Source: Claveliimonas bilis
Lineage (GTDB): Bacteria > Bacillota > Clostridia > Lachnospirales > Lachnospiraceae
DNA length: 64,000 nt
Direction of reading: 5' to 3'
NCBI RefSeq assembly: GCF_020892095.1
Contig: NZ_AP024845.1
Span: forward strand, 992,001-1,056,000
Shown: positions 1-64,000 of the stretch, in pieces
Numbering within the stretch: the stretch's first letter is position 1
How the letters are laid out: each line of letters begins with the position of its first letter
Translations under genes and position numbers: made by a program
Notes under the pieces: model-generated
What the model was told of the DNA's origin: nothing
Databases searched by the model: none
What the model saw: the letters and a program-made list of their open reading frames with translations, nothing else

Positions 1-1829
1 AGCACCCCGCCGCAGGAGGCCATCATCAGGCCGATCCACAGCGCCATATCGCTGCCGTCCCCAGTCTGGGGGCTGCCGGTGTCGCCGGAAGGATCCTGCT
101 GACCCTGCGAATCGGATGAATCGGTCGGATCAGTCGAATCGGTTGGCTCTCCGGTTCCCGCTGCAGGGATGGCTTCAGTCTGCACATATTCACAGACTGC
201 ACAGCCGCGCTCTCTGGAACCCGCTTCAGTCTCGGTGGCCTCTTTGGTTACTTTCCAATCGCCGTAGGTATGGTTTGCCACATTCAGCTTTTCACCGCAG
301 GAGCATTCCTGCCAGTGGTCGGTTTCGTCATATTTCCACGTTTCATCATGGATGCCGTGCTCATGCCCGATCTCCGGGATGATTTCAACCTGCACATATT
401 CACAGACCGTACAGCCGCGCTCTCTGGAACCCACTTCGGTTTCAGTGGCCTCTTTGGTTACTTTCCAATCGCCGTAGATATGGTTTGCCACATTCAGCTT
501 TTCACCGCAGGAGCATTCCTGCCAGTGCTGGGTTTTGTCATATTTCCATGTTTCGTCATGGATGCCATGCTCATGTTCAAGCATCGGAATGGTTTCGGTC
601 TGAACATGGTCGCAGACCGTGCAGTCACGTGCTTTGGAGCCTTCTTCGGTCTCGGTGGCCGGCTTCGTCACTCTCCATTCGCCGTAGGCATGGTTTGCCA
701 CATTCAGCTTTTCACCGCAGGAGCATTCCTGCCAGTGCTGGGTTTTGTCATATTTCCATGTTTCGTCATGGATGCTGTGTACATGGACCGGAATCGTCTC
801 TTTCTGCGTATATTTGCAGACGGAGCAGGTGCGCTCCCGGGAACCCTCCTCCGTTGTGGTGGCCGGCTTCGTCACGCTCCATTCGCCGTAGGCATGGTTT
901 GCCACATTCAGCTTTTCACCACAGGAACACTCCTGCCAGTGATTAGTATCATCATATTTCCATGTTTCGTCATGGATGCTGTGTACATGGACCGGAATCG
1001 TCTCTTTCTGCGTATATTTGCAGACGGAGCAGGTGCGCTCCCGGGAACCCTCCTCCGTTGTGGTGGCCGGCTTCGTCACGCTCCAATCGCTGAAGTCGTG
1101 GTCGGCTACAGTATCTTGATTAACTTCTTTGCAGTAGCGGCATTCCTTCCAGTGTGTAGTCGAACCGCTTCTCCAGTCGTCGGTATAGTAATGTTGGTGT
1201 TCCCTGTATCTATCAATCTGCTCATAGCCGCAGGTAAGGCACTGCCTTTCACATACGTCATACTTCGTATTTACATCATAATAGATCAGCTCCCATTCGC
1301 CGAAGTTATGGGGGCTCTCTTCAGATTTCTCTCCGCAGCTGCATTCTTTCCAATGCTTGGTTCCATTATTTTTCCAGCCGCCGAAGCTGTGTTCATGGGG
1401 GGGAGTAGGCCCCTCTCCGCCGCCGGTATTGCCGCCGATTGCCCAGTCGCCCCAGGCGTCTCTCTTCCATACGGTATAATAGCCGTCCGGATCGCCGGTA
1501 AGGTAAATCTGTCTGGCCCGTACTTTAAGCGTATACGCATCCTTCGACTGAGTGATATTCTTCGAATCGAAAAATACCCACCTGTCTATCTCAACGCTTT
1601 CTGTCTGGAGTACCTGACCGTTCAGTACCAGCTGCGCCTCATACTCAAGATACGTGCTGCCTGATGCGTTGGCAGGTTTATCCCACATTACCTGGTTTCC
1701 GTATCCCGACCAGCGGGGATTTTCCGGTACATATTGCCCCGCAGCAAACACTGTCGCCGGCAGTATTCCTACCACCATGCATAAGGACAGCAGCAGCGCG
1801 AGCAAACTCTTTTTTCGAAGCATCTTCAT
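1..1829 (-). CDS. Cysteine-repeat cell-wall surface protein (C-terminus beyond window)
   Basis: Starts at ATG 1829 after AAGGAGAG and stays open to base 1, about 609 codons. It opens with a signal peptide (LLALLLSLCMVVGILPATVFA, cleaved before AGQY), followed by a non-repetitive domain of about 110 residues. Then come units of 68-70 residues with a fixed pattern: H-x-x-T-W-K-Y-D, HWQECSCGEKLNVANH, YGxW, VTKxAT and C-x-V-C, so four Cys and several His per unit. Near the window edge there is a Ser/Asp/Thr-rich linker, an SPQTGD motif resembling an LPxTG sorting signal, and a hydrophobic stretch. I infer a sortase-anchored wall protein whose Cys/His units may bind metal. It lies 20 bp after the frameshifted gene at 1850-2484 and shares that gene's promoter. 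The function is unknown. Long open frames on the opposite strand are by-products of the repeats. Confidence 0.82.
   Translation of the reverse strand, partial: MKMLRKKSLLALLLSLCMVVGILPATVFAAGQYVPENPRWSGYGNQVMWDKPANASGSTYLEYEAQLVLNGQVLQTESVEIDRWVFFDSKNITQSKDAYTLKVRARQIYLTGDPDGYYTVWKRDAWGDWAIGGNTGGGEGPTPPHEHSFGGWKNNGTKHWKECSCGEKSEESPHNFGEWELIYYDVNTKYDVCERQCLTCGYEQIDRYREHQHYYTDDWRSGSTTHWKECRYCKEVNQDTVADHDFSDWSVTKPATTTEEGSRERTCSVCKYTQKETIPVHVHSIHDETWKYDDTNHWQECSCGEKLNVANHAYGEWSVTKPATTTEEGSRERTCSVCKYTQKETIPVHVHSIHDETWKYDKTQHWQECSCGEKLNVANHAYGEWRVTKPATETEEGSKARDCTVCDHVQTETIPMLEHEHGIHDETWKYDKTQHWQECSCGEKLNVANHIYGDWKVTKEATETEVGSRERGCTVCEYVQVEIIPEIGHEHGIHDETWKYDETDHWQECSCGEKLNVANHTYGDWKVTKEATETEAGSRERGCAVCEYVQTEAIPAAGTGEPTDSTDPTDSSDSQGQQDPSGDTGSPQTGDGSDMALWIGLMMASCGGV
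160..1180. repeat. Tandem coding repeats, 210 and 204 bp
   Basis: The anchor TGGTTTGCCACATTCAGC begins at 271, 481, 691 and 895, and a diverged copy sits near 1099. The period is 210, 210, 204 and about 204 bp. Neighbouring copies are nearly identical at the DNA level, so recent duplication or gene conversion is likely and copy number may vary between strains. Confidence 0.85.
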
Positions 1830-1849
1830 TCTCTCCTTTACAAATAGAA

Positions 1850-2484
1850 TCAGTTTTTGGTATTTCCGCCGTCCGGTCCGGACGGATCCTTTCCTCCGGC
1901 TGGCGGGTTATCCTGTGCCTTCCGCTTTTTCCTGTATAAGAATACAAGCAGCAGCGCCAGCAGGACAGCCGCCGGTATCGCGGCCAACAGAACGATGTAG
2001 ACGGCGTTTCCATCCTTTTCGTCTCCCGGCAACGGGTCGGGTTGGATGATTGCAGAAACGGAGAAGGGGGTATCGGAACCGAGTACGGCATACCGGCCCG
2101 GGCCGCCGGCTTCAAAGACCAGGCTGCCGTCTTCGGCCTTTGCCTCTATGCGCTCCGGCTCGCCGTCCACCCGCACCGCCTGGTAATGGGCGTAGCCCTC
2201 CAGATGGCTGTTCATCGGGATGCGCACCGTCATGGCGCTGTCTTTGATTTCCACCGGCTCCCCGTTCTGGCGGATGCTGATCTCATACACCGACAGCAGG
2301 CCGTCCAGCGCTTCTTTCAGCTCCGGCTTCTCTTCAAGCAGGCTTTTAAGCCGGTTTCTGTCAGTTCCAGCTTCAGATTTGTTGGCGCAGCCGGTACACC
2401 CGCCGCAAAAGCGGTCATTGGCAGCATCCCCAGCAGCATACACAGGGAAAGCAGCAGCACCGTCAGTTTCCTTTTTGCTTGCAT
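1850..2484 (-). pseudogene. Frameshifted signal-peptide / C-terminal TM surface protein
   Basis: ATG 2484 follows a strong AAGGAGGAG site and encodes a signal peptide (LTVLLLSLCMLLGMLPMTAFA) closely similar to that of the next gene. This frame stops at 2317 after 55 residues. The next frame carries the rest: a soluble module of about 110 residues (from RLKSLLEEKPELKEAL to GGPGRYAVLGSD), a TM helix (IVLLAAIPAAVLLALLLVFL), a KKRK stop-transfer signal and a Gly/Pro/Asp-rich tail ending in TGA at 1852-1850. The two frames meet around 2335-2350. I read it as a broken or internally deleted gene; a sequencing error is possible. It is first in an operon with the repeat protein and is driven by the palindrome promoter at 2515-2592. 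Confidence 0.65.
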
Positions 2485-2514
2485 TTGGTTTCTCCTCCTT
2501 GTCAAACAAAACTT

Positions 2515-2592
2515 ACTGTAGCGCCTTTTTCGGGATTTGTGCAGGTCGCTTTAGCGCCAATTTCCCAAAAATTATGTGGCGCACCTGCGCCA
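2515..2592 (-). promoter_or_regulatory. Palindrome-type promoter 1, for the surface-protein operon
   Basis: Reading leftward: TGGCGCAGGTGCGCCA (2592-2577), a half-site TTGGCGCTAAAGC, a -35-like TGCACA, a 17-bp spacer, and TACAGT (2520-2515) as -10. The start codon at 2484 follows. The same block recurs at 3241-3317 and, inverted, at 3476-3552. The arms GGCGCA/TGCGCC are perfect inverted repeats, as expected for a dimeric activator site. Confidence 0.7.
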
Positions 2593-2629
2593 ATCCACAT
2601 TTTTCGCGGAAATCATGGGGAAATACCGC

Positions 2630-3139
2630 TTATCTCATTAGATCCTGATATTCTGGGTCTGTTGTCCGAATCCCCCACGCCAGTTCCCAAAGCTTTTCAT
2701 CTTCGGAAAGGACATAGCACCTGCCATCCACCCCTTCGAACCGGCGTTTATCAAACCAGAAACTGTAGGTATCCCCTTGCGCCGTCACAAATGTAAGCCC
2801 CCGGGTATCTGTAGAGACGATGGGTGACTCGGATTCCACCGACACATCCCGCAGTGCCTGCAAGACCCCGGCGATCACCGTTTCGTCCCTTGTCTCGTAG
2901 TCCGCCGCCGTCTCTGTCCAATGGTGAAAGATCAGTTCCACCGGCAGTTCCTCATGGGGCAGCTCCAAAAGCTCCCGCTGCTTTTCGGTGCAGTAAGCAA
3001 AAAGGGAGTCCCCTTGGTATGCCGGGGACGAAGTCTCTGTCGGGGTCGGAGTCTCTGCCGGAAGCGCAGGATCTGATGCTGCACACCCCGCCAGCAAACA
3101 GATGGCTGCCAGAAGTGCCGCTGCCCCTCTTTTTTTCAT
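2630..3139 (-). CDS. Secreted lipoprotein, paralogue of the 5931-6380 gene
   Basis: 169 residues, starting at ATG 3139 behind AAAGGAGG. The N-terminus is a lipoprotein signal with lipobox LAGC (Cys 19), followed by a Pro/Thr/Ser/Glu spacer and a compact domain of about 120 residues: YCTEKQRELLELPHEELPVELIFHH, then DETVIAGVLQALRDV, an FWFDKRRF motif and a C-terminal WELAWGIRTTDPEYQDLM. The gene at 5931-6380 has the same order of motifs (YCTESQQEF, EILQALRET, FWFDENRF, YPEYREAM), so the two are paralogues. The protein should be lipid-anchored outside the membrane. I do not recognise the family and propose no function. It has its own palindrome promoter 170 bp upstream. Confidence 0.8.
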   Translation of the reverse strand: MKKRGAAALLAAICLLAGCAASDPALPAETPTPTETSSPAYQGDSLFAYCTEKQRELLELPHEELPVELIFHHWTETAADYETRDETVIAGVLQALRDVSVESESPIVSTDTRGLTFVTAQGDTYSFWFDKRRFEGVDGRCYVLSEDEKLWELAWGIRTTDPEYQDLMR

Positions 3140-3240
3140 TCGTGCCTCCTTTCTTCTGTCCTGGTCTCATGAATCGCTTTGCTGCTCGGCCTGTAACGCC
3201 AAAGGCGATCCAAACTCTTTTTTTGTCCTTTTATGGTTTT

Positions 3241-3317
3241 ACTGTATCGTTTTTTAAGGATCTGTGCAGGCTGCTTTCGCGCCAATTTATCAAAAAACGC
3301 ATGGCGCACCTGCGCCA
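3241..3317 (-). promoter_or_regulatory. Palindrome-type promoter 2, for the lipoprotein gene
   Basis: TGGCGCAGGTGCGCCA at 3317-3302, then half-site TTGGCGCGAAAGC, TGCACA as -35, a 16-bp spacer and TACAGT (3246-3241) as -10. The palindrome-to--10 gap is 55 bp, against 56 bp in the copy at 2515-2592. About 85 bp are alike in the two copies, which points to duplication or strong selection. Confidence 0.7.
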
Positions 3318-3475
3318 ATCTATTTTTTGTGTGAAAATTCCAAAACACCTTGATTGTGCAAAAGGGATTGCCGATCATGACAGGCGGCCTGCTACGTCCT
3401 GTAAACTTAAGAGGTATTACACTCTGTACAGGGTGGATGGCCTCAATTTTCCGCTCAAAGCTTCGTTTCTCAAAA

Positions 3476-3552
3476 TGGCGCAGGTGCGCCACAGTGTTTT
3501 TTTAGTTTGGTGCTAAAGCGGCCTGTTAAAAACACCAGCTTCCTGCTATGAT
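3476..3552 (+). promoter_or_regulatory. Palindrome-type promoter 3, inverted, for the membrane-protein gene
   Basis: TGGCGCAGGTGCGCCA at 3476-3491 is followed by a degenerate half-site TTTGGTGCTAAAGC, a weak -35 in CCTGTTA, a 17-bp spacer and TATGAT (3547-3552) as -10. The gap from palindrome to -10 is again about 55 bp. Because this -10 covers the ATG at 3548, that ATG cannot be the start of the next gene. Confidence 0.65.
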
Positions 3553-3664
3553 AAAAGATAAAAAACGAAAAGTTCACATGATGGAAGGCCGGCCAGGACA
3601 CAGAATGTCCAAAAAGCTTCAGCTGGCCTTTTCGGAACGCAGGATCAGAAAGAGGATATATCGT

Positions 3665-4179
3665 ATGTATGCAAGGTTCAGGCCGTACCATCTCATTGGC
3701 GCCATCGGTGGGTTCCTCACTGCCCTCACCGCCATTATTAGCTTGGCAGTTTCCACATCGTACTACATAAGCGCAGAATGGGTCATTATTGTAAACATGC
3801 TGCTCATTGGCTCCAACGGGTTAATCGCAACCTATTTCTTTGGCGCGTTCAGCGCTACCCGTGACAGCCTCATTAAAGTAGGCAGCCTGATCGCGGGGAT
3901 AGGTCTTGGCTTTAATATCTTGATCTCAATTCTCCAGATGGCGGGGTGTACGTTTTTGTTCTGGCTCTTCTTGGGGCTCTCGTTATGATGGCAGGGGTTG
4001 TGATCGCCTGTATCAAATTCATCATGCTCTTCCAGAGAGACGCTTTTGTCGTGGTGTTCTGCGTGTTTATTTTCCTGGGGCTTCTGCTGTCTTTATTCTG
4101 GACGTGGGCAAGCCTGATAAGCGGCGCTGGGCTGGGTGGCCTGCTGATTTATTTTTACGTCCACAATATCACCTACTAG
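3665..4179 (+). pseudogene. Small multi-span membrane protein, apparently frameshifted at a G run
   Basis: ATG 3665 follows AAGAGGA at good spacing. The first frame has TM helices (LIGAIGGFLTALTAIISLAV, VIIVNMLLIGSNGLIATYFF, a third from VGSLIAG) and stops at 3988. A second frame from about 3946 to 4179 continues as hydrophobic helices (VFVLALLGALVMMAGVVIA, FVVVFCVFIFLGLLLSLFW) and ends LLIYFYVHNITY. The frames join at GCGGGGTG (about 3940-3948); one extra G would make a single protein of about 170 residues with five or so helices. The second frame could start at GTG 3946, but no ribosome site is visible, so I prefer a frameshift (mutation, slippage or sequencing error). No family recognised. 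The palindrome promoter at 3476-3552 drives it. Confidence 0.6.
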
Positions 4180-4209
4180 ACAGCTTCTCTCATTCAGGAT
4201 ATTTCCTTG

Positions 4210-4242
4210 TTTACCGCGGCTGCACCGTGTGGCTGCGGTAAA
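4210..4242 (+). terminator. Hairpin after the membrane-protein gene
   Basis: TTTACCGC (4210-4217) pairs with GCGGTAAA (4235-4242). The stem is good, but there is no long T tract on the plus side. Confidence 0.45.
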
Positions 4243-4402
4243 ATGGCATGTGCGGGCGCAAAAAACCGGTAGTTCCCGGATGCGGAACGCAGCTCCAAAA
4301 ATATACGGTTTTATCCAGGAGAATCCCTGGTTTAGGTCAAACAGGAAGGATTGTATATTCCGCAAAACGTCAGCGAAAAAAGTCTCTAACCGACCGAAAT
4401 CG

Positions 4403-4431
4403 TTGAAAATCCATGCCGTTTATAGTATAAT
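4403..4431 (+). promoter_or_regulatory. Near-consensus sigma-A promoter of the LuxR-type gene
   Basis: TTGAAA (4403-4408), a 17-bp spacer and TATAAT (4426-4431), 38 bp before the start codon. It lacks the TGGCGCA palindrome of the other three promoters here, so the regulator is probably expressed constitutively. Confidence 0.7.
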
Positions 4432-4468
4432 AATCTATAATTGTACCATTGCGGAGAAAGGGGGTGGA

Positions 4469-5911
4469 ATGGGACGTATGGTAATAATAAAGAAAAGCTT
4501 CACAAATCCAAAATCCATTTATGCGATTCTGCTGCTTGGTATTTTTACTTTTCTATTTCTTGGCGCCGAGTACCTATATGTGAATATGATCTCGCTTACG
4601 GCAGGGGAAGAAAAAACGGTGATTGCGCAAAACTACGCGTTAGGAATAAGCGCTGTCGGTTTTTTGCTCTATCCGCTGTTTCATCGCTTTTTGAAAAGGC
4701 GGGTACAAATCGTTGGACTTTTTATCCTTGCACTAGCAGCGGCAGTATGCAATTTTTTGGTTCAAAAACATGTTTCTTATTCGTCCACTCTGCTCTCCGG
4801 AATGGCATTGTTCCTGTTTCTGGGGATATTGGGAAGCGCGGCCCACTACCTGTTTTTCAAACTGGCGAAGGATCGCACCCATCTGGCGCGTATGGTTGGT
4901 ATCTCCTATGCCCTTGGGATCTTCCTGCAGTTTCTAAATAACAATCTTGTGGATCTGGAAACTGCGGAAGCCTTGATACTTTCACTCTTTGCCCTTGTAG
5001 CGTTAGCGCTGTTACTGAAGGCAGAAAGGCTTTGCCGCCAGGAAAATGCAGAAGCGGAAGAACTCCCGTCTCCCGCCATAGAGGAGGATGGGAAGGGAAC
5101 CCGAAAGAAGATCGCCGCCGGCGGACTCCTTGCACTGCTTGTCATCCTGATGGCATGTATCTTCAGTACGCTGGACAACGCGGTCACCATGCATCATACA
5201 GCAGGCACTGACATCGGGCAATGGCCGCGGCTTTTGCTGGCGGTAAGCGGCCTTTCTGCCGGCTTTCTTTTTGATATCCGAAAGCGGAAATTTATGGCCA
5301 TGATGATGTACTGCGTCATGCTGATGTCCGTCATCTGTTTGGTAGTACTCAAGCTGGGCGGCCCGTTTTTGATCGGCCTGATCGTATTTTATCTTTCGGC
5401 TGGATTTTTTGTGGTATTCTTCACCACCAGCTTTCTGGATTTTGCCCGCCATATGCCCACGCCAGCGCTGTGGGCCGGTATGGGGCGCGCCATGAATAAC
5501 GTGAGCGCCGCTTTGCTTACCAACGCCTCTGTAGCGTTGCTTGTTTCTGACAGCAATGGCATGGCATCCATCATTCTGGCACTGGTCCTGTTTGTGGCCG
5601 TCAGCGTAGTCATCTATCTTTATACAGCCTGGATGCCGGTTTCATCCGGCACCCCCAAGGATATCCCGACAGACCTGGACCCTCAGGAAGCGTTCCGTCT
5701 TTTGTCGGAGCTGTTTATCCTTACGCCCAAGGAAACCGAAGTATTTGACAAGCTGGTCAATTCAGAGGAAAGTATTCAGGAGATCGCAGATGGACTGTAT
5801 CTATCCCGGCGAACCTGTCAGCGGCATATCGCGGCGATCTATGAGAAAGCGGGTGTAAAATCACGCATGGGATTGTACCAGCTCTACATAGAAAAACAGC
5901 GCAGGCTATGA
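4469..5911 (+). CDS. Membrane-bound LuxR-type transcriptional regulator (12-TM plus HTH)
   Basis: ATG 4469 follows AAAGGGGGTGGA and gives 480 residues. Residues 1-400 form about a dozen hydrophobic helices arranged like an MFS carrier (from SIYAILLLGIFTFLFLGAEY to VAVSVVIYLYTAW). The last 70 residues are a LuxR-type helix-turn-helix: LTPKETEVFDKLVNSEESIQEIADGLYLS, then RRTCQRHIAAIYEKAGVKSR. MFS-like regulators with a C-terminal LuxR HTH are known, mostly as orphans, in gut Coriobacteria and Clostridia. The likely role is to sense a small molecule or membrane state and bind DNA while membrane-anchored. It sits among genes that carry a shared palindromic promoter, so it is the natural candidate to bind that site. 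It is followed after 19 bp by a lipoprotein gene. Confidence 0.85.
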   Translation: MGRMVIIKKSFTNPKSIYAILLLGIFTFLFLGAEYLYVNMISLTAGEEKTVIAQNYALGISAVGFLLYPLFHRFLKRRVQIVGLFILALAAAVCNFLVQKHVSYSSTLLSGMALFLFLGILGSAAHYLFFKLAKDRTHLARMVGISYALGIFLQFLNNNLVDLETAEALILSLFALVALALLLKAERLCRQENAEAEELPSPAIEEDGKGTRKKIAAGGLLALLVILMACIFSTLDNAVTMHHTAGTDIGQWPRLLLAVSGLSAGFLFDIRKRKFMAMMMYCVMLMSVICLVVLKLGGPFLIGLIVFYLSAGFFVVFFTTSFLDFARHMPTPALWAGMGRAMNNVSAALLTNASVALLVSDSNGMASIILALVLFVAVSVVIYLYTAWMPVSSGTPKDIPTDLDPQEAFRLLSELFILTPKETEVFDKLVNSEESIQEIADGLYLSRRTCQRHIAAIYEKAGVKSRMGLYQLYIEKQRRL

Positions 5912-5930
5912 CAGTCAGAAAGGGATTCGG

Positions 5931-6380
5931 ATGAAGAGGATTAAAATTACCGTTTTGCTGATTTTATTGTGCGTACTGGCGGGGTGTTCCCCAAAAGACA
6001 CATCGCTTCGGGCCTATTGCACCGAAAGCCAGCAGGAATTTCTGGATCAGTCGCTGGAAGAGCTGCCGGTCGCGCTTACCTATCATCACAACGATAACAT
6101 CCTAGGACGCTACGAAACGACGGATGAAGAAATCATCTCCGAAATCCTGCAGGCATTACGGGAAACGACCATTGTATCCAAAGCTTTCAGCGGCTCTACA
6201 GACAGCCGGATCCTGGAGTTTGAGACAGCGGATGGGGATACCTGCCTCTTCTGGTTTGATGAAAACCGGTTCCATGGCGCCGGCGGAACATCCTATGTGC
6301 TTTCCGGCGACGAGGAGATTTGGGATCTGGCGCGGAAAATCCAAGAAACATATCCAGAGTACAGGGAAGCGATGGAGTAA
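5931..6380 (+). CDS. Secreted lipoprotein downstream of the LuxR-type gene
   Basis: 149 residues, ATG 5931 behind AGAAAGGGA. The lipoprotein signal has lipobox LAGC (Cys 19). The mature part matches the 2630-3139 protein along its length: YCTESQQEFLDQSLEELPV, EIISEILQALRET, CLFWFDENRF, YVLSGDEEIWDLA, YPEYREAM. It lacks the Pro/Thr linker of its paralogue. Co-transcription with the regulator suggests a link between this extracytoplasmic protein and sensing, but that is inference; no family was recognised. Confidence 0.8.
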   Translation: MKRIKITVLLILLCVLAGCSPKDTSLRAYCTESQQEFLDQSLEELPVALTYHHNDNILGRYETTDEEIISEILQALRETTIVSKAFSGSTDSRILEFETADGDTCLFWFDENRFHGAGGTSYVLSGDEEIWDLARKIQETYPEYREAME

Positions 6381-6395
6381 AAAAGGCACATCGCA

Positions 6396-6455
6396 AAACC
6401 AGGCATTCCTTACTTGTATCCAGCTAAGGCTGTGCAAGCAGGGAATGCCTGGTTT
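6396..6455. terminator. Bidirectional hairpin between converging genes
   Basis: AAACCAGGCATTCC (6396-6409) is exactly complementary to GGAATGCCTGGTTT (6442-6455), with a 32-nt loop. It lies between the end of the lipoprotein gene and the converging end of the LtrC/XRE fusion gene. The long stem suits a shared terminator, though the loop is large. Confidence 0.55.
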
Positions 6456-6497
6456 ATTTATACCCATTTTTCAAACGCAAGGGACTCGGATTTAGCC

Positions 6498-7736
6498 TCA
6501 TTTATACTCTTCCCCTTCCACAATGGGCATTGTGATGTTTTCCATGGCTTCTCGCATTTTGGGGTGCCGGATAACAAAATGAATCGCCGGCGTTTTTTCC
6601 TTGGACACGATCGCCCAGCTTCCCTCATGGATAAGAATTTGGATATGGCGGAACGCAGGAGATTTGTTTTCCTCAATATGGTAGTTTTTATGCATCTGAG
6701 AAAAGCGCTTCATCATCTCCAGATGTTCCCGATATTGCTCATAGGTGTAGACGATATCCTCTTCATAAAAAGCGCCAGCCAAGGATAGCGTCATGGGGTA
6801 TTGGGCAAACTCATCTTTTGAAAAGTTGGGATACGCTTCAAAGATGGAGTCGTGGGATAGAATTTCTTCCGTCAATTCCCTTTGAAAAGCAATATGTTCC
6901 ATGATCCTGATCTGGTTTTTCTCCGAAACACGATTGTCCCTCAAAACCTGAAAGACAAGCTCATCGTCGGCCGTGTAGAGCGGCAGGGATGACAGGATTG
7001 ACCGCCTTGTACCTTCTGTTTTTGCATCAAGCTTTAAAAAGGCATCCGCCGTAAATTTTTGAGGATCGGACAGCTTGCGCTGCCCCTTTCGGATACGGGA
7101 CAGGTACGAAGGATCGTAGCTCAAAAAACGCGCAAGATCGGATACGCTGACGGACAATGTCTTCAGCAGGGTATCAAAATTCAATCTGAGTTTTTCTATC
7201 TCGATACCAGGCCCCTGTGCCTGCTCGGAGAGCGCCTGCCGAACCGCTTCCTCTTCCATCTCCCGAATTTTCTTTTCGGCTGCTATCGCCGCAATCCCCT
7301 TGGCTAAATTCTCCAATTGCCTGGAATCTGCTTCCGGCACACGGTCTCCAGAGCGATATCGGCTAATTGTAGCTGTGGACAGGCCGGAGCGTTCCGCCAG
7401 ATCCCTGGCGGAGCATCCGGTCCGCTCCATATATCGGTTTAGAACGTCTTTGAACTCCATAGTAACTCTCCAATACCCTTTATCTCCCAGCCGCTCTGCG
7501 TCCGGTCTCTGTGCCAGGATCAGCAGGGCATTATTGGCAGTATAGCGGTCAAACCGTGCCTGTACGTCCAGATACTGCTGAAATTTCCCACTGTCCGCAG
7601 CCACTTCATTCGTGATCTGCTCGGACAGCTCATAACAGCGGTTCCGATTGTTTTTGCTCTTCGCAATAAAAGCGGCTTTTTTATCGTCCTGCGGCACTGC
7701 CGATACATTCAACATGGAATCAAAGTTATTCTCCAT
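6498..7736 (-). CDS. Fusion of an LtrC/ArdC-like N-terminus with an XRE-type HTH protein
   Basis: 412 residues. Residues 1-90 (SFDS-like start, then FQQYLDVQARFDRYTANNALLILAQRPDA) match the start of the LtrC-like/ArdC_N proteins of Tn1549-type elements. From Met 93 the protein is something else: an XRE-type HTH (VLNRYMERTGCSARDLAERSGLSTATISRYRSG, residues 98-130), a second HTH-like segment (VSVSDLARFLSYDPSYLSRIRKG, about 197-218) and a C-terminal domain of about 180 residues I do not recognise. The ATG of Met 93 (7460) keeps its own ribosome site, GGAGAG 7 nt upstream, so the second part was probably an independent gene joined by recombination and may still be translated separately. It is the last gene of the relaxase operon, 5 bp after pcfB. 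Confidence 0.7.
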   Translation of the reverse strand: MENNFDSMLNVSAVPQDDKKAAFIAKSKNNRNRCYELSEQITNEVAADSGKFQQYLDVQARFDRYTANNALLILAQRPDAERLGDKGYWRVTMEFKDVLNRYMERTGCSARDLAERSGLSTATISRYRSGDRVPEADSRQLENLAKGIAAIAAEKKIREMEEEAVRQALSEQAQGPGIEIEKLRLNFDTLLKTLSVSVSDLARFLSYDPSYLSRIRKGQRKLSDPQKFTADAFLKLDAKTEGTRRSILSSLPLYTADDELVFQVLRDNRVSEKNQIRIMEHIAFQRELTEEILSHDSIFEAYPNFSKDEFAQYPMTLSLAGAFYEEDIVYTYEQYREHLEMMKRFSQMHKNYHIEENKSPAFRHIQILIHEGSWAIVSKEKTPAIHFVIRHPKMREAMENITMPIVEGEEYK

Positions 7737-7741
7737 ACTCT

Positions 7742-8656
7742 CTACCTCTCTTTCGATTTTCTTGGTTTTTTCCGGTTCTGCGGCTGCGTATGCTGCGTCT
7801 GCCTTGTCCTGCCGGGTTTTTCTTTTGAAATCGGTTCCTTTCCCTTGCTTTCTGCCTCTTTCTTCCTCGCTGCCTGGATCTCCTTAAGCTCTTTCCGCAC
7901 GGACGGCTTTTTCGGTACGGACGGAGCATACAGCTTAGAAGTACCCTCGGCGGTTTTGTCTGGCCTTACGGAGATAGGCTCGGACAGACGGGATTTCTCT
8001 GTCTTTGCCAATGAGGGGTTTTGCTGTTTTCCCTCTTTCTTTACCGGTTCTCCCAGCAGTTCGTCCATGAGCCGGTCCTCCTGTGATTTTTCCGGGTGCA
8101 CCTGCTGTGGGGCTGCCGGTGCTTTTCCGGATGTTTTTCTCCGATCCGATGGCTGTTCCGCCCTCTGCTTTTCCTTTCCGGTATCCGGCTCCGCCTTTCC
8201 AGAGGATGTCTCCCGGCTCTTCCCGTGGGATTTTTCCTCCCGGCTCTTTTCTATCTCTGTCTTGATCTGCGCCGCTTCTGTAACAGAAGCAAACTTGAAC
8301 CGCTCCACGATCCGGTTGATCCGGGGAGCGTCTTCTTCCTTGACCACCACATCGACCATCCCGTCTATGCTCCCTTTCGGGTTCCGCACTGCACAGTATA
8401 AGATCCCATACCGCTTTGCCTCTGTGACAAATTGCTTCAAATCACTCTCTTTCACAGAATAGACGGTCAGTGGTTTTCCGGAGCGGACAAGGGTTTCCAG
8501 TCTCGCCCGTCCCTTGGTCTTTTTCTGCTCTTTCAGTACTGCATACAGAAGCACCGCAAGCTGTTTTGCCCCGGCTCCTGTGATCTTTAGGGCTGCCTCA
8601 CCGACTTCCAGCGACATGCGCACCACCTGGTCAGCGGCCTCACCTGATGTGTTCAT
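7742..8656 (-). CDS. PcfB-like conjugation accessory protein (DUF3801)
   Basis: 304 residues. The N-terminal 140 residues match the PcfB/DUF3801 family: AADQVVRMSLEVGEAALKIT, then KQLAVLLYAVLKEQ, KGRARLETLVRSGKPLTVY and YGILYCAVRN. The rest is low-complexity, charged and Lys/Glu/Arg/Pro-rich, probably disordered. In pCF10, PcfB is one of the conjugation proteins that helps bring the relaxosome to the coupling protein. The start overlaps the relaxase end by 17 bp, so the two are translationally coupled. Confidence 0.8.
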   Translation of the reverse strand: MNTSGEAADQVVRMSLEVGEAALKITGAGAKQLAVLLYAVLKEQKKTKGRARLETLVRSGKPLTVYSVKESDLKQFVTEAKRYGILYCAVRNPKGSIDGMVDVVVKEEDAPRINRIVERFKFASVTEAAQIKTEIEKSREEKSHGKSRETSSGKAEPDTGKEKQRAEQPSDRRKTSGKAPAAPQQVHPEKSQEDRLMDELLGEPVKKEGKQQNPSLAKTEKSRLSEPISVRPDKTAEGTSKLYAPSVPKKPSVRKELKEIQAARKKEAESKGKEPISKEKPGRTRQTQHTQPQNRKKPRKSKER

Positions 8657-10097
8657 GGTTAATCTCCTCCTTTCCCTGTTTCTTTTCCTGCCGCACGATC
8701 TGTATCTTTTGCCGGATCAGGCCAGAACGTGCAGCAATCCCATCACAAAGCATCACTTCCTCTCTCATTTCTCCGATCCGGGCAGTCAATCTGGAAATTT
8801 CTGTTTTTACTTCCGCCAGTCGATTTTCTTCCCGAATGCTGCGGCACTGATACCGCAGCTTCTGACGTTCTTTCGATAGCTGTGTCATCTGTTCCTGCAG
8901 CGATTCCTTATAAGAAAAAAGCTGCTCGTCCGTGTCAATGTGACAGCGGCAGAGCAGCCTTGTCTCTCTTGAGATCTGTTCCAGTTTCGCCAGATCCTCC
9001 CGCAAAAGGAAATGAAGTTGTTTTGAAGATACGGGCGGGCGGTTCTTTGGCAGGATACCTAAGAGAAAACAGTAGTGCAGATACAATCCCCGCAGTCCTC
9101 CGATCCTTTTCTTCGGCAGGTTTCCCCGCACATATGCCACATACCGTTTTTTCTCCGGCTGTCGTTCTTCCTGCAAAATGGCAGGCGGATCTTCCTCCAG
9201 TATCCTCCTTCGGATCGACTCCAGAGAATACTCCTCTCCAAAGTTCCGTTTCAGTTTCAGCCCACGTTCCCGTCCTTCCGGGCGTATCGTAAGATCTTTC
9301 CCAAACTTGATAGAATAGCCTTTCTCCTTTAGAAAATGGAAAAACTGTTTTTCTGTCCTTGCCTGCAAGATTGCCTCATCCACATCCTCCCGGACAATAC
9401 TGTGGTAGGTTGGCCTGCCTTCCTGCTCCGCCCGCCACTCGCCATAAGATTTGGACTTTCCCGGCTGCGGATGTTCGATTACGGACAGACCATACTCCTG
9501 ACAAAGGCGGTCAGAGACGGCACGCATATCCCGATAGTCCTGATTGGTTCTGTGATACCGTTTTCCATCTGTGTAGGAAACAGAGTTGACCACAAAATGA
9601 TTATGAAGATGATGGGCTTTGTCCAGATGGGTTGCTACCAGTACCTGAAAACGATCTCCCCACAATTCCTGTGCCAGTCGGATACCGACCTCATGGGCCA
9701 ATGCCGGAGTACACTCTCCCGGTGCAAAGGACTGATACCCATGAAATGCCACAATTCCCTCATCCTTTCCATACCGTTTTTTGACCGCCATCATTTCACT
9801 GCGGGCGGTGGCGGGCGTACAGTTAATACCGGAAACATACTGCTGCATAATCTGCTCCGTCTCACTGACAATCTCCTCCTCACCTTTTCTTCCTTTTGAT
9901 CTGGTCTTTTCCTCATTGACCGCATAGGCAATCACATCGGAGAGACTCTGCATTTTCTCTTCAGTTTGTACCGCCTCTTCTTTTTTATATTCCGGAAGTT
10001 TTGCGATCTCCGGAGCGGTAGTCTTTTCCGGATTCTCCACATAGATCACGACTTTCCCCAGCCACCCTTTCACACTCCAGATGGATGTGGTAGCCAC
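8640..10097 (-). CDS. MOB-P type relaxase (MobA/VirD2 family)
   Basis: Starts at GTG 10097 (VATTSIWSVKGWLGK) behind GGAGGGGAG, 1 bp after the mobC stop; 485 residues. An upstream ATG at 10121 is less likely because it lies inside mobC and has no ribosome site. The N-terminal 250 residues form the relaxase domain: YVENPEKT, a motif around FHGYQSFAPGE, ALAHEVGIRLAQELWG and the metal-binding histidine cluster THLDKAHHLHNHFVVNSV. The C-terminal half is helical and rich in Lys, Arg and Glu, with a predicted coiled coil from about residue 370. It should nick oriT and lead the strand into a recipient. No coupling protein lies nearby, so transfer would need help from another element. Confidence 0.88.
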   Translation of the reverse strand: MATTSIWSVKGWLGKVVIYVENPEKTTAPEIAKLPEYKKEEAVQTEEKMQSLSDVIAYAVNEEKTRSKGRKGEEEIVSETEQIMQQYVSGINCTPATARSEMMAVKKRYGKDEGIVAFHGYQSFAPGECTPALAHEVGIRLAQELWGDRFQVLVATHLDKAHHLHNHFVVNSVSYTDGKRYHRTNQDYRDMRAVSDRLCQEYGLSVIEHPQPGKSKSYGEWRAEQEGRPTYHSIVREDVDEAILQARTEKQFFHFLKEKGYSIKFGKDLTIRPEGRERGLKLKRNFGEEYSLESIRRRILEEDPPAILQEERQPEKKRYVAYVRGNLPKKRIGGLRGLYLHYCFLLGILPKNRPPVSSKQLHFLLREDLAKLEQISRETRLLCRCHIDTDEQLFSYKESLQEQMTQLSKERQKLRYQCRSIREENRLAEVKTEISRLTARIGEMREEVMLCDGIAARSGLIRQKIQIVRQEKKQGKEEINHEHIR

Positions 10098-10098
10098 G

Positions 10099-10449
10099 TC
10101 ACACTCCCCTCCGATTTTCATCTTTCATCGGTTCCGGCAGAATAACTGCCTCTGTGATCTTTTTTACGGTATTCTCAAATAACCGCATATCCCGATCATA
10201 CCGCTGCACATCAATCACATTTAATGTGTGGGCTTTCTGTGCAATCTGGTTTAGGTTATTCCCAATCCGGTGGAGTTCTCGCATCATGGAATAGTAGTCC
10301 GGCGGCGGGGCGTCTCTTGGAACCACACCGCTGATCAGATGGCGGAGATATGCCTCCCTGCTCAGGCCGCTCTTCTTTACTTTTTTATCCAGTGCCTCCG
10401 CCTCTTTCCGGTTCAGACGGAACAGGATCGCCACATTTCGTTTTCTCAT
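10099..10449 (-). CDS. mobC: MobC-like relaxosome accessory protein
   Basis: 116 residues. The N-terminus RNVAILFRLNRKEAEALDKK fits a ribbon-helix-helix DNA-binding fold, followed by SGLSREAYLRHLISG and the family signature MMRELHRIGNNLNQIAQKA. MobC-type proteins bind near oriT and help the relaxase reach the nick site. Its stop (TGA, 10101-10099) lies 1 bp before the relaxase GTG, and its start overlaps the previous gene by 4 bp (ATGA), so the three are coupled. Confidence 0.85.
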   Translation of the reverse strand: MRKRNVAILFRLNRKEAEALDKKVKKSGLSREAYLRHLISGVVPRDAPPPDYYSMMRELHRIGNNLNQIAQKAHTLNVIDVQRYDRDMRLFENTVKKITEAVILPEPMKDENRRGV

Positions 10450-11432
10450 CGCTCCATCTCCTTTGCCTTTTCTATGGATTCCGGCACCTGGCGAAGCCGT
10501 CGTTTTTCTTTATCAAACTCATATACTCTGTCCGACAGGATTTCATCTCTTGCAACTTCTGTCTTGTTGACCTCCCGCACCATTTCTCCCAGCTCCTTTG
10601 GCGATACCGTCATTTCTTTCGGAACAACGATCATCTCATGCAGAGACGATGGGAGAAGATAACACCCTTGCGGGAATACCGATTCCAACTGCTCCTGCAG
10701 ATTAGGATAGGCAAGGACAGAAGCACCGTTCAGTTTTGTCTGATTACTCAGAACATACATGCCCTCTTTTGGAATTTCTTCTCCTTCTTCCATCTGCAGC
10801 AGATTTTTTGTCTCAAAAGGAAGCCCTGACAGTTCCATCAGCACATCATCCATGCTCATCAGTACAGGCGGGCAGTTCTTCACTGCATTTTCCAATGCCT
10901 GCTGATAGACCTCCTGTGGCCGTACTTCCCACTGGCTCATCAGTTCATGGGTTACTTTGATACTGCCCGTTCCTTCGCCGGTCGGCGAAGGGAATTCAAT
11001 CCGGCAGATCACAGACAGATCTTCCATTTCCTTATGGGGAACCCCGGACAACATCCGTTGGTTGGTTTTTGTGTTAATAACCTGTACGGTCAGATAATCT
11101 TTCACAGAATCATAATCCGCAAAATCCAGACTTTCCGGCAGTTCCCGTACAGATAGCGACTGTCTGCACACATCGGCAATACGGTTCATGATCTGATCCA
11201 TTGGCTCCCCTTTTCGGATCTGATCATAGAATGGCTCCATATAGACAACCGGAGCAATCTTCTGTCCTGGCATATTTAGAACAATTCCCGTCATCACTAC
11301 GCCATTATTCTTCTGCTGTTCTGAAACTTCACATTGCATGTTTTGATAATCCTCCGGCAGATAATCTTTAATCTGCTGTGTCACACCCTCGGCGAAGGCT
11401 CTCACTGCTACCGTGCTGTTCATGCTGTCCAT
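10446..11432 (-). CDS. DUF5688-family element protein
   Basis: 328 residues, starting at 11432 or at the second Met at 11423 (GGAAAGGGGG just upstream suits the second better). It matches the DUF5688 family found in Tn1549-like elements: AVRAFAEGVTQQIKDYLP, the NNGVVMTGIVL motif, IAPVVYMEPFYDQIRKGE, and a C-terminal region with GMYVLSNQTKLNGASVLAYP and GCYLLPSSLHEMIVVP. The function is unknown; it is cytoplasmic with no membrane segment. It is the first gene of the mobC-relaxase-pcfB operon. The IS110 element has landed just upstream and probably separates the operon from its original promoter. Confidence 0.75.
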   Translation of the reverse strand: MDSMNSTVAVRAFAEGVTQQIKDYLPEDYQNMQCEVSEQQKNNGVVMTGIVLNMPGQKIAPVVYMEPFYDQIRKGEPMDQIMNRIADVCRQSLSVRELPESLDFADYDSVKDYLTVQVINTKTNQRMLSGVPHKEMEDLSVICRIEFPSPTGEGTGSIKVTHELMSQWEVRPQEVYQQALENAVKNCPPVLMSMDDVLMELSGLPFETKNLLQMEEGEEIPKEGMYVLSNQTKLNGASVLAYPNLQEQLESVFPQGCYLLPSSLHEMIVVPKEMTVSPKELGEMVREVNKTEVARDEILSDRVYEFDKEKRRLRQVPESIEKAKEMER

Positions 11433-11554
11433 CCCCCTTTCCTGTTAATATCTGCTGATATTTCTCCAAACGCTTTTTTTCTGTCTCCTACTACAATATA
11501 TTTATGGTTAATACCCCTTACATCCAGTAAGGAATTATCCATCTTGTTGCTTAA

Positions 11555-11755
11555 GCTGTTAGAATGAGTATGGCAATGGGTCTGGCCTCTACCTCCTAGG
11601 ACTTAACGTCCGTAAAAAAGTCAGCCAACCAGCACTCATTCGCAGCATTCGTTTTACGCAGGTTGAACTTTCTCGTTCGTGTGATATCCCCAGTAGATTG
11701 AATGGGCAATGAGTAAATCTGGTATTGACCATTGCTAATTCATTTCAAAGGAGTC
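11555..11755 (+). ncRNA. Candidate IS110 bridge RNA region
   Basis: This is the noncoding left part of the IS110 element, before the transposase. It holds an 8-bp inverted repeat, GAATGAGT (11562-11569) with ACTCATTC (11634-11641), enclosing a small hairpin GGAC-TTAAC-GTCC (11599-11611). In IS621 and relatives the same position encodes a structured bridge RNA that pairs with both target and donor DNA. The assignment rests on position and predicted structure only. Confidence 0.5.
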
Positions 11756-11761
11756 TTTATC

Positions 11762-12979
11762 ATGAACGCTGTTGGTATCGATGTTTCCAAAGGTAAAAGT
11801 ACTGTCACCATTCGCAGGCCCGGAGATGTGGTCCTTATGCCACCCTGCGATATTCCACACACCCAGTCCGCTATCAACGCTCTTATTGAGCAGATCAAAA
11901 ACCTTGATGGCGAAACCAAAGCCTGCATGGAACACACCGGAAGATACTATGAACCGGTCGCTAACTGGCTCTCTGACGCAGGCATCTTTGTCAGCACTGT
12001 CAATCCCATCCTGATCAGGGATTTCGGGGATGACTCTCTCCGTGCTCCAAAGACAGACAAAGCGGATTCTAAAAAAATCGCCCGTTATGCTCTTGACCGC
12101 TGGGCAAAACTGAAGCAATATGGAAGTATGGATAAAACACGCAATCAACTCAAAACAATGAATCGGCAGTTTGGTTTTTATATAGACCAGAAAACTGCTA
12201 TGAAAAACAATCTCATTTCCCTTCTGGATCAAACCTATCCCGGTGCCAATGACTTCTTTGACAGCCCTGCCCGCAGTGACGGCTCCCAGAAATGGGTAGA
12301 CTTTGTCTACACCTACTGGCATGTGGATTGTGTACGCTGCAAGTCTCTGCAAGCCTTTACGGAGCATTACCAGAAGTGGTGCAAACGCAACGGTTATAAC
12401 TTCAGTGCCTCAAAGGCAGAAAAGATCTATCAGAGCTCTTCTGACCTGATCGCCGTATTTCCGAAAGATGACAGCACAAAAACGCTGATACGGCAGGCTG
12501 TCACGATGCTGAACACGGCTTCTCAGACAGTGGAGGCTCTCCGCCTTAAGATGGATCAGACCGCCGCCACGCTCCCGGAATATCCGGTTATTATGGCAAT
12601 GAACGGTGTCGGTCCCTCACTTGGCCCCCAGCTTATGGCTGAGATTGGAGACGTTACCCGTTTCACTCACAGAGAAGCGCTTACCGCTTTCGCCGGTGTC
12701 GATCCGGGTAAGAACGATTCCGGCAAACGTAACCAGAAAAGTGTACGCACTTCAAAGAAAGGCTCTCCAAGCCTGCGCAAAACACTATTTCAGATCATGG
12801 ACGGCTTGATCAAACGCTCTCCGATAGATGATCCGGTCTATGCCTTCATGGATAAAAAACGATCCGAAGGCAAGCCTTATTACGTCTATATGACTGCCGG
12901 AGCCAATAAGTTTCTCCGCATTTATTACGGACGGGTAAGGGAATACCTTGCTTCTCTGGAAGAATCCAAAGAAAGCTGA
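11762..12979 (+). CDS. IS110-family transposase
   Basis: 405 residues from ATG 11762, which follows AAAGGAG by 8 nt. The N-terminal DEDD/RuvC-like domain begins MNAVGIDVSKGKSTV (first Asp), continues with CMEHTGRYYEPVANWL (Glu) and APKTDKADSKKIARYA (two Asp). The C-terminal Transposase_20 domain has PVIMAMNGVGPSLGPQLMAEIG and FAGVDPGKNDSGKRNQKS, where the Ser in NDSGK matches the conserved catalytic serine. The protein appears full length and intact, so the copy could be active. Confidence 0.93.
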   Translation: MNAVGIDVSKGKSTVTIRRPGDVVLMPPCDIPHTQSAINALIEQIKNLDGETKACMEHTGRYYEPVANWLSDAGIFVSTVNPILIRDFGDDSLRAPKTDKADSKKIARYALDRWAKLKQYGSMDKTRNQLKTMNRQFGFYIDQKTAMKNNLISLLDQTYPGANDFFDSPARSDGSQKWVDFVYTYWHVDCVRCKSLQAFTEHYQKWCKRNGYNFSASKAEKIYQSSSDLIAVFPKDDSTKTLIRQAVTMLNTASQTVEALRLKMDQTAATLPEYPVIMAMNGVGPSLGPQLMAEIGDVTRFTHREALTAFAGVDPGKNDSGKRNQKSVRTSKKGSPSLRKTLFQIMDGLIKRSPIDDPVYAFMDKKRSEGKPYYVYMTAGANKFLRIYYGRVREYLASLEESKES

Positions 12980-13126
12980 TTTCAATCCCATACTTTGTTC
13001 CAGGCCAGCGCACTGCGGTGGTCTTGTTGTGATACTCTTTTTTCAACCTGTATAAAATTTTCAAAGTTCATCAATTTCTGCTTGACTCTTTATTTGCAGA
13101 CTTTTTTAAAAGGATCTCCATCCGTA

Positions 13127-13237
13127 TCATTTGTCCACCTCCCGGTCATGTCTGTAAAGACGGTTGATCTGCATAAGGCACATCATAGCCACACCGATCA
13201 TACCGCCAACCATTGTTCCGCAAATAAACTGGATCAT
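13127..13237 (-). CDS. DUF3789 small membrane protein
   Basis: 36 residues from ATG 13237 (MIQFICGTMVGGMIGVAMM), behind GGAGGT. It is one TM helix followed by a short, charged, cytoplasmic tail. The FxxGTMVGGxxGV pattern is typical of DUF3789, found in Tn1549-like elements of Clostridia. The function is unknown. Confidence 0.72.
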   Translation of the reverse strand: MIQFICGTMVGGMIGVAMMCLMQINRLYRHDREVDK

Positions 13238-13271
13238 GTTCACTCTTACCTCCGTTTCTTGTAAAAGGGTT

Positions 13272-13325
13272 TCAGGGATTTTTCCCTGACAAGCTGCCGG
13301 AGGGTTGCCAGAAAAGCTCTGGCAA
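13272..13325. other. Two adjacent perfect hairpins
   Basis: TCAGGG (13272-13277) pairs with CCCTGA (13284-13289), and TTGCCAGA (13305-13312) pairs with TCTGGCAA (13318-13325) around a 5-nt loop. They lie in the 182-bp gap between DUF3789 and the Cys-rich gene. No other gene is visible in this gap. Confidence 0.5.
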
Positions 13326-13419
13326 TCCAAAGGCGTTGCTTGCTGGTATTGTGTATCCCACTCCGCCTGCGCTCCGTTCCCGCCTCCGGCGGTTCATTAC
13401 CTGCCGACAACAAAAGCTG

Positions 13420-13824
13420 TCATGGCTGTTTTTCTCCCTCCGGATGGGTACATCCACCACACTCCGGGCAGCGCCAATGACAGTTTTCACACTCCTCATC
13501 TCCGCAGACACCATAGTCAATCAGACTGCAAAGGCCGCATTTCTCACAGCCATACTCACAGGACCGGCACCGGTCTTCCAGATCGTCCATCATGCATTCT
13601 CCACTTTCCGGGCAAAGATATGAGCAGTGATCACAGTTTCCCGGACAATCCCGCTCCCCTTTTTCTTCAACCATAATGCCAACTATTTCTCCTCCCTCCA
13701 TGTTCAGAGCCTCTCCGGACGTGATCATATCCCGCAGAATCCGATCAATTTCTTTCCGGTTAATGGCTCCTATCGCAACCTTTTTCCTGTGAACGATCCT
13801 CAAATCATACTGAACTGTCTTCAT
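13420..13824 (-). CDS. Cysteine-rich element protein
   Basis: 134 residues. The N-terminal half is ordinary (YDLRIVHRKKVAIGAINRKEIDRILRDM). Residues from about 63 on contain 16 Cys in CxxxC, CxxC and CxxCxxxC spacings (for example CPGNCDHCSYLCPESGEC and CRSCEYGCEKCGLC), which suggests three or four zinc or metal sites. A similar protein is common beside the TOPRIM gene in these elements, but I cannot name the family. The start lies 14 bp after the TOPRIM gene stop, in the same operon. Confidence 0.7.
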   Translation of the reverse strand: MKTVQYDLRIVHRKKVAIGAINRKEIDRILRDMITSGEALNMEGGEIVGIMVEEKGERDCPGNCDHCSYLCPESGECMMDDLEDRCRSCEYGCEKCGLCSLIDYGVCGDEECENCHWRCPECGGCTHPEGEKQP

Positions 13825-13838
13825 AAAGTCCTCTCTTT

Positions 13839-14810
13839 CTACCGTTCAAAGTCTCTCCCTCTGTGTCTTTTTTCCCGCTTTGTCTGCCGGATTCCCAGCC
13901 GGATACAAAGGCTATCGTTGCAGTCATTCCCCTGCTTTGGCGGCTCATCTCTTGTCTGGTATTTCTTCGGAAGTACCGTCCGGATGGCCTGTGTCGCAAG
14001 CCTTCCCGTCCGGTCATTATCCAGATGAAACACCACCCTATCCACCTCCGGATGTTCTTTCAGAAAGCGAGTCAGCGCTGCCGGAACTTTGCTTTTCTCG
14101 ATTTCTTTGGCCGGCTGATACACACCTGCAAGGGATAACAGATGTTCCTCTCGCCAGTTTTTTCCGTCCAGCTTTCGTTCTGTGGCGTAAGATAACAGGT
14201 CAATGGCTGACTCAAACAGATGGACTGCCCGGCATTTTTCCTCTGCTGGAATACAGAAAGAATAGTTTTTGTCACTTCCGGACGCCTCTCCAAGAAAATC
14301 TGAACTGATTCCACGCAGAGCCGCATAACGAGGTGTTCCGCTCTCATCCATTCCCACAAAAACCACGTTGTGGTAATTCTCACTTTCATAAAGTCGATGG
14401 GTTTTCAAACAGAATCGAATAATCTCCATATCAATCCCACGGTTCTGCAGATATGAAACTGCATACGTCTGATAGCGATAAGGCTTTGGCAGGATCAGCT
14501 TTTTCTCTGTTTTCTTTTCGGCTGGTATGGAAACAGGCGGCTGTATTGCCGCCTGTTCCGCTATCATCTGTACCGCCTGCACAAAGTCATATCCTCTCAC
14601 TTTGATCAGATAATCAAGTGCGCTCCTGCCCCCAATCCCCCGGCTCCACCACATCCATTTTCCGTTAGAGATCTTCAAACTGTCGTGGAATCTGGTGGTA
14701 TAAACATTCCCGGAGAAATGCACCAGCTCATAAGGTTCATAGTTCTTTAGATAGGTCAGAAGGTCGATCTGCTTGACTCTCTGCACCACTTCCGGCGCAA
14801 CATAAGGCAT
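13839..14810 (-). CDS. DUF3991/TOPRIM primase-like protein
   Basis: 323 residues from ATG 14810 (MPYVAPEVVQRVKQIDLLTY), preceded by AGGAAAGGAG. The N-terminus resembles the CHC2-like region of primases, with the GKWMWWSRGIGGRSALDYLIKV motif but without the zinc-binding Cys set. The DUF3991 part (AVSYLQNRGIDMEIIRFCLK) is followed by a TOPRIM fold: HLFESAIDLLSYA supplies the Glu and VVFHLDNDRTGR the Asp-x-Asp. It probably primes or processes the element's DNA after transfer. Its 5' side is marked off from the VapD genes by a strong terminator. Confidence 0.82.
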   Translation of the reverse strand: MPYVAPEVVQRVKQIDLLTYLKNYEPYELVHFSGNVYTTRFHDSLKISNGKWMWWSRGIGGRSALDYLIKVRGYDFVQAVQMIAEQAAIQPPVSIPAEKKTEKKLILPKPYRYQTYAVSYLQNRGIDMEIIRFCLKTHRLYESENYHNVVFVGMDESGTPRYAALRGISSDFLGEASGSDKNYSFCIPAEEKCRAVHLFESAIDLLSYATERKLDGKNWREEHLLSLAGVYQPAKEIEKSKVPAALTRFLKEHPEVDRVVFHLDNDRTGRLATQAIRTVLPKKYQTRDEPPKQGNDCNDSLCIRLGIRQTKREKRHRGRDFER

Positions 14811-14874
14811 AAATATCATCTCCTTTCCTGCCCGTGATTGGATATTACACAATTCATTTCTCATATCTGGGCAT

Positions 14875-14917
14875 TAAAAAAGCCGGATGATCTTCTTTTC
14901 TTGAAAACCATCCGGCT
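14875..14917 (-). terminator. Terminator after the VapD cassette
   Basis: On the minus strand AGCCGGATG (14917-14909) pairs with CATCCGGCT (14889-14881), followed by T6 (14880-14875). A sister hairpin with the same outer sequence lies at 33533-33573. Confidence 0.75.
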
Positions 14918-14936
14918 ATGTACTTTGTAAAATATT

Positions 14937-15269
14937 TTATTGCTCTTCTTCATGCAAGCGTTGTGCTTCTCTCACAAATACATGAGAAATATCATACAAT
15001 TCCGGCACATCAGAAATAGTACAAATACTCACACAATAATTCAGCCACGGAAATTCCTTTGTCATTTTATAAATAACAGACATTGCCTTTGCTTCTGACA
15101 TAGCCTCAATGGAATGATACCCGGAACCCTGAATATGTTCAAAACCATTCTTTTCAAAGTAAGCCCGTACATCATAGTACGCATTATGCCAGTCTCCTTT
15201 AGGATAATGCTGCTGCAGTGCCTCTGTATCTAGATCAAAATTGATCCCTTTTCTCTGTGTACTGTCCAT
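14937..15269 (-). CDS. VapD-family endoribonuclease-like protein
   Basis: 110 residues, ATG 15269 behind AAGGA. It follows the VapD pattern: INFDLDTEALQQHYP (start strand and Asp), AYYDVRAYFEKNGFEHIQGSGYHS, then VIYKMTKEFPWLNYCV and an acidic end. VapD proteins have a Cas2-like ferredoxin fold and cut RNA, and in Haemophilus VapD is paired with VapX. It starts 4 bp after a 96-aa protein, the usual layout of a toxin-antitoxin pair. It is slightly longer than H. pylori VapD. Toxicity is inferred, not seen. Confidence 0.75.
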   Translation of the reverse strand: MDSTQRKGINFDLDTEALQQHYPKGDWHNAYYDVRAYFEKNGFEHIQGSGYHSIEAMSEAKAMSVIYKMTKEFPWLNYCVSICTISDVPELYDISHVFVREAQRLHEEEQ

Positions 15270-15273
15270 TTGG

Positions 15274-15564
15274 CTAATTCCTTATGAACTCGGTAATAAG
15301 ATTCTCTTTTTCATTTCCGTTATACCAGAAACATTCCTGTAAATGATCTGTAATCTTTCTGGAGTTTTTCATTGCAAAGATTGCCGCCCAAAATCTACCA
15401 TAATCCTGTTTTCGTCCACGGTCAAGATATACTCTTTTTCCCGGTTGCCTGTCTGCACAACTTAATTCTTCTCTTTCAAAAATCTGATCCGTTTCTTCGC
15501 AAATCTGATCCATATCGCTCTGTGTCAAATCTTTCGAGTTAAAAATAATTTCTACTTTATACAT
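15274..15564 (-). CDS. Small protein upstream of vapD, candidate antitoxin
   Basis: 96 residues from ATG 15564 (MYKVEIIFNSKDLTQSDMDQ) behind GAAAGGA. It is an alpha/beta protein with DQIFEREELSCADRQPGKRVYLDRGRK split by charged turns and AAIFAMKNSRKITDHLQEC at the end. I do not recognise the family and it does not look like VapX. Its position directly before a VapD gene, with 4 bp between them, is the only reason to suggest an antitoxin or partner. Confidence 0.65.
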   Translation of the reverse strand: MYKVEIIFNSKDLTQSDMDQICEETDQIFEREELSCADRQPGKRVYLDRGRKQDYGRFWAAIFAMKNSRKITDHLQECFWYNGNEKENLITEFIRN

Positions 15565-15658
15565 AATATCCATCCTTTCAATGGCACACTCTCTGTTCTT
15601 TTCGATTTCATTTTATCATGTCAGATTGAGAATGTCATGTCCTTTTTCATCGTATATA

Positions 15659-16027
15659 TTACACTACCCCAATCTTTTTCAAATACACATACCCATCCGT
15701 ATGCCCCCGGAAATAGATCTGGCAGCGTTCTATCGTCTCTTTTTCAAACATCCTGCTCATATATTTTCTCACAATCTCATGTTCCTCGGCAGTAAGACTG
15801 ATGGCTCCGCTCCCTTCTGTCACTTCTAGAATAAACGGATACCTGCTTTCCATCTCTCCCAGTTTCTGGCACATATCGGCATATTCTATATCCTGTTTTT
15901 TCAGATCTACCATAATATCGCTGTCAATCTCCATGAAGCTGTCTTTGATCCGCTCCACAAGATCACAAAAGTCTGTCTTATTCAAATCAATCATCCTCTC
16001 TGATAATACATTTCCTGCTTTATACAT
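15659..16027 (-). CDS. Element protein, paralogue of the next gene upstream
   Basis: 122 residues from ATG 16027 behind AGGAGTGG. The segments CDLVERIKDSFMEID, YADMCQKLGEMESRYPFI, ISLTAEEHEIVRKYMSRMF, ERCQIYFRGHTDGYVYLKKI show a small all-helical protein. The same plan (SPEYSRILKESDELLFKYPFI, LSVKKARALSRFLAL, YERIQLYLMGCRHTLEML) occurs in the gene at 16074-16412, so the two arose by duplication. The family was not recognised and no function can be proposed. AT-rich and typical of element cargo. Confidence 0.65.
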   Translation of the reverse strand: MYKAGNVLSERMIDLNKTDFCDLVERIKDSFMEIDSDIMVDLKKQDIEYADMCQKLGEMESRYPFILEVTEGSGAISLTAEEHEIVRKYMSRMFEKETIERCQIYFRGHTDGYVYLKKIGVV

Positions 16028-16073
16028 TACTATATCCACTCCTGGCATTTTCTACAATTCAGAACGCTGCTTT

Positions 16074-16412
16074 CTATAAGATCTCCAATAACAGCAACAT
16101 TTCCAATGTATGCCGACACCCCATAAGATAAAGCTGTATCCGCTCATAATCTTCACGGTCAGCGTCCAGTGCAAGGAATCGAGAGAGCGCCCTTGCTTTT
16201 TTTACGGAAAGTTTCATAGGCTCTTCAATTTCATCCCGATCAATCAGTGCTGAAATAAACGGATATTTAAACAGCAGTTCATCGCTTTCCTTCAGAATCC
16301 GACTGTATTCCGGAGAGTTTTTCAGTTCCTTTTTACATTTTTCACTGATCTCGTCCACTATAGCGCAGGCCCAGATCGGCAGATTATAAATATCAATATC
16401 TTCTATCTTCAT
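16074..16412 (-). CDS. Element protein, paralogue of the 15659-16027 gene
   Basis: 112 residues from ATG 16412 (MKIEDIDIYNLPIWACAIVD). The ribosome site GGAGGAAGAAAAGG precedes it; the longer frame from GTG 16436 merely translates that purine-rich stretch into Glu residues. It shares the YPFI...LS...Y-x-R-I-Q-L-Y pattern of its downstream neighbour 46 bp away. It lies about 100 bp after the end of the methylase/helicase gene, in the same direction. Confidence 0.65.
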   Translation of the reverse strand: MKIEDIDIYNLPIWACAIVDEISEKCKKELKNSPEYSRILKESDELLFKYPFISALIDRDEIEEPMKLSVKKARALSRFLALDADREDYERIQLYLMGCRHTLEMLLLLEIL

Positions 16413-16539
16413 AGCCTTTTCTTCCTCCTCTTCCACCCACTATATCAGATGATCCAGGCGCAGACGATTGTGCGTTTTCTCTGTTTCCACACTTTTTAAG
16501 GCTATGTACCACGGTATCAGTTCCCCGATACCGCATTTC

Positions 16540-18273
16540 TTACCGCACCCAGACGGCTTTTTCCCTTTCCGGTTCGATTTCCTCTTCTTCCGGTTCCTCT
16601 TCCATAACGATATGGTCTTTCTTGTCCATATCCAAAAGAGCGTTCAGCTCCCCCAGTCTTGCCACCTTTTCTGCCAGTTCCTTTTCCTGCGGGAACTCTT
16701 TTCGTGCCTCCACCCTTGCATTTTCTAACTGGGATTTTACGGTTTCAAGAACTTCCCGGCAGCGGGAAAGATTGTCCGGCAGCTCATTGAGCTTATTATC
16801 GAGTCTTGTGATATTTCCATGAATATCCGTTCCCAGTGGTACTTTATAGGTGCCTTTTCCATGTAAAGCAATGACAAATTCCTTGCTGGCAGAGGAATAG
16901 GACAGCTCCATCGAAAGTCCACGATAATCCCCCAGTGGCACGGGTTCCGGAGATTTCATGGCTTTGCAGGCGTCAATGATCGCCTGTCCTGCCTCCTTTT
17001 TCTCCGTATAAGAGCGAGCCCCGATCTGCATGACCGGAAAAGTTTCCCGATCCGGCGGTGTGTGCGCCTTAACCTGGGCAATGTCTGCCTCATACTGGGC
17101 AATCCATGTTTCCTGCTCTCTGATCCGTGCCGGAAGATGTTTTGCCACCTGATCCTCCATCTCATATTTCTGGTTCAGAAAACTCTGCTTTAAAAGCTGC
17201 AGCCTGGATACCTGTATGTCCAGTTCCATCTTTTCCTTAATATAAGGATTTCCTGTGGCCAGAGCCTTGATCTCCGCATAAGACAAAGCCACTTCATCTA
17301 TATCCTCCACGCTTCGGGCCGGGTTCTTGGATGTCATGATCTGGCTGATATATTTCTGCTTATTCTCAATATTCTGATAGAGATAAGCATCAAAAGTTCC
17401 CTCTGTTACATACCGGATAATCTCCACTTTCGGGTTCTGGTTGCCCTGCCGGATGGTTCTTCCTGCCCTCTGCTCCAGGTCACGGGGCCGCCAGGGGCAG
17501 TCCAGATCGTGGCTGGCTATGATCCGATCCTGCACATTCGTTCCGGCTCCCATCTTAAAGGTACTGCCCATAAGGATACGGACAGCTCCTCTCCGGACTT
17601 TTGAGAACAGTTCTTTCTTTCGCACATCCGTATTGGCGTCATGGATAAAGGCAATCTCCTCCGGTGGGATTCCCCTCGCAATCAGTTTATCCCGGATGTC
17701 GTTATACACACTGAAAGTACCATCTGTTTTCGGTGTGGACTGATCACAGAATACCAACTGCGTCAGCTTTTTATCCTTTCCTTCCTCCCAGTGACAATAG
17801 ATCTCCTCCACGCAGGCATTGATTTTACTTCCCGGATCATCCGGCAAAAGCGGATTCGCAAGCCTTTGGTCAAGAGCCAGTTTCCTTCCGTCATTGGTAA
17901 TCTTAAGCATGTTATCTTCTCTTGGGTTTACTTGGTGGTTTCGTACCTTTTCCGCCCGGTTTCCCAGTTCCTCCACCATATCCCGCTGTAAATCGGTAGC
18001 CTCCACCTTTACGACACGATATTCCGCCTCTGGCACGGGAAGATTCAGCATATCCGCTGTCTGGATGTCCGCTACTTCCCGGAACATCTGCAGAAGTTCC
18101 GGCAGGTTATAGAACCGGGCAAACCGTGTCTTCAAACGGTATCCGTTCCCCTCCGGCGCAATCTCCAGAGCGGTCACAGTTTCTCCAAAGGTGGACGCCC
18201 ATGCGTCAAAGTGCTGTAAATTCTTCTCTCCCAGAGTGCCATACTGGAGATAGCGCTGCATAGTGTAAAGTTC
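16540..18273 (-). CDS. Methylase/SNF2 helicase, exon 2 (C-terminal 577 residues)
   Basis: This is the second part of the giant element protein whose first part is at 20780-26323. After intron removal the frame continues as SNSMV-ELYTMQRYLQYGTL. It carries the helicase C-terminal lobe: QLVFCDQSTPK, VRILMGSTFKMGAGTNVQDR (motif V) and RPRDLEQRAGRTIRQGN (motif VI), followed by a long coiled-coil tail (QVSRLQLLKQSFLNQKYEMEDQV; DNKLNELPDNLSRCREVLE) and a run of Glu before the stop. The open frame seen upstream of 18273 (to 18381) is intron sequence. Without splicing neither half would have a complete helicase. Confidence 0.88.
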   Translation of the reverse strand, partial: ELYTMQRYLQYGTLGEKNLQHFDAWASTFGETVTALEIAPEGNGYRLKTRFARFYNLPELLQMFREVADIQTADMLNLPVPEAEYRVVKVEATDLQRDMVEELGNRAEKVRNHQVNPREDNMLKITNDGRKLALDQRLANPLLPDDPGSKINACVEEIYCHWEEGKDKKLTQLVFCDQSTPKTDGTFSVYNDIRDKLIARGIPPEEIAFIHDANTDVRKKELFSKVRRGAVRILMGSTFKMGAGTNVQDRIIASHDLDCPWRPRDLEQRAGRTIRQGNQNPKVEIIRYVTEGTFDAYLYQNIENKQKYISQIMTSKNPARSVEDIDEVALSYAEIKALATGNPYIKEKMELDIQVSRLQLLKQSFLNQKYEMEDQVAKHLPARIREQETWIAQYEADIAQVKAHTPPDRETFPVMQIGARSYTEKKEAGQAIIDACKAMKSPEPVPLGDYRGLSMELSYSSASKEFVIALHGKGTYKVPLGTDIHGNITRLDNKLNELPDNLSRCREVLETVKSQLENARVEARKEFPQEKELAEKVARLGELNALLDMDKKDHIVMEEEPEEEEIEPEREKAVWVR

Positions 18274-18335
18274 ATAAGGTAGGAAACGCCACGCCATACT
18301 TCCTTTCGTCCGTGGTCTTGGCGTAACCCCCTCCA

Positions 18336-18369
18336 GAACCGTGCTTACACCTCTCGATGTACACGGCTC
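18336..18369 (-). ncRNA. Group II intron domain V
   Basis: On the minus strand this 34-nt hairpin starts GAGCCGTGTAC and ends GTAAGCACGGTTC, with the conserved GAGCCGT/ACGGTTC outer stem, an internal bulge and a short loop. It is the catalytic heart of the ribozyme. Confidence 0.85.
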
Positions 18370-18377
18370 GCCATCTT

Positions 18378-20192
18378 TCATAGTTTAAGTGATTTTGTCT
18401 TTGCTTCTTCGTAGCATTTCGGGCAGAGAGCCAATGACTTCCGCCTTTTCAGTAACATCAGTTCATCAAATTCATTATCAGCGTTCAAATCTTTTAAGTG
18501 CTTTACATGGTGCATATACACTTTCACGGGGTTTGCTCCGCACATCTCGCATTGTCCGCTTTTTAAACGTCCTGCAAGACTATTCGGTTTTATCTGCCCT
18601 CTGTATTTCGGCATAATGTCTACAAATTCAGGTGCGATATTGTCATTACGCCTAAATCCTTCATTGTAAAACTCACACCGCTTTGTTCCACTCTTGGTTT
18701 TGTAATCTGCGCCAAAGTCGCCCTTTACGCTACGGTATTTCTTATACATCTTCATAACAGAAGAATTATATTTTGCCGCCAACGTCTTTAAACAGCTTCC
18801 ACGCATGATAGAATGAAATTTCCCCAGATTGCATACATTGATTGCTAACCTGTAATAATTGTACAATCCTCTGATTTCAGAATTATATTTACTGATGATT
18901 GCCACATCGTCTAATGGCATAAGCGCCCCTCTGTGGAGTGGCTTCCAAATCTCTTTGCCGTTTTCGTCTTTTTTGATTTTAAACGCACCGTATTCGTGCA
19001 GTTTCGCAATCCATTTTTCTTTCGGCATATATAACTGCACTTTTCCATACCACACCCGTTGCAGACCTTTTTTCGTCCGCTTTGTGTCCTGACTTCTTGA
19101 TATTCTTATGTCGTATCCAAGATACCGCACCTTTTCAGAGGAATGGGTAACGTGAGTTTTCTCCTCCGACATTGTGAGATTTAGCTTGTCTTTTAGAAAT
19201 ATCTTTACCTGTTCCTTGATATTTTCAGCATCCTGCTTTGAACCTGTTATTGAAATCAGGAAATCGTCAGCGTAACGGTTGTATTGAAGTCTTTTGTAAT
19301 TCTCATCCATCTCGTCTAAATGTGGTGTGGACAACATCACTTTCCTTGCTTCTTTAAATGCTGCTAGGTTTGCTTCTGTGCGCTCTATTTCCAGATTTTT
19401 CTGCGCTTTCCGATAAGCCCAGCGTACCTTATCATGGTCTTTGTGGACTTTACGGCTTCTTGTATCGCCTTTGTCAAAACTCTTTTTCATCCTTGCCATG
19501 AACTCATCAAGTTCATTCAGATAGATGTTGGCAAGTATCGGACTGACACCGGAGCCTTGTGGACTGCCGGAGTACGTTTCATGGTATGTCCACTGTTCCA
19601 TATATCCTGCCCTTAGAAACTTCCACATCAGCGATATGAACGCTTCATCTTTTATGCGCTTTCTCAAAAGCTGTATTGTGATATGGTGGTCGAAGCTGTC
19701 AAAACAAGCCTTAATGTCTCCTTCGATTATCCACTTTGCACCAGTGAACAGCGTTACGATTTCTTTTAACGCTGTGTGGCAACTTCTTTTCGGTCTGAAA
19801 CCATGTGAATTATCAGAGAATGTCGGCTCATAGATTGCTTCAAGTATCATACGGACAACTTCCTGTAACAGTTTATCGTCCGTTGACGGAATCCCCAATG
19901 GGCGCTTTTTACTGCTGTTTTTCTTCGCAATATAAACACGCCTTGCAGGGTTCGGCTGGTATGAGTGGTCTCTCAGCTTCTGAATGAGCTTTTCAATGCG
20001 CTCCATGCTCATACCGTCAAGAGTGAATCCGTCTGCACCTGCCGTCATGCTCCCCTGAGAGGTCGCAATATTCTGGTATGCAAGCAGATAGAACTCTGGG
20101 TTGTACAGGTTACGGTATAATCTCTCGTACCTGTACTCTTTGTTTTTTGCTTTTTCACTTAAACTTTTCAATACATTTTCGGGACTTCTCAT
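18378..20192 (-). CDS. ltrA: Group II intron-encoded reverse transcriptase/maturase with HNH domain
   Basis: 604 residues from ATG 20192 behind GAGG. The reverse-transcriptase domain has RPLGIPSTDDKLLQEVVRMI, NSHGFRPKRSCHTAL, IEGDIKACFDSFDH, GSPQGSGVSPILANIYL and the active site YADDFLI. The maturase/X domain follows (AIISKYNSEIRGLYNYY). The C-terminus has an HNH-type endonuclease with two zinc ribbons (CEMCGANPVKVYMHHVKHL and CPKCYEEA). All three functions needed for splicing, target cutting and reverse transcription are intact. It lies in domain IV of the intron and is longer than LtrA-type proteins without the insertion after QGSG (FDKGDTRSRKVHKDHDK). Confidence 0.92.
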   Translation of the reverse strand: MRSPENVLKSLSEKAKNKEYRYERLYRNLYNPEFYLLAYQNIATSQGSMTAGADGFTLDGMSMERIEKLIQKLRDHSYQPNPARRVYIAKKNSSKKRPLGIPSTDDKLLQEVVRMILEAIYEPTFSDNSHGFRPKRSCHTALKEIVTLFTGAKWIIEGDIKACFDSFDHHITIQLLRKRIKDEAFISLMWKFLRAGYMEQWTYHETYSGSPQGSGVSPILANIYLNELDEFMARMKKSFDKGDTRSRKVHKDHDKVRWAYRKAQKNLEIERTEANLAAFKEARKVMLSTPHLDEMDENYKRLQYNRYADDFLISITGSKQDAENIKEQVKIFLKDKLNLTMSEEKTHVTHSSEKVRYLGYDIRISRSQDTKRTKKGLQRVWYGKVQLYMPKEKWIAKLHEYGAFKIKKDENGKEIWKPLHRGALMPLDDVAIISKYNSEIRGLYNYYRLAINVCNLGKFHSIMRGSCLKTLAAKYNSSVMKMYKKYRSVKGDFGADYKTKSGTKRCEFYNEGFRRNDNIAPEFVDIMPKYRGQIKPNSLAGRLKSGQCEMCGANPVKVYMHHVKHLKDLNADNEFDELMLLKRRKSLALCPKCYEEAKTKSLKL

Positions 20193-20779
20193 AATGCCTC
20201 ACGCACCTTTCCTTATTATTTGTATTGAAGAAAGACTGTCTCCCTTCGCCATGTGGACGGCTTTCCCGTCCTCGGACTACTACGGAGACTCTGTTGCCAT
20301 AGTAAATATTCAGAGTCACTTTTCTCATAGCACTCATAGCCGATTTTCGGCATTTTACCTTAGGCAATCCCCGTTTAGAACTGTAATAACATAAGCCTGT
20401 TATGATTTCGGATGTGACGTTCGTCGTTTTCCATTATCCTATGGCTGATTTACTCTGGGTATCTTGTGGATACGCATGGCCGACTCATATCCACCAGAGT
20501 ACATGCGAGTATAACTTCCTTACGCATGGAGCAACATTTTGCCCAATCTCCGACTGTCATTCAGGCAGTTTAGCTTTCATCCTTATTCATAACTTTTCGC
20601 CACTACCACGCAAACACTTTGGAAGTTTCCGTGTTTCGTGCCCTCCGACATGCTACACTCCCCATCGGGTTTCCCCTTTTGGATAAGTCGGGTGACGATA
20701 GGGTGCGGATTATTCCGCTTTGATACCTTGCCCTATTACTTGCTCAAGGTAAGATTATTACAGCCCCTTACGGGCGCAC
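20193..20779 (-). ncRNA. Group II intron ribozyme, 5' domains (I to start of IV)
   Basis: This 587-nt stretch has no coding frame and begins with the GTGCGCCCGTAAGGGG consensus of bacterial group II introns. It must contain domains I-III and the exon-binding sites. The exon bases next to the junction (ATGGTG) are the expected IBS1. Confidence 0.75.
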
Positions 20780-23700
20780 CACCATAGAATTGCTGACCGG
20801 GGTTCCGGTAGAAAAGATCACGCCTTTCCCACCCGTGATCTCATCCAGATAGCGGCACTTCATATACATATCGGAAGATTTCTGCGCCTCGGTCTGTGCG
20901 ATCCCGCCTACATTTCTCATCTTGGTAGTCAGGTAGAGGTTCTTATAGTTGTCCGCTTCATCCACAAACAGGCGGTCAACGCCCAGCTCTTCAAAGATAA
21001 TCATATCATCTTTCCGGCTCTGGTCATGGAGCCTTTTCAGACGTGTTTCCAGTGACTTCTTCGTCCGTTCCATCTGCTTGACCGTAAAGCGGCTTCCCTG
21101 GATCTTCTTCGCCTCGGCGATTCCCGCCATGATCTCGTCAATCTCCTTCTCCAGCATACGCTCCTGCCGCTCCACACTTAAGGGGATCTTCTCAAACTGG
21201 GAATGCCCGATGATCACAGCGTCTATATCGCTGGTAGCGATCCTGCCGCAGAACTTTTTCCTGTTTTTCTTCTCAAAATCCTTCTTTGTTGCCACCAGAA
21301 TATTAGCTGCCGGATAAAGCTGGAGCCACTCAGCGGCAAATTGCTCGATGATATGGTTCGGCACCACTACCATAGATTTATTACACAATCCAAGCCGCTT
21401 GCATTCCATAGCCGCCGCCACCATCGTATAGGTTTTTCCTGCGCCCACAACATAAGCCAACAGGGTATTCCCGCCATAGATGATCCGTGCCACTCCGTCC
21501 TTCTGGTGTTTCCGCAGGGAAATCTCCGGATTCATGCCATAGAAATGCAGGTGGCTCCCGTCATATTCCCTCGGCCGGATCGCATTGAACCGTTCATTAT
21601 AATCTGCGGTCAGCCTCCGCCTGCGCTCTGGATCTTTCCAGATCCAATCCTGAAACGCCTGCTTGATCAAATCCTGTTTTCCCTGTGCAATGGCAGTTTC
21701 CTTTTTATTCAGAACCGGTTTCCGCTTTCCTTCCTCGTCCTCCACATAATCAAACACACGGGTATCCCGCAGATTTAGCGTATCTTCTATGATCTTATAA
21801 GCGTTTACCCGGTTCGTGCCATAGGTATTATTGGCACGGGGATTTCCCCGGTCAATGCTCTTCCCTTCGATATTCCATTCCCCGGTATGCCGGGAGAAAT
21901 GGACTTTGATCTTCCACTGAGAATAATTCGGCGTCTGCAAAAGTTCAAACATAAAGTCGGCAATATCCGACTCCGGTATCCATGTGGCTCCCAGACGCAC
22001 ACTGATCTCAGAAGCAGTCAGATCCTTTGGCTGTACTTTTTCCAGTGCCTCAACATTGCTCCGGTACACCTCGGAGATCTCCGCCGCCCGTTTCGCCTCC
22101 CGCAGTTTCTGGCGCACGTTGCCGGAAAGGTATTCGTCCTCGGATACAAACCTGGGATGTTCCAGATCCTCAGACTCCGGCAGACGGAAGATCACGCCCT
22201 GTAATTCCTGTTCCACTTCCTGGGCGCTTTTCCCGGTCAGAGAACACAGATACTCCATATCCACGCAGGCTTTTTCGGAAAGAGACAACGATAAAGCCTC
22301 ACTTGCGGTATCTACTTTCGTTACCGTTTCGTGAGGCTTTATCGTTCGCTTTATAAACATATCTGCCTTCCGCTCCAGCGTTCCATCCTCCGCCACAATC
22401 TCAAGGGAACAGAGAAGGGGATAACTGCCGTCGTCAGAAAATGCTATACTGTTCGCCCTGGAGTTCAGCAGTCCATATTTTCTCTGGAACAGATCATACA
22501 GATGGTTCAGCTTTTTCTGCTGTTCTTCAATCTCTTCATCGGGATACCCTTCCGCCTGGTAAGCGATCAGTTCTCTGGTGCAGTCCCGGATGGCGATCAT
22601 CCCCTTCACACGGTTCTGTGCTGTCACGGACAGTTCCACCGGTTTCATGCGGCTGTTTTCCCGGTAATAGATCTTCCCGTCATAGACCGTATAGGAAAAG
22701 TTCGCCACGGACGGATCAGCCGGGATCGAATGATCCTCTTCCTCCACCAGCTCCTCCACCTCATAATCCGTGATCTCCGCCTCAAGGTTTTCTACTGCCT
22801 GCTCCAGAAGTTCCTTTAAATCCCTGTCCGGATAAGGTTTGCAGATCAACTGGGGGCCATAAGGCCCGGACACGATCTCCTGCTCTCCCAGTACCATTTC
22901 CGGGTGCTGCTGAAAATAGGGATTGATACTGACCACCCGGTGTCGGCTCTCGCCCTGTTCATTTATATGGTCGTTTTCATAGAGGCGCTCCACTTCCACC
23001 CAGTCCGGCAGATCCACATTTAAGTCTCTCGGTGTCTCCCTCTTCTGGAAAAAGAGAATATCCGTGTTAATCTCTGTCCCGGCATTGGCAAGAAAAGCGT
23101 TATTGGGCAGACGGATCGCCCCTAACAGGTCGCACCGCTGGGCGATATATCTCCGCACCCGGTCATCCCGCTTATCCATTGTCCCGCCGCTAATCCCGTT
23201 GGACGTGATCAACGCAAGCACACCCTTCGGCCTCGTCTTATCGATTGATTTGGCGATAAAATAATCGTGGATCAGAAAGTTGTATTTATCGTATTTCCTA
23301 TCCAGTACCTTATAACTTCCAAAAGGCACATTTCCTATGACTACATCAAAAAAGCTGTCCGGAAGATCTGCGTCCTCAAATCCCTGGACTGCGATGGTGG
23401 ATTTCTGGTAAAGCTGCTGTGCGATCCGGGCGGAAATGCTGTTGATCTCCACACCATAAACCCTGCAGTCGGACAGGCTCTCCGGCTTCCGTCCGATAAA
23501 ATTTCCTATTCCACAGCTTGGCTCCAGAATGTTCCCGGATTTCAGCCCCATGTTCTCCAAAGCCTGATACATGGAACTGATGACCACCGGCGGCGTATAA
23601 AAGGCGGTCAGCGTAGACTGTCTCGCAGCGGTGTATTCTTCTTCCGTCAGAACGGTCTTTAATTCCAGATATTCCGTTGACCAGGAAGATTTCGTCTCGT

Positions 23701-26323
23701 CAAAAGCGTCAGACAACCCGCCCCAGCCAACATATCCGGCAAGGATTTCCTGTTCCTTGGGCGTGGCAAAGCGGTTTTCTTCCTCACACTTTTTCAATAG
23801 CTGGATCGCCATGATGTTGGCACGGAACTTTTCTTTTGCGGTTCCCGCCCCTAAATGCTCATCCGTGATACGATACTGGCTGCGGTTTTCCAGGGGAACC
23901 TCCGGGTGCAGATCAACCCCTCTTACTCTCCCGGCAGGTTTCTTCTGTGTCCATGCCGGGGACAGATCCTCCAAAACTTCTTCCGGTTCTTTCTCAAAAG
24001 GATTGTCCTCCGGTTTTATTCCGGTAAATCCGTCCTCCTGCTCCTGTATCATTTCCTGTGTGAGAGCCGGTTCTTCCCTGTCTTTTTCGGTTGGTTCCTT
24101 TGAAGGCTTCCTGTCCGCTTTCAGATGGTCATTCGCCGGATTTTCCCGTACCCGGCGGTCAAACACCTCCCTCGGCATTTCCTCTGTGAAAAGCGGATAC
24201 ATCTGGTCACGCAGAACTACCATCTCATCAGAGATAAAGTCGATGGAATATTCCTTTGTGCCTATTGTGACAATCGTATCCACCTGCAGGTCATAAGCCT
24301 GTGAGGTTTCTGCCTGCTGTGGCATTTTCTCCCGGCTCTGTGCCGGAACAGGCTCCAGGGGAGCCTGCGTGTTTTCTCTTTCGGCTGGTATAGAAGTAAA
24401 CAAACTGAATACTCCGTCCCGGTAATCCGTAAGGTCTTGGTACGCCTGCTGCATGGACGGGTATCGCTGATCATAATCTGCGGTTCCCGCAAGAACCTCT
24501 TCCATCATGGAAAGGATTTCTTTTACCTGTTTTGGATCATCAAGCTGCGGACGGATCTGGTCTATCGCACTATGATAATCTGAGCCATACGGATAAGGAC
24601 GTAAAAACGTTTCCGGCTGATTATAAAAAAAGTCGTAAATGTTACCTGTCAAAGTAGTTTTTTCATACTCCGGAATATACTCCAGTTCCTTCTCTGTCAT
24701 ATACCGTCCGACAGCGATCAGCTCATCAATCCTCTTTGCAACCGCCGTCCATTTCAGAGTAGTCTCATAATTCTTCCACTGGATGGTATAACCTTTCGCA
24801 TTTGTATCCTGGTGAAATCTTTCTCCTAAATAATCAGTTACAGATCCTCCCATGCCATATTCCTGCTTTAAAAATTCTGCTTTTTCCTTATTGCTGTGTC
24901 CTTGCAGGAAATAGGAGTAAATTCTGTATTTTCCATGTTCAAAGGAAGAACCGGTCTGCAGAGCATGATCAATGATCCCCTGCGGCATAGAAAAAGCAGG
25001 AGATCCCTCTCCTGCCAGTTCTTCTAATAATGACTGTTGTTCTGCCACCGTTGGCTGTGGCTCTGCAATCGGTTCATGCGCTTCATCTTTCGGCTGTGAT
25101 TCCTGTCCGGTTAACTGTAGATCAGCTCCTTCATTACGATTTCTTCCGCTGCCTGCCGGATGTTGTTCATCTGCTGTACCCACGCCATCTGGTCTTTCGC
25201 TTTCAATTCCTCTGTCACGCCCCAGGCTGCTTTCATCTGCCCGGTCAGAACTTCCATCCTCTCCTGTGCTTCTCTCTGCACTTCGTTCAGATGACGGTTC
25301 AGTTCTCCTTTTGTCAGCAGGTTCAGATACATCCCGTACCGGTAATTTTTCAGATAAGACTGACGGAGGGAAGCGTACTTCCCACGGTGTACTTCCGGTT
25401 CGTCCGGCACGGTCAGATCCGGAAGTAAATAATCGCCCTGTCTGCTGTATGTGATCGCTCTCATGTGTAACGCCCCTTTCTGCACTCTGTTCTCCGTTTT
25501 CGTCTTCATTATATCTGCCTGCCCCTCTCCCGGCAAACATACGATTTTTCTTTCTCTCTTCTCTTCTCAGCTTATTGACCGTATCGGAAATCTCGGCTAA
25601 TGCCATTTCCGACACATCACTGGCCGCAACGCCAAACAGGTTGACCATTTCCGGTGTATTAAAATCCGTGATATTCCGGAAGTCTTCTTTGTCCAGATAC
25701 AGCCCGGTATCCACGCCGCACCGTATCATAACCATGTAAGCAACACTGGCCGATAAAAGCTGGCGGGCCTCTACCTCCACGTTGTACTCATCCACCTCTT
25801 CCAGATAACTGTTTTTTCGTCCAGAGATCAGATCCGGGAGATAGTCCGCAAGATTATCTTCTGCCGCAATCTTTGCAGCCTCCAGTATGGTTTCCGCAAA
25901 TCCTGTAACGGACTCATCCACACCAAAGGCATTTGCAAGGGTTTCCCGCACATCCGGCTGATATTCTTCCGGCACTTCCCACAATGGCACTGGCCGGAGC
26001 AATCGGCGGTAACGCCCTTCCTGTGTATCTGAAACATCATAGTAATATTTCAACCTCAGTTTCGGGCTGTCTTTATCAAAAACTGCAATCCCTTTGGAAT
26101 CCCGCTTTACCCACCGCCCAAATTTCTCATTCCAAACTTTCATGGGCAGCACTGCGGACGCCTCCGGACGCTGTGCGTAAACCAAAACCTGTTCATCAAA
26201 GGGCAGACGGAAGTTCCGGCAGGCAGAACGCAAAAAAGAAAGCCAGTTTTCCGGACTGGCAGTTACTTCTTTTACAGTCTCTACATAGAGGTCTGTGATC
26301 AGATCATATTTCTTCTTTGCCAT
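20780..26323 (-). CDS. Giant DNA methylase/SNF2 helicase of the element, exon 1 (residues 1-1848)
   Basis: Together with 16540-18273 this encodes about 2425 residues. Start ATG 26323 lies inside the preceding gene. The N-terminal 150 residues (SPENWLSFLRSACRNFRLPFDEQVLVYAQRP) resemble the LtrC-like domain of these elements. A low-complexity acidic region follows. Around residues 930-1150 lies an N6-adenine methylase-like fold (ILEPSCGIGNFIG; VIGNVPFGSYKV in place of NPPF; ALITSNGISGG). From about 1590 the SNF2/DEAD helicase core begins: LRKHQKDGVARII, Walker A VVGAGKTYTMVAAAM, and DEADNYKNLY (motif II). Proteins of this type are among the largest in Tn1549-like elements and are thought to protect or remodel incoming DNA. 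The NVPF motif is unusual and could mean the methylase is inactive. Confidence 0.88.
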
Positions 26324-26528
26324 ACATCCCGCCTCCCAAAAAGGTAATGAACTTTCCGGCTTTTACTGCTTTCTGGATCTCATTGATCATCCCGATTTCT
26401 GCCACCGTGATTCCCGGCAGAGACAAAATATCATCCATTGTCATGTTTAAAACTGCTTTTTCACTGTCAAATCCCGCCTCCACCAGCTTTGAGAGAGTAC
26501 GTACAGCCTTGTGGTTGATCTGCGCCAA
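26304..26528 (-). CDS. Small helical element protein upstream of the helicase
   Basis: 74 residues. It starts at TTG 26528, behind AGGAAAGGTAGGTG at good spacing. The sequence has two helix-turn segments (VRTLSKLVEAGFDSEKAVLN; MTMDDILSLPGITVAEIGMINEIQKAVKAG) reminiscent of a helix-hairpin-helix unit, which would bind DNA. It overlaps the helicase start by 20 bp, so translation is coupled. The family is known to me only as a conserved neighbour in such elements. Confidence 0.68.
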   Translation of the reverse strand: MAQINHKAVRTLSKLVEAGFDSEKAVLNMTMDDILSLPGITVAEIGMINEIQKAVKAGKFITFLGGGMYGKEEI

Positions 26529-26537
26529 CTTTCACAC

Positions 26538-27011
26538 CTACCTTTCCCTTTCGGATGTCCGGATCATTTCATCCAGCATATTTTTCTCTTTAAAACTAAA
26601 CATTTCCCCGCTTGTCCCTCCGATAATCACATGATCAAGCAGTTCTATTCCCATCAGACTGCCGCATTTTCTAAGCCTTTTTGTAAGCAGAACATCTTCC
26701 TTTGAGGGCATGATATTTCCGCTTGGATGATTATGAATAGCTATGATTCCGCTGGCATTTGAAAGGATACTGCTTTTGAAAACTTCTCTTGGACTGACTA
26801 ATGCGGCATCCAGTGTTCCCATACTTACCATATTCATATTGATCACCTGCCCATTGCTTTTCATATTCAGGATACAGAATATCTCCCGGTCGTATTGTGC
26901 CAGTTCTTTCGACATCAGCTCTAATACCGCTTGAGGGGAATCTAACTGTCTTTCACTATAAATAGACGGTTCCCTTACCAGCCTGATATTAACGATCTGC
27001 AGCTCACTCAT
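26538..27011 (-). CDS. RadC-like JAB-domain protein
   Basis: 157 residues from ATG 27011 behind AAAGGAGGGG. The core is IFCILNMKSNGQVINMNMVSMGT, then REVFKSSILSNASGIIAIHNHPSG with the metal-binding HxH of the JAB/MPN fold (IHNHPSG), ED at DVLLTKRL and VIIGG at the end. It lacks the N-terminal helix-hairpin-helix of true RadC. Proteins of this type are common in plasmids and conjugative elements; the biochemical role is not settled. It overlaps the 47-aa gene upstream by 8 bp. Confidence 0.85.
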   Translation of the reverse strand: MSELQIVNIRLVREPSIYSERQLDSPQAVLELMSKELAQYDREIFCILNMKSNGQVINMNMVSMGTLDAALVSPREVFKSSILSNASGIIAIHNHPSGNIMPSKEDVLLTKRLRKCGSLMGIELLDHVIIGGTSGEMFSFKEKNMLDEMIRTSERER

Positions 27012-27147
27012 TTCCCGTCCCCTCCTTTCTGTCAAATCGAATGACCAGCATGGTTCCTTCCTCCATCGTTTCCATCATCTCTTTTAACTGAAAAAAATCC
27101 ACCTCTCCTTTGTTTTCCTTTTTCGTTGTTTGTTGCTGCTCGTACAT
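27004..27147 (-). CDS. 47-aa acidic protein coupled to radC
   Basis: ATG 27147 follows AGGAAAGGAGAC; the frame reads MYEQQQTTKKENK, then a helix (VDFFQLKEMMETMEEGTML) and ends VIRFDRKEGTGNE. The stop overlaps the next start. The strong ribosome site and coupling make it a probable gene despite its length. No family recognised. Confidence 0.6.
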   Translation of the reverse strand: MYEQQQTTKKENKGEVDFFQLKEMMETMEEGTMLVIRFDRKEGTGNE

Positions 27148-27209
27148 ACTTTGTCTCCTTTCCTATCTATGTAAGAGGCGGCATACCGCCGCCTCCTGTC
27201 ATGTTCTGT

Positions 27210-27299
27210 CTATTTCTTCCGGTTCCGCAGGTTCAGCCAGATCAGGGCTCCTGCGATAAACGCCACTAAGAGGACTGTGATCCACATCTTTGCGCTCAT
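27210..27299 (-). CDS. 29-aa single-pass membrane peptide coupled to the adhesin
   Basis: The adhesin stop overlaps the ATG as ATGA (27299-27296), and AAGGGGAAGATGAGG lies just upstream. The peptide is MSAKM, a hydrophobic helix (WITVLLVAFIAGALIWL) and a basic end NLRNRKK. The layout of tight coupling, TM helix and positive tail looks real. The function is unknown. Confidence 0.5.
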   Translation of the reverse strand: MSAKMWITVLLVAFIAGALIWLNLRNRKK

Positions 27300-30200
27300 A
27301 CCTCATCTTCCCCTTTCTTTTTTCTCATTTTCATTGCTGTCAGAATACCAAAAGCTGCCGCTCCCGCACCGGACAGAGCGGATAAGGCTATCCACAGGCC
27401 CGGCCTGCTGTCATCCCCGGTCTTCGGTGTCGTGATCACTTCTTCCGGGATTTTTTCATTGGTCATAGCGGCCTTTACGATCTGACCGTCCTCCTTGATC
27501 TCAAAAGCGTATTCAGATTCATCGATCTCATAGCCTTCCGGAGCATTGTATTCCTGATAGGTGTATTTTCCATACCGCAGAGTAAAGACTGCAATTCCGT
27601 TCTCATCCGTCACACCGGTAGCAACGATATTGCCGTCCTCGTCTTTGATTCGGAACCCGGCGTTTGGAAGAGGTTTCCCATCCGCAACGTCAGTCTTGGT
27701 CAGTTCCAGTTTCCCGGTAATCGGCTGATTGATAAAGCCTACGCCTGCCTCATTTTCCACATCAACGATCTTTCCGTCCTCGCTGATCTCAAAATAATAG
27801 GCGTTCTTATCCAACTTGAAACTTTCCGGAGCGGTCTTTTCTTTCACGAAATATCCTCCGTAGAGCAGGCCGTCCGTCTGATAAATGCCTTCTGAGATTT
27901 CCGGGATTTCTCCCACAAGTTCATCTTTGTCCGTCAGTTTCTGGTCTTTGTCCGTATCCGCATACAACTCAAATACAGCACCCGTCAGCTTGTTCGCCGG
28001 ATATTCTGCGTCCACTTTTGTCAGACGGACACTGCCCTCAATCAGTTTATTGATCAGCTCCACCTCGATCACTTCCTCATCTTCCGTAACCGATACATAG
28101 TGGAGCGCCTCATTCAGCACATAACCTTCCGGGCTTGCAATCTCCCGGACGATCCACCTGCCAAAAGGTACATCCTCAAAGGCAAAGGCTCCGTCCTCAT
28201 CAGAAGTAGTTACCATTAAGGCAGTATCTTCCGTAAATTCTTCTGCACCTGCGGAAAACAGGCCAATCATTGCGCCCTCCAGTGCCTCCCCGTCTGTGTC
28301 TACTTTTCGTCCGGAAATCTTTCCCCGGATCAGCTCATTTTCAATGGCATTTCCCTCATTTGCGGAAATATGGACAACAGCGGTATCCTGTCCCTGGTAG
28401 GTAAAGTCCACAGGATAGGTTTCCTCTGACAGAAGGTAATGCTGGTCAGTGGCAGCTTCTTTCACATAATACTTGCCAAAAGGCAGATCCGTCTGAAATG
28501 CGGCGGTTCCCTCTGTACTGCAGAACACGATCTCGATCAGACCGTCCGCCGGGATCACAGAACCGTCCGCTGCTGTCAGATCCTCTGCGGCATACAGGCC
28601 AAAGGCCACGTTCTGGATCTCTCCCTCACTTCCGATCCCAAAGATCTCCTCCTGCTCCAGTGTCTTTGTAAGGTCAACCGTCACTTTCTGACGCTCATTA
28701 TAGAAAGCAGTGTCCGCCTCCGTAACAGATGCTTCCTGTCCGGCATACGTCAGCTCCACCTCATGGGTTTCTGTATTCAGCACCAGACCTTCCGGCGCTG
28801 TCTTTTCCACGATCTGGTATTTCCCCAGATACAGTTCTTTTGTCTCTGCCTTGCCTTCCTCATCTGTGGTAATGGTATCCACTACATCCCCGGCGTTTGC
28901 CCGCACAGTTCCGTCCGGCGTCACAATGTCCCCGGCGGCGATTACTTCATATACCGCCCCGGCCTGCCCGGTTACTGCGTAAACAGGTGTATAAAGGTTC
29001 TCGCCTTCCGCAAGGTTCCCGTCTTTGTCTGCCACACCGTCTCCGGACACCTGCACAGAGGAAAACTCCTCGCCGGTTTTTGTCACAAGGATCTTACCTT
29101 TCTGCGGCATATCCTCTTTTTCCACCGTGATCACGGTCACTCCGCTGTCCTCCCCGGACTGTTCCTCAGATACTGTGAATGGAACCGGCGTACTGTCCAG
29201 TACATACCCGTAAGGAGCCTGTACCTCTACCAATGTGTAATTTCCATAAGGCAGAACCTCCGGCGTAATCAGATAACCGTCACTTCCGGTATAGAAAGTA
29301 TCCAGTTCCGTTACCTCCGGATAGGTATACTGCATGGTCACAAGGTTTCCGGCTTCGTCATAGATCTGGAACCCGGCTCCCGCAAGAGGGATGGTGTTTC
29401 CAGTTTCTGCGTCTTTCTTGACTACTTTGATATAGGATTCAAACAGGCGGTTGTTAATGAGGTAGCGGTAAACTTCTCCGTCACTGCTGATATACACATC
29501 AAAGTCTCCGATCATCTCCCGGCCTTCCCAGCCTTTTGTCTGGTGTACCGTATAAATGCCATAAGGCAGGTCTTTCGTCTCGGCATATCCATTCTCATCA
29601 CACACCAGCGTATCCCGCTCGCTGTCCTTTGCGCTGTCATAGCTGCCTGCGCTCTTTAAATACACCTGGAACTCTGCGCCTTCCTCCGGTGTCTCAATCT
29701 GCGTACTTCCGTCATCGGTATGCTTGATGATAGAGATTCTTCCCTTGATGACCTGTTCCGTCACATCATTGGAAGTATCGTTCAGTTCTACCGTATACAG
29801 AACAGCCTCCGCTCCCACATGGTAGGAAGTATCGTCCAACAGATACCCTTCGGACGGGCTGATCTCCCGGATTGTCCAGTTGTCTCCACATACATAATAT
29901 TTCGTGGTAAAGCTGCCGTTGCTGTCCGTGGTATAGGTATCGATCAGAGTTTCCCCGTCATAGATCCCATACACTGCTCCTGCCAGCGTAGCGTCTCCCT
30001 GCGGGATTCCTGTCTCCCGGTCTGTCTTTGTGACGGTTACCCGGAATTTCTTCAGTACGTTATGAACCGTGGCATTGGTCACTTCGTTCCAGTTGATGGT
30101 CACGCTCTGGGCCGCCGGGACCACATAGCGGTCTGCGGTCTCCACTTCTTCCAACGTATAAGGCGTATCGCCGGAGATCAGAATATCAGAAAACGTGGCA

Positions 30201-31510
30201 ACACCTGTACTGTCCGTAACCGCATATTCATCCACCGGAATACCGGAAAGAGAAGTTCCGTAGAGATGGAACTTCATGCCTTCCACCAGACCGTCCTCGG
30301 AAGTTTTGGTCACTTTCAAATCTCCACGCTTGAGGATATTGGAAAAATCCACCGCAGCGATTTCCCCGCCTTTGACCTCCACCGTCTGCGCTTTCTGCGG
30401 TTCATACCGGTTCTCCGTCAGCTCCGTTACCGTGTAGGTTCCCGGCTGAAGGTTCTCCACCCGGATGGTTCCATCTTCTCCGGTTGTCACAGTCTGGTCA
30501 ATGCCATTCCCTGTGATCTGGAATTTTAATCCGGCCACCACACCGTCCTCAGAAGTTTTCACGATTTGGACGTGTCCATAAGGGATTTTCACATTCAGAT
30601 ACGCCTGTACTGCTGCTGTATTCTCCACACCTGTAACCACGTCCTGTAAAGACGGATCTCCATAAGCAATCAACTTGGCGCTGCTGCTCACTGTGGGAAT
30701 TTTCTTGGTTGCAGATAACTGCACGTTCCCGGCAATCGCTTTATTGGATGTGATGGTCAGTGTATTTCCAGATGTGCTGACTTTCACATCACTGTTAGAC
30801 GATGTGAAATTGAATTTCGACAGGACTCCATTGGTATCTGTCAGTTTCAGCACATACTGATTTCCGTCCCATTTCAGTTCCTACGGGGCGCTATCTGTAC
30901 TGCCGGACGCAAAACTGGGAATGGTTCCATGGCTGACCATACCGGAGATAATCTGGTTATAAGCCGCTGCCACACCGCTGTTTGCTCCGTTTACACAAAG
31001 ACCATTATAAAATTTAGCGTCCGTCTGAGTGTATGGAGCGGTGGCATTCCTGCACCCGGTCACAATTTCCCATATGACCATCTGTGTCGCAAGGATTTTC
31101 TCATCTTCCGTACCGGACAAACTTCCCATGCTGCCCTGTGCGCCATACAGAAGGGCAAGGTTCACAGCGTCCTGCTTTTCTTTCCCTAAGTTGTTCCACA
31201 CCACAGAAGCGTCCCGCTCCAATGTGTTTCCTGTATGCAGGGTAATTCCCGGTTCAATACAGTAGGCGTTCTCCCCATCCGCATAGATCCGTGTCCGGGC
31301 CTCTCCTGCATGTCCACAGGTAATTCCGTTATGGGAAAAGGTCTGCTGATAACGGATGGTATTCCCATTTCCGTCATAGCAGTAAGCAAATGTGATCGTT
31401 GCCCGCTCGGACGCAGCCGATACTGTTGCCGCCGGAAGGACGGACAGTGTCGTGACCGCTGCCAACGCCAGTGCGATTCCTTTCTTGAATAACTGCTTGA
31501 TTTTCTTCAC
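27296..31510 (-). pseudogene. Thioester-domain/Cna-B surface adhesin, interrupted by an in-frame amber codon
   Basis: GTG 31510 follows GGAGGAG; the signal peptide is KIKQLFKKGIALALAAVTTLSVLPAATVSA. A thioester (TED) domain follows, with FAYCYDGNGNTIRYQQ, AYCIEPG (Cys of the Cys-Gln bond) and TQMVIWEIV (Gln). The frame then meets TAG at 30883-30881 (DSAP-stop-ELKWDGNQYVLKLTDT). After it the same frame runs another 1194 residues with about ten Cna-B domains, each starting like VTKTxxDG and ending near the YxxxExxAPxGY motif, then TPKTGDDSRPG, a TM helix and KMRKKKGEDEV. The TPKTGD signal is a sortase substrate. Tyr is the residue expected at the stop (TAC to TAG). Either the gene is dead, or the upper part is secreted alone, or the codon is read through. 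The distal frame could also start at GTG 30853. Confidence 0.8.
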
Positions 31511-31546
31511 TTCATTCTCCTCCATTTCTAAACCTTTCGGTTCGCA

Positions 31547-31574
31547 TAAAAAAAGCCCTGCTGACTGGCAGGGT
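31547..31574 (-). terminator. Terminator after parB, before the adhesin
   Basis: On the minus strand CCCTGC (31573-31568) pairs with GCAGGG (31561-31556), followed by CT7. It ends the parA-parB transcript ahead of the adhesin gene. The adhesin promoter is not obvious. Confidence 0.75.
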
Positions 31575-31738
31575 TGGGTACTGATCCAGTGGAATGTGGA
31601 TAGCCACCGGCTCCTTATTCTTCTTTTCGGCTGGTAAACTGCTGGTAATCCGGAAGGGGTAGGGTGTGGGAAGGGGGAACCAGAAAATCGGGAAAACTGG
31701 AAAGCCACATAGGAACCCACTTTCCCCCTGGCGTCCTC

Positions 31739-32674
31739 TTATCTCTCCCGTCCTCTCTCCCGTCTGCGATACAGTTCCAGTGCCTTAATGATTGTGTCCT
31801 CCATCTGCTTTGGCGTGGTTCCCGGAGAGAAATATTTGTCAATCCTCTTTTTCGGGATTTTAAACTGCTCCACTTGGTTCGGCTTTTCCTCTATCATAAT
31901 CGACAGGATCACATCCTCATTCAACTTTCCCGCCTCTGCAAACTTCCGCATTTTAATGGCCTGTGCGTGACTTGGAGTACAATCCTCCTGTTCCATTGTG
32001 TCAAAAAGCACCTGCTGTTGTTCTTTCGGCAGGTAAGACAGTTCTACCGCCGGACGCATGGCAATCTTCCCCTCATCCACCATATCCAGAATAGGTGTGA
32101 TGAGTTCAGTAAGGCGGATATAGCGACGGATTGTCTCTCTGCTTTCGCCCACTTCTTTTGCCAGAACCTCATTTGTTCTTATACCTAAAGAATTTGACAC
32201 CACTGGTGTCATATTTTTACTAGGGCGTCCTGCTTGTCTGTTCATGGCCTCCAACTTCATTTTATAAGCAAAGGCTTTTTCTGACGGTAAGACTTTCTCC
32301 CTTTGCAGGTTAGAGTCCACCATGATAATTGTGGCTTCATCATCTGTCAGATTTCGCACAATACAGGGCATGACCGTTTTCCCGGCAAGCTCACTAGCGA
32401 ATTTTCTCCGGTGTCCTGCTACCATTTCATAACCGCCTTCCGGTTTCGGGCGCACCAGAGCAGGATTGACCACGCCTTTCTCCCGGATACTCGCCGCCAG
32501 TTCCAGCATACTTTCATCCTGCTTTACTTTATACGGATGATTGGGAAAGTCGCTGATTTCTATCAGAGGAATATCTGCCACATACTCCCGCTTAGCCTCA
32601 TCACGTTCCTCCTGCGTGCTGAACAGATCATCGGCTGCGGGAAGGGGCAATTTTATTTCTCTGCCTTTCGCCAT
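31739..32674 (-). CDS. parB: ParB-like partition/DNA-binding protein
   Basis: 311 residues from ATG 32674 behind GGGAGGTGG, overlapping the parA end by 47 bp. The ParB N-terminal domain has IPLIEISDFPNHPYKVKQDESMLELAASI, the GGYEMVAGHRRKFASELAG (GxxRxxA) motif and an HTH region (TNEVLAKEVGESRETIRRYIRL). A basic C-terminus ends RRRERGRER. Together with ParA it should stabilise the element during its extrachromosomal stage or help control its genes. Confidence 0.88.
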   Translation of the reverse strand: MAKGREIKLPLPAADDLFSTQEERDEAKREYVADIPLIEISDFPNHPYKVKQDESMLELAASIREKGVVNPALVRPKPEGGYEMVAGHRRKFASELAGKTVMPCIVRNLTDDEATIIMVDSNLQREKVLPSEKAFAYKMKLEAMNRQAGRPSKNMTPVVSNSLGIRTNEVLAKEVGESRETIRRYIRLTELITPILDMVDEGKIAMRPAVELSYLPKEQQQVLFDTMEQEDCTPSHAQAIKMRKFAEAGKLNEDVILSIMIEEKPNQVEQFKIPKKRIDKYFSPGTTPKQMEDTIIKALELYRRRERGRER

Positions 32675-33455
32675 CCCGTACCACCTCCCTTGTAAATGAC
32701 GCATAGGCTTTAGCGACTGTACTGTTTTTGTCATAGCTGTAAATGCTTTGTCCTGCGGCACTCGTTTCCGCTGCTTTCACGCCAACCGGAATGACCGTCT
32801 GGTAAACCTTGACCATCCTCCCATAATTCTGCCGGATACTTTCTGCGGTCACACGGGCCAGATTTGTCCTCATATCCGCAAGTGTTAAAAGCACTCCGTC
32901 TACCTTCAGCGCCGGATTGATCTGCCTTTGTACCTTCCCGATTGTTTTCATAAGCTGTGTCATTCCCTTTGCCGGAAGATACTGAGCCTGTACCGGAACA
33001 ATTACACTATCTGACGCCGCCAGTGCATTGATTGTCAGCATACCCAAACTCGGCATACAGTCAATCAACACATAATCATATCCGTTTTTCACTTCATTCA
33101 GATAGTTTTTCAGCGTCAGTTCCCGGCTCATGGCATTGACAAGCATAACTTCCAGTCCTGCAAGTTCAATGTTAGACGGGATCAGATCAACGCCTTCCTC
33201 ATGGTGTAAAATCCCGGCGTGGCTATCCATTTCCCGGTCAGCCACAATGCCCTCTAACTGTGTGGCAAGCGTCACAGAAAGATTATCCTGCTCCGGCCAC
33301 CCTAGTGAGGTTGTCAGATCGCCCTGTGGATCAGCGTCTACCAGAAGGACCTTTTTCCCTTCTCTGGCAAGTCCGATCCCTAAGTTGACAGTCGTGGTGG
33401 TTTTCCCCGTTCCGCCTTTCTGGTTGGCAATCGCAATTACTTTGCAATTCGCCAT
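32628..33455 (-). CDS. parA: ParA-like partition ATPase
   Basis: 275 residues from ATG 33455 (MANCKVIAIANQKGGTGKTTT), behind AAAGGAGGG. Walker A is the deviant KGGTGKTT type, with DADPQGDLTTSLG (motif A'), VLIDCMPSLGML (Walker B) and VPVQAQYLPAKGM. It ends in a basic KQR-like tail (RDGERQRNKIAPSRSR). This form is typical of Soj-like ParA proteins carried by conjugative elements. It is the first gene of the parA-parB operon. Confidence 0.92.
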   Translation of the reverse strand: MANCKVIAIANQKGGTGKTTTTVNLGIGLAREGKKVLLVDADPQGDLTTSLGWPEQDNLSVTLATQLEGIVADREMDSHAGILHHEEGVDLIPSNIELAGLEVMLVNAMSRELTLKNYLNEVKNGYDYVLIDCMPSLGMLTINALAASDSVIVPVQAQYLPAKGMTQLMKTIGKVQRQINPALKVDGVLLTLADMRTNLARVTAESIRQNYGRMVKVYQTVIPVGVKAAETSAAGQSIYSYDKNSTVAKAYASFTREVVRDGERQRNKIAPSRSR

Positions 33456-33532
33456 AACGGTTCCCTCCTTTCCTGAAAATTTAATAGCCATCTTCCCGTG
33501 TAGGGAAATGACTATGTATAAAAATAGGCATG

Positions 33533-33573
33533 AAAAAACCGGATGATTTTCGCAAATTGAAAACCTTCCGGCT
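33533..33573 (-). terminator. Terminator between the 117-aa gene and parA
   Basis: Minus strand AGCCGGAAGGTTTTC (33573-33559) pairs imperfectly with GATGATTTTC...CCGGT (33554-33539) and is followed by T6. Its outer arms match the terminator at 14875-14917, so it is a second copy of the same mobile or ancestral sequence. Confidence 0.6.
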
Positions 33574-33591
33574 ATGTAATATTCCCGCATT

Positions 33592-33945
33592 TTAAACGGG
33601 AATTTCCTGTTCTTCTGTTTCTACCCTCTTATCCTCAATCATATCATAAAAATCAAAAATAAATTCCGACACAAAAGATTCCTGCAGTTCTTCCGATTTT
33701 TCCAACTGTGCGATCTCCTGCGGATATTCCATACCGGCAATTCCAAACAATCCTCTTATCATATGGAACGCCTCGCTGATTCTGTCTGTGTCCACCAATG
33801 CAGTTATGGAGAAATAAATATCATCCATATCCTCAATTCTATTGCTGTTGGAAAACAATTTATCGATCAAGGGCAATGTATAGGCTCCGGAGATCAGATT
33901 AACAGCATTGTTTACATTACTTGCAGCTTTTCTCGTTTTCTTCAT
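33592..33945 (-). CDS. Hypothetical acidic element protein
   Basis: 117 residues from ATG 33945 behind AGAGAGGA. It opens with a basic patch (KKTRKAASNVNNAVN) and continues with hydrophobic helices (LISGAYTLPLIDKLFS; SEAFHMIRGLFGIAGM) and an acidic tail (EDKRVETEEQEIPV). AT-rich like the small genes at 15-16 kb, and likewise separated from the following core gene by the CCGGAT terminator. The family was not recognised. Confidence 0.6.
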   Translation of the reverse strand: MKKTRKAASNVNNAVNLISGAYTLPLIDKLFSNSNRIEDMDDIYFSITALVDTDRISEAFHMIRGLFGIAGMEYPQEIAQLEKSEELQESFVSEFIFDFYDMIEDKRVETEEQEIPV

Positions 33946-34088
33946 AAATAATTCCTCTCTTTCTTTTTGCTCTGGCAGGCAGCCATATATTATATAAAAA
34001 ATAGGCTTCGCCTATTCAACTCCCCTACCCCTCAATCATGAGGGGATAGGGGGTTTTCTTTTGTTACTTTTTCTTGCATAATAGACTT

Positions 34089-35240
34089 ATGAACATCTTA
34101 CAAAGAATCTTTGCAGACCATTATGAAGAAATTAAATATACTCTTCATCCCAGAGAGACTGAGATGGAAAATATCAATAAGATGATCAACTGTGGTGATC
34201 CTTCTTTTGGCGGTGCCATGTACAATTGTCCGCACTGCGGGAACTTCAAATTCGTTCCTTTCCGCTGTCACAGCCGTTTTTGCCCTTCATGTGGCAACAA
34301 ATATTCTATGGAACGCACCACCAGTATGTCTTTCAAACTCGTTAGCGTCCAACACCGCCATTGCGTTTTTACTATTGATGAAAATCTCCGCAGCTTCTTC
34401 CTTCAGGACCGATCTCTTCTGAACTGTCTCTTCCATTCCGTCTCCAGTGTAATATCAAGGATGTTTTTCAATCTAAACCATGCCCAAAATTTTACTCCCG
34501 GCTATATCATGGTCCTTCATACTTTTGGCCGCGATCTCAAATGGAATCCCCACATTCACTGCCTCCTTTCCGAAGGTGGCTACAGTAATGACGGCTTCTG
34601 GCGCCATGTAAAACACTTTAACTACAACTATCTGCGCAATGCTTTCCGCACGGCTCTTCTCAATGAACTGGAAGACCGGATTGGACCTTCTTTCAAAAAA
34701 GTGAAAGCGAAATGTTACACTCAGCATAAGCAGGGCTTCTATGTCTATGCTAAACCGAATCTCTGCGATCCGAAAGTAGTGGCTAAATACATCGGCCGCT
34801 ATCTTGGCAGGCCAGTAATTGCCACTTCCAGGATTGACCGGTATGACGGAGATATCGTTACTTTCCACTATAACCGTCACGAAGATGAACAGTATGTGGA
34901 AGAAACTTTGCCTGTTATGGATTTCATAAAACGTCTCATCCGACACATCCCGGAAAAACATTTTAAAATGATCCGCTATGGCGGTCTGTATGCAAGGCAC
35001 CGCAAGATTGATTCAAAACTGCACCGTGTCATCTCAAAAGAAAAGCATAGGATATACCGCAGCTTCACTCAATGGAGAACATCTCTTTTTCTCTCCTTCG
35101 GATATGACCCCCTGTATTGTTCCGAGTGTAATCATAAAATGGAGTTCTTGGAACTTTATTACAACCACAAGCGCGTACCTCTCGAAGAAATGTACGAGAA
35201 AGTAATGTCCAAATCTCGTGGAAAGCGTTCCTCCGCGTAG
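34089..35240 (+). CDS. IS91-family transposase
   Basis: 383 residues from ATG 34089; a TTG at 34074 is an alternative. The N-terminal zinc-binding domain (Tnp_zf-IS91) has CPHCGNFKFVPFRCHSRFCPSCG. The HUH nuclease has WNPHIHCLLSEGG, followed by the catalytic Tyr region (VVAKYIGRYLGRPVIATSRI). A YCSECNHKM zinc knuckle lies near the C-terminus. It is full length for the family and has no visible lesion. No strong ribosome site was seen. Confidence 0.92.
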   Translation: MNILQRIFADHYEEIKYTLHPRETEMENINKMINCGDPSFGGAMYNCPHCGNFKFVPFRCHSRFCPSCGNKYSMERTTSMSFKLVSVQHRHCVFTIDENLRSFFLQDRSLLNCLFHSVSSVISRMFFNLNHAQNFTPGYIMVLHTFGRDLKWNPHIHCLLSEGGYSNDGFWRHVKHFNYNYLRNAFRTALLNELEDRIGPSFKKVKAKCYTQHKQGFYVYAKPNLCDPKVVAKYIGRYLGRPVIATSRIDRYDGDIVTFHYNRHEDEQYVEETLPVMDFIKRLIRHIPEKHFKMIRYGGLYARHRKIDSKLHRVISKEKHRIYRSFTQWRTSLFLSFGYDPLYCSECNHKMEFLELYYNHKRVPLEEMYEKVMSKSRGKRSSA

Positions 35241-35280
35241 AACCGTTGTGATATAATCCTCTCAAAGGAGGTTGCTTACC

Positions 35281-35457
35281 ATGAAACCAGATATTGAGGA
35301 ACTGCGCAAAAAGTACATAGAGAATCCACCCGAAGGAATGACATCCGAGGACATTCGCCATATGAGCGAGGATGACCTTCTGGATATGGATTATTTTCTG
35401 AATGAAGACGACCCTTTTGACGATTTGTTTGGAGAAGAAGGTTTTTATATCTTCTAA
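35281..35457 (+). CDS. 58-aa acidic accessory protein of the IS91-like element
   Basis: ATG 35281 follows a perfect CAAAGGAGG. The protein is very acidic: MKPDIEELRKKYIENPPEG, then TSEDIRHMSEDDLLDMDYF and NEDDPFDDLFGEEGFYIF. It begins 40 bp after the transposase stop on the same strand. The strong ribosome site argues that it is made. It could be an acidic regulator or DNA mimic, but that is a guess. Confidence 0.65.
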   Translation: MKPDIEELRKKYIENPPEGMTSEDIRHMSEDDLLDMDYFLNEDDPFDDLFGEEGFYIF

Positions 35458-35569
35458 ATCTAACCATCGTCCTATTGTCATGCCCACTCCCCTGTTGATT
35501 TAACATATGTTCGATCAGTAGGGCTTTTTCCCCCTTATCCAAAAATCGGAATTTCCTATAAAGGAACGC

Positions 35570-35607
35570 AAAAAAGCCGCCTGCTCTCAATTAAAAGAAC
35601 AAACAGC
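35570..35607 (-). terminator. Hairpin with T6 between the IS and guaA
   Basis: On the minus strand GCTGTTTGTTCT (35607-35596) pairs, with G-U wobbles, to AGAGCAGGCGGC (35587-35576), followed by T6. The 275 bp from 35458 to 35732 hold only this and the guaA hairpin; no gene was seen. Confidence 0.55.
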
Positions 35608-35687
35608 TTTCTACACATTTCTATCTCTTTATTCATTTTTACTCATTGCAATTTTAGTTCCAAAATAGTACCACGGAGCATATGATA

Positions 35688-35723
35688 AGCCGGGAAACCC
35701 AGTGTTTATGCGGCTTCCCGGCT
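35688..35723 (-). terminator. Hairpin after guaA
   Basis: AGCCGGGAA (35723-35715 on the minus strand) pairs with TTCCCGGCT (35696-35688) around an 18-nt loop, 10 bp past the guaA stop. A T tract is absent. It is the likely boundary between chromosome and element. Confidence 0.6.
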
Positions 35724-35732
35724 CCCTGTTTA

Positions 35733-37277
35733 CTATTCGAACTCTATCGTTCCCGGCGGTTTACTGGTCAGATCATACATAACCCTATTGACCCCCCGTA
35801 CTTCGTTAATAATCCGGCTCATCACCTTATTGAGCACTTCAAACGGAATCTCCGCTGCCTCTGCAGTCATAAAGTCTACTGTGTTAACAGCTCTAAGCGC
35901 TACCGCATAGTCATAGGTTCTCTCATCTCCCATAACTCCAACGCTGCGCATATTGGTAAGGCCGGCAAAATACTGGCCGATGCTGCGGTCAAGACCTGCG
36001 TTTGCGATTTCTTCCCGGTAGATCGCATCTGCATCCTGTACCATACGTACCTTTTCTGCAGTTACTTCACCGATGATCCGGATTCCAAGTCCCGGTCCCG
36101 GGAATGGCTGACGGAATACAAGGTATTCCGGAATGCCCATTTCAAGACCTGCTTTGCGGACTTCGTCTTTGAACAGGTCGCGCAAGGGCTCTATGATTTC
36201 TTTAAAATCTACATAGTCAGGAAGTCCCCCCACGTTGTGATGGGATTTGATGACGGCAGATTCTCCGCCAAGTCCGCTTTCCACAACGTCCGGGTAAATC
36301 GTTCCCTGTACAAGGAAATCGACTGCCCCGATCTTCTTTGCTTCTTCTTCAAATACACGGATAAATTCTTCTCCGATGATTTTTCTCTTCTTTTCCGGCT
36401 CTTCCACGCCTGCCAGCTTGCTGTAGAAACGCTCCTGTGCATTGACGCGGATAAAGTTCAGGTCATAAGGTCCGTCAGGGCCAAACACTGCCTCTACTTC
36501 ATCTCCTTCGTTTTTACGGAGAAGACCATGATCTACAAAGACACATGTCAGCTGATTTCCAATGGCTTTGGAGAGCATAACTGCTGCCACGGAAGAGTCT
36601 ACGCCACCGGACAGCGCGCACAATACTTTTCCGTCTCCTACTTTTTCGCGGATCGCCTGGATAGATGTCTCCACAAAGGAATCCATTCTCCAGTCTCCTG
36701 AGCATCCGCAGACACCCCTCACGAAATTATAGAGCATTTTTGTTCCTTCCTGCGTATGAAGCACTTCCGGATGGAACTGTATTGCGTACAGCTTTTGTTC
36801 TGCATTTTCTGCTGCTGCCACCGGGCAGTCTGCTGTATGTGCTGTAATGCGGAATCCCGGAGCGATTTTTGAAATATAGTCAAAATGGCTCATCCAGCAG
36901 ATTGTTTTTTCAGATACGTTTTCAAATAATGGGGAAGTTTTATCCACCATTACCTCAGTTTTTCCATATTCGCGGACAGACGCACGTTCTACTTTTCCGC
37001 CCAGCACATGCATCATAAGCTGTGCTCCATAGCAAAGTCCAAGAACCGGAATGCCCATTTCAAACAGTTCGCGGCTGTATGTCGGTGAATCCTCCAGATA
37101 GCAGCTGTTCGGGCCGCCAGTTAAAATAATTCCTTTTGGATTCATCTTTTTAATGGTCTCAATATCAGTTTTGTAAGAGTAAATTTCACAGTACACGTTG
37201 CTCTCGCGGACACGTCTTGCCACGAGCTGATTGTACTGACCACCAAAGTCCAATACAATAACTAATTCTCTTTTCAC
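35733..37277 (-). CDS. guaA: GMP synthase (glutamine-hydrolysing)
   Basis: 514 residues, starting at GTG 37277 behind AAGGAGG. It converts XMP, glutamine and ATP to GMP. The class I amidotransferase domain comes first, with [10 protein letters not shown] (catalytic Cys) and [10 protein letters not shown] (His, Glu). The ATP-pyrophosphatase domain follows, with [15 protein letters not shown] (P-loop) and the C-terminal dimerisation part ending GTIEFE. Length and motifs are those of a functional enzyme. The element abuts its 3' end, a known target for conjugative elements, yet the stop and all conserved residues are intact. Confidence 0.97.
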
Positions 37278-37311
37278 CTGTGTTCCTCCTTATGTTTCCT
37301 CACATGTTGAC

Positions 37312-37333
37312 CGGCATATCCTCGGATATGCCG
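37312..37333 (-). other. Perfect hairpin in the guaA leader
   Basis: CGGCATATCC (37333-37324 on the minus strand) pairs with GGATATGCCG (37321-37312). It lies between the promoter and the ribosome site and has no T tract, so it may protect or regulate the mRNA rather than end it. Confidence 0.5.
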
Positions 37334-37346
37334 ATACGTTAGTTCT

Positions 37347-37375
37347 ATTATAATGTAGCCTCCTTATATTGGCAA
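37347..37375 (-). promoter_or_regulatory. Near-consensus promoter of guaA
   Basis: Minus strand TTGCCA (37375-37370), a 17-bp spacer and TATAAT (37352-37347). The guaA start is 70 bp downstream. Confidence 0.75.
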
Positions 37376-37405
37376 TCAAAATTCCTAATTCTTTTTCAGG
37401 TATTC

Positions 37406-38770
37406 CTATCCGGCCAGAGCCTGGTGTTTCCACCTTCCGCTGAAGTAGCGTATTACAAAACAGATCGCTCTTACGATCCAGTCAATGACCATGGCAACCC
37501 ATACGCCGAGCACGCCCATTCCCACATATTTTCCCAAAATATAACTGAAAATGATCCGGAAGATCCACATGGAAATTACAGAGATGATCATACACATCTT
37601 TGCATCTCCGGCTGCCCGGAAAGTTGCCGGAAGGCTGAATGCGACCGGCCACACAAGCATACAGGAAACAGCGTGAAAAATCATGATCTGTCTTGCTGCC
37701 CCAGCTGTCACATCAGAGAGCTGATAGGCCTTTAAAATAAGCGGCATCAAGAGGAAGATCAGCCCATTGATGACCCACACGCATACATAGGTCACTGCAA
37801 TCAGTTTTTTTGTGTAATATTTGACCTGTGCATAGTCCCCTGCTCCCACACATCTTGCAATGACTGTTGTGATTGCAAGGGAAATCGCCATTCCCGGAAG
37901 AATCTGGAAGAGAGCCACTGCATTAGCCACCGCATTGGCCGCAATGGCATATGTACCGAATGTGGATACGAGACTTAAAACAATAATTTTTCCAAGCTGG
38001 AACATACTGTTCTCCAGCCCGTTCGGCACACCGATATTCAGAATTTTACGGATCATAGACCAGTCGGCATGATACCGCCATGTCGGCTCAATGCACACAG
38101 ATCGTTTCTGATTACACAAAAGTACAATGATCAGTACCGCCGCTGTAATTCTTGAAACTAATGTAGGGATGGCTACCCCTTCTGTTCCTCTGTGGAATCC
38201 GTAGATCAATATGGCATTTCCGGAAACGTTGATTATATTCATTACAATAGATACCCGCATGGAAATTTCGGAATTTCCCATTGTCCGGAAAATAGCGGCG
38301 CCTCCGTTATAAAGTGCAATAAATGGAATGGACGCCGTCACGATCATAAGATAAGTATTGGCATGATTCATCACATCCGGTTCAATCTGTCCGAAAACGC
38401 CGTGCAGGATCCAATATTTAAACACATAGATCAATATGGTAATGACAAGGGCGCATATCGTAATAAACCAGACAAGCTGTGTAGCAGATTTGCAGGCTCC
38501 TTTTTTGCTGCCCTGTCCAAGATATTGGCCTGCCACAACTGCACCGCCTGTTGCAAGAGCAGAAAAAGCGTTGATCAAAAGGACCATAATGTTGTCCACC
38601 AATGATACGCCGGATACAGCCGCTTCTCCGACGCTTGCCACCATAATGCTGTCCGCCATTCCCACCAAAACAGCGAGCAGCTGCTCTACGATCAGCGGAA
38701 TGATCAAAGCTGCCAGCGCTTTATTGTCAAATAAATAATTTTTCTTATCTGTGCTTAGGTTTCCCCTCAT
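37406..38770 (-). CDS. MATE-family multidrug/sodium antiporter
   Basis: 454 residues with about 12 TM helices in two similar halves, as in MATE transporters: PLIVEQLLAVLVGMADSIMVAS at the start, then GAVVAGQYLGQGSKKGA in loop 2 and GMAISLAITTVIARCVGAG in the second half. It should export small cations or drugs with Na+ or H+. ATG 38770 is 19 bp past the GH2 stop, so the two are probably one transcript, with possible co-regulation. Confidence 0.92.
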   Translation of the reverse strand: MRGNLSTDKKNYLFDNKALAALIIPLIVEQLLAVLVGMADSIMVASVGEAAVSGVSLVDNIMVLLINAFSALATGGAVVAGQYLGQGSKKGACKSATQLVWFITICALVITILIYVFKYWILHGVFGQIEPDVMNHANTYLMIVTASIPFIALYNGGAAIFRTMGNSEISMRVSIVMNIINVSGNAILIYGFHRGTEGVAIPTLVSRITAAVLIIVLLCNQKRSVCIEPTWRYHADWSMIRKILNIGVPNGLENSMFQLGKIIVLSLVSTFGTYAIAANAVANAVALFQILPGMAISLAITTVIARCVGAGDYAQVKYYTKKLIAVTYVCVWVINGLIFLLMPLILKAYQLSDVTAGAARQIMIFHAVSCMLVWPVAFSLPATFRAAGDAKMCMIISVISMWIFRIIFSYILGKYVGMGVLGVWVAMVIDWIVRAICFVIRYFSGRWKHQALAG

Positions 38771-38789
38771 TTATCTTTCCATCCTCTCT

Positions 38790-41201
38790 TTATGGATGTT
38801 CTTCCTCCCTCTTGCATAATTTCACCTGGAAAATTCTCGTTTCCACTTTCTGTTCTCCGCGATATATATGCAGCTTTCCTTCGCCTTCCTCGCCTTTTGT
38901 ACATACATAACATCCGGCCATTCCGCCCTCCATCGCTATACTGGAAGGACCGTTGATGCAGACTGCCCCTTCTGCTTCGAAGTGAAGCACATCATTGCAG
39001 TAAGGCGCCAGATTTCCATTCTGATCCAGGGCACGGATCCGCAGACTAACCATATCCCATGTCTCGTCTTCATACATCTGGCAGATGTCTGCTCCGTCAA
39101 AGATTTTCATATCTGCCTTTATTTCCAGATGAAGCTTTTCTGCCGGAGAAACCGTCACTGTTTTTATCACTCTGTCTCCCCGAACAGCCTCAAAGCGCCA
39201 GACAGTCGTTTCGTCTCCCCATCCTCCCATGTATTTGTCAAACAGCTCCTGCATCTTCTTTTCTCCGATCCCCTTAAGCCATTTAAGGCGCGCATATGCC
39301 ATCCGAATCTTAGTGGGAAGGGGATCTTGCGGATTACTTTCTTTCCACTTCAGACATTGTTTTATGAGGTCAGCGGTTTTCTCATCGAAGCCTTCCTTCT
39401 TTTCCAGACTCTCTCCCACAAAATCTGTGATCACTACCGGCGGATGCATGAGATGCCCATAGGACGGCGCTGGAAAATACTGCCCGATCAGCTCATTATT
39501 TTTGTACAGGCGCACGCTGTCTCCATTTGTCAGCACAACAACTCCGCCTATATAGCCGCCCGGCTGTTCTCCTATATTCATCGTGCTGCTTATCTCCAGC
39601 ACAGGCTTGGCATCCTGCTGGGATTCGTACACAGCAGCCGCCAGTTTAGGATTCCGGAACATATCCAGTACGCCATGATAACAGATCCTGTCTCCGCTTC
39701 CAAACTCCTTATGTGTATTATAATCAAACATACACCATCCAAAACAGCCGCTGATATTTTGTCCTGCTGCCGCTGCATTAAGAACTCTGGCATGACGGAT
39801 TGCATGTTCCCGCCGATGAGCCTCACTGTCCCAGCTTTTTGTTGGAAACATATGCCCGTTAAATTCGGAAATCAGGTAGGCTTTCTCCGCATTTTCGGTC
39901 ACTGCATTCCTTGGTTCACAGCCCCGATTTTTCCCATTATGCACAAAATCATTATAGGTGTAGACATCTTCCAGCAGATGACTGTTTTTTATTGCACGGA
40001 CTCCGCCTGTCGGCCTGGTAGGATCCAGACGGTGGGCTGTTTCGTTTGTCTCCTGGTAAAACGCATCATCATCCTGGCTTTCATTGATCCGAACGCCCCA
40101 CATGAAAATACTGGGATGATTTCTGAACTGACGGATCATTTCTTCTGTATTTTTAACCGCCTGGGCTTTCCACTGGATCCCGCCGATATGCTGCCAGCCC
40201 GGTATCTCTGTAAAAACCAAAAGTCCAAGTTCGTCGCAGCGGTCTATAAAATCATGGCTCTGAGGATAGTGACTTGTACGCACCGCATTGCACCCAAGCT
40301 CATATTTTAAAATTTCCGCATCCAGCCTCTGGGCTCTCCTGGGCGCAGCATATCCGAAATAAGGCCAGCTCTGGTGTCTGTTTAATCCTCTTATTTCGAT
40401 CCTGCTGCCGTTGAGATAACACCCGTCTGTTTTCATTTCAATACTGCGGAATCCAAAGCGCACCTCTTCACTGTCCATCACCTGCCCGTATTTCAAAATT
40501 TCCAGATGAAGGATATAAAGCTGGGGATGTTCTGTATCCCACAGCCCGGCCCGGGGCACATGCATATGGAAATTTTCCTGGAATTTCTGTTCTTCCATCC
40601 TTGCGAAAATCTCGCCCTGACTATTCATGACCCACGCGCGGATCGTGCAATTGTCTGTCACTTCCGCTTCCACCTGTATTCTGGCATGTTTCTTATCGTC
40701 AGCCTGTACAAAGACATCTTTAAAATGAATCTTTTCCCTGACATCCAGATAGATCGGCCGGTAAATTCCTCCATATGTAAGGTAGTCGATCACATATCCA
40801 AAAGGCGGAATATCCAGGCTCTCCCTGCTGTCCAGTCTCACCACGATCCGGTTGACAGCGCCATATTTCAAAAAGGAAGACAAGTCTGCTTTGAACGCAG
40901 TATATCCGCAGCTATGAATACCTACACTCTGCCCATTGCAGTACAGCTCTGCCTGATGTGCGGCTCCTTCCATAACCAGGACAACCGATTTTCCCGACCA
41001 TTCCGCCGGAATATTCAATTCCTTTACATAGCCGCTGATCATCTGATACTCTTTCTCATCTAAGTAGCGGACCGGCAGATGTTTCACAGTATGGGGAACT
41101 CTTATTTTTTCCAATTCCTCCAGTCTTTCGGACGGCATACTATTAAGGCTTCCTCTATAATGTTCTGTAAAGTACCATTCGTCATTGATCGGATAACGCA
41201 T
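38790..41201 (-). CDS. Glycoside hydrolase family 2 (beta-glucuronidase/galactosidase-like)
   Basis: 803 residues from ATG 41201 behind AAAGGAGG; an upstream frame to 41261 has no ribosome site. The N-terminal sugar-binding domain has WYFTEHYRGSLNSMP, the Ig-like domain has the linker RPIYLDVREK, and the TIM-barrel starts at KTDGCYLNGSRIEIRGLNRHQ. The acid/base is in SIFMWGVRINESQ (Asn-Glu), and AYLISEFNGHMFPTKSWD contains the probable nucleophile Glu. A C-terminal extension of about 200 residues follows. No signal peptide was found, so the enzyme is cytoplasmic and acts on an imported substrate. The substrate cannot be told from sequence alone. Confidence 0.9.
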   Translation of the reverse strand: MRYPINDEWYFTEHYRGSLNSMPSERLEELEKIRVPHTVKHLPVRYLDEKEYQMISGYVKELNIPAEWSGKSVVLVMEGAAHQAELYCNGQSVGIHSCGYTAFKADLSSFLKYGAVNRIVVRLDSRESLDIPPFGYVIDYLTYGGIYRPIYLDVREKIHFKDVFVQADDKKHARIQVEAEVTDNCTIRAWVMNSQGEIFARMEEQKFQENFHMHVPRAGLWDTEHPQLYILHLEILKYGQVMDSEEVRFGFRSIEMKTDGCYLNGSRIEIRGLNRHQSWPYFGYAAPRRAQRLDAEILKYELGCNAVRTSHYPQSHDFIDRCDELGLLVFTEIPGWQHIGGIQWKAQAVKNTEEMIRQFRNHPSIFMWGVRINESQDDDAFYQETNETAHRLDPTRPTGGVRAIKNSHLLEDVYTYNDFVHNGKNRGCEPRNAVTENAEKAYLISEFNGHMFPTKSWDSEAHRREHAIRHARVLNAAAAGQNISGCFGWCMFDYNTHKEFGSGDRICYHGVLDMFRNPKLAAAVYESQQDAKPVLEISSTMNIGEQPGGYIGGVVVLTNGDSVRLYKNNELIGQYFPAPSYGHLMHPPVVITDFVGESLEKKEGFDEKTADLIKQCLKWKESNPQDPLPTKIRMAYARLKWLKGIGEKKMQELFDKYMGGWGDETTVWRFEAVRGDRVIKTVTVSPAEKLHLEIKADMKIFDGADICQMYEDETWDMVSLRIRALDQNGNLAPYCNDVLHFEAEGAVCINGPSSIAMEGGMAGCYVCTKGEEGEGKLHIYRGEQKVETRIFQVKLCKREEEHP

Positions 41202-41266
41202 ATTTTTCCTCCTTTGTATTCTCACAACGTCTATCATATCCCAATGTCCCCGGGAATACAATAACT

Positions 41267-41300
41267 TGCGCTGCAGATTTTCTTCAAAGCCTGCAGCGCA
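41267..41300 (-). terminator. Hairpin between the HPt gene and the GH2 gene
   Basis: TGCGCTGCAG (41267-41276) is perfectly complementary to CTGCAGCGCA (41291-41300) with a 14-nt loop. No T tract on the minus side. Confidence 0.5.
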
Positions 41301-41329
41301 TGATTTCCTTTTCCGTATTATTATTTATC

Positions 41330-41692
41330 TTAATGGTTGCCTGTCTTATCAAGAGCGGACATTACTTTCTCATAGTTTTCTGTCAGCTCCGCTATTTTAT
41401 CTCCTATTTCCTCATAATGTTCTTCCCGGATCTGTTTTACGATCTCTTCTGTTATTTCATATAACCGGGTAAAACCTAAATTTCCGCTGATTCCTTTTAA
41501 AGTATGCGCTGCCTTCAGCACCTGATCCATGCTGCCTGCTTCCATTCCTGACAGAACCTCCTGATAATTGGTATCCTGCCAGATGCGTTTTATAAGCTTC
41601 TTATACAGCGCCTCATTTCCCATACACCGCTCTATTCCGCCGTCTACATCGATTCCGGCATCCATCAGTATCTCTTTTTCTTTTGCATCCAT
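41330..41692 (-). CDS. Orphan histidine phosphotransfer (HPt) protein
   Basis: 120 residues, a single four-helix HPt domain. The phosphorylated His is in KAAHTLKGISGNLGFTRLYEI, matching the HxxKG consensus. No kinase or response regulator lies nearby, so it must relay phosphate for partners elsewhere. The start at ATG 41692 has a moderate purine-rich site. Its transcript ends at the hairpin before the GH2 gene. Confidence 0.85.
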   Translation of the reverse strand: MDAKEKEILMDAGIDVDGGIERCMGNEALYKKLIKRIWQDTNYQEVLSGMEAGSMDQVLKAAHTLKGISGNLGFTRLYEITEEIVKQIREEHYEEIGDKIAELTENYEKVMSALDKTGNH

Positions 41693-41780
41693 ATTCTATC
41701 TTCCTCCCTGAAGCCTGCTCCAGTCAACAAGTACCCTGCTTTCTTCTTAAATTATATCGGGTAAATTTACACCTTTCAAG

Positions 41781-42041
41781 TCAACAATGCAAATGTTTTC
41801 CCTTATATTTTTCCCGGGTAGCAAGTCCTCCCCGTATATGGCGTTCGGATTTATTCATGTCCAGCACCTTGCGGGCCTGCATTGCCAGAGATGGATTGAT
41901 TTGGATCAGACGCTCTGTTACGTCTTTATGTATAGTTGATTTACTAACTCCGAATTTCCCGGCTGCCTGGCGCACGGTCGCCTTATGTTCAATGATATAA
42001 CATGCGATCTCTACCGCCCTTTCTTCAATATATTCTTTCAT
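41781..42041 (-). CDS. spoIIID: Sporulation transcription factor SpoIIID
   Basis: 86 residues from ATG 42041 behind GCAGGGG; a frame from 42056 lacks a ribosome site. The helix-turn-helix is ATVRQAAGKFGVSKSTIHKD, followed by the conserved RLIQINPSLAMQARKVLDMNKSERHIRGGLATREKY. It controls genes of the mother cell during sporulation. It is slightly shorter than the 93-residue B. subtilis protein and proves the organism is, or recently was, a spore-former. Confidence 0.95.
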   Translation of the reverse strand: MKEYIEERAVEIACYIIEHKATVRQAAGKFGVSKSTIHKDVTERLIQINPSLAMQARKVLDMNKSERHIRGGLATREKYKGKHLHC

Positions 42042-42143
42042 AAAAATCCCCTGCATTCATCGTTTTTACAATGTATGCAGGAGATTTGCAAGTCATTCCC
42101 ACTACTTATCGTGTCACCCCGGCCCCTCCTATAGAATGCTATT

Positions 42144-42770
42144 CTATTTATCTTTAAAAACAATTTCATACTCATTCAAGTCATATACATTTCCAAAAAA
42201 ACTTGTAAGTATTGTTTCTGCATTATCACGGGCGTTTTCAAACAAACCGCTTTCTATAGCATCCGTCTGCGCCTGCTCCTTCAGTTTAGTAAGCGCCTCG
42301 TTATTCCCTTCCAAAGTAACCTGATTAAATACACTCTCATCTTCATGATATACTTTGAAGGAATCCTGATCAATTTCGGAACTTAATATTTTTACCTCCG
42401 GCAGCTTAACTTCAATAATATTCCCTTTCTCGTTCCAGTCTATCTCGTTAAAGTCATATCCGGCTTTAATAGTAATCCCATAACTGTATATGTATTTACT
42501 ATTTGTAAATGGAATACTGGCACCAAAAAGTTTCTTTGAAGAATCTGTAACATTCACTTGTGTGCAGTAAGAGGATTGTGTTGCCAGTTCCCCAATATTT
42601 TCAAAACCGATTTTCGTAGTCTGATTTTCTGAAAATGCAACTTTCTTTATTCCAATAATTACAGCCACAATCGCCGCCAGAATCAATAATCCTGCTAAGA
42701 CTTTTCCTAAAAGATGTTCTTTTTTCAGATAGGAAATCAATCTGTTACTCTTTTGTTTCTCATTCATCAA
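42144..42770 (-). CDS. DUF4230 membrane-anchored protein
   Basis: 208 residues. A basic N-terminus is followed by a TM helix (VLAGLLILAAIVAVIIGI). The outer part has the DUF4230 pattern: TKIGFENIGELATQSSYCTQV, YSYGITIKAGYDFNEI, and IIEVKLPEVKILSSEID. It ends NVYDLNEYEIVFKDK. The domain is found in many Gram-positives with no known function. It is the last gene of the MerR-Ltp-DUF4230 series, 59 bp after the Ltp gene. Confidence 0.75.
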   Translation of the reverse strand: MMNEKQKSNRLISYLKKEHLLGKVLAGLLILAAIVAVIIGIKKVAFSENQTTKIGFENIGELATQSSYCTQVNVTDSSKKLFGASIPFTNSKYIYSYGITIKAGYDFNEIDWNEKGNIIEVKLPEVKILSSEIDQDSFKVYHEDESVFNQVTLEGNNEALTKLKEQAQTDAIESGLFENARDNAETILTSFFGNVYDLNEYEIVFKDK

Positions 42771-42829
42771 ACATTGCCTCCGTTTTTAAATAAACTCCTC
42801 ATCTACAGCCTCTACCTCAAGTCATATGC

Positions 42830-43612
42830 CTAAAATCCAGCCTGTTCAAGTGCATTATTAATCTGTTCTTCTGTGTATCCATAATAGCGCATCATCTCCA
42901 CGATCCCGCCTCTGGACTGTCCCGAAGAATTTTCTTTTACAAATAGTACTGCCTGTTCATCGAAATCCACTTCCATATGGTCAACGGCAAATGTGGCATC
43001 TTCCACACTGAAATAATCAAACCCTACCAATACATCGTAAATCAAATAATCTCGCGATACATGCCAGAAATTTTCTTCTTCATATGCCCGAATAACTGCA
43101 TTCTTTTGGCTGTTGGTTAATTCTATGGTGTATTCCTTTGTCTCCAATTCCTTTTTGCATACAGAACAGCACACCGACTGGGTTCCAGGTGTTACTGTAC
43201 CGTCACGATTTACTTTATAATCTTTTGCTACCGTCCACTCCCCCGGTGTATGATCTGCCATTGGTATCTTTTCTGTGAGATTTTCACCGCACCTCTTACA
43301 AGTTGCTTCCTTTTCTCCTTCCGCAGTACATGTGGGTTCCGTTACCGTCAACCATGTTTCCGGATCATGCCCTAATGCTTTTCCTTTTGTCTCCTTGCAT
43401 ACTTTACAAATCTGCGGATTTACACATGTAGCGCTGTTCCATTTATGTCCCAATGGTTCTCCTTCTGTTTTTCCACAAATACTGCAAGTTCTCGGTTCTG
43501 TACACGTTGCATCATTCCACCTGTGGTAACATGTGTAAATCACTATTCCTGCAATGATTAATACAACACCCGCTAAGATTACCGTTATAGTTGCTTTTTT
43601 CCTGTTTTTCAT
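42830..43612 (-). CDS. Membrane-anchored zinc-ribbon-like repeat protein with Ltp domain
   Basis: 260 residues: a TM anchor (ATITVILAGVVLIIAGIVIY), then four Cys-rich units (HRWNDATCTEPRTCSICGK; HKWNSATCVNPQICKVCK; CTAEGEKEATCKRCGE; SVCCSVCKKE), and two Ltp-like repeats at the end (FWHVSRDYLIYDVLVGFDYFS; VEMMRYYGYTEEQINNALEQ). The Cys units recall the wall protein at the window start (W...CxxC), though the two are separate genes. Ltp domains occur in host-cell-surface lipoproteins and some superinfection-exclusion proteins of streptococcal phages. An exported, metal-binding function is likely, but the role is unknown. Confidence 0.72.
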   Translation of the reverse strand: MKNRKKATITVILAGVVLIIAGIVIYTCYHRWNDATCTEPRTCSICGKTEGEPLGHKWNSATCVNPQICKVCKETKGKALGHDPETWLTVTEPTCTAEGEKEATCKRCGENLTEKIPMADHTPGEWTVAKDYKVNRDGTVTPGTQSVCCSVCKKELETKEYTIELTNSQKNAVIRAYEEENFWHVSRDYLIYDVLVGFDYFSVEDATFAVDHMEVDFDEQAVLFVKENSSGQSRGGIVEMMRYYGYTEEQINNALEQAGF

Positions 43613-43626
43613 TCGTTCCCTCTCCT

Positions 43627-43968
43627 TTATTTATGATTATTTTCATTTACCAGTGCAGCGATCATTTGATTTGCTTTTTCAATTAATTTATCTTTTTCTG
43701 TCCTTTCGTTTTTTAATTTTTCCACCTGCTTTTCGAGAGCTTCTTTTACTACGATATTGGGCGCATCAATAAGGGATGAAATCTCTTTAAGCGAAAATCC
43801 CAGCTGTTGATAAAACTTTATTTTTTCAATTCTTAATTTTGCAGTTTCATCATAGAGTAAATGCCCATATTTATTCCGACCTGTTGCAGAGACCAATCCG
43901 GCCTTTTCATACCCTTGCAGGGCTCTTCTGGATATATCCAGTGTTTCACAAATTTCCCGCAGTTTCAT
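43627..43968 (-). CDS. MerR-family transcriptional regulator
   Basis: 113 residues. The N-terminus MKLREICETLDISRRALQGYEKAGLV is a MerR winged helix, followed by a recognition wing (YGHLLYDETAKLRIEKIKFY) and a coiled-coil (KEALEKQVEKLKNERTEKDK). No metal-binding Cys. It lies 14 bp before the zinc-ribbon/Ltp gene and probably controls the three-gene operon. It is shorter than drug-responsive MerR proteins, having no effector domain. Confidence 0.82.
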   Translation of the reverse strand: MKLREICETLDISRRALQGYEKAGLVSATGRNKYGHLLYDETAKLRIEKIKFYQQLGFSLKEISSLIDAPNIVVKEALEKQVEKLKNERTEKDKLIEKANQMIAALVNENNHK

Positions 43969-44162
43969 AACATTCCTACCTTCCTTTTCTAGCCTATAAC
44001 TGCACGCAACGCACAGTCAAAGACTTTTATTAGAGAAAACCGGCTACGTCTTCCGGCCTCCATAAAAGAAAATGTTTTTTTCGCGAGAACTGTTTTTATA
44101 GAACCAAGAGCGCCGCAGGCGGATCTTTTCATTAACAGGGAACGAATTTTCCTCATAAAAAA

Positions 44163-44204
44163 ATAGATATCTACAATTCGTAAAAACGAATGTAAATATC
44201 TATA
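44163..44204. terminator. Long bidirectional hairpin
   Basis: ATAGATATCTACAATTCG (44163-44180) pairs with CGAATGTAAATATCTAT (44187-44203), with mismatches, flanked by A7 on the left and T6 on the right. It separates MerR from the SEC-C gene. The rest of 43969-44284 contains no gene I can support; it probably includes the MerR promoter. Confidence 0.7.
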
Positions 44205-44284
44205 ATTTTTTAAATACTTTGATTTACGTCACGTCTGTATTTTACTTACTATAGATCACGTTCCTCACGTTTCGGAATACGTCA

Positions 44285-46159
44285 TCATGGCTTACTCTTT
44301 CTTCCACAACATTTCTTATATTTCTTTCCGCTCCCACATGGACATGGATCATTGGGATATATTTTTTTCTTCCCAAGTACAGTTTTTTCTCCTGGTCCTT
44401 CCGGCATAGACACAGTCGTAATCTCATCTGCATTGGATTCCAGATCAATATCCAGTCCCATCTCCTTTACTCTTTCCGCTTCGCTTTCAAGAATTTCTGC
44501 GGCGCTGCTGCTCATAGGCACAATCTTCGTACGCTGTCCTTCATGCAGTCGCCTTGGCATACGTTTTATCATTTCGTCAGGTGTCCATCCTCTATTGATG
44601 GGCATTCTTGTATGATTATTTACATCCGCCATAATAGAAACAAATTCTTTCACAGACTCTTCTGTCCGAAATGTCATTTCTTCTTCATCGAAAATTTCCA
44701 TAATATCTGACAAACTTTCTCCCATGCTGATCTTATTCCATATCACCGCCATAAGAGATTCCATATCATCCGAATCAATCTCCAGTTCCCGGATTAAGAC
44801 TTGCTTCAGACGGCAATAGTAGGGATCTGAAACAGGGTATCCATTTTCTGTATATTCCCAAACTTCTTCGGCTCCGGGAATATAAAATTCTTTTTTACCC
44901 TGGGCTTTTTCAATGTCCAAATATAAGTCATCTCTAAAAACTTCTTCAGGAATAATACGGTTATGTTTCAATACATAACGCTGTACTTCCCGCGGTATAT
45001 TGAAAAAAAACTCTTCAAACTCATTCCTTCCAACTTTGTGTTTCAGGCATTTCTCCAGCATTTTACAGACAACATTTACAGGCGCACATATATATATCAT
45101 TTCAGTCATCAACAGACAGTGATACGTCCAATATGTTCCCCGGCGTTTTTCCTGATATTCCGGCGTATTGATCAACTCATATACTCTCGCTGCTTCTCTG
45201 GGAACTTCTACATAATCATCACAATAGAACATCACATACATAAGATCATATAGCTTCTCTAATTTCTCCATTTCTGAAAAACCTGGGAAAAATCCATTTT
45301 CTTTTGAAAGCGCCTGCTCAAACGCCTGAATTTCAGAGTCGCTAAGTAGCATCATTCGTCTTGCCATAACATCTGGTTTCAATATTTCATCTCTGATTTT
45401 CTCTGACAGCTCGCTTTTATTTAAGGATTTATAACATGAAAGTCCCAAGTCATCTGCTATTTCAAGCAGCTCCTTTTTCGTTGTCCCAAGAAGAAACTCT
45501 TTGATATCTGGCTGCCTTGATTTTTCCTCTTCCTTTTTCTTCTTATGAAGCTGCATGATACCGTCTGCTATTTCCTGCAGAATAGATTCAGACGATTTCT
45601 TCTGCCTGCCTGTCCTGTCAATCGGATTTTCAGTACCAGTAAACCCATATTTCCATCTGATCAGCTCCCTCCTCAGATCTTCATAGCTTCTGTAATCTGC
45701 TGCTCCATAGGTGATAGGAAAGTACTTTTTCAATTTTTCATTTACATCGTTCATAGTTGACCATTCCCGAAACTCTGTGGAATCTTTCTGTTTTATGACG
45801 GACGGCCATGAACACTTATCCGGCAACCTTTTTTCAATCTCAACTCTGTACTGACTTCTATCTCCAGGACGAAAAGTAAACCAGGTATCTTGTTCCACCA
45901 GAGTATCGATAAATGTATCTGAAGCACACATATATCCATAATAGTACGCCGTAAGATGCGACTCCTCCTCCATCCATTCGTGCACGCGGACACCTGAATG
46001 ATAGAACTCATATTCATAATTCGGTGTCCATTGCGTTTCTATAATTTTCTGCAGAATCAGCGCAAGCTGTGCAAACGTGATCCCGGCCGGAATCAAACAG
46101 CGTCTCCATACTGGTGGCTTGGAATTTTTTAAAATTACTTTAATCTGATATGATTTCAT
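44285..46159 (-). CDS. pRiA4b ORF3-like protein with SEC-C zinc motif
   Basis: 624 residues, ATG 46159 behind GGGGGAG. N-terminus: YQIKVILKNSKPPVWRRCLIPAG and the TPNYEYEFYHSGVRV region match the plasmid pRiA4b ORF-3/IS1096 TnpR-like family. Around residue 220 a SAP/Rho_N-like helix pair occurs (LLGTTKKELLEIADDLGLS...LSEKIRDEIL). The middle is helical and unrecognised. The C-terminus NDPCPCGSGKKYKKCCG is a SEC-C zinc motif. This architecture is reported in several mobile and defence-rich loci. The gene is followed 12 bp upstream by a GIY-YIG gene in the same direction, so they form a likely operon. Confidence 0.82.
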   Translation of the reverse strand: MKSYQIKVILKNSKPPVWRRCLIPAGITFAQLALILQKIIETQWTPNYEYEFYHSGVRVHEWMEEESHLTAYYYGYMCASDTFIDTLVEQDTWFTFRPGDRSQYRVEIEKRLPDKCSWPSVIKQKDSTEFREWSTMNDVNEKLKKYFPITYGAADYRSYEDLRRELIRWKYGFTGTENPIDRTGRQKKSSESILQEIADGIMQLHKKKKEEEKSRQPDIKEFLLGTTKKELLEIADDLGLSCYKSLNKSELSEKIRDEILKPDVMARRMMLLSDSEIQAFEQALSKENGFFPGFSEMEKLEKLYDLMYVMFYCDDYVEVPREAARVYELINTPEYQEKRRGTYWTYHCLLMTEMIYICAPVNVVCKMLEKCLKHKVGRNEFEEFFFNIPREVQRYVLKHNRIIPEEVFRDDLYLDIEKAQGKKEFYIPGAEEVWEYTENGYPVSDPYYCRLKQVLIRELEIDSDDMESLMAVIWNKISMGESLSDIMEIFDEEEMTFRTEESVKEFVSIMADVNNHTRMPINRGWTPDEMIKRMPRRLHEGQRTKIVPMSSSAAEILESEAERVKEMGLDIDLESNADEITTVSMPEGPGEKTVLGKKKIYPNDPCPCGSGKKYKKCCGRKSKP

Positions 46160-46171
46160 GTCATCTCCCCC

Positions 46172-47077
46172 CTATTCTAAATCTCCATTTCCCTCCATCG
46201 CTTTCAATGTGATTCCAGCTTCATTTTTCCAGCTGGTCAGTCCATTTGCACTTTTTCCGATAACAAACATCGCTGCGTAAGACGGACTGTTAAAAAGAAC
46301 ATCTTCCTGCAAAACGAATGATTCATCTACACGTGCTTTCCGGCGGCGTTCTTTTATAACTGCCGGAATTGTATCGTCATCTGACGGTGAAATATGGCTG
46401 CCCTGCAAAACTACAAAACCCTCTGATGTCTGCATGCCGTTTGCTTCCACTTTTCCCACATTTTTTATGTTGCGCTCTAAATGAAGTCTGCCATCGCTAT
46501 CCGCTTTTCCGGATATTTCTCCTCCCTGTTCTGACGCGGGTTTTCTCAGAGGTTCAAATAATTTATGTCCAAGCGTGCCCATCACAACCTTTGCATTGTC
46601 GATAAACTCTTCCATTTCGCATTCTTTTTCTTCTGTAATATTGCCATGAGTAGGATCATTACCGTTTTTAACCTCATATCGGTTTGCGGCAAGCGCTAAA
46701 TTGCAAAATCTATTCTCAAGATAGCTGATTTCCGTCGGACCAAATGAATTATTTGATGTGGTGAAAACAATCGCTTCTGTCCAGTAATCTTTTTCGGGAT
46801 TCCGTTTATGTTCCTGCAGGCGGTTTAAAATACCTTCGCCGTTCTTTCTCGAACCAGCCTGGCCTATATACACAATTTCCTTCCCGGAATCATCAGATAT
46901 TCCAAAAAGGAAGTAAACACCGCTTTGCTTCAAGTCTTCCCTGTCCTTACATTTTTCAAGTTCTGTTCTTGGAATTTTATAGGCAACCCCTGTCCAGTTT
47001 GCAAGTGTACATTTAATCCTTCCGGTTGCTTCTCCGTCCATTAAAAATAAATTTATACTTTTCCCCCGTGATTTCAT
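46172..47077 (-). CDS. GIY-YIG nuclease-like protein with DUF4357
   Basis: 301 residues from ATG 47077 behind AAGGAGGAG. The GIY-YIG core has SGVYFLFGISDDSGKEIVYIGQAGSRKNG, then LNRLQEHKRN (Arg, metal-binding region) and TEISYLENRFCNLALAANRYEV (conserved Glu). The C-terminus (SYAAMFVIGKSANGLTSWKNEAGITLKAM) is a DUF4357 domain. It should be a DNA-cutting enzyme or a sensor. It follows the LEM-3-like GIY-YIG gene by 107 bp and precedes the SEC-C gene. Confidence 0.85.
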   Translation of the reverse strand: MKSRGKSINLFLMDGEATGRIKCTLANWTGVAYKIPRTELEKCKDREDLKQSGVYFLFGISDDSGKEIVYIGQAGSRKNGEGILNRLQEHKRNPEKDYWTEAIVFTTSNNSFGPTEISYLENRFCNLALAANRYEVKNGNDPTHGNITEEKECEMEEFIDNAKVVMGTLGHKLFEPLRKPASEQGGEISGKADSDGRLHLERNIKNVGKVEANGMQTSEGFVVLQGSHISPSDDDTIPAVIKERRRKARVDESFVLQEDVLFNSPSYAAMFVIGKSANGLTSWKNEAGITLKAMEGNGDLE

Positions 47078-47184
47078 ACCCGCTCCTCCTTGCTTCCTGT
47101 TTTTATACCTGTACTCTTCTACAACTTTCCACTCGCCAATTAGTTTCCAATAGAACATTGCCCTATTTTATAAAATCAACTTGA

Positions 47185-47982
47185 TTAATCAATTGGATTC
47201 AAATACGTAATAGGATTCTGCGCCCTTTGATTAAGTTTTAAGGCTGCAATAGATTTATACAAGTAAAACTTCTCTGCTTCATCCAGCGGAGCATTTTTCT
47301 CAAAGCCTTCGTCCACAAAAAATATCCTATTCTCCATTTTTGAATCCAACTCTATATCCTGTCTTGGGAGTTTATTTATGGCCTCCTTACAAACATACCA
47401 GTGTGTCGGTTTATATACAGCAACTATAAGAGACTTATAAACACCAAATACATACTCTACCGTTTGCACTCTATTTAAAGAAGCTTTCCAAACACCACGC
47501 ACTAAATCATAAAGAGTGTTCTTATCAATATCCCTTTTATATAGCTTATTTATCTTAATTACTAAAATCCTATGTTTAATATCCGATTCTTGTAGCTCTA
47601 CTGCTCCATATATTTTCTCAAAATCTTCTACAGATAAGGCTTCTGAAGAATGATGTCCCGCAACAATATTAGTAAGCCCAATATTATTTACATAATTAAA
47701 AGTATTTATAAGCGCAGCCTCTGCAGCAAAAGCCTCTGATTCTGTTAAATTTGAACTGATAATTATTTTCTCAACTTCCAAACCTGCATATTTTATCTCA
47801 GCAATCGTTTTTAGTTTCAATTTTTCACTATCAGGATTCTCCTTCCCTTCTCGTTCATGTTCAAAAACTCGATTTCCACTCCCTTTACCTATATAAAAAA
47901 TCTGTTTGTTTCTAGGATCAATCAATCCATATACGTAGTAGTCTCCCAAAGACAACAAACTCTTCTCTGAAAATCTCTCCAT
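47185..47982 (-). CDS. LEM-3-like GIY-YIG protein
   Basis: 265 residues, ATG 47982 behind AGAAAGGAAG. The GIY-YIG domain is of the LEM-3 type: YYVYGLIDPRNKQIFYIGKGSGNRVFEHEREG, then AEAALINTFNYVNNIGLTNI. The C-terminal part (VRGVWKASLNRVQTVEYVFGVYKS) is not recognised. The gene is clearly more AT-rich than the core genes around it. The domain is a DNA-cleaving module also found in the eukaryotic ANKLE1/LEM-3 protein. It is 36 bp downstream of the 414-aa gene. Confidence 0.82.
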   Translation of the reverse strand: MERFSEKSLLSLGDYYVYGLIDPRNKQIFYIGKGSGNRVFEHEREGKENPDSEKLKLKTIAEIKYAGLEVEKIIISSNLTESEAFAAEAALINTFNYVNNIGLTNIVAGHHSSEALSVEDFEKIYGAVELQESDIKHRILVIKINKLYKRDIDKNTLYDLVRGVWKASLNRVQTVEYVFGVYKSLIVAVYKPTHWYVCKEAINKLPRQDIELDSKMENRIFFVDEGFEKNAPLDEAEKFYLYKSIAALKLNQRAQNPITYLNPID

Positions 47983-48018
47983 ATCTGCTTCCTTTCTTAT
48001 TGAACCAAGAAGTCGTCA

Positions 48019-49263
48019 TTATCTTTCCACAAGATATATTCTCTCGTTATCAAAACAAATTAAATCAGTATGATTGTAAATTCTATTTATTTCTTCAAAT
48101 CTTTTTACAATAATTTCTGTACCTGCATCACTCATTAACTCAAATCTCTTCGACGCTTTCTTCTTCATATCCTGGCTTGTCTGTTTCAAATGCGCTCCGC
48201 TTTCTACAAGCCATTCATCAACTGCCCCTTCCTTAATCAAAGGAATATTTCCTATGAAGTTACCAATTAATTTCCCAGCCGTTCCAATTCCATTAACTGC
48301 ATTTGCTTCAATAGCACCTCCTGCTATCTTATTAATATAACTTGCCAGAAGCGTATAAGTCTGCCTGTACTCCTCAGAATATTTTTCAACAGCTCCTTTC
48401 ACTTGTAAAATGTATTCTTCATGAAAATTACCCAGTAACATTACTTCCAAAAATGCAGCCAAAGAATAAATATATACCGAAAGCCTATAATATTTAAACT
48501 TCTTTTCCAAATTCTTCTCTGTTGATGTGACTGTTTTATTTCTCACCAATAATTGTTTTGATTTCATAGTTTCTACAGTCTGTTTCTGATAAAAAATAAT
48601 ATTCTTTTCTGCAGTCCTCTTAATATCTAATACTAGCTTGTGATGACTAGATACATACTGTTCCTTATCCCAGTTAAACTTATATTCTTGGATAATAGTA
48701 ATCAAAGTTTTAAGATCTGCCTCAATTTGTGCTTCTTTATCCTGCTCAAGAAAAGACAATATCTGATGTTCCATATCGATGATTTCACCTAACTGTCGCT
48801 CTATAGAGTACAACGCAACAGCCATCATCATTGTTGCAGGATTAATCGGCATTACTGTTTGCGTAGTAACAGATGGTGAGTTGGCCTGTACAAGTTGTGC
48901 AAATTTGGATGAACCGTCAGCCGTTTTAAATGCTCCCCAAAAATTCCCATTTTTTGCAACTTTTAATGTATCGCCTGCAGCAGCATTGGCAAGTCGATAC
49001 AATCCACTTACCTCCACAGATGTAGTCTGGGTCACAGTCCGTAGTGCTGGCATAAGCGCTGATACGGCACTACCCAAAGTAGCAAGTTCTCCAATTGGCA
49101 TACTAATAGAATTATTTTCTATCCATTCAATATCTGTTTCCCGCAGCATTGTATCTGCGACAGATACTAAGCTGTTCTCTCCTTGCTGAACTAAGGTTAT
49201 ATCCTTCTTTACAGATTCACTCTTTTCTTCGTTATCCTTCTTAAATCTAGCAAACATTCCCAT
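48019..49263 (-). CDS. 414-aa helical protein, first gene of the GIY-YIG cluster
   Basis: Starts at ATG 49263 behind AGGAGGAATAGG (a longer frame from 49341 has no ribosome site). The protein is mostly helical: a Gly/Ala-rich region (ALMPALRTVTQTTSVEVSGLY), a coiled coil (IERQLGEIIDMEHQILSFLEQDKEAQIEADL), a long helix (TVETMKSKQLLVRNKTVTSTEKNLEKKF), a helix-gly-helix patch IGTAGKLIGNFIGNIPLIKEG and the end DLICFDNERIYLVER. The last patch resembles the glycine-rich hairpins of pore-forming proteins, but this is weak. I do not recognise the family. It is AT-rich and heads the cluster, as sensors or effectors of defence systems often do. Confidence 0.7.
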   Translation of the reverse strand: MGMFARFKKDNEEKSESVKKDITLVQQGENSLVSVADTMLRETDIEWIENNSISMPIGELATLGSAVSALMPALRTVTQTTSVEVSGLYRLANAAAGDTLKVAKNGNFWGAFKTADGSSKFAQLVQANSPSVTTQTVMPINPATMMMAVALYSIERQLGEIIDMEHQILSFLEQDKEAQIEADLKTLITIIQEYKFNWDKEQYVSSHHKLVLDIKRTAEKNIIFYQKQTVETMKSKQLLVRNKTVTSTEKNLEKKFKYYRLSVYIYSLAAFLEVMLLGNFHEEYILQVKGAVEKYSEEYRQTYTLLASYINKIAGGAIEANAVNGIGTAGKLIGNFIGNIPLIKEGAVDEWLVESGAHLKQTSQDMKKKASKRFELMSDAGTEIIVKRFEEINRIYNHTDLICFDNERIYLVER

Positions 49264-49457
49264 ATACCTATTCCTCCTATTTTCTATCCCAGCTACATAT
49301 TCAATTATATATCTCCCCAATATAACGAAATATGAAAGCAAACAGGTATCTTGCCTTTAACGAAGATTCTATCATTCTCCCTCTCTGAAATGTTCTCTAT
49401 CATTTTCAAACTTCCGAATTTCGTTTACCCCAAATCTCTTTTTATAACTTTTACCTT

Positions 49458-50303
49458 CTAAAGACTTTTCGATTCCACGGATCTTTTTTTACCTCCCGGC
49501 ATTTTAGAAGAAATCCGTTTCGGCAGGTCCTTAGGTGCATTGATCTGTATTCCAAACAACATACGAATGATCCAAAACGCAAATAGCAGCACAAGAATCG
49601 GTATCAGGCAGGAGGTTACCATCATGACAGCAATGGCTTCGATAAAACGATTCAAAAGCTCTTCCCCCTTTTCCAATAATCCTGATATTCCGCCTTTGAT
49701 CTTTGAGATAGCCTGGTCGAGTATGTTGCCTTCAGAATCTGAATTTTCATTTATCTCATCCGTAAGATCTTCCGCCTCCTTCATCGTTGCTTCCACTGTT
49801 GAGTCATATGTTTGTTCTATGACGGAAGAAACATTCATACTAAAGGGAATGATCAGGTATATAACAAGACCAAAGACCGCGATCTTAGTAGCCAATACTT
49901 TTAAGAAATTCTTATTTGCGCATAGTCCTGCTATTAACAGGACGCACGCCACCGGAATCAGTATGGTAAATGCGGCATAGCCGGTAATGGTAACCAGGTA
50001 TTTTTCCAGAAAGATAACCATAAGAATAATCAAAAAGTATGATGTTAAGTCTGCCAGTTTGTTCGCCACCGGCGTGGTTGCGTCCCCCGGAATTGCTGCA
50101 AGGGCCGTCGATGCTGCCGCCGATGTTGCCGTCAGTTTCAGAACATCTTCTTTCTTTTCATCTAATGATTCCAGCGTTTCCGTGTGGTTCGCCGGATCAC
50201 TTGCTGCTTTTGAGATAACGGTCATGGAAAGGACCAGCACCACTAATATCACCAGCACCATCGCTATTTTCTTCATATTACTGTTTGTCATTTTCTTTAT
50301 CAC
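49458..50303 (-). CDS. Hypothetical membrane protein with signal peptide
   Basis: 281 residues from GTG 50303 behind AAAGGAGAGAG. The signal-like helix (IAMVLVILVVLVLSMTVISKA) is followed by a soluble stretch and TM helices (YFLIILMVIFLEKYLV; AAFTILIPVACVLLIAGLC; LATKIAVFGLVIYLIIPFS). A soluble helical section comes next, then two helices (AVMMVTSCLIPILVLLFAFWIIRM), ending in the basic tail KKRSVESKSL. I do not recognise the family. It sits alone between the AT-rich cluster and a GC-rich noncoding stretch. Confidence 0.7.
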   Translation of the reverse strand: MIKKMTNSNMKKIAMVLVILVVLVLSMTVISKAASDPANHTETLESLDEKKEDVLKLTATSAAASTALAAIPGDATTPVANKLADLTSYFLIILMVIFLEKYLVTITGYAAFTILIPVACVLLIAGLCANKNFLKVLATKIAVFGLVIYLIIPFSMNVSSVIEQTYDSTVEATMKEAEDLTDEINENSDSEGNILDQAISKIKGGISGLLEKGEELLNRFIEAIAVMMVTSCLIPILVLLFAFWIIRMLFGIQINAPKDLPKRISSKMPGGKKRSVESKSL

Positions 50304-50481
50304 TTTACTCTCTCCTTTATCCTTCGTCCGTCTCATAAATTCCTCTTATCCGTCCGGACAAATATTGTATTATTTCGTCATTTCAACTATTCCTTCACAT
50401 ACAGACAGTATACAATAAAATCGACAAAAAAAGGCACTAAATTACAATTTATCTTTTCTTTCCGATGGGATAGGGAAAGAT

Positions 50482-50645
50482 TCCTTCCCTTCCCCTCCCT
50501 GCTCACCGCGATACCTCGCTCAGCTCGCGGCATTGCCGCTCGATGAGCGTTGCCCGGCGGATGCCCGCCCGTGTAAGCACGGCGGTCGCCCTCCGGGCGT
50601 ATCGCGCAAAAAACGGACGTATCAATTCTCACGATACGCCCGTCT
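50482..50645. other. GC-rich, inverted-repeat-filled noncoding stretch
   Basis: The 323 bp between 50337 and 50659 have no supportable gene. From 50500 on the DNA turns GC-rich: CGCGATAC (50507-50514) pairs with GTATCGCG (50599-50606), and GGGCGTATCG (50595-50604) with CGATACGCCC (50632-50641). This is unlike the AT-rich DNA around it and could be a repeat element or structured RNA. Confidence 0.5.
50608..50641 (-). terminator. Terminator of the FKBP-lipoprotein gene
   Basis: Minus strand GGGCGTATC (50641-50633) pairs with GATACGTCC (50623-50615) with one wobble, followed by T6 (50613-50608). Confidence 0.72.
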
Positions 50646-50659
50646 TCTTCTACTTTTGA

Positions 50660-51709
50660 TTACTCGGCTGATTCATTGACAACCTGTATACAGTTGTCGG
50701 CCAGCCATTCTTTTACTTTATTCTGAAGCACAATGTTCTTCAGTTCATCCTCGCTGGCTGATTCCTTCATGGTATCAACATCCGGATATCCGTATTCTTC
50801 TGCCAGCTTCTTAAATTCCTCTTCATATTCTTTGTCTGTCAGCGTCAGTTTTTCTTTCTCTGCAATAGCCTGTGCAAGATATTTCTGTTTTACACTGCTC
50901 TCTGCCGCGTCACTGACCTGTTTTTCAAAGTCTTCTACTTCCATACCCTGGCTGGTAATATAGTCCTCGTATTCCATGCCGTATGCTTCTGCAAGGCTCT
51001 TGTAGTTATTGATGATCTGCTCTTCTGTCTCTTTAACCTCATCTTCCGGATAGCTGATCACTTCCGCCTTTTCAACCACTGCATCCCACGCTTCACTCTC
51101 CAGGTCATACTGGTAGTTATCTTCCGCGCTGTCCTCAAGGAGCTTCTTTACTTCTTCTTTGTATTCATCTACTGTCTTGGACTCTTCCGAAACAGTTTGT
51201 ACAAACTCATCTGTCAATTCCGGCATACGCATAACGGAATTGACTGTGATCGTAAATGTAACAGGTTTTCCGGCATATTCCGGCTTATTCTCATAGGGAT
51301 CCGGGAACTGACCGTTCCAGTCGTAAGTTTCCCCTGCTTTATGGCCGATGATGCTGTCTTCGAATCCATCAATAAAACTTCCTGATCCGATGGTAACTTC
51401 CTGACCCTGGGCAGAACCTCCGTCAAACTCCTGGCCATCCATTTTTCCTACAAAATCAATATTGACAGTATCTCCGTCTTCTGCTGCAGCGCCTTCTGCT
51501 TCTGCCATATTCTGCTGACGCACAGCCTGAATATAGTTGTCTACATCCTCGTCGCTTACTTCCTGCTTATCTTCTACCTTGTCCACTTCAATTCCTTTAT
51601 ATCCGCCCACTTTTACATAATCATTGGACGCCTGATTTCCGCCGCAGCCTCCCAGCATTGCAGAACATGCAAGAAGTCCGGCAAATAATACAACTGCTTT
51701 CTTTTTCAT
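50660..51709 (-). CDS. Secreted trigger-factor-like peptidyl-prolyl isomerase (lipoprotein)
   Basis: 349 residues from ATG 51709 behind AGAGGTG. The lipoprotein signal has lipobox LGGC. The middle carries an FKBP-type PPIase (DTVNIDFVGKMDGQEFDGGSAQG, IGSGSFIDGFEDSIIGHKAGE), followed by a helical region like the C-terminal domain of trigger factor (VDEYKEEVKKLLEDSAEDN; KQKYLAQAIAEKEKLTLTDKEYEEEFKKLAEEYG). The cytoplasmic trigger factor lacks such a signal, so this is an extracytoplasmic folding helper. It has its own transcript with a strong terminator. Related proteins are common in Lachnospiraceae. Confidence 0.88.
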   Translation of the reverse strand: MKKKAVVLFAGLLACSAMLGGCGGNQASNDYVKVGGYKGIEVDKVEDKQEVSDEDVDNYIQAVRQQNMAEAEGAAAEDGDTVNIDFVGKMDGQEFDGGSAQGQEVTIGSGSFIDGFEDSIIGHKAGETYDWNGQFPDPYENKPEYAGKPVTFTITVNSVMRMPELTDEFVQTVSEESKTVDEYKEEVKKLLEDSAEDNYQYDLESEAWDAVVEKAEVISYPEDEVKETEEQIINNYKSLAEAYGMEYEDYITSQGMEVEDFEKQVSDAAESSVKQKYLAQAIAEKEKLTLTDKEYEEEFKKLAEEYGYPDVDTMKESASEDELKNIVLQNKVKEWLADNCIQVVNESAE

Positions 51710-51840
51710 ATTCACACCTCTGTTTTATCTCATAATTTCGCCTGTTTTTTCATCATAGCACATCTGTCCATGAAAGAAAACCCTTTTCCCCAACTCTCTT
51801 TTTTGACTCCCTTTTTTCTGCATTTCCAAATCCGCTTTTT

Positions 51841-53316
51841 CTATAAAAGCGGTGACAGAAGACGGCAGAACTGTTCCTTGAATCGTATATAAAGGCTTCT
51901 TGCCTTGTATTTCTTTCTTGTGATCAGCGTACAGTAAGGAATATCATTTTCAAAAGCTTCCTGCAGTTTTATTGTTGTCCTGGCGCTGTATATCGTGGCA
52001 TTTACTTCAAAGTTCAGACTGAAGCTGCGGATGTCCATATTTGCAGTCCCCATGCAGGTAACAAGTCCATCTACGCACATACATTTGGAATGCAGAAATC
52101 CTCTGTCGTAGGTATAGCATCTGGCCCCCGCTTCCACCATATCCCCCATATAGGAATAAGTCGCCCAATAAACAAAAGGATGGTCCGGTTTACAGGGGAT
52201 CATGATCCTTACATCAATACCGGATTTGGCCGCAATCTTCAGGGATTCCAGAATAGCGTCATCCGGAATGAAATAGGGCGTTTGAATATAAATGCTCTTC
52301 TTTGCCAGATGGATCAATCTAAGGTAATTGTTCCGGATAACCTGGCTTTTGGAGTCCGGACCGCTGGATATGATCTGCACCGGATCCCGCCCGCTGCGTA
52401 TATAAGTGGGGATTTCAAAAATCCGGTCTTCCAGAAACAGATTTTCCCGAGCCGCGTAATTCCAGTCCAGAACAAATCTCACAGCCAGCGAGGTGACTGC
52501 CGATCCTTCTATACAAATATGCGTATCCCTCCAGTAGCCGAATTTCTTATCCTTTCCAATGTACTCTCTTCCGATATTAAAACCGCCTACAAATCCGATC
52601 CGCCCATCGATCACCACAATCTTCCTGTGGTTCCGGTAATTGATCCTAAGCTGCAGATTTCCCAGGATAGCCGGGAAAAACTCTGCCACCTGTATGCCGG
52701 CGTTTTCCAGTCTTACCCAGTCGCTGTTGCGCATAGTTCGGCATCCCATGCTGTCAAAGAGAACGCGCACTTCCACACCCTGTCTCGCTTTCCTTATCAG
52801 CACTTCTTCTATTTCCTGCCAAAGTTCATCATTCTTAATGATATAGTACTGCAGATGGATATAATTTCTGGCATGTTCCATCTCATTTAAAAGTGCCTGA
52901 AATTTTTCCTTTCCATCTGTATAGATCTGTATATCATTATTGTCGGTAAGCACTGCCTCCGCCTCGTTCAGATTGTAAAGGATCAGATGTTTGAATCGTT
53001 CCTGCTCCGGATCTCTAAGCCTTAGTTTCTTTCGATAGATTGACTCTTCCTGCCTTCGGATCGTATATTTTACTTCCCCTTCGATCTCCTTCATCTTAAA
53101 CATTCTGTCTTTTCGGAAGTTCTGTCCCAGAAGCAAATACAGACCGAAGCCCAGAACCGGAATAAAATACAGGATCAGAAGCCACGCCCACACTGTCATC
53201 GGATTTTTTCTCTGAAAAAATATGATCAGGATAGAAAGAAATATATTGATAAAAAGCAGATGGTCCATAATCCACCAGAAACCCATCTGCGCTCCGTCCC
53301 CAATAAGTTCCAGCAT
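51841..53316 (-). CDS. cls: Cardiolipin synthase
   Basis: 491 residues. Two N-terminal TM helices (INIFLSILIIFFQ; VWAWLLILYFIPVLGFGLYLLLG) anchor it. The phospholipase-D repeats have the HKD-type motifs RNHRKIVVIDGRIGFVGGFN and FLHSKCMCVDGLVTCMGTANMD, each with H-x-K-x(4)-D. It joins two phosphatidylglycerols into cardiolipin. ATG 53316 follows a GGAGAGGAG site. It has a near-consensus promoter. Confidence 0.95.
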   Translation of the reverse strand: MLELIGDGAQMGFWWIMDHLLFINIFLSILIIFFQRKNPMTVWAWLLILYFIPVLGFGLYLLLGQNFRKDRMFKMKEIEGEVKYTIRRQEESIYRKKLRLRDPEQERFKHLILYNLNEAEAVLTDNNDIQIYTDGKEKFQALLNEMEHARNYIHLQYYIIKNDELWQEIEEVLIRKARQGVEVRVLFDSMGCRTMRNSDWVRLENAGIQVAEFFPAILGNLQLRINYRNHRKIVVIDGRIGFVGGFNIGREYIGKDKKFGYWRDTHICIEGSAVTSLAVRFVLDWNYAARENLFLEDRIFEIPTYIRSGRDPVQIISSGPDSKSQVIRNNYLRLIHLAKKSIYIQTPYFIPDDAILESLKIAAKSGIDVRIMIPCKPDHPFVYWATYSYMGDMVEAGARCYTYDRGFLHSKCMCVDGLVTCMGTANMDIRSFSLNFEVNATIYSARTTIKLQEAFENDIPYCTLITRKKYKARSLYIRFKEQFCRLLSPLL

Positions 53317-53385
53317 TTTTCTCCTCTCCTTACATAACTATAATAAATACCGGAAGCAAAATTTACTTCCTCCTGTGATTCCTCT

Positions 53386-53414
53386 ATTATAATCAGAACT
53401 CTTTTTGTTTACAA
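53386..53414 (-). promoter_or_regulatory. Promoter of cls
   Basis: Minus strand TTGTAA (53414-53409), a 17-bp spacer and TATAAT (53391-53386). Confidence 0.7.
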
Positions 53415-53460
53415 GCTCTTTTCGCTTTATGGACTTTTCACTTTATGACATCTTTTTCAC

Positions 53461-53489
53461 TTGCGCTCTTTCTGAAACAATGCTACAAT
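53461..53489 (+). promoter_or_regulatory. Promoter of the 53528 gene
   Basis: TTGCGC (53461-53466), a 17-bp spacer and TACAAT (53484-53489), 39 bp before the GTG start. Together with the cls promoter it gives a divergent pair. Confidence 0.65.
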
Positions 53490-53527
53490 AAAATTTGCGA
53501 AAATACTTAAGATTGAGGAGGTTCCCC

Positions 53528-53971
53528 GTGAATACATTGACGATTGTTCTCTTGGTCATACTGGTCGTATTGATCATTGCTTGTATTGTATTATATTTCC
53601 TTGGAAAAAGAGCCGAGAAACGCCAGGCCGAACAGCAGGAAAAACTGGATGCGGCCGCACAGACTGTATCTATGCTGATCATTGACAAAAAGAAAATGAA
53701 ACTGAAAGAATCCGGTCTTCCTTCTATTGTCATTGAGAATACACCGAAATATCTCCGCCGTTCCAAGGTGCCGATCGTAAAGGCAAAGATCGGTCCGAAG
53801 ATCATGACATTGATGTGTGATTCCAATATTTATAATGTAATTCCGGTAAAGAAAGAAGTGAAAGCTACTGTCAGCGGAATTTACATCACTGCAGTAAAGG
53901 GACTTAGAGGTCCTTTGGAAACACCGACCAAGAAAAAAGGCTTTCTGGCAAGACTTCGAAACAGAGCTTAA
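53528..53971 (+). CDS. Membrane-anchored small protein
   Basis: 147 residues from GTG 53528 behind GAGGAGG. An N-terminal TM helix (TIVLLVILVVLIIACIVLYFL) is followed by a charged helical linker (KRAEKRQAEQQEKLDAAAQTV) and a compact basic domain (SMLIIDKKKMKLKESGLPSIV, VPIVKAKIGPKIMTLMCD, KKGFLARLRNRA). I do not recognise the family, although similar proteins seem common in Lachnospiraceae. The C-terminus is basic and may sit at a nucleic acid or membrane surface. It is transcribed alone. Confidence 0.75.
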   Translation: MNTLTIVLLVILVVLIIACIVLYFLGKRAEKRQAEQQEKLDAAAQTVSMLIIDKKKMKLKESGLPSIVIENTPKYLRRSKVPIVKAKIGPKIMTLMCDSNIYNVIPVKKEVKATVSGIYITAVKGLRGPLETPTKKKGFLARLRNRA

Positions 53972-53994
53972 CAGACATAGGAATGACAAAAGCA

Positions 53995-54025
53995 AAACCC
54001 GCAGCTTTTCAAAGCCCGCGGGTTT
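53995..54025 (+). terminator. Terminator between converging genes
   Basis: AAACCCGC (53995-54002) pairs with GCGGGTTT (54018-54025), followed by GTTTTTATT on the plus strand. Confidence 0.75.
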
Positions 54026-54062
54026 GTTTTTATTCTTTCATTGCACTTTCTCTCTATAAAGA

Positions 54063-54527
54063 TCAGGAACCTACTACTGCCCCATCCTCTCTGCGGATCG
54101 GACAGATCTTCACGTCGATCTCACAGTCGGCCAGAGGTTCGTTATTGACATCCAAAGCGTAGGTGATATGCACATCTATTTTTTCCTGCTCTACCTCTGT
54201 TGTAATATTTCTTGTGTGGATTCCTACCATCATCTCCCCAAATGGAGTTTCATAAGATGTCATATTCATTTTTCCCCGTTCAAACACCATGTGGGTATTT
54301 GCAATGCCGGATTTCCGGATTTCAAACATATCGCTGTCTGTAATTTTAATTGTATTTTTTATTTTTCCGGGAACTCCCTCTACTACCTCATCGTACAGCA
54401 CATAATGCTTTCCGTTCTTCAGATAGTAGGAAGCCGGCGTTATGATCTCTACCGGCTCACCGTTCCCATTGTCTCCTTCCATATCAAAATGGAGACCGGA
54501 AATACTGATCAATACATCTTTTGTCAT
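54063..54527 (-). CDS. DUF1934 (YwiB-like) beta-barrel protein
   Basis: 154 residues. The start ATG 54527 directly follows the pfkA stop (TAA-ATG), so translation is coupled. Typical DUF1934 features are VLISISGLHFDMEGD at the start, KNGKHYVLYDEVVEG, MVFERGKMNMTSYETPFGEMMVGIHT and a C-terminal HITYALDVNNE. The fold is a calycin-like barrel of unknown function, usually seen near core metabolic genes in Firmicutes. Confidence 0.78.
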   Translation of the reverse strand: MTKDVLISISGLHFDMEGDNGNGEPVEIITPASYYLKNGKHYVLYDEVVEGVPGKIKNTIKITDSDMFEIRKSGIANTHMVFERGKMNMTSYETPFGEMMVGIHTRNITTEVEQEKIDVHITYALDVNNEPLADCEIDVKICPIRREDGAVVGS

Positions 54528-55508
54528 TTACAGCGCCAACTCTCTTGCAATTTCATACTGGTACGCCGGAATGCCCTTCTGCATATTCAGCGCTTCATCA
54601 ATATCAAAGTCTACATACTCACCATGTCTGTAGCCTACTACACGATTGCTCTTTCCTTCCAGAAGAAGCTCCACTGCCTTTGCGCCCATAATGGAAGCAT
54701 ATACACGGTCTTTACATGTAGGGCTTCCGCCGCGTTGCATGTGTCCCAGAATGGTTGCTCTTGTTTCCATTCCTGTTGCTTCCTCAATTCTCTTTGCCAT
54801 CTCAATGGAACCGCCGATACCTTCTGCATTAATGATAATGTAATTCTTCTTTCCACGCTTCCGGCATTCCTGAATATCTGCGATGATCGCTTCTTCGTTA
54901 AAGTCGTGCTCCTCCGGAAGAAGGATACGCTCTGCTCCGTTTGCAATACCGCACCACAGAGCAAGATAACCTGCATCACGGCCCATAACTTCAATAATAG
55001 AACATCTCTCATGAGAAGTGGATGTATCTCTGACTTTATCGATTGCTTCCATTGCCGTATTTACAGCTGTATCAAATCCAATGGTATATTCGGTACATGC
55101 AATATCAAGGTCAATGGTTCCCGGAAGACCGATGGTATTGATTCCCAGATTTGCCAGTTTCTGTGCTCCTGCAAAGGAACCGTCCCCTCCGATGACTACC
55201 AGTCCGTCGATTCCATACTTTTTGCAGATAGCTGCTGCTTTCTGCTGTCCTTCTTCTGTACGCATTTCTTCACAGCGTGCTGTCTGAAGGATTGTTCCTC
55301 CTCTTTGAATTGTATCAGATACATCTCTTGCAGTCAGATCGATAATCTCCTCATCCAGAAGGCCCTGATATCCTTTACGGATTCCTCTTACCTTTACGCC
55401 TTTTCCCAATGCTGTACGAACAACGGCACGAATCGCTGCATTCATTCCGGGCGCATCGCCTCCGCTGGTCAAAACTCCAATTGTACGAATCACTTTTTCT
55501 GCTGCCAT
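54528..55508 (-). CDS. pfkA: ATP-dependent 6-phosphofructokinase
   Basis: 326 residues, ATG 55508 behind GGAGGAAAG. The ATP-binding motif TSGGDAPGMNAAIRAVVR and GGDGSFAGAQKL, the catalytic region PGTIDLDIACTEYTIGFDTA and the fructose-6-phosphate site IEVMGRDAGYLALWCGIA are all present. GGDGS, rather than GGDDT, marks the ATP- not the pyrophosphate-using type. It makes fructose 1,6-bisphosphate in glycolysis. It lies 69 bp after dnaE in the order common to Firmicutes. Confidence 0.96.
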   Translation of the reverse strand: MAAEKVIRTIGVLTSGGDAPGMNAAIRAVVRTALGKGVKVRGIRKGYQGLLDEEIIDLTARDVSDTIQRGGTILQTARCEEMRTEEGQQKAAAICKKYGIDGLVVIGGDGSFAGAQKLANLGINTIGLPGTIDLDIACTEYTIGFDTAVNTAMEAIDKVRDTSTSHERCSIIEVMGRDAGYLALWCGIANGAERILLPEEHDFNEEAIIADIQECRKRGKKNYIIINAEGIGGSIEMAKRIEEATGMETRATILGHMQRGGSPTCKDRVYASIMGAKAVELLLEGKSNRVVGYRHGEYVDFDIDEALNMQKGIPAYQYEIARELAL

Positions 55509-55577
55509 ATCTTTCCTCCATCTGTAACTATATTTTCATACTTCTTAATTTTCGCTTTGCTTCCTATTCTACCCTAT

Positions 55578-58500
55578 CTATCTTATGCTTTCAATGGGCT
55601 TTTCTACAACTTTTACACAAGATTCTCCGAAATAATTCGTCAATCTGCTTAGAATCCCGGGTTCAATATAGATGTTCCGCCCCGCCGGAAGTCTTTTCAC
55701 TGCTTTTTCTGCCCTGCAGTATATCACGACTGTATCGTCGCCATCAGAGGCCTTCAGCAGTTCAAAAAGATGGGATTCATCTTCCATATAGGCCGCCTTG
55801 TCCGGATATTGGATCCACAGCTCCCTCTTTGTCTGTTCAAAGGGAATAACCGTCTCACAGATCAGCTTACTGGGAGCATCGTCTTCTTCCGATACTCTTC
55901 CCCGGATGAATACCTTGCTTTCCTCGTTTAAAAGACGCTGATTCTTTTCATAATCCCTTGGGAAAACGACAATCTCCACATTTCCCACCAGATCTTCCAG
56001 AGTCAGAAAAGCCATCATCTTATTGTTCTTTGTATGTTTTATGGTTTTGGCAGTGATCATACCGCCCACCGTTTCCTTGGCACCATCATACACTCTCGCC
56101 CGCCCGGTGGAATCGTCAATCTGGAAATCCAGTGTAGTCTTGGAAATATTTTTCCGCCATTTTTCTTCATAATCCTCCAGCGGATGTCCTGTCAGATATA
56201 CCCCGATCACTTCTTTTTCGAAAGCAAGCTTCGTTTCTTTATCATATTCTCCCACATCAGGAAGAGGAATATCAAATTCGCTTTTCTGCTCTTCCCCCAC
56301 AAGATCAAAGAGAGACATCTGCCCTGCCATGGAGGTTTTTCTCTCCTGGTTTACCTGATCCAGAATCTGGATGTAGATACTCATAAACTGCTTCCGGGTT
56401 CCGCCAAGTCCGTCAAATGCACCTGCCTTGATAAAGTTTTCTATACTGCGTTTATTGACATCCTTTCCGGACATTCGTTCAATAAAATCTTTCAGGCTCT
56501 TAAATTCTCCGCCGATTTCCCTCTCCTCAATAATTTCCTGGATCACCGGACGTCCGATGCTCTTGATCGCCGCCAGCCCATACCGGATATTTCCTTCATC
56601 CACAGAGAAATTCCCTTCTCCTCTGTTGATATCCGGAGGAAGGATTTCAATTCCCATCTGCCGGCAGCTGTAAATATATTCTGCCACTTTCGGCGGATTT
56701 TCAATCACGGATGTCATAAGAGCCGCCATAAATTCTACCGGATAATAATATTTCAGATAAGCAGTCTGATAAGAAACAACAGCATATGCCGCCGCATGAG
56801 ACTTATTGAAGGCATATTTTGCAAAATCAATCATCTCATCATAAATTTTGTTGGCTGTTTTTTCGTCGATTCCATTGTTGACGCATCCGGGCACCCCTTC
56901 ATCAGGATTCCCATACACAAAGTTCTGGCGCTCTTTCTGCATCACATCGCCCTTTTTCTTGGACATAGCTCTTCTCAAAAGGTCGCTTCTTCCAAGAGTG
57001 TAACCGGCCAGATCACGCACAATCTGCATAACCTGTTCCTGATAAACAATACATCCGTATGTGGGCGCCAGGATCGGCTCAAGCTGCGGGCAGTCATAGG
57101 TAATCTCTCCTGTGCTGTTCTTCCCTTTGATATACTGGGGAATAAAATCCATCGGTCCCGGACGATAAAGAGAAATTCCAGCGATAATATCTTCCAGGCT
57201 CTTTGGCTTCAGCTCCTTCATGAAGCTTTTCATCCCCGCACTTTCAAGCTGGAACACACCGTCTGTCCGACCGCTTCCGATAGACTCCAGCACTTCCTGG
57301 TCATTAAAATCAATTGCATTAATATCAATCTGTGTTCCGGTACTCTTTTCCGCCAGATCCACTGCATTCTGGATTACAGTCAGCGTCCGAAGGCCGAGGA
57401 AATCCATTTTAAGGAGTCCCAGCTCTTCCAGGGTCGTCATCGTAAACTGTGTGGTTACCGAACCGTCTGAACCAAGAGAGAGAGGCACATACTCATCCAC
57501 TTCTTTCTGGCTGATCACCACGCCCGCGGCATGCATGGATGTATGTCTCGGAAGACCTTCCAGCCTTTTTGACATATCGATCAGCTCCCGTACCTGCCCG
57601 TCCTCCTCGTACAGTTTCTTTAATTCCGGATTCATAGACAGAGATTTATCCAGAGTAATGTTCAATTCCTTCGGAATCATTTTCGCAATACTGTCCACAA
57701 AAGCATAGGGCAGATCCATCACACGCCCTACATCCCGAATGACTCCTCTTGCAGCCATCGTACCAAAAGTAACAATCTGCACCACCCGGTCGGAGCCGTA
57801 TTTTCTTACCACATAGTCGATGACTTCCTGACGTCTCTCGAAACAGAAATCCACATCAATATCCGGCATAGACACTCGCTCCGGGTTAAGGAAACGCTCA
57901 AACAGCAGCTGATACTTAATAGGGTCGATACTGGTAATTCCAAGGCAATAGGAAACGATACTTCCCGCTGCCGATCCACGCCCCGGCCCCACCATGATCT
58001 TGTGATCTCTTGCATACTTAATAAAATCCCAGACGATCAGAAAATAATCCACGTATCCCATATCGTGAATGATGGACAGCTCATAGGTCAGACGATCCTT
58101 AAGCTCCTGATCCACCTCTCCTTTGTGCTCTCCGCCTTTCACACCATATCTTTCTTCCAGTCCTTCAAAGCAGAGCTTGTTCAGATATTCCCAGGAAGTA
58201 TAGCCGTCCGGGACGTCGTATTTCGGAAGTTTCGTCACCCCGAACTCAATTTCCACGTTGCATCTGTCAGCGATTTTCTGTGTATTTTCCAGCGCTTCCA
58301 GCGCATAGGGAAACAGCTCCTTCATCTCTTCTTCGGATTTGATGTAGTACTGTCCGCCCTCATATCGCATCCGGTCCTCATCTGCCAGTTTCTTGCCGGT
58401 CTGAAGACACAGAAGGATATCATGCGGTTTTACGTCATCCGCATAAGTATAGTGGATATCATTTGTCGCCACAAGGCCGATCCCTGTCTCCTGACTCATC

Positions 58501-59078
58501 CGCAGCAGAGCCTGATTTACCATGGTCTGCTGGGCAATCCCATGATCCTGAAGCTCCAGGAAGAAGTTGCCTTTGCCGAAAATTTTCTCATAGCGAAGGG
58601 CAGCTTCCTTGCCCTCCTCATACATGCCCCTGAGAATATTTCTTGAAACTTCTCCTGCCAGGCAGGCGCTCAAGGCAATCAGCCCTTCATGATAGCGTTC
58701 CAAAAGCTCCATATCCACACGGGGTTTATAATAATACCCTTCCGTAAATCCCCTGGAAACCAGCTTCATCAGATTATGATAGCCCTGGTCATTCTCCGCC
58801 AGAAGCACAAGATGATAATACCTGCTCTCATCACTTCCTCTGGCCTCTCTGTCAAATCTGGACCCCGGCGCCACATAGACTTCACAGCCGATAATAGGTT
58901 TGATCCCTTCCGCCTTTGCCGCGCGGTAAAAATCAATGACGCCGTACATAACGCCATGGTCGGTGATGGCAACGCTGTTCATCCCCAGCTCTTTTACCCT
59001 TGACACACATTCTTTTATTTTGTTTGAACCGTCCAGAAGGCTGTATTCCGTATGGACGTGCAGATGTGCAAAACTCAT
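55578..59078 (-). CDS. dnaE: DNA polymerase III subunit alpha
   Basis: 1166 residues; ATG 59078 follows GAGAGGGAA. The PHP domain has AHLHVHTEYSLLDGS and ITDHGVMYGVIDFY. The polymerase core has GPGRGSAAGSIVSYCLGI, the catalytic PDIDVDFCFERR and a finger region. The C-terminal part carries helix-hairpin-helix motifs and an OB-fold (VGGMITAKTIKHTKNNKMMAF). Size and order fit a DnaE-type replicative or lagging-strand polymerase. It starts the dnaE-pfkA-DUF1934 series. Confidence 0.96.
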   Translation of the reverse strand: MSFAHLHVHTEYSLLDGSNKIKECVSRVKELGMNSVAITDHGVMYGVIDFYRAAKAEGIKPIIGCEVYVAPGSRFDREARGSDESRYYHLVLLAENDQGYHNLMKLVSRGFTEGYYYKPRVDMELLERYHEGLIALSACLAGEVSRNILRGMYEEGKEAALRYEKIFGKGNFFLELQDHGIAQQTMVNQALLRMSQETGIGLVATNDIHYTYADDVKPHDILLCLQTGKKLADEDRMRYEGGQYYIKSEEEMKELFPYALEALENTQKIADRCNVEIEFGVTKLPKYDVPDGYTSWEYLNKLCFEGLEERYGVKGGEHKGEVDQELKDRLTYELSIIHDMGYVDYFLIVWDFIKYARDHKIMVGPGRGSAAGSIVSYCLGITSIDPIKYQLLFERFLNPERVSMPDIDVDFCFERRQEVIDYVVRKYGSDRVVQIVTFGTMAARGVIRDVGRVMDLPYAFVDSIAKMIPKELNITLDKSLSMNPELKKLYEEDGQVRELIDMSKRLEGLPRHTSMHAAGVVISQKEVDEYVPLSLGSDGSVTTQFTMTTLEELGLLKMDFLGLRTLTVIQNAVDLAEKSTGTQIDINAIDFNDQEVLESIGSGRTDGVFQLESAGMKSFMKELKPKSLEDIIAGISLYRPGPMDFIPQYIKGKNSTGEITYDCPQLEPILAPTYGCIVYQEQVMQIVRDLAGYTLGRSDLLRRAMSKKKGDVMQKERQNFVYGNPDEGVPGCVNNGIDEKTANKIYDEMIDFAKYAFNKSHAAAYAVVSYQTAYLKYYYPVEFMAALMTSVIENPPKVAEYIYSCRQMGIEILPPDINRGEGNFSVDEGNIRYGLAAIKSIGRPVIQEIIEEREIGGEFKSLKDFIERMSGKDVNKRSIENFIKAGAFDGLGGTRKQFMSIYIQILDQVNQERKTSMAGQMSLFDLVGEEQKSEFDIPLPDVGEYDKETKLAFEKEVIGVYLTGHPLEDYEEKWRKNISKTTLDFQIDDSTGRARVYDGAKETVGGMITAKTIKHTKNNKMMAFLTLEDLVGNVEIVVFPRDYEKNQRLLNEESKVFIRGRVSEEDDAPSKLICETVIPFEQTKRELWIQYPDKAAYMEDESHLFELLKASDGDDTVVIYCRAEKAVKRLPAGRNIYIEPGILSRLTNYFGESCVKVVEKPIESIR

Positions 59079-59127
59079 GTCTTTCCCTCTCTCTAAACAA
59101 AAAACGAAGTTTCCTATATGCTAAAAC

Positions 59128-59164
59128 GGCGGGAATGCTGCCCCTTATCGACAACATGCCCGCC
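59128..59164 (-). terminator. Terminator between the HPr-like gene and dnaE
   Basis: Minus strand GGCGGG (59164-59159) pairs with CCCGCC (59133-59128), extended by ATG/CAT pairs, followed by GTTTTAG. Confidence 0.6.
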
Positions 59165-59183
59165 TGTTCCGGATTCATTTCAA

Positions 59184-59417
59184 TTAGCCGTTCACCATAA
59201 AGGATACGAGTCTGTCAATATCTTCTTTTTCGTAAGCAATAATTTCCAGCTCCGGAATTTCTCCGTTGGAGAAAATGTTTGCCATGGATACATACTGTGA
59301 TAACTTGGATTTCAGATTCAGTCTGTCCCCTTCTCCTGTCACCAGTTCCACTCTTCCTTTACATTCGTCTACTACTTTAAAAAACCTGTCAATGTCTGTT
59401 ATATTCTGTACTTTCAT
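59184..59417 (-). CDS. HPr-like protein lacking the phosphorylated His
   Basis: 77 residues from ATG 59417; the frame could extend to GTG 59435. Length and secondary structure follow the PTS phosphocarrier HPr: strand KVQNITDIDRFFKVVDECKG, strand RVELVTGEGD, RLNLKSKLSQYVSMANIFS (matching NAKSIMGIMSL around Ser46), and IPELEIIAYEKEDIDRLVSFM. The usual GLHARP with His15 is replaced by DIDRFF, so it cannot carry the PEP-derived phosphate. It may be a regulatory relative, as Crh is in Bacillus. The HPr assignment is by eye and moderately sure. Confidence 0.55.
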   Translation of the reverse strand: MKVQNITDIDRFFKVVDECKGRVELVTGEGDRLNLKSKLSQYVSMANIFSNGEIPELEIIAYEKEDIDRLVSFMVNG

Positions 59418-59478
59418 TGTCCTGTCATTCCTCACTTTCCATACTTATTTCACTACACACCCTCATTATAACCAATTT

Positions 59479-60309
59479 TCACCGGATTGCAATGCTTTTT
59501 TCCCGTATTTCTATTTTCCCTTCTTTTAAGAGTCTGCCCACTGCCCGCTTAAAAGCATTTTTACTGAATCCGAACTCTTCCCGGATCCGGTCCGGATCGG
59601 CTTTATCGGTAAACGGAAGCTCTCCTCCATGTTCCTTGAGACGCTCCAGAATGATCAGCGCATCTGCATCCATCTGGATAAATGCCTTCTCCCGCACACT
59701 AAGATCCAGCTTTCCGTCAGGCTTCACTTCTGCGACGCGGGCTGTTACCACATCACCCACTTTATATCCTCCGGGCGCTTCCCTTTTGGGGATCAGCGCG
59801 CAGTAGCAGTTGTCAACCGCTACGAAAAGTCCGAAATTGGTGCTCTTTTCATAAATGATTCCTTTAACCTTATCATCTTTCTTGTAAGGGGAATCCGTTC
59901 TGAGCTTTTCATAAATTTTCATAGTGGCACACAGTCTGCCGCTCTTATCCACATACAGACTTACCAGACAGGAATCTCCTTTTTTCACTTTTGCGGTCTG
60001 CTCCTTAAAAGGAAGCAGAAGATCCTTTTCCAGCCCCCAATCAAGAAACGCTCCTATTTTCCCTGTATCTGCCACTGTCAGAACCTGAAGTTCACCAAGC
60101 TGTATTTTGGGTTCATGCGTAGTGGCGATCAGCCTGTCTCTGGAATCGCGATAGAGAAACACTTCCAGCTCATCTCCGATCTTCGTCCCCTCCGGTACCT
60201 GTCTGCCCGGCAGAAGCACTCTCTCCTCCTCCGTTCCAAGATATATTCCGAAATCTGTCTTTTTTACAACCTTAAGTACCTGCTTTTTTCCCAAACCTTT
60301 TTCTAACAT
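59479..60309 (-). CDS. cvfB: CvfB-type S1 RNA-binding protein
   Basis: 276 residues, ATG 60309 behind AGGAGAAAA. Three OB/S1-like domains in tandem (KKQVLKVVKKTDFGIYLGT; VADTGKIGAFLDWGLEKDLLLP; VKGIIYEKSTNFGLFVAVDN) are followed by a C-terminal winged helix (IREEFGFSKNAFKRAVGRLLKEGKIEI). This is the plan of Staphylococcus CvfB, a virulence-linked RNA-binding protein. It overlaps the thioesterase stop by 7 bp, so translation is coupled. Confidence 0.88.
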   Translation of the reverse strand: MLEKGLGKKQVLKVVKKTDFGIYLGTEEERVLLPGRQVPEGTKIGDELEVFLYRDSRDRLIATTHEPKIQLGELQVLTVADTGKIGAFLDWGLEKDLLLPFKEQTAKVKKGDSCLVSLYVDKSGRLCATMKIYEKLRTDSPYKKDDKVKGIIYEKSTNFGLFVAVDNCYCALIPKREAPGGYKVGDVVTARVAEVKPDGKLDLSVREKAFIQMDADALIILERLKEHGGELPFTDKADPDRIREEFGFSKNAFKRAVGRLLKEGKIEIREKSIAIR

Positions 60310-61019
60310 CTTTTTTCTCCTGTCAGCTCCACCACTGCGTAAACTCCTCCGTCGGGCTCACACAGTTCCACCACTGTCCTTTCTCCTTCTTTCGCCACTT
60401 TTGGCAGTATTTTGTCATGCAATAAAGCAGACTTTTTATATTCCGCCCTCATCTGTCTTACCATCAGTTCTTCCCCGGCAGCCTCCAATGCCATCTGGAC
60501 ATACTGGCAGTTATTTACATGCTCATTCGTATCAATATGGTATTTTCGCACCGGGAAGATCTCTCCTGACAAAGCATCTTGCGGCAAAGAGATTTTTCTG
60601 GGTGCATATTCCATCTCCAGCGCCTCTTCTGTCCCGTACTTTTCCACTTCTTCCTTCGGCGGTCTTGCAGGACGCTGTTTCTCCAGATCCATGTAAACCC
60701 AGATAGAATTGGCATACGCAGCCTTTTCCCCTTTTTCATCCCACATGCAGAAATTCCGGTAGCCGTAAAGTCCCTGGAAGCCTGTGGCCCACGTACCGAT
60801 CCGGATTTTCTCTCCGATGCGCGGATACCGCTCGATAACAACCTGCCAGGAAGACAGCACCCACGCTCTTTTCTTTTCCTTCAGATAATCTACACCCAGA
60901 CCGATATCCTCTGACTGGAAAATACTCCCGTCCTGAAAATAATTAATAATAGACGGAAGCGTCATTGTCTCATAATGATCTACTTCACTGAATCTTACCC
61001 TGCTTTCATATGTGTACAT
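60303..61019 (-). CDS. Acyl-ACP thioesterase
   Basis: 238 residues from ATG 61019 behind GAGAGGAAGG. Double hotdog fold: YTYESRVRFSEVDHYETMTLP, SWQVVIERYPRIGEKIRIGTWATGF, and the active-site region KYHIDTNEHVNNCQYVQMAL, where D-x-N-x-H is the catalytic set of acyl-ACP thioesterases (PF01643). It would release free fatty acids from ACP. It begins 2 bp after the CDF stop. Confidence 0.87.
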   Translation of the reverse strand: MYTYESRVRFSEVDHYETMTLPSIINYFQDGSIFQSEDIGLGVDYLKEKKRAWVLSSWQVVIERYPRIGEKIRIGTWATGFQGLYGYRNFCMWDEKGEKAAYANSIWVYMDLEKQRPARPPKEEVEKYGTEEALEMEYAPRKISLPQDALSGEIFPVRKYHIDTNEHVNNCQYVQMALEAAGEELMVRQMRAEYKKSALLHDKILPKVAKEGERTVVELCEPDGGVYAVVELTGEKRC

Positions 61020-61021
61020 CT

Positions 61022-62209
61022 TTATCCTTCCTCTCCCTGTGCCACAAAACTTTGTTCTACTGTGATCACACATTGATATCTGGAGTCCCGTTCTGATAAG
61101 TAACTCCTTACTTTCCGCTCCAGCTCCTTTTGCTCTTCTCTGGAATAAGCAAAGGGAACTACCATATCAAATATAAGATTGATCCTTTCCTTACCTTCCA
61201 CTACGCGCAGATCGTGGATCGTTACATCCGGATCGATCTCATTTATGCTCGCCTCCACCTGTTTCCTGATTTCCAGTATTCTTTCATTTTTTGTCTCCAC
61301 CGGATCCATATGTATAACAAGAAAAACTCCAATCTGCGAAATAGCGTCCCGCTCGATCCTGTCAATAATCTCGTGAGATTCCTCAATATCTACATCATTG
61401 GGCACTTCCGCATGTATAGATGCCATATTGCGGCCCGGTCCGTAATTATGCACGATCAGGTCATGGCTTCCGATAATTCCGTCATAACTCTCCACAAATC
61501 TGGTAATCTTCTCATAATCTGCAGAAGAAGTAGGCTCTCCCAGAAGCGGCTTCAATGTATCCTTTGCGATTCCAATCCCCGCCCATATGACTACCAATGA
61601 TACACAAACACCGATAACTCCGTCAATATTAATTCCTGTAAAATAGAAAAACAACAGGGAGATCACGGTGGCAGAAGTGGTGATCACGTCACCCACGGCA
61701 TCTGCCGCTGTCGCCAGCATTACCTTAGAATCAATCCTTTTTCCCAATTTCCGGTTAAAAAGGCTCATCCACAGTTTTACTCCAATGGATAAGACCAGAA
61801 TCAGAACCGATATAAACTGAAATTCCAGTTTCTGTGGATTCCATATTCTGGAAAATGCATCCTTAAAAAAAGTAAGTCCTACTTCAATAACAAGAAAGGA
61901 AACCACAAGCGCCGTAATATATTCCATTCTTCCGTGTCCGAAGGGATGTTCTTTGTCTGCCGGCTTTCCCGCCAGCTTCACCCCCACAAGACCGATCACA
62001 GAAGAAGCTGCATCCGACAGATTGTTAAATGCATCTGCCGTAACAGAAATACTGTGCATGGCAATCCCCACTGCCGCCTTTACAGCAAAAAGGAGGGCAT
62101 TACAGATAATGCCCACAACCCCTGCCAGCGTGCCGTACTGCGTCCGCACATTCAGTTCCTCTGTCTTGTGATAATCCTTTATAAAATGCCTGACTAAAAA
62201 TTCTGTCAT
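61022..62209 (-). CDS. Cation diffusion facilitator (CDF) metal transporter
   Basis: 395 residues. The six-helix CDF core has ISVTADAFNNLSDAASSVIG (N-x-x-D-x-x in helix 2), HPFGHGRMEYI and ATAADAVGDVITT in helix 5 (D-x-x-x-D). The C-terminal cytoplasmic domain (EVPNDVDIEESHEIIDRIE...HMDPVETKN) is the usual metal-sensing dimer. DAFNNxxD and DAxGD suggest a Mn/Fe/Zn exporter, without a clear choice. It is the first gene of the CDF-thioesterase-cvfB operon. Confidence 0.9.
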   Translation of the reverse strand: MTEFLVRHFIKDYHKTEELNVRTQYGTLAGVVGIICNALLFAVKAAVGIAMHSISVTADAFNNLSDAASSVIGLVGVKLAGKPADKEHPFGHGRMEYITALVVSFLVIEVGLTFFKDAFSRIWNPQKLEFQFISVLILVLSIGVKLWMSLFNRKLGKRIDSKVMLATAADAVGDVITTSATVISLLFFYFTGINIDGVIGVCVSLVVIWAGIGIAKDTLKPLLGEPTSSADYEKITRFVESYDGIIGSHDLIVHNYGPGRNMASIHAEVPNDVDIEESHEIIDRIERDAISQIGVFLVIHMDPVETKNERILEIRKQVEASINEIDPDVTIHDLRVVEGKERINLIFDMVVPFAYSREEQKELERKVRSYLSERDSRYQCVITVEQSFVAQGEEG

Positions 62210-62235
62210 AACGTTTCTGCCTCCGCCTTACCTGG

Positions 62236-62898
62236 TTATTTCCCGGATGCACCATCCCCGAAGAAAAACCATTTTATCTTAAAGTCCGAAAATGCCGTAA
62301 CCATATCGTACGCATCTTCACTTAACACATGTCCCATTTTTTCCTTTCCCTTTTCCGGCACAACACACCGGACAGCATCTGTAAAACAAAGGTTGGGATA
62401 CAGACAGCACCACCAGTTATGCCCCTGCCCGCTTCCGATCTTTACCCTGAGAGCTGTATATTCTCCCGCCGGAAATGTCACATCTCCATAGTTTTTTTCT
62501 GGAAAATAATCCTTCACGACCTCTGCGCTGACCTCATCCGTACATCCCTCATTCCGAAGAACCATCTCGCCGGTCTTTTCCATATCGCTAAGATGACTGC
62601 CCATCCACTCTATGGTTTCTTCCAGATCATCCGTTTCCGGCATATTCCTTTTCATATAGGAAAGAAGGGCTTCTTTTACAGCCATTTTCAACTTCTGATC
62701 CCGATCCGAATCGCTGTCAGCCAGTACATGAAAACGCAGCACCGTTTCCGCCAGCTCTTCCTGTGCTTCCCGGCTTCTTGCCTCCACCAGCATTCCTCTC
62801 TGCCAGACAAGGAAACCTGTAATGACTGCCGCTGCTATAAGCGCTGCTGCCAGGCAAAAGACCTGTCTTTTTCTTTCCCTGCGATTTCCCGTTTCCAT
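62236..62898 (-). CDS. spoIIR: Stage II sporulation protein R
   Basis: 220 residues, ATG 62898 behind AGGAGGTAC. N-terminal TM helix (CLAAALIAAAVITGFLVW), then the SpoIIR domain: VLRFHVLADSDSDRDQKLKMAVKEAL, YGDVTFPAGEYTALRVKIGSGQGHNWWCCLYPNLCF. It is made in the forespore and sends the signal that activates SpoIIGA and pro-sigma-E in the mother cell. It is next to the ispE-GntR genes as in other Clostridia. Confidence 0.95.
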   Translation of the reverse strand: METGNRRERKRQVFCLAAALIAAAVITGFLVWQRGMLVEARSREAQEELAETVLRFHVLADSDSDRDQKLKMAVKEALLSYMKRNMPETDDLEETIEWMGSHLSDMEKTGEMVLRNEGCTDEVSAEVVKDYFPEKNYGDVTFPAGEYTALRVKIGSGQGHNWWCCLYPNLCFTDAVRCVVPEKGKEKMGHVLSEDAYDMVTAFSDFKIKWFFFGDGASGK

Positions 62899-62999
62899 AT
62901 TGTATGTACCTCCTGATCTCTTCTTTTTATTTCTTTGAATCTATCAGGAGTTTTGCCGCCCTTTTGCCCCTTTATACAAAAGCGGGCTCGAAACTGCAA

Positions 63000-63677
63000 T
63001 TATTTTTTTGTCCGGATGGTATCGATCACTGCCTCTACCTGATTATCCACATGCTGACACACTACCTTGGCCGCCTTGTCTTTTTGTCCTGTCTCAATAG
63101 TCTGAATGATCTCCTCGTGTTCATCGATCAACTGCTGATGGAAATCTGACCGTTTTAAATATTCCACCCGGTAACGGTACATCTGTTCTCCAAGGTTACT
63201 GAGAAGCTGGATCAGCTTCTGGTTATCTGTTGCAAGATAGATCACATCATGGAATTTGACGTCAGCTTCCGCAATTTTCGTGATATCTCCGCTTTTTAAG
63301 GTGGATTGGAAATACTCGGCTGCTTCTTTCAGTTCCTGAATCTTTTCTTCGCTGATCTTATCGCATGCCAGGCGCACAGCCAGCTCCTCTAAAGCCCGCC
63401 TTACTTCCAGCACATCTCTTAGGCTTTTTTCCGTGATCTCTGCCACCTCGGCACCTTTTCTGGGAATCATCAGAACGAGTCCTTCCAGCTCCAGCTTGCG
63501 GATTGCCTCCCGGATAGGCGTCCTGCTGACGCCCAGTTTATTTGCCAGCTGTATTTCCATCAGCCTTTCTCCCGGTTTCAGTTCCCCTCTTAAAATTGCC
63601 TGACGCAAAGTATTAAAAACAACATCCCTAAGGGGAAGATACTCATTCATGCTGACTTCAAAATTCGGTTCCTTCAT
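63000..63677 (-). CDS. GntR-family (FadR-type) transcriptional regulator
   Basis: 225 residues. Winged helix: LRDVVFNTLRQAILRGELKPGERLMEIQLANKLGVSRTPIREAIRKLELEGLV. The FCD-type helical ligand domain follows, with VRRALEELAVRLA, KFHDVIYLATDN, and a C-terminal HVDNQVEAVIDTI that includes metal-coordinating His/Asp residues. The start ATG 63677 directly follows the ispE stop. It is widely conserved in this order in Clostridia; the ligand is unknown. Confidence 0.92.
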   Translation of the reverse strand: MKEPNFEVSMNEYLPLRDVVFNTLRQAILRGELKPGERLMEIQLANKLGVSRTPIREAIRKLELEGLVLMIPRKGAEVAEITEKSLRDVLEVRRALEELAVRLACDKISEEKIQELKEAAEYFQSTLKSGDITKIAEADVKFHDVIYLATDNQKLIQLLSNLGEQMYRYRVEYLKRSDFHQQLIDEHEEIIQTIETGQKDKAAKVVCQHVDNQVEAVIDTIRTKK

Positions 63678-64000
63678 TTATTTCCTCCTTACATTGTGTA
63701 CATTGGTCACATAAGCCTGCTTCACCAGGCCGGTATGTTTCAGCTTTTCTGCCGCTGCCTTTGCCGTCCTCCTGTTCTCATAAATCCCGAACACTGTGGG
63801 ACCGCTGCCGCTCATCATAGCATTCAGGGCACCTGCTTCTTTCATTGTTTCCTTGATCTGACCAAGAACCGGATGTTCCTTCAGCATCACCTGTTCCAGC
63901 ACATTTCCCATGCTTCCGGTTATCTTTTTCAGATCCCCGGCATCCAGTCCCGCAAGTATACCGTCGATATCCGGATGCCGGCTGATCCCTTCCTGGTCAA
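63678..64000 (-). CDS. ispE: 4-diphosphocytidyl-2-C-methyl-D-erythritol kinase (N-terminus beyond window)
   Basis: The frame is open to base 64000, giving the last 107 residues. It has HPDIDGILAGLDAGDL, then GSMGNVLEQVML and the GHMP-kinase motif ALNAMMSGSGPTVFGIYE, ending NVHNVRRK. It phosphorylates CDP-ME in the MEP isoprenoid pathway. The stop touches the GntR start (TAA-ATG), so the two are coupled. Confidence 0.93.
   Translation of the reverse strand, partial: DQEGISRHPDIDGILAGLDAGDLKKITGSMGNVLEQVMLKEHPVLGQIKETMKEAGALNAMMSGSGPTVFGIYENRRTAKAAAEKLKHTGLVKQAYVTNVHNVRRK

Follow-up and report, generated by a model that had tools for sequence, protein, structure and literature searches.

Does a LuxR-type protein that sits in the membrane control its neighboring genes, and through which DNA sites? 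The question is raised by a locus of Claveliimonas bilis, in which the gene for such a protein lies near three promoters sharing one palindrome. The window, a 64,000-nucleotide stretch of contig NZ_AP024845.1 (positions 992,001 to 1,056,000), had been given a sequence-only reading, in which the protein was proposed to activate a surface-protein operon, a lipoprotein gene and a membrane-protein gene. That proposal was supported by the analysis, from sequence evidence only, and a one-component membrane activator acting via tandem boxes at the three promoters (P1, P2 and P3) is in our judgment quite likely the best explanation of the locus. In the accessible part of PMC9734109, the architecture of LuxR proteins with 10–12 transmembrane (TM) helices is already described from Eggerthella, 74 such proteins were counted there in 2022, and DadR, HcdR and CadR were found by genetics to activate adjacent genes; no description of the DNA sites of the Eggerthella proteins was found in that part.

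Two boxes at each of three promoters

The palindrome TGGCGCAGGTGCGCCA was present without a mismatch at all three places at which it had been reported (distal boxes, Table 1). The gap between palindrome and −10, given earlier as 55–56 bp, was 56, 55 and 55 bp for P1, P2 and P3. A half-site had also been described beside the −35: the adjacency held, whereas the element itself proved to be a degenerate repeat of the whole palindrome (proximal box), which lies 32–33 bp downstream of the first and abuts the −35 position in all three promoters. The conservation of about 85 bp claimed between the first two copies was a fair description, 67 of 84 aligned positions being identical between P1 and P2 (55 of 84 between P1 and P3), and the third copy was indeed inverted. 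A general promoter consensus scan of the region performed at chance level (5 found, 4.2 expected), so that the −35 and −10 calls rest on position and conservation.

Table 1. Features of the regulator locus (window positions).
Feature	Position	Strand	Description
P1-operon surface protein, 624 aa	1..1829	-	sortase-anchored (SPQTGD); extends left of window
First gene of P1, broken	1847..2484	-	signal peptide and body (ORF 1850-2509) in different frames
P1 predicted promoter	2515..2543	-	-35 TGCACA 2538-2543, 17-bp spacer, -10 TACAGT 2515-2520
P1 proximal box	2544..2559	-	TGGCGCTAAAGCGACC; 33 bp start-to-start from distal box
P1 distal box	2577..2592	-	perfect palindrome TGGCGCAGGTGCGCCA; read from sequence
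P2 lipoprotein, 169 aa	2630..3139	-	lipobox by eye; no Pfam family
P2 predicted promoter	3241..3268	-	-35 TGCACA 3263-3268, 16 bp, -10 TACAGT 3241-3246
P2 proximal box	3269..3284	-	TGGCGCGAAAGCAGCC; 33 bp from distal box
P2 distal box	3302..3317	-	perfect palindrome; read from sequence
P3 distal box	3476..3491	+	perfect palindrome; read from sequence
P3 proximal box	3508..3523	+	TGGTGCTAAAGCGGCC; 32 bp from distal box
P3 predicted promoter	3524..3552	+	-35 position TGTTAA 3524-3529, 17 bp, -10 TATGAT 3547-3552
P3 membrane protein	3578..3988	+	premature end vs 200-aa relative in L011
Regulator promoter	4403..4431	+	TTGAAA-17-TATAAT; no box
Membrane LuxR-type regulator, 480 aa	4469..5911	+	~12 TM helices to ~residue 388, then GerE HTH 417-471
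Lipoprotein directly 3' of regulator	5931..6380	+	lipobox by eye

Allowing up to three mismatches to the 16-mer, six strand-wise matches were obtained in the window against 0.30 expected by chance, and across the 3.04-Mb genome nothing with fewer than two mismatches was found outside the three sites. The two-box pattern matched three times in this genome, each time within the regulator locus. The motif had been expected to keep to the neighborhood of homologous regulators; this did not hold for the bare palindrome, which occurs far from them, but it held for the tandem layout, which is absent there. The bare palindrome was found in 17 of 398 genomes of the phylum, with one copy in each of the 16 other than the C. 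bilis genome. For 30 of the 32 strand views of those 16 genomes, no partner box at a distance of 28–46 bp had more than 8 of 14 arm matches; in the other two the best had 10 and 9 arm matches at 45 and 41 bp, compared with 9–10 of 14 at 32–33 bp in the window promoters. The palindrome away from such regulators thus stands without the layout.

The promoter region had no match among plasmids and phages. Two-box matches on 69 IMG/VR contigs were rejected as chance, since none of the 69 encoded a regulator homolog in the available stretch and none had a −35 and −10 at the limits used.

The membrane LuxR-type regulator

The C-terminal GerE/LuxR helix-turn-helix (HTH; PF00196, residues 417–471) scored 32.3 bits in Pfam (cut-off 23.5), its residues 417–467 aligned to GerE (1fse) with an E value of 1.3e-06, and its recognition helix reads SRRTCQRHI. 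The 12-TM assignment agreed with the 12 long helices that precede the HTH in a low-confidence structure model (mean pLDDT 52.5, too low for fold search), and a hydropathy scan gave 11 segments at threshold. Matches to MFS_1 (23.1 bits, cut-off 33.4) and Acyl_transf_3 (24.2 bits, cut-off 31) remained below threshold, and no autoinducer-binding domain was matched in Pfam at E 0.05. The protein was unmatched in the plasmid collection, and no relative turned up in IMG/VR, by protein or by alignment. Its own promoter was near-consensus (11 of 12 consensus matches) and free of the palindrome, as had been read earlier.

Recurrence of the layout beside related regulators

Related membrane LuxR proteins were sorted into nine lineages, including that of the window. 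The tallies leave out L010 (its contig stops short of the promoters), L047 (it shares a record with L015) and a truncated second regulator copy in L045. Box arrays of two to four boxes, together with operons, adjoined the regulator gene in eight of the nine lineages. In these eight, box starts were 31–35 or 43–44 bp apart and the final box ended 22–24 bp upstream of a −10. The layout, in the same or other words, was thus present in seven lineages besides that of the window, and homologs as low as 27% in identity kept it. In the ninth lineage (G606, a distant homolog with the L060-like recognition helix SRRVLQRHV), boxes were looked for and none were seen, and no paired GGTCAC lay nearby. The hosts were Mordavella-, Lachnoclostridium- and Gemmiger-type genomes.

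A combined scan of the regulator loci yielded 22 matches scoring at least 24, a cut chosen after the scores were seen; all fell on arrays, and they represent 20 distinct places, as L016 duplicates window DNA. The control stretches, of which L035–L037 also overlap the window (from about 4000 onward, without boxes), gave no match at that score in 207,002 strand-bases (top score 23), and shuffled sequence gave three in 3.8 million. Arrays with a poor −35 were missed by the combined scan and were read by eye, with the spacer supplied by hand. Only 1 of 6 positions matched the −35 consensus in L045, L046 and L058, and 2 of 6 in P3, L014 and L015, all six being placed by the −10 and spacing only. 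L045, L046 and L058 had also escaped the first tandem scans; L045 was found with a looser scan and the others by eye.

Several loci departed from the common form. The P2 boxes of L013 are 28 bp apart (33 in the window), and the −10 of P3 is altered in L006. L007 resembles a recombination product of P1 and P2. Incomplete regulator genes occurred in one of the eight array-bearing lineages; the L048 gene has no N-terminal part and deviates from the others in its C-terminal frame, and that of L059 begins at a contig end and has in-frame stops.

The similarity of P1 and P2, with the recombinant-like L007, would suit three copies that arose by recent duplication of a promoter and are not controlled together; given that P3 is inverted and less alike and that the layout recurs in seven further lineages, we consider this extremely improbable. 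It is also highly improbable that the boxes are bound by another regulator and the membrane LuxR is a mere neighbor. The boxes lie 1–2 kb from the regulator gene, and adjacency by itself is weak evidence; however, only one other protein in the genome, in a 208-aa frame elsewhere, passed the GerE cut-off (a count that covers the GerE family alone), and the boxes both adjoin this type of regulator in nearly all lineages and track its HTH.

Half-sites change with the HTH

The half-site words TGGCGC, TGGCGG, GGTCAC and GTTTAC changed together with the HTH: SRRT(C/L)QR pairs with TGGCGC, S(K/R)RT(V/L)ER with TGGCGG, SRRVLQR with GGTCAC and SRTALYK with GTTTAC. Across eight lineages, half-site similarity was correlated with HTH similarity (Mantel r 0.65, permutation p 0.0003); the correlation with the membrane domain (window residues 109–395) was r 0.19 (p 0.19). 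This co-change covers few HTH types and can be inherited. Because distant relatives share the layout with matching changes of word, the DNA targets of the regulator are probably readable from sequence.

All three palindromes were returned by a terminator scan, each with a T-run after it, as expected of intrinsic terminators that insulate adjacent units. Nevertheless, they lie upstream of their own −35 at a fixed distance, the promoter-side T-run begins four or five bases past the stem, the L014 linkers have no T-run, the words follow the HTH and termination offers no evident role for the degenerate second copy, which makes terminators very unlikely as a substitute for operators.

Tentatively, and with more doubt than confidence, we suggest an operator code in which a few recognition-helix residues would set the inner bases (Q-C and E-G at half-site position 6), −35-anchored palindromes would stand about three helical turns apart, and one membrane-embedded array would tether and activate any cargo operon that a mobile element had put behind the promoter. 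If true, such a code would make the regulons of the many unassigned membrane LuxRs of gut bacteria predictable from sequence.

Proposed mechanism

The boxes lie where an activator would be expected to bind, upstream of a −35 that is poor. We infer that the HTH of the regulator binds each array, a perfect distal box plus a degenerate one abutting the −35 position, as pairs of dimers about three helical turns apart, the protein staying in the membrane while bound. It would then recruit RNA polymerase, in a class II-like arrangement with the box centered near −44, to the three poor promoters of the surface-protein operon, the lipoprotein and the membrane protein. The regulator itself may be produced constantly from its near-consensus promoter, its activity being set by a signal sensed via the 12-TM domain. 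Boxes alone give no direction of control, and the proximal one abuts the −35 position, which would also suit a repressor releasing on signal; with no box covering a −10 or a start, with −35s that are already poor and with characterized relatives that activate (in the accessible part of PMC9734109), repression by the membrane LuxR appears unlikely.

Relation to known systems

The dimeric palindromic sites used by NarL/GerE/LuxR-type HTH proteins are well known. The regulator shares their HTH (GerE 1fse, ComA 2krf, VpsT 3kln) but has a membrane domain before it in place of a receiver or cytosolic ligand domain. LuxR quorum-sensing activators use a lux box near −42.5; a palindromic box beside the −35 is common to both, whereas two to four boxes per promoter and the lack of an autoinducer-binding Pfam match set the present system apart. 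CadC and ToxR are one-component activators in the membrane that have an HTH of the OmpR type and a single TM helix. The regulator is proposed to act likewise as a one-component, membrane-held activator, but its HTH is LuxR-type and its helices number about 12.

A C-terminal LuxR HTH, preceded by about 12 TM helices that make up the N-terminal domain, is shared with Unk-9R of Gordonibacter (PMC11585353) and, by the architecture given in the accessible part of PMC9734109, with DadR, HcdR and CadR of Eggerthella lenta. As far as that part describes the Coriobacteriia 10–12-TM LuxRs, their genes also adjoin the genes thought to be controlled; the cargo there is catechol enzymes, in contrast to the envelope and surface cargo here, for which an operator array is proposed. 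Since the layout is held across strongly diverged members and the half-sites follow the HTH, the genes controlled by each member could be predicted and tested cheaply.

Cargo genes and mobile-element context

In relatives, the same P1 promoter precedes differing cargo, and differing cargo behind a constant promoter suggests how mobile elements can plug new surface or signalling genes into a membrane-gated switch that already exists. The regulator and its three promoters look like part of a mobile DNA element. When genes typical of a conjugative element (ICE) were looked for, an integrase, a relaxase and DUF3801 were present, and a conjugation ATPase was not found in the nine further window ORFs scanned (35 listed of at least 250 aa). 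After the surface-protein gene of the P1 operon come two further genes with a sortase-type ending (7333–9225 and 9723–11807 in L016). The ORF from 3548 starts within the P3 −10, and a start at 3578 or later is likelier. The lipoproteins at 5931–6380 and 2630–3139 are paralogous and 44% identical.

Box arrays at the three promoters

The window was drawn from a single-contig genome of 3.04 Mb, in which it spans positions 992,001-1,056,000. The sequence-only reading had placed the 16-mer TGGCGCAGGTGCGCCA at 2577-2592, 3302-3317 and 3476-3491, and all three places were confirmed; they belong to the predicted promoters P1 and P2 (- strand) and P3 (+ strand). When TGGCGCANNTGCGCCA was searched in the whole genome with up to two mismatches, ten sites were found: the three perfect ones in the window and seven with two mismatches each. 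The half-site reported next to the -35 was present, but it proved to be part of a whole, degenerate second copy of the palindrome, located on the promoter side of each perfect one (start-to-start distances of 33, 33 and 32 bp). At P1, P2 and P3 this proximal box ended where the -35 hexamer started, with -35 to -10 spacers of 17, 16 and 17 bp. A genome-wide search with TGGYGCNNNNGYGNC-N15-19-TGGYGC yielded three matches, exactly P1, P2 and P3. The regulator gene's own promoter (TTGAAA-17-TATAAT) carried no box, as had been claimed. A T-run between the distal and proximal boxes (e.g., 3492-3507 in the window) was seen by eye in most lineages but not in locus L014; it may bend the DNA or be fortuitous.

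With the -10 hexamer assigned to positions -12 to -7, the centers of the proximal and distal boxes would fall at about -44 and about -77, respectively. Such positions are typical for activators contacting RNA polymerase, and dependence on an activator would fit the poor -35 hexamers. The combination of a perfect distal and a degenerate proximal box suggests cooperative loading.

The 480-aa regulator has a GerE HTH at residues 417-471. AlphaFold modelled, with low confidence (mean pLDDT 52.5), 12 long helices N-terminal to the HTH, and a 19-residue hydropathy scan gave 11 hydrophobic segments. Within the membrane domain, the conserved segment FSTLDNAVT..H..G.D.GQWPR may be where a signal is sensed. 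A protein search of its own genome (E 0.001) returned only the regulator itself; by the GerE cut-off, one further protein stood above and the third match below.

Distribution of the regulator and its boxes

A genome_contigs scan of 84,980 species returned ten regulator loci, eight of which were 94-100% identical over the best segment and came from six named genera, while the other two were 52% identical. Counting the window, P1 was present in 8/8 near-identical loci reaching that far (L010 stops short of the promoters), and P2 and P3 were present in seven of the eight. The exception, L007, had a single exact palindrome within a hybrid promoter, the P2 upstream flank being fused to P1 from the palindrome on and the intervening lipoprotein gene gone, as recombination between P1 and P2 would give. 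Two further deviations were 28 bp between boxes at P2 of L013 and an altered -10 at P3 of L006.

Protein searches for more distant homologs matched 2/398 phylum genomes, 7/391 class genomes, and 3/18 and 4/70 genomes of two families; profile searches matched 8/381 and 7/321 class genomes (E limits 1e-20 to 1e-25; matched genomes overlap between searches). From these and the genome_contigs scan, nine lineages were grouped by eye: the window, L045, and L046 with L058 (half-site TGGCGC); L034 with L044, and L048 with L059 (TGGCGG); L014 with L015 (GTTTAC); L060 and L061 (GGTCAC or GATCAC); and G606. Identity to the window regulator was 52-59% for the groups L045 through L015, 33% for L060 and 27% for L061. 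A box array adjoined the regulator gene in eight of the nine lineages, and none was found beside that of G606. The arrays of L048 and L059 were intact; both are weaker as witnesses because their regulator genes are incomplete or interrupted, looking decayed or cut. Start-to-start box spacing was 31-35 bp, apart from 44 bp for the outermost box of L060 and 43 bp for L061. The listed upstream boxes of L046, L058 and L015 are shifted by one base; 32 bp is the true value in L046 and L058. Fifteen promoters were listed, with the spacer supplied by the analyst; in these, the last box ended 22-24 bp upstream of a -10 that matched the consensus at 4 or 5 of 6 positions.

Chance occurrence

The combined scan required a palindrome, a second copy at a distance of 30-36 or 41-45 bp, a -35 of at least 3 and a -10 of at least 4. 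With a score cut of 24, picked after the scores were known, the regulator loci gave 22 matches at 20 distinct places, all on box arrays, and the remaining matches scored 20-23. At the same cut, the control stretches (207,002 strand-bases) gave none, the highest score being 23, and shuffled sequence gave 3 in 3.8 million strand-bases. P3 and the promoters of L014, L015, L045, L046 and L058 fell below the scan's -35 limit, and their arrays were read by eye. In 16 other genomes of the phylum with one exact palindrome each, the best partner at 28-46 bp had at most 8/14 arm matches in 30 of 32 strand views; the two exceptional views had partners with 10 and 9 arm matches at 45 and 41 bp. In IMG/VR, 69 contigs matched the two-box pattern, none of which carried the regulator or a fitting -35/-10.

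Correlation of half-site and HTH

Across eight lineages, half-site similarity correlated with that of the HTH (Mantel r 0.65, p 0.0003) and of the recognition helix (r 0.59, p 0.007), but not with that of the membrane domain (r 0.19, p 0.19). The helix SRRT(C/L)QR accompanied TGGCGC, replacement of Q by E accompanied TGGCGG, and replacement of T by V (SRRVLQR) accompanied GGTCAC; G606 has the helix SRRVLQRHV, yet no GGTCAC pair was found beside its regulator. This apparent co-change is correlational, drawn from few lineages and partly inherited.

LuxR proteins with 10-12 TM helices have been reported as an activator family in Eggerthella and other Coriobacteriia (PMC9734109), with a member in Gordonibacter (PMC11585353). 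The main text of the former has "palindrom" 0 times and "binding site" twice, one of the two concerning a cumate repressor; the text available for the latter has neither term. Among the literature matches listed, none described DNA sites of such regulators.

Genes behind the boxes

Related surface genes lay downstream of P1 in the window, L006, L007 and L013. In L008, L009, L011 and L012, an FHA/PP2C/trypsin-FHA gene row (left side; domains assigned from the L045 copies) stood there instead, with a Ser-Thr kinase gene fragment at the stretch edge. The same FHA-row genes were found in L045 and L046 behind boxes of different regulators, the FHA protein being 83% identical. A candidate fourth promoter in L011, TGGCGCCGGTGCACCA-32-TGGCGCTGATGTGACC, has its -10 333 bp upstream of the listed start of an FctA-pilin-domain gene; its scan score of 22 is inside the chance range.

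Most diverged homologs had, downstream of their boxes, a gene for a conserved protein of roughly 108 aa; neither copy scanned (L034 6469, L045 1066) matched a Pfam family. L045 also has a second regulator copy, C-terminal half only. In L016, which repeats window DNA, the MazF/PemK-like and integrase genes are perhaps near one end of a mobile element.

Coordinates of genes and promoters in the window and related loci
Feature	Locus	Position	Strand	Remark
First P1 gene, broken	window	1847-2484	-	signal-peptide frame stops after 55 codons; body in other frame
P3 membrane-protein gene	window	3578-3988	+	shortened vs 200-aa copy in L011 (5125-5727)
Regulator	window	4469-5911	+	
Group II intron reverse transcriptase	window	18378-20192		
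Large protein	window	20768-26323		Eco57I methylase and ResIII domains
1185-aa protein	window	27296-30853		ten SpaA-type domains
Hybrid promoter	L007	5154-5169		
Regulator gene	L048	6765-7859		
Regulator gene	L059	6-1145		
Second regulator copy	L045	8996-9754		
Tyrosine integrase	L016	1769-2845		left of surface operon
MazF/PemK-like gene	L016	3166-3768		left of surface operon
~108-aa protein	L014	7936		
~108-aa protein	L034	6469, 3338		
~108-aa protein	L045	1066		
~108-aa protein	L046	14973		
~108-aa protein	L059	1435		
~108-aa protein	L061	~364-699
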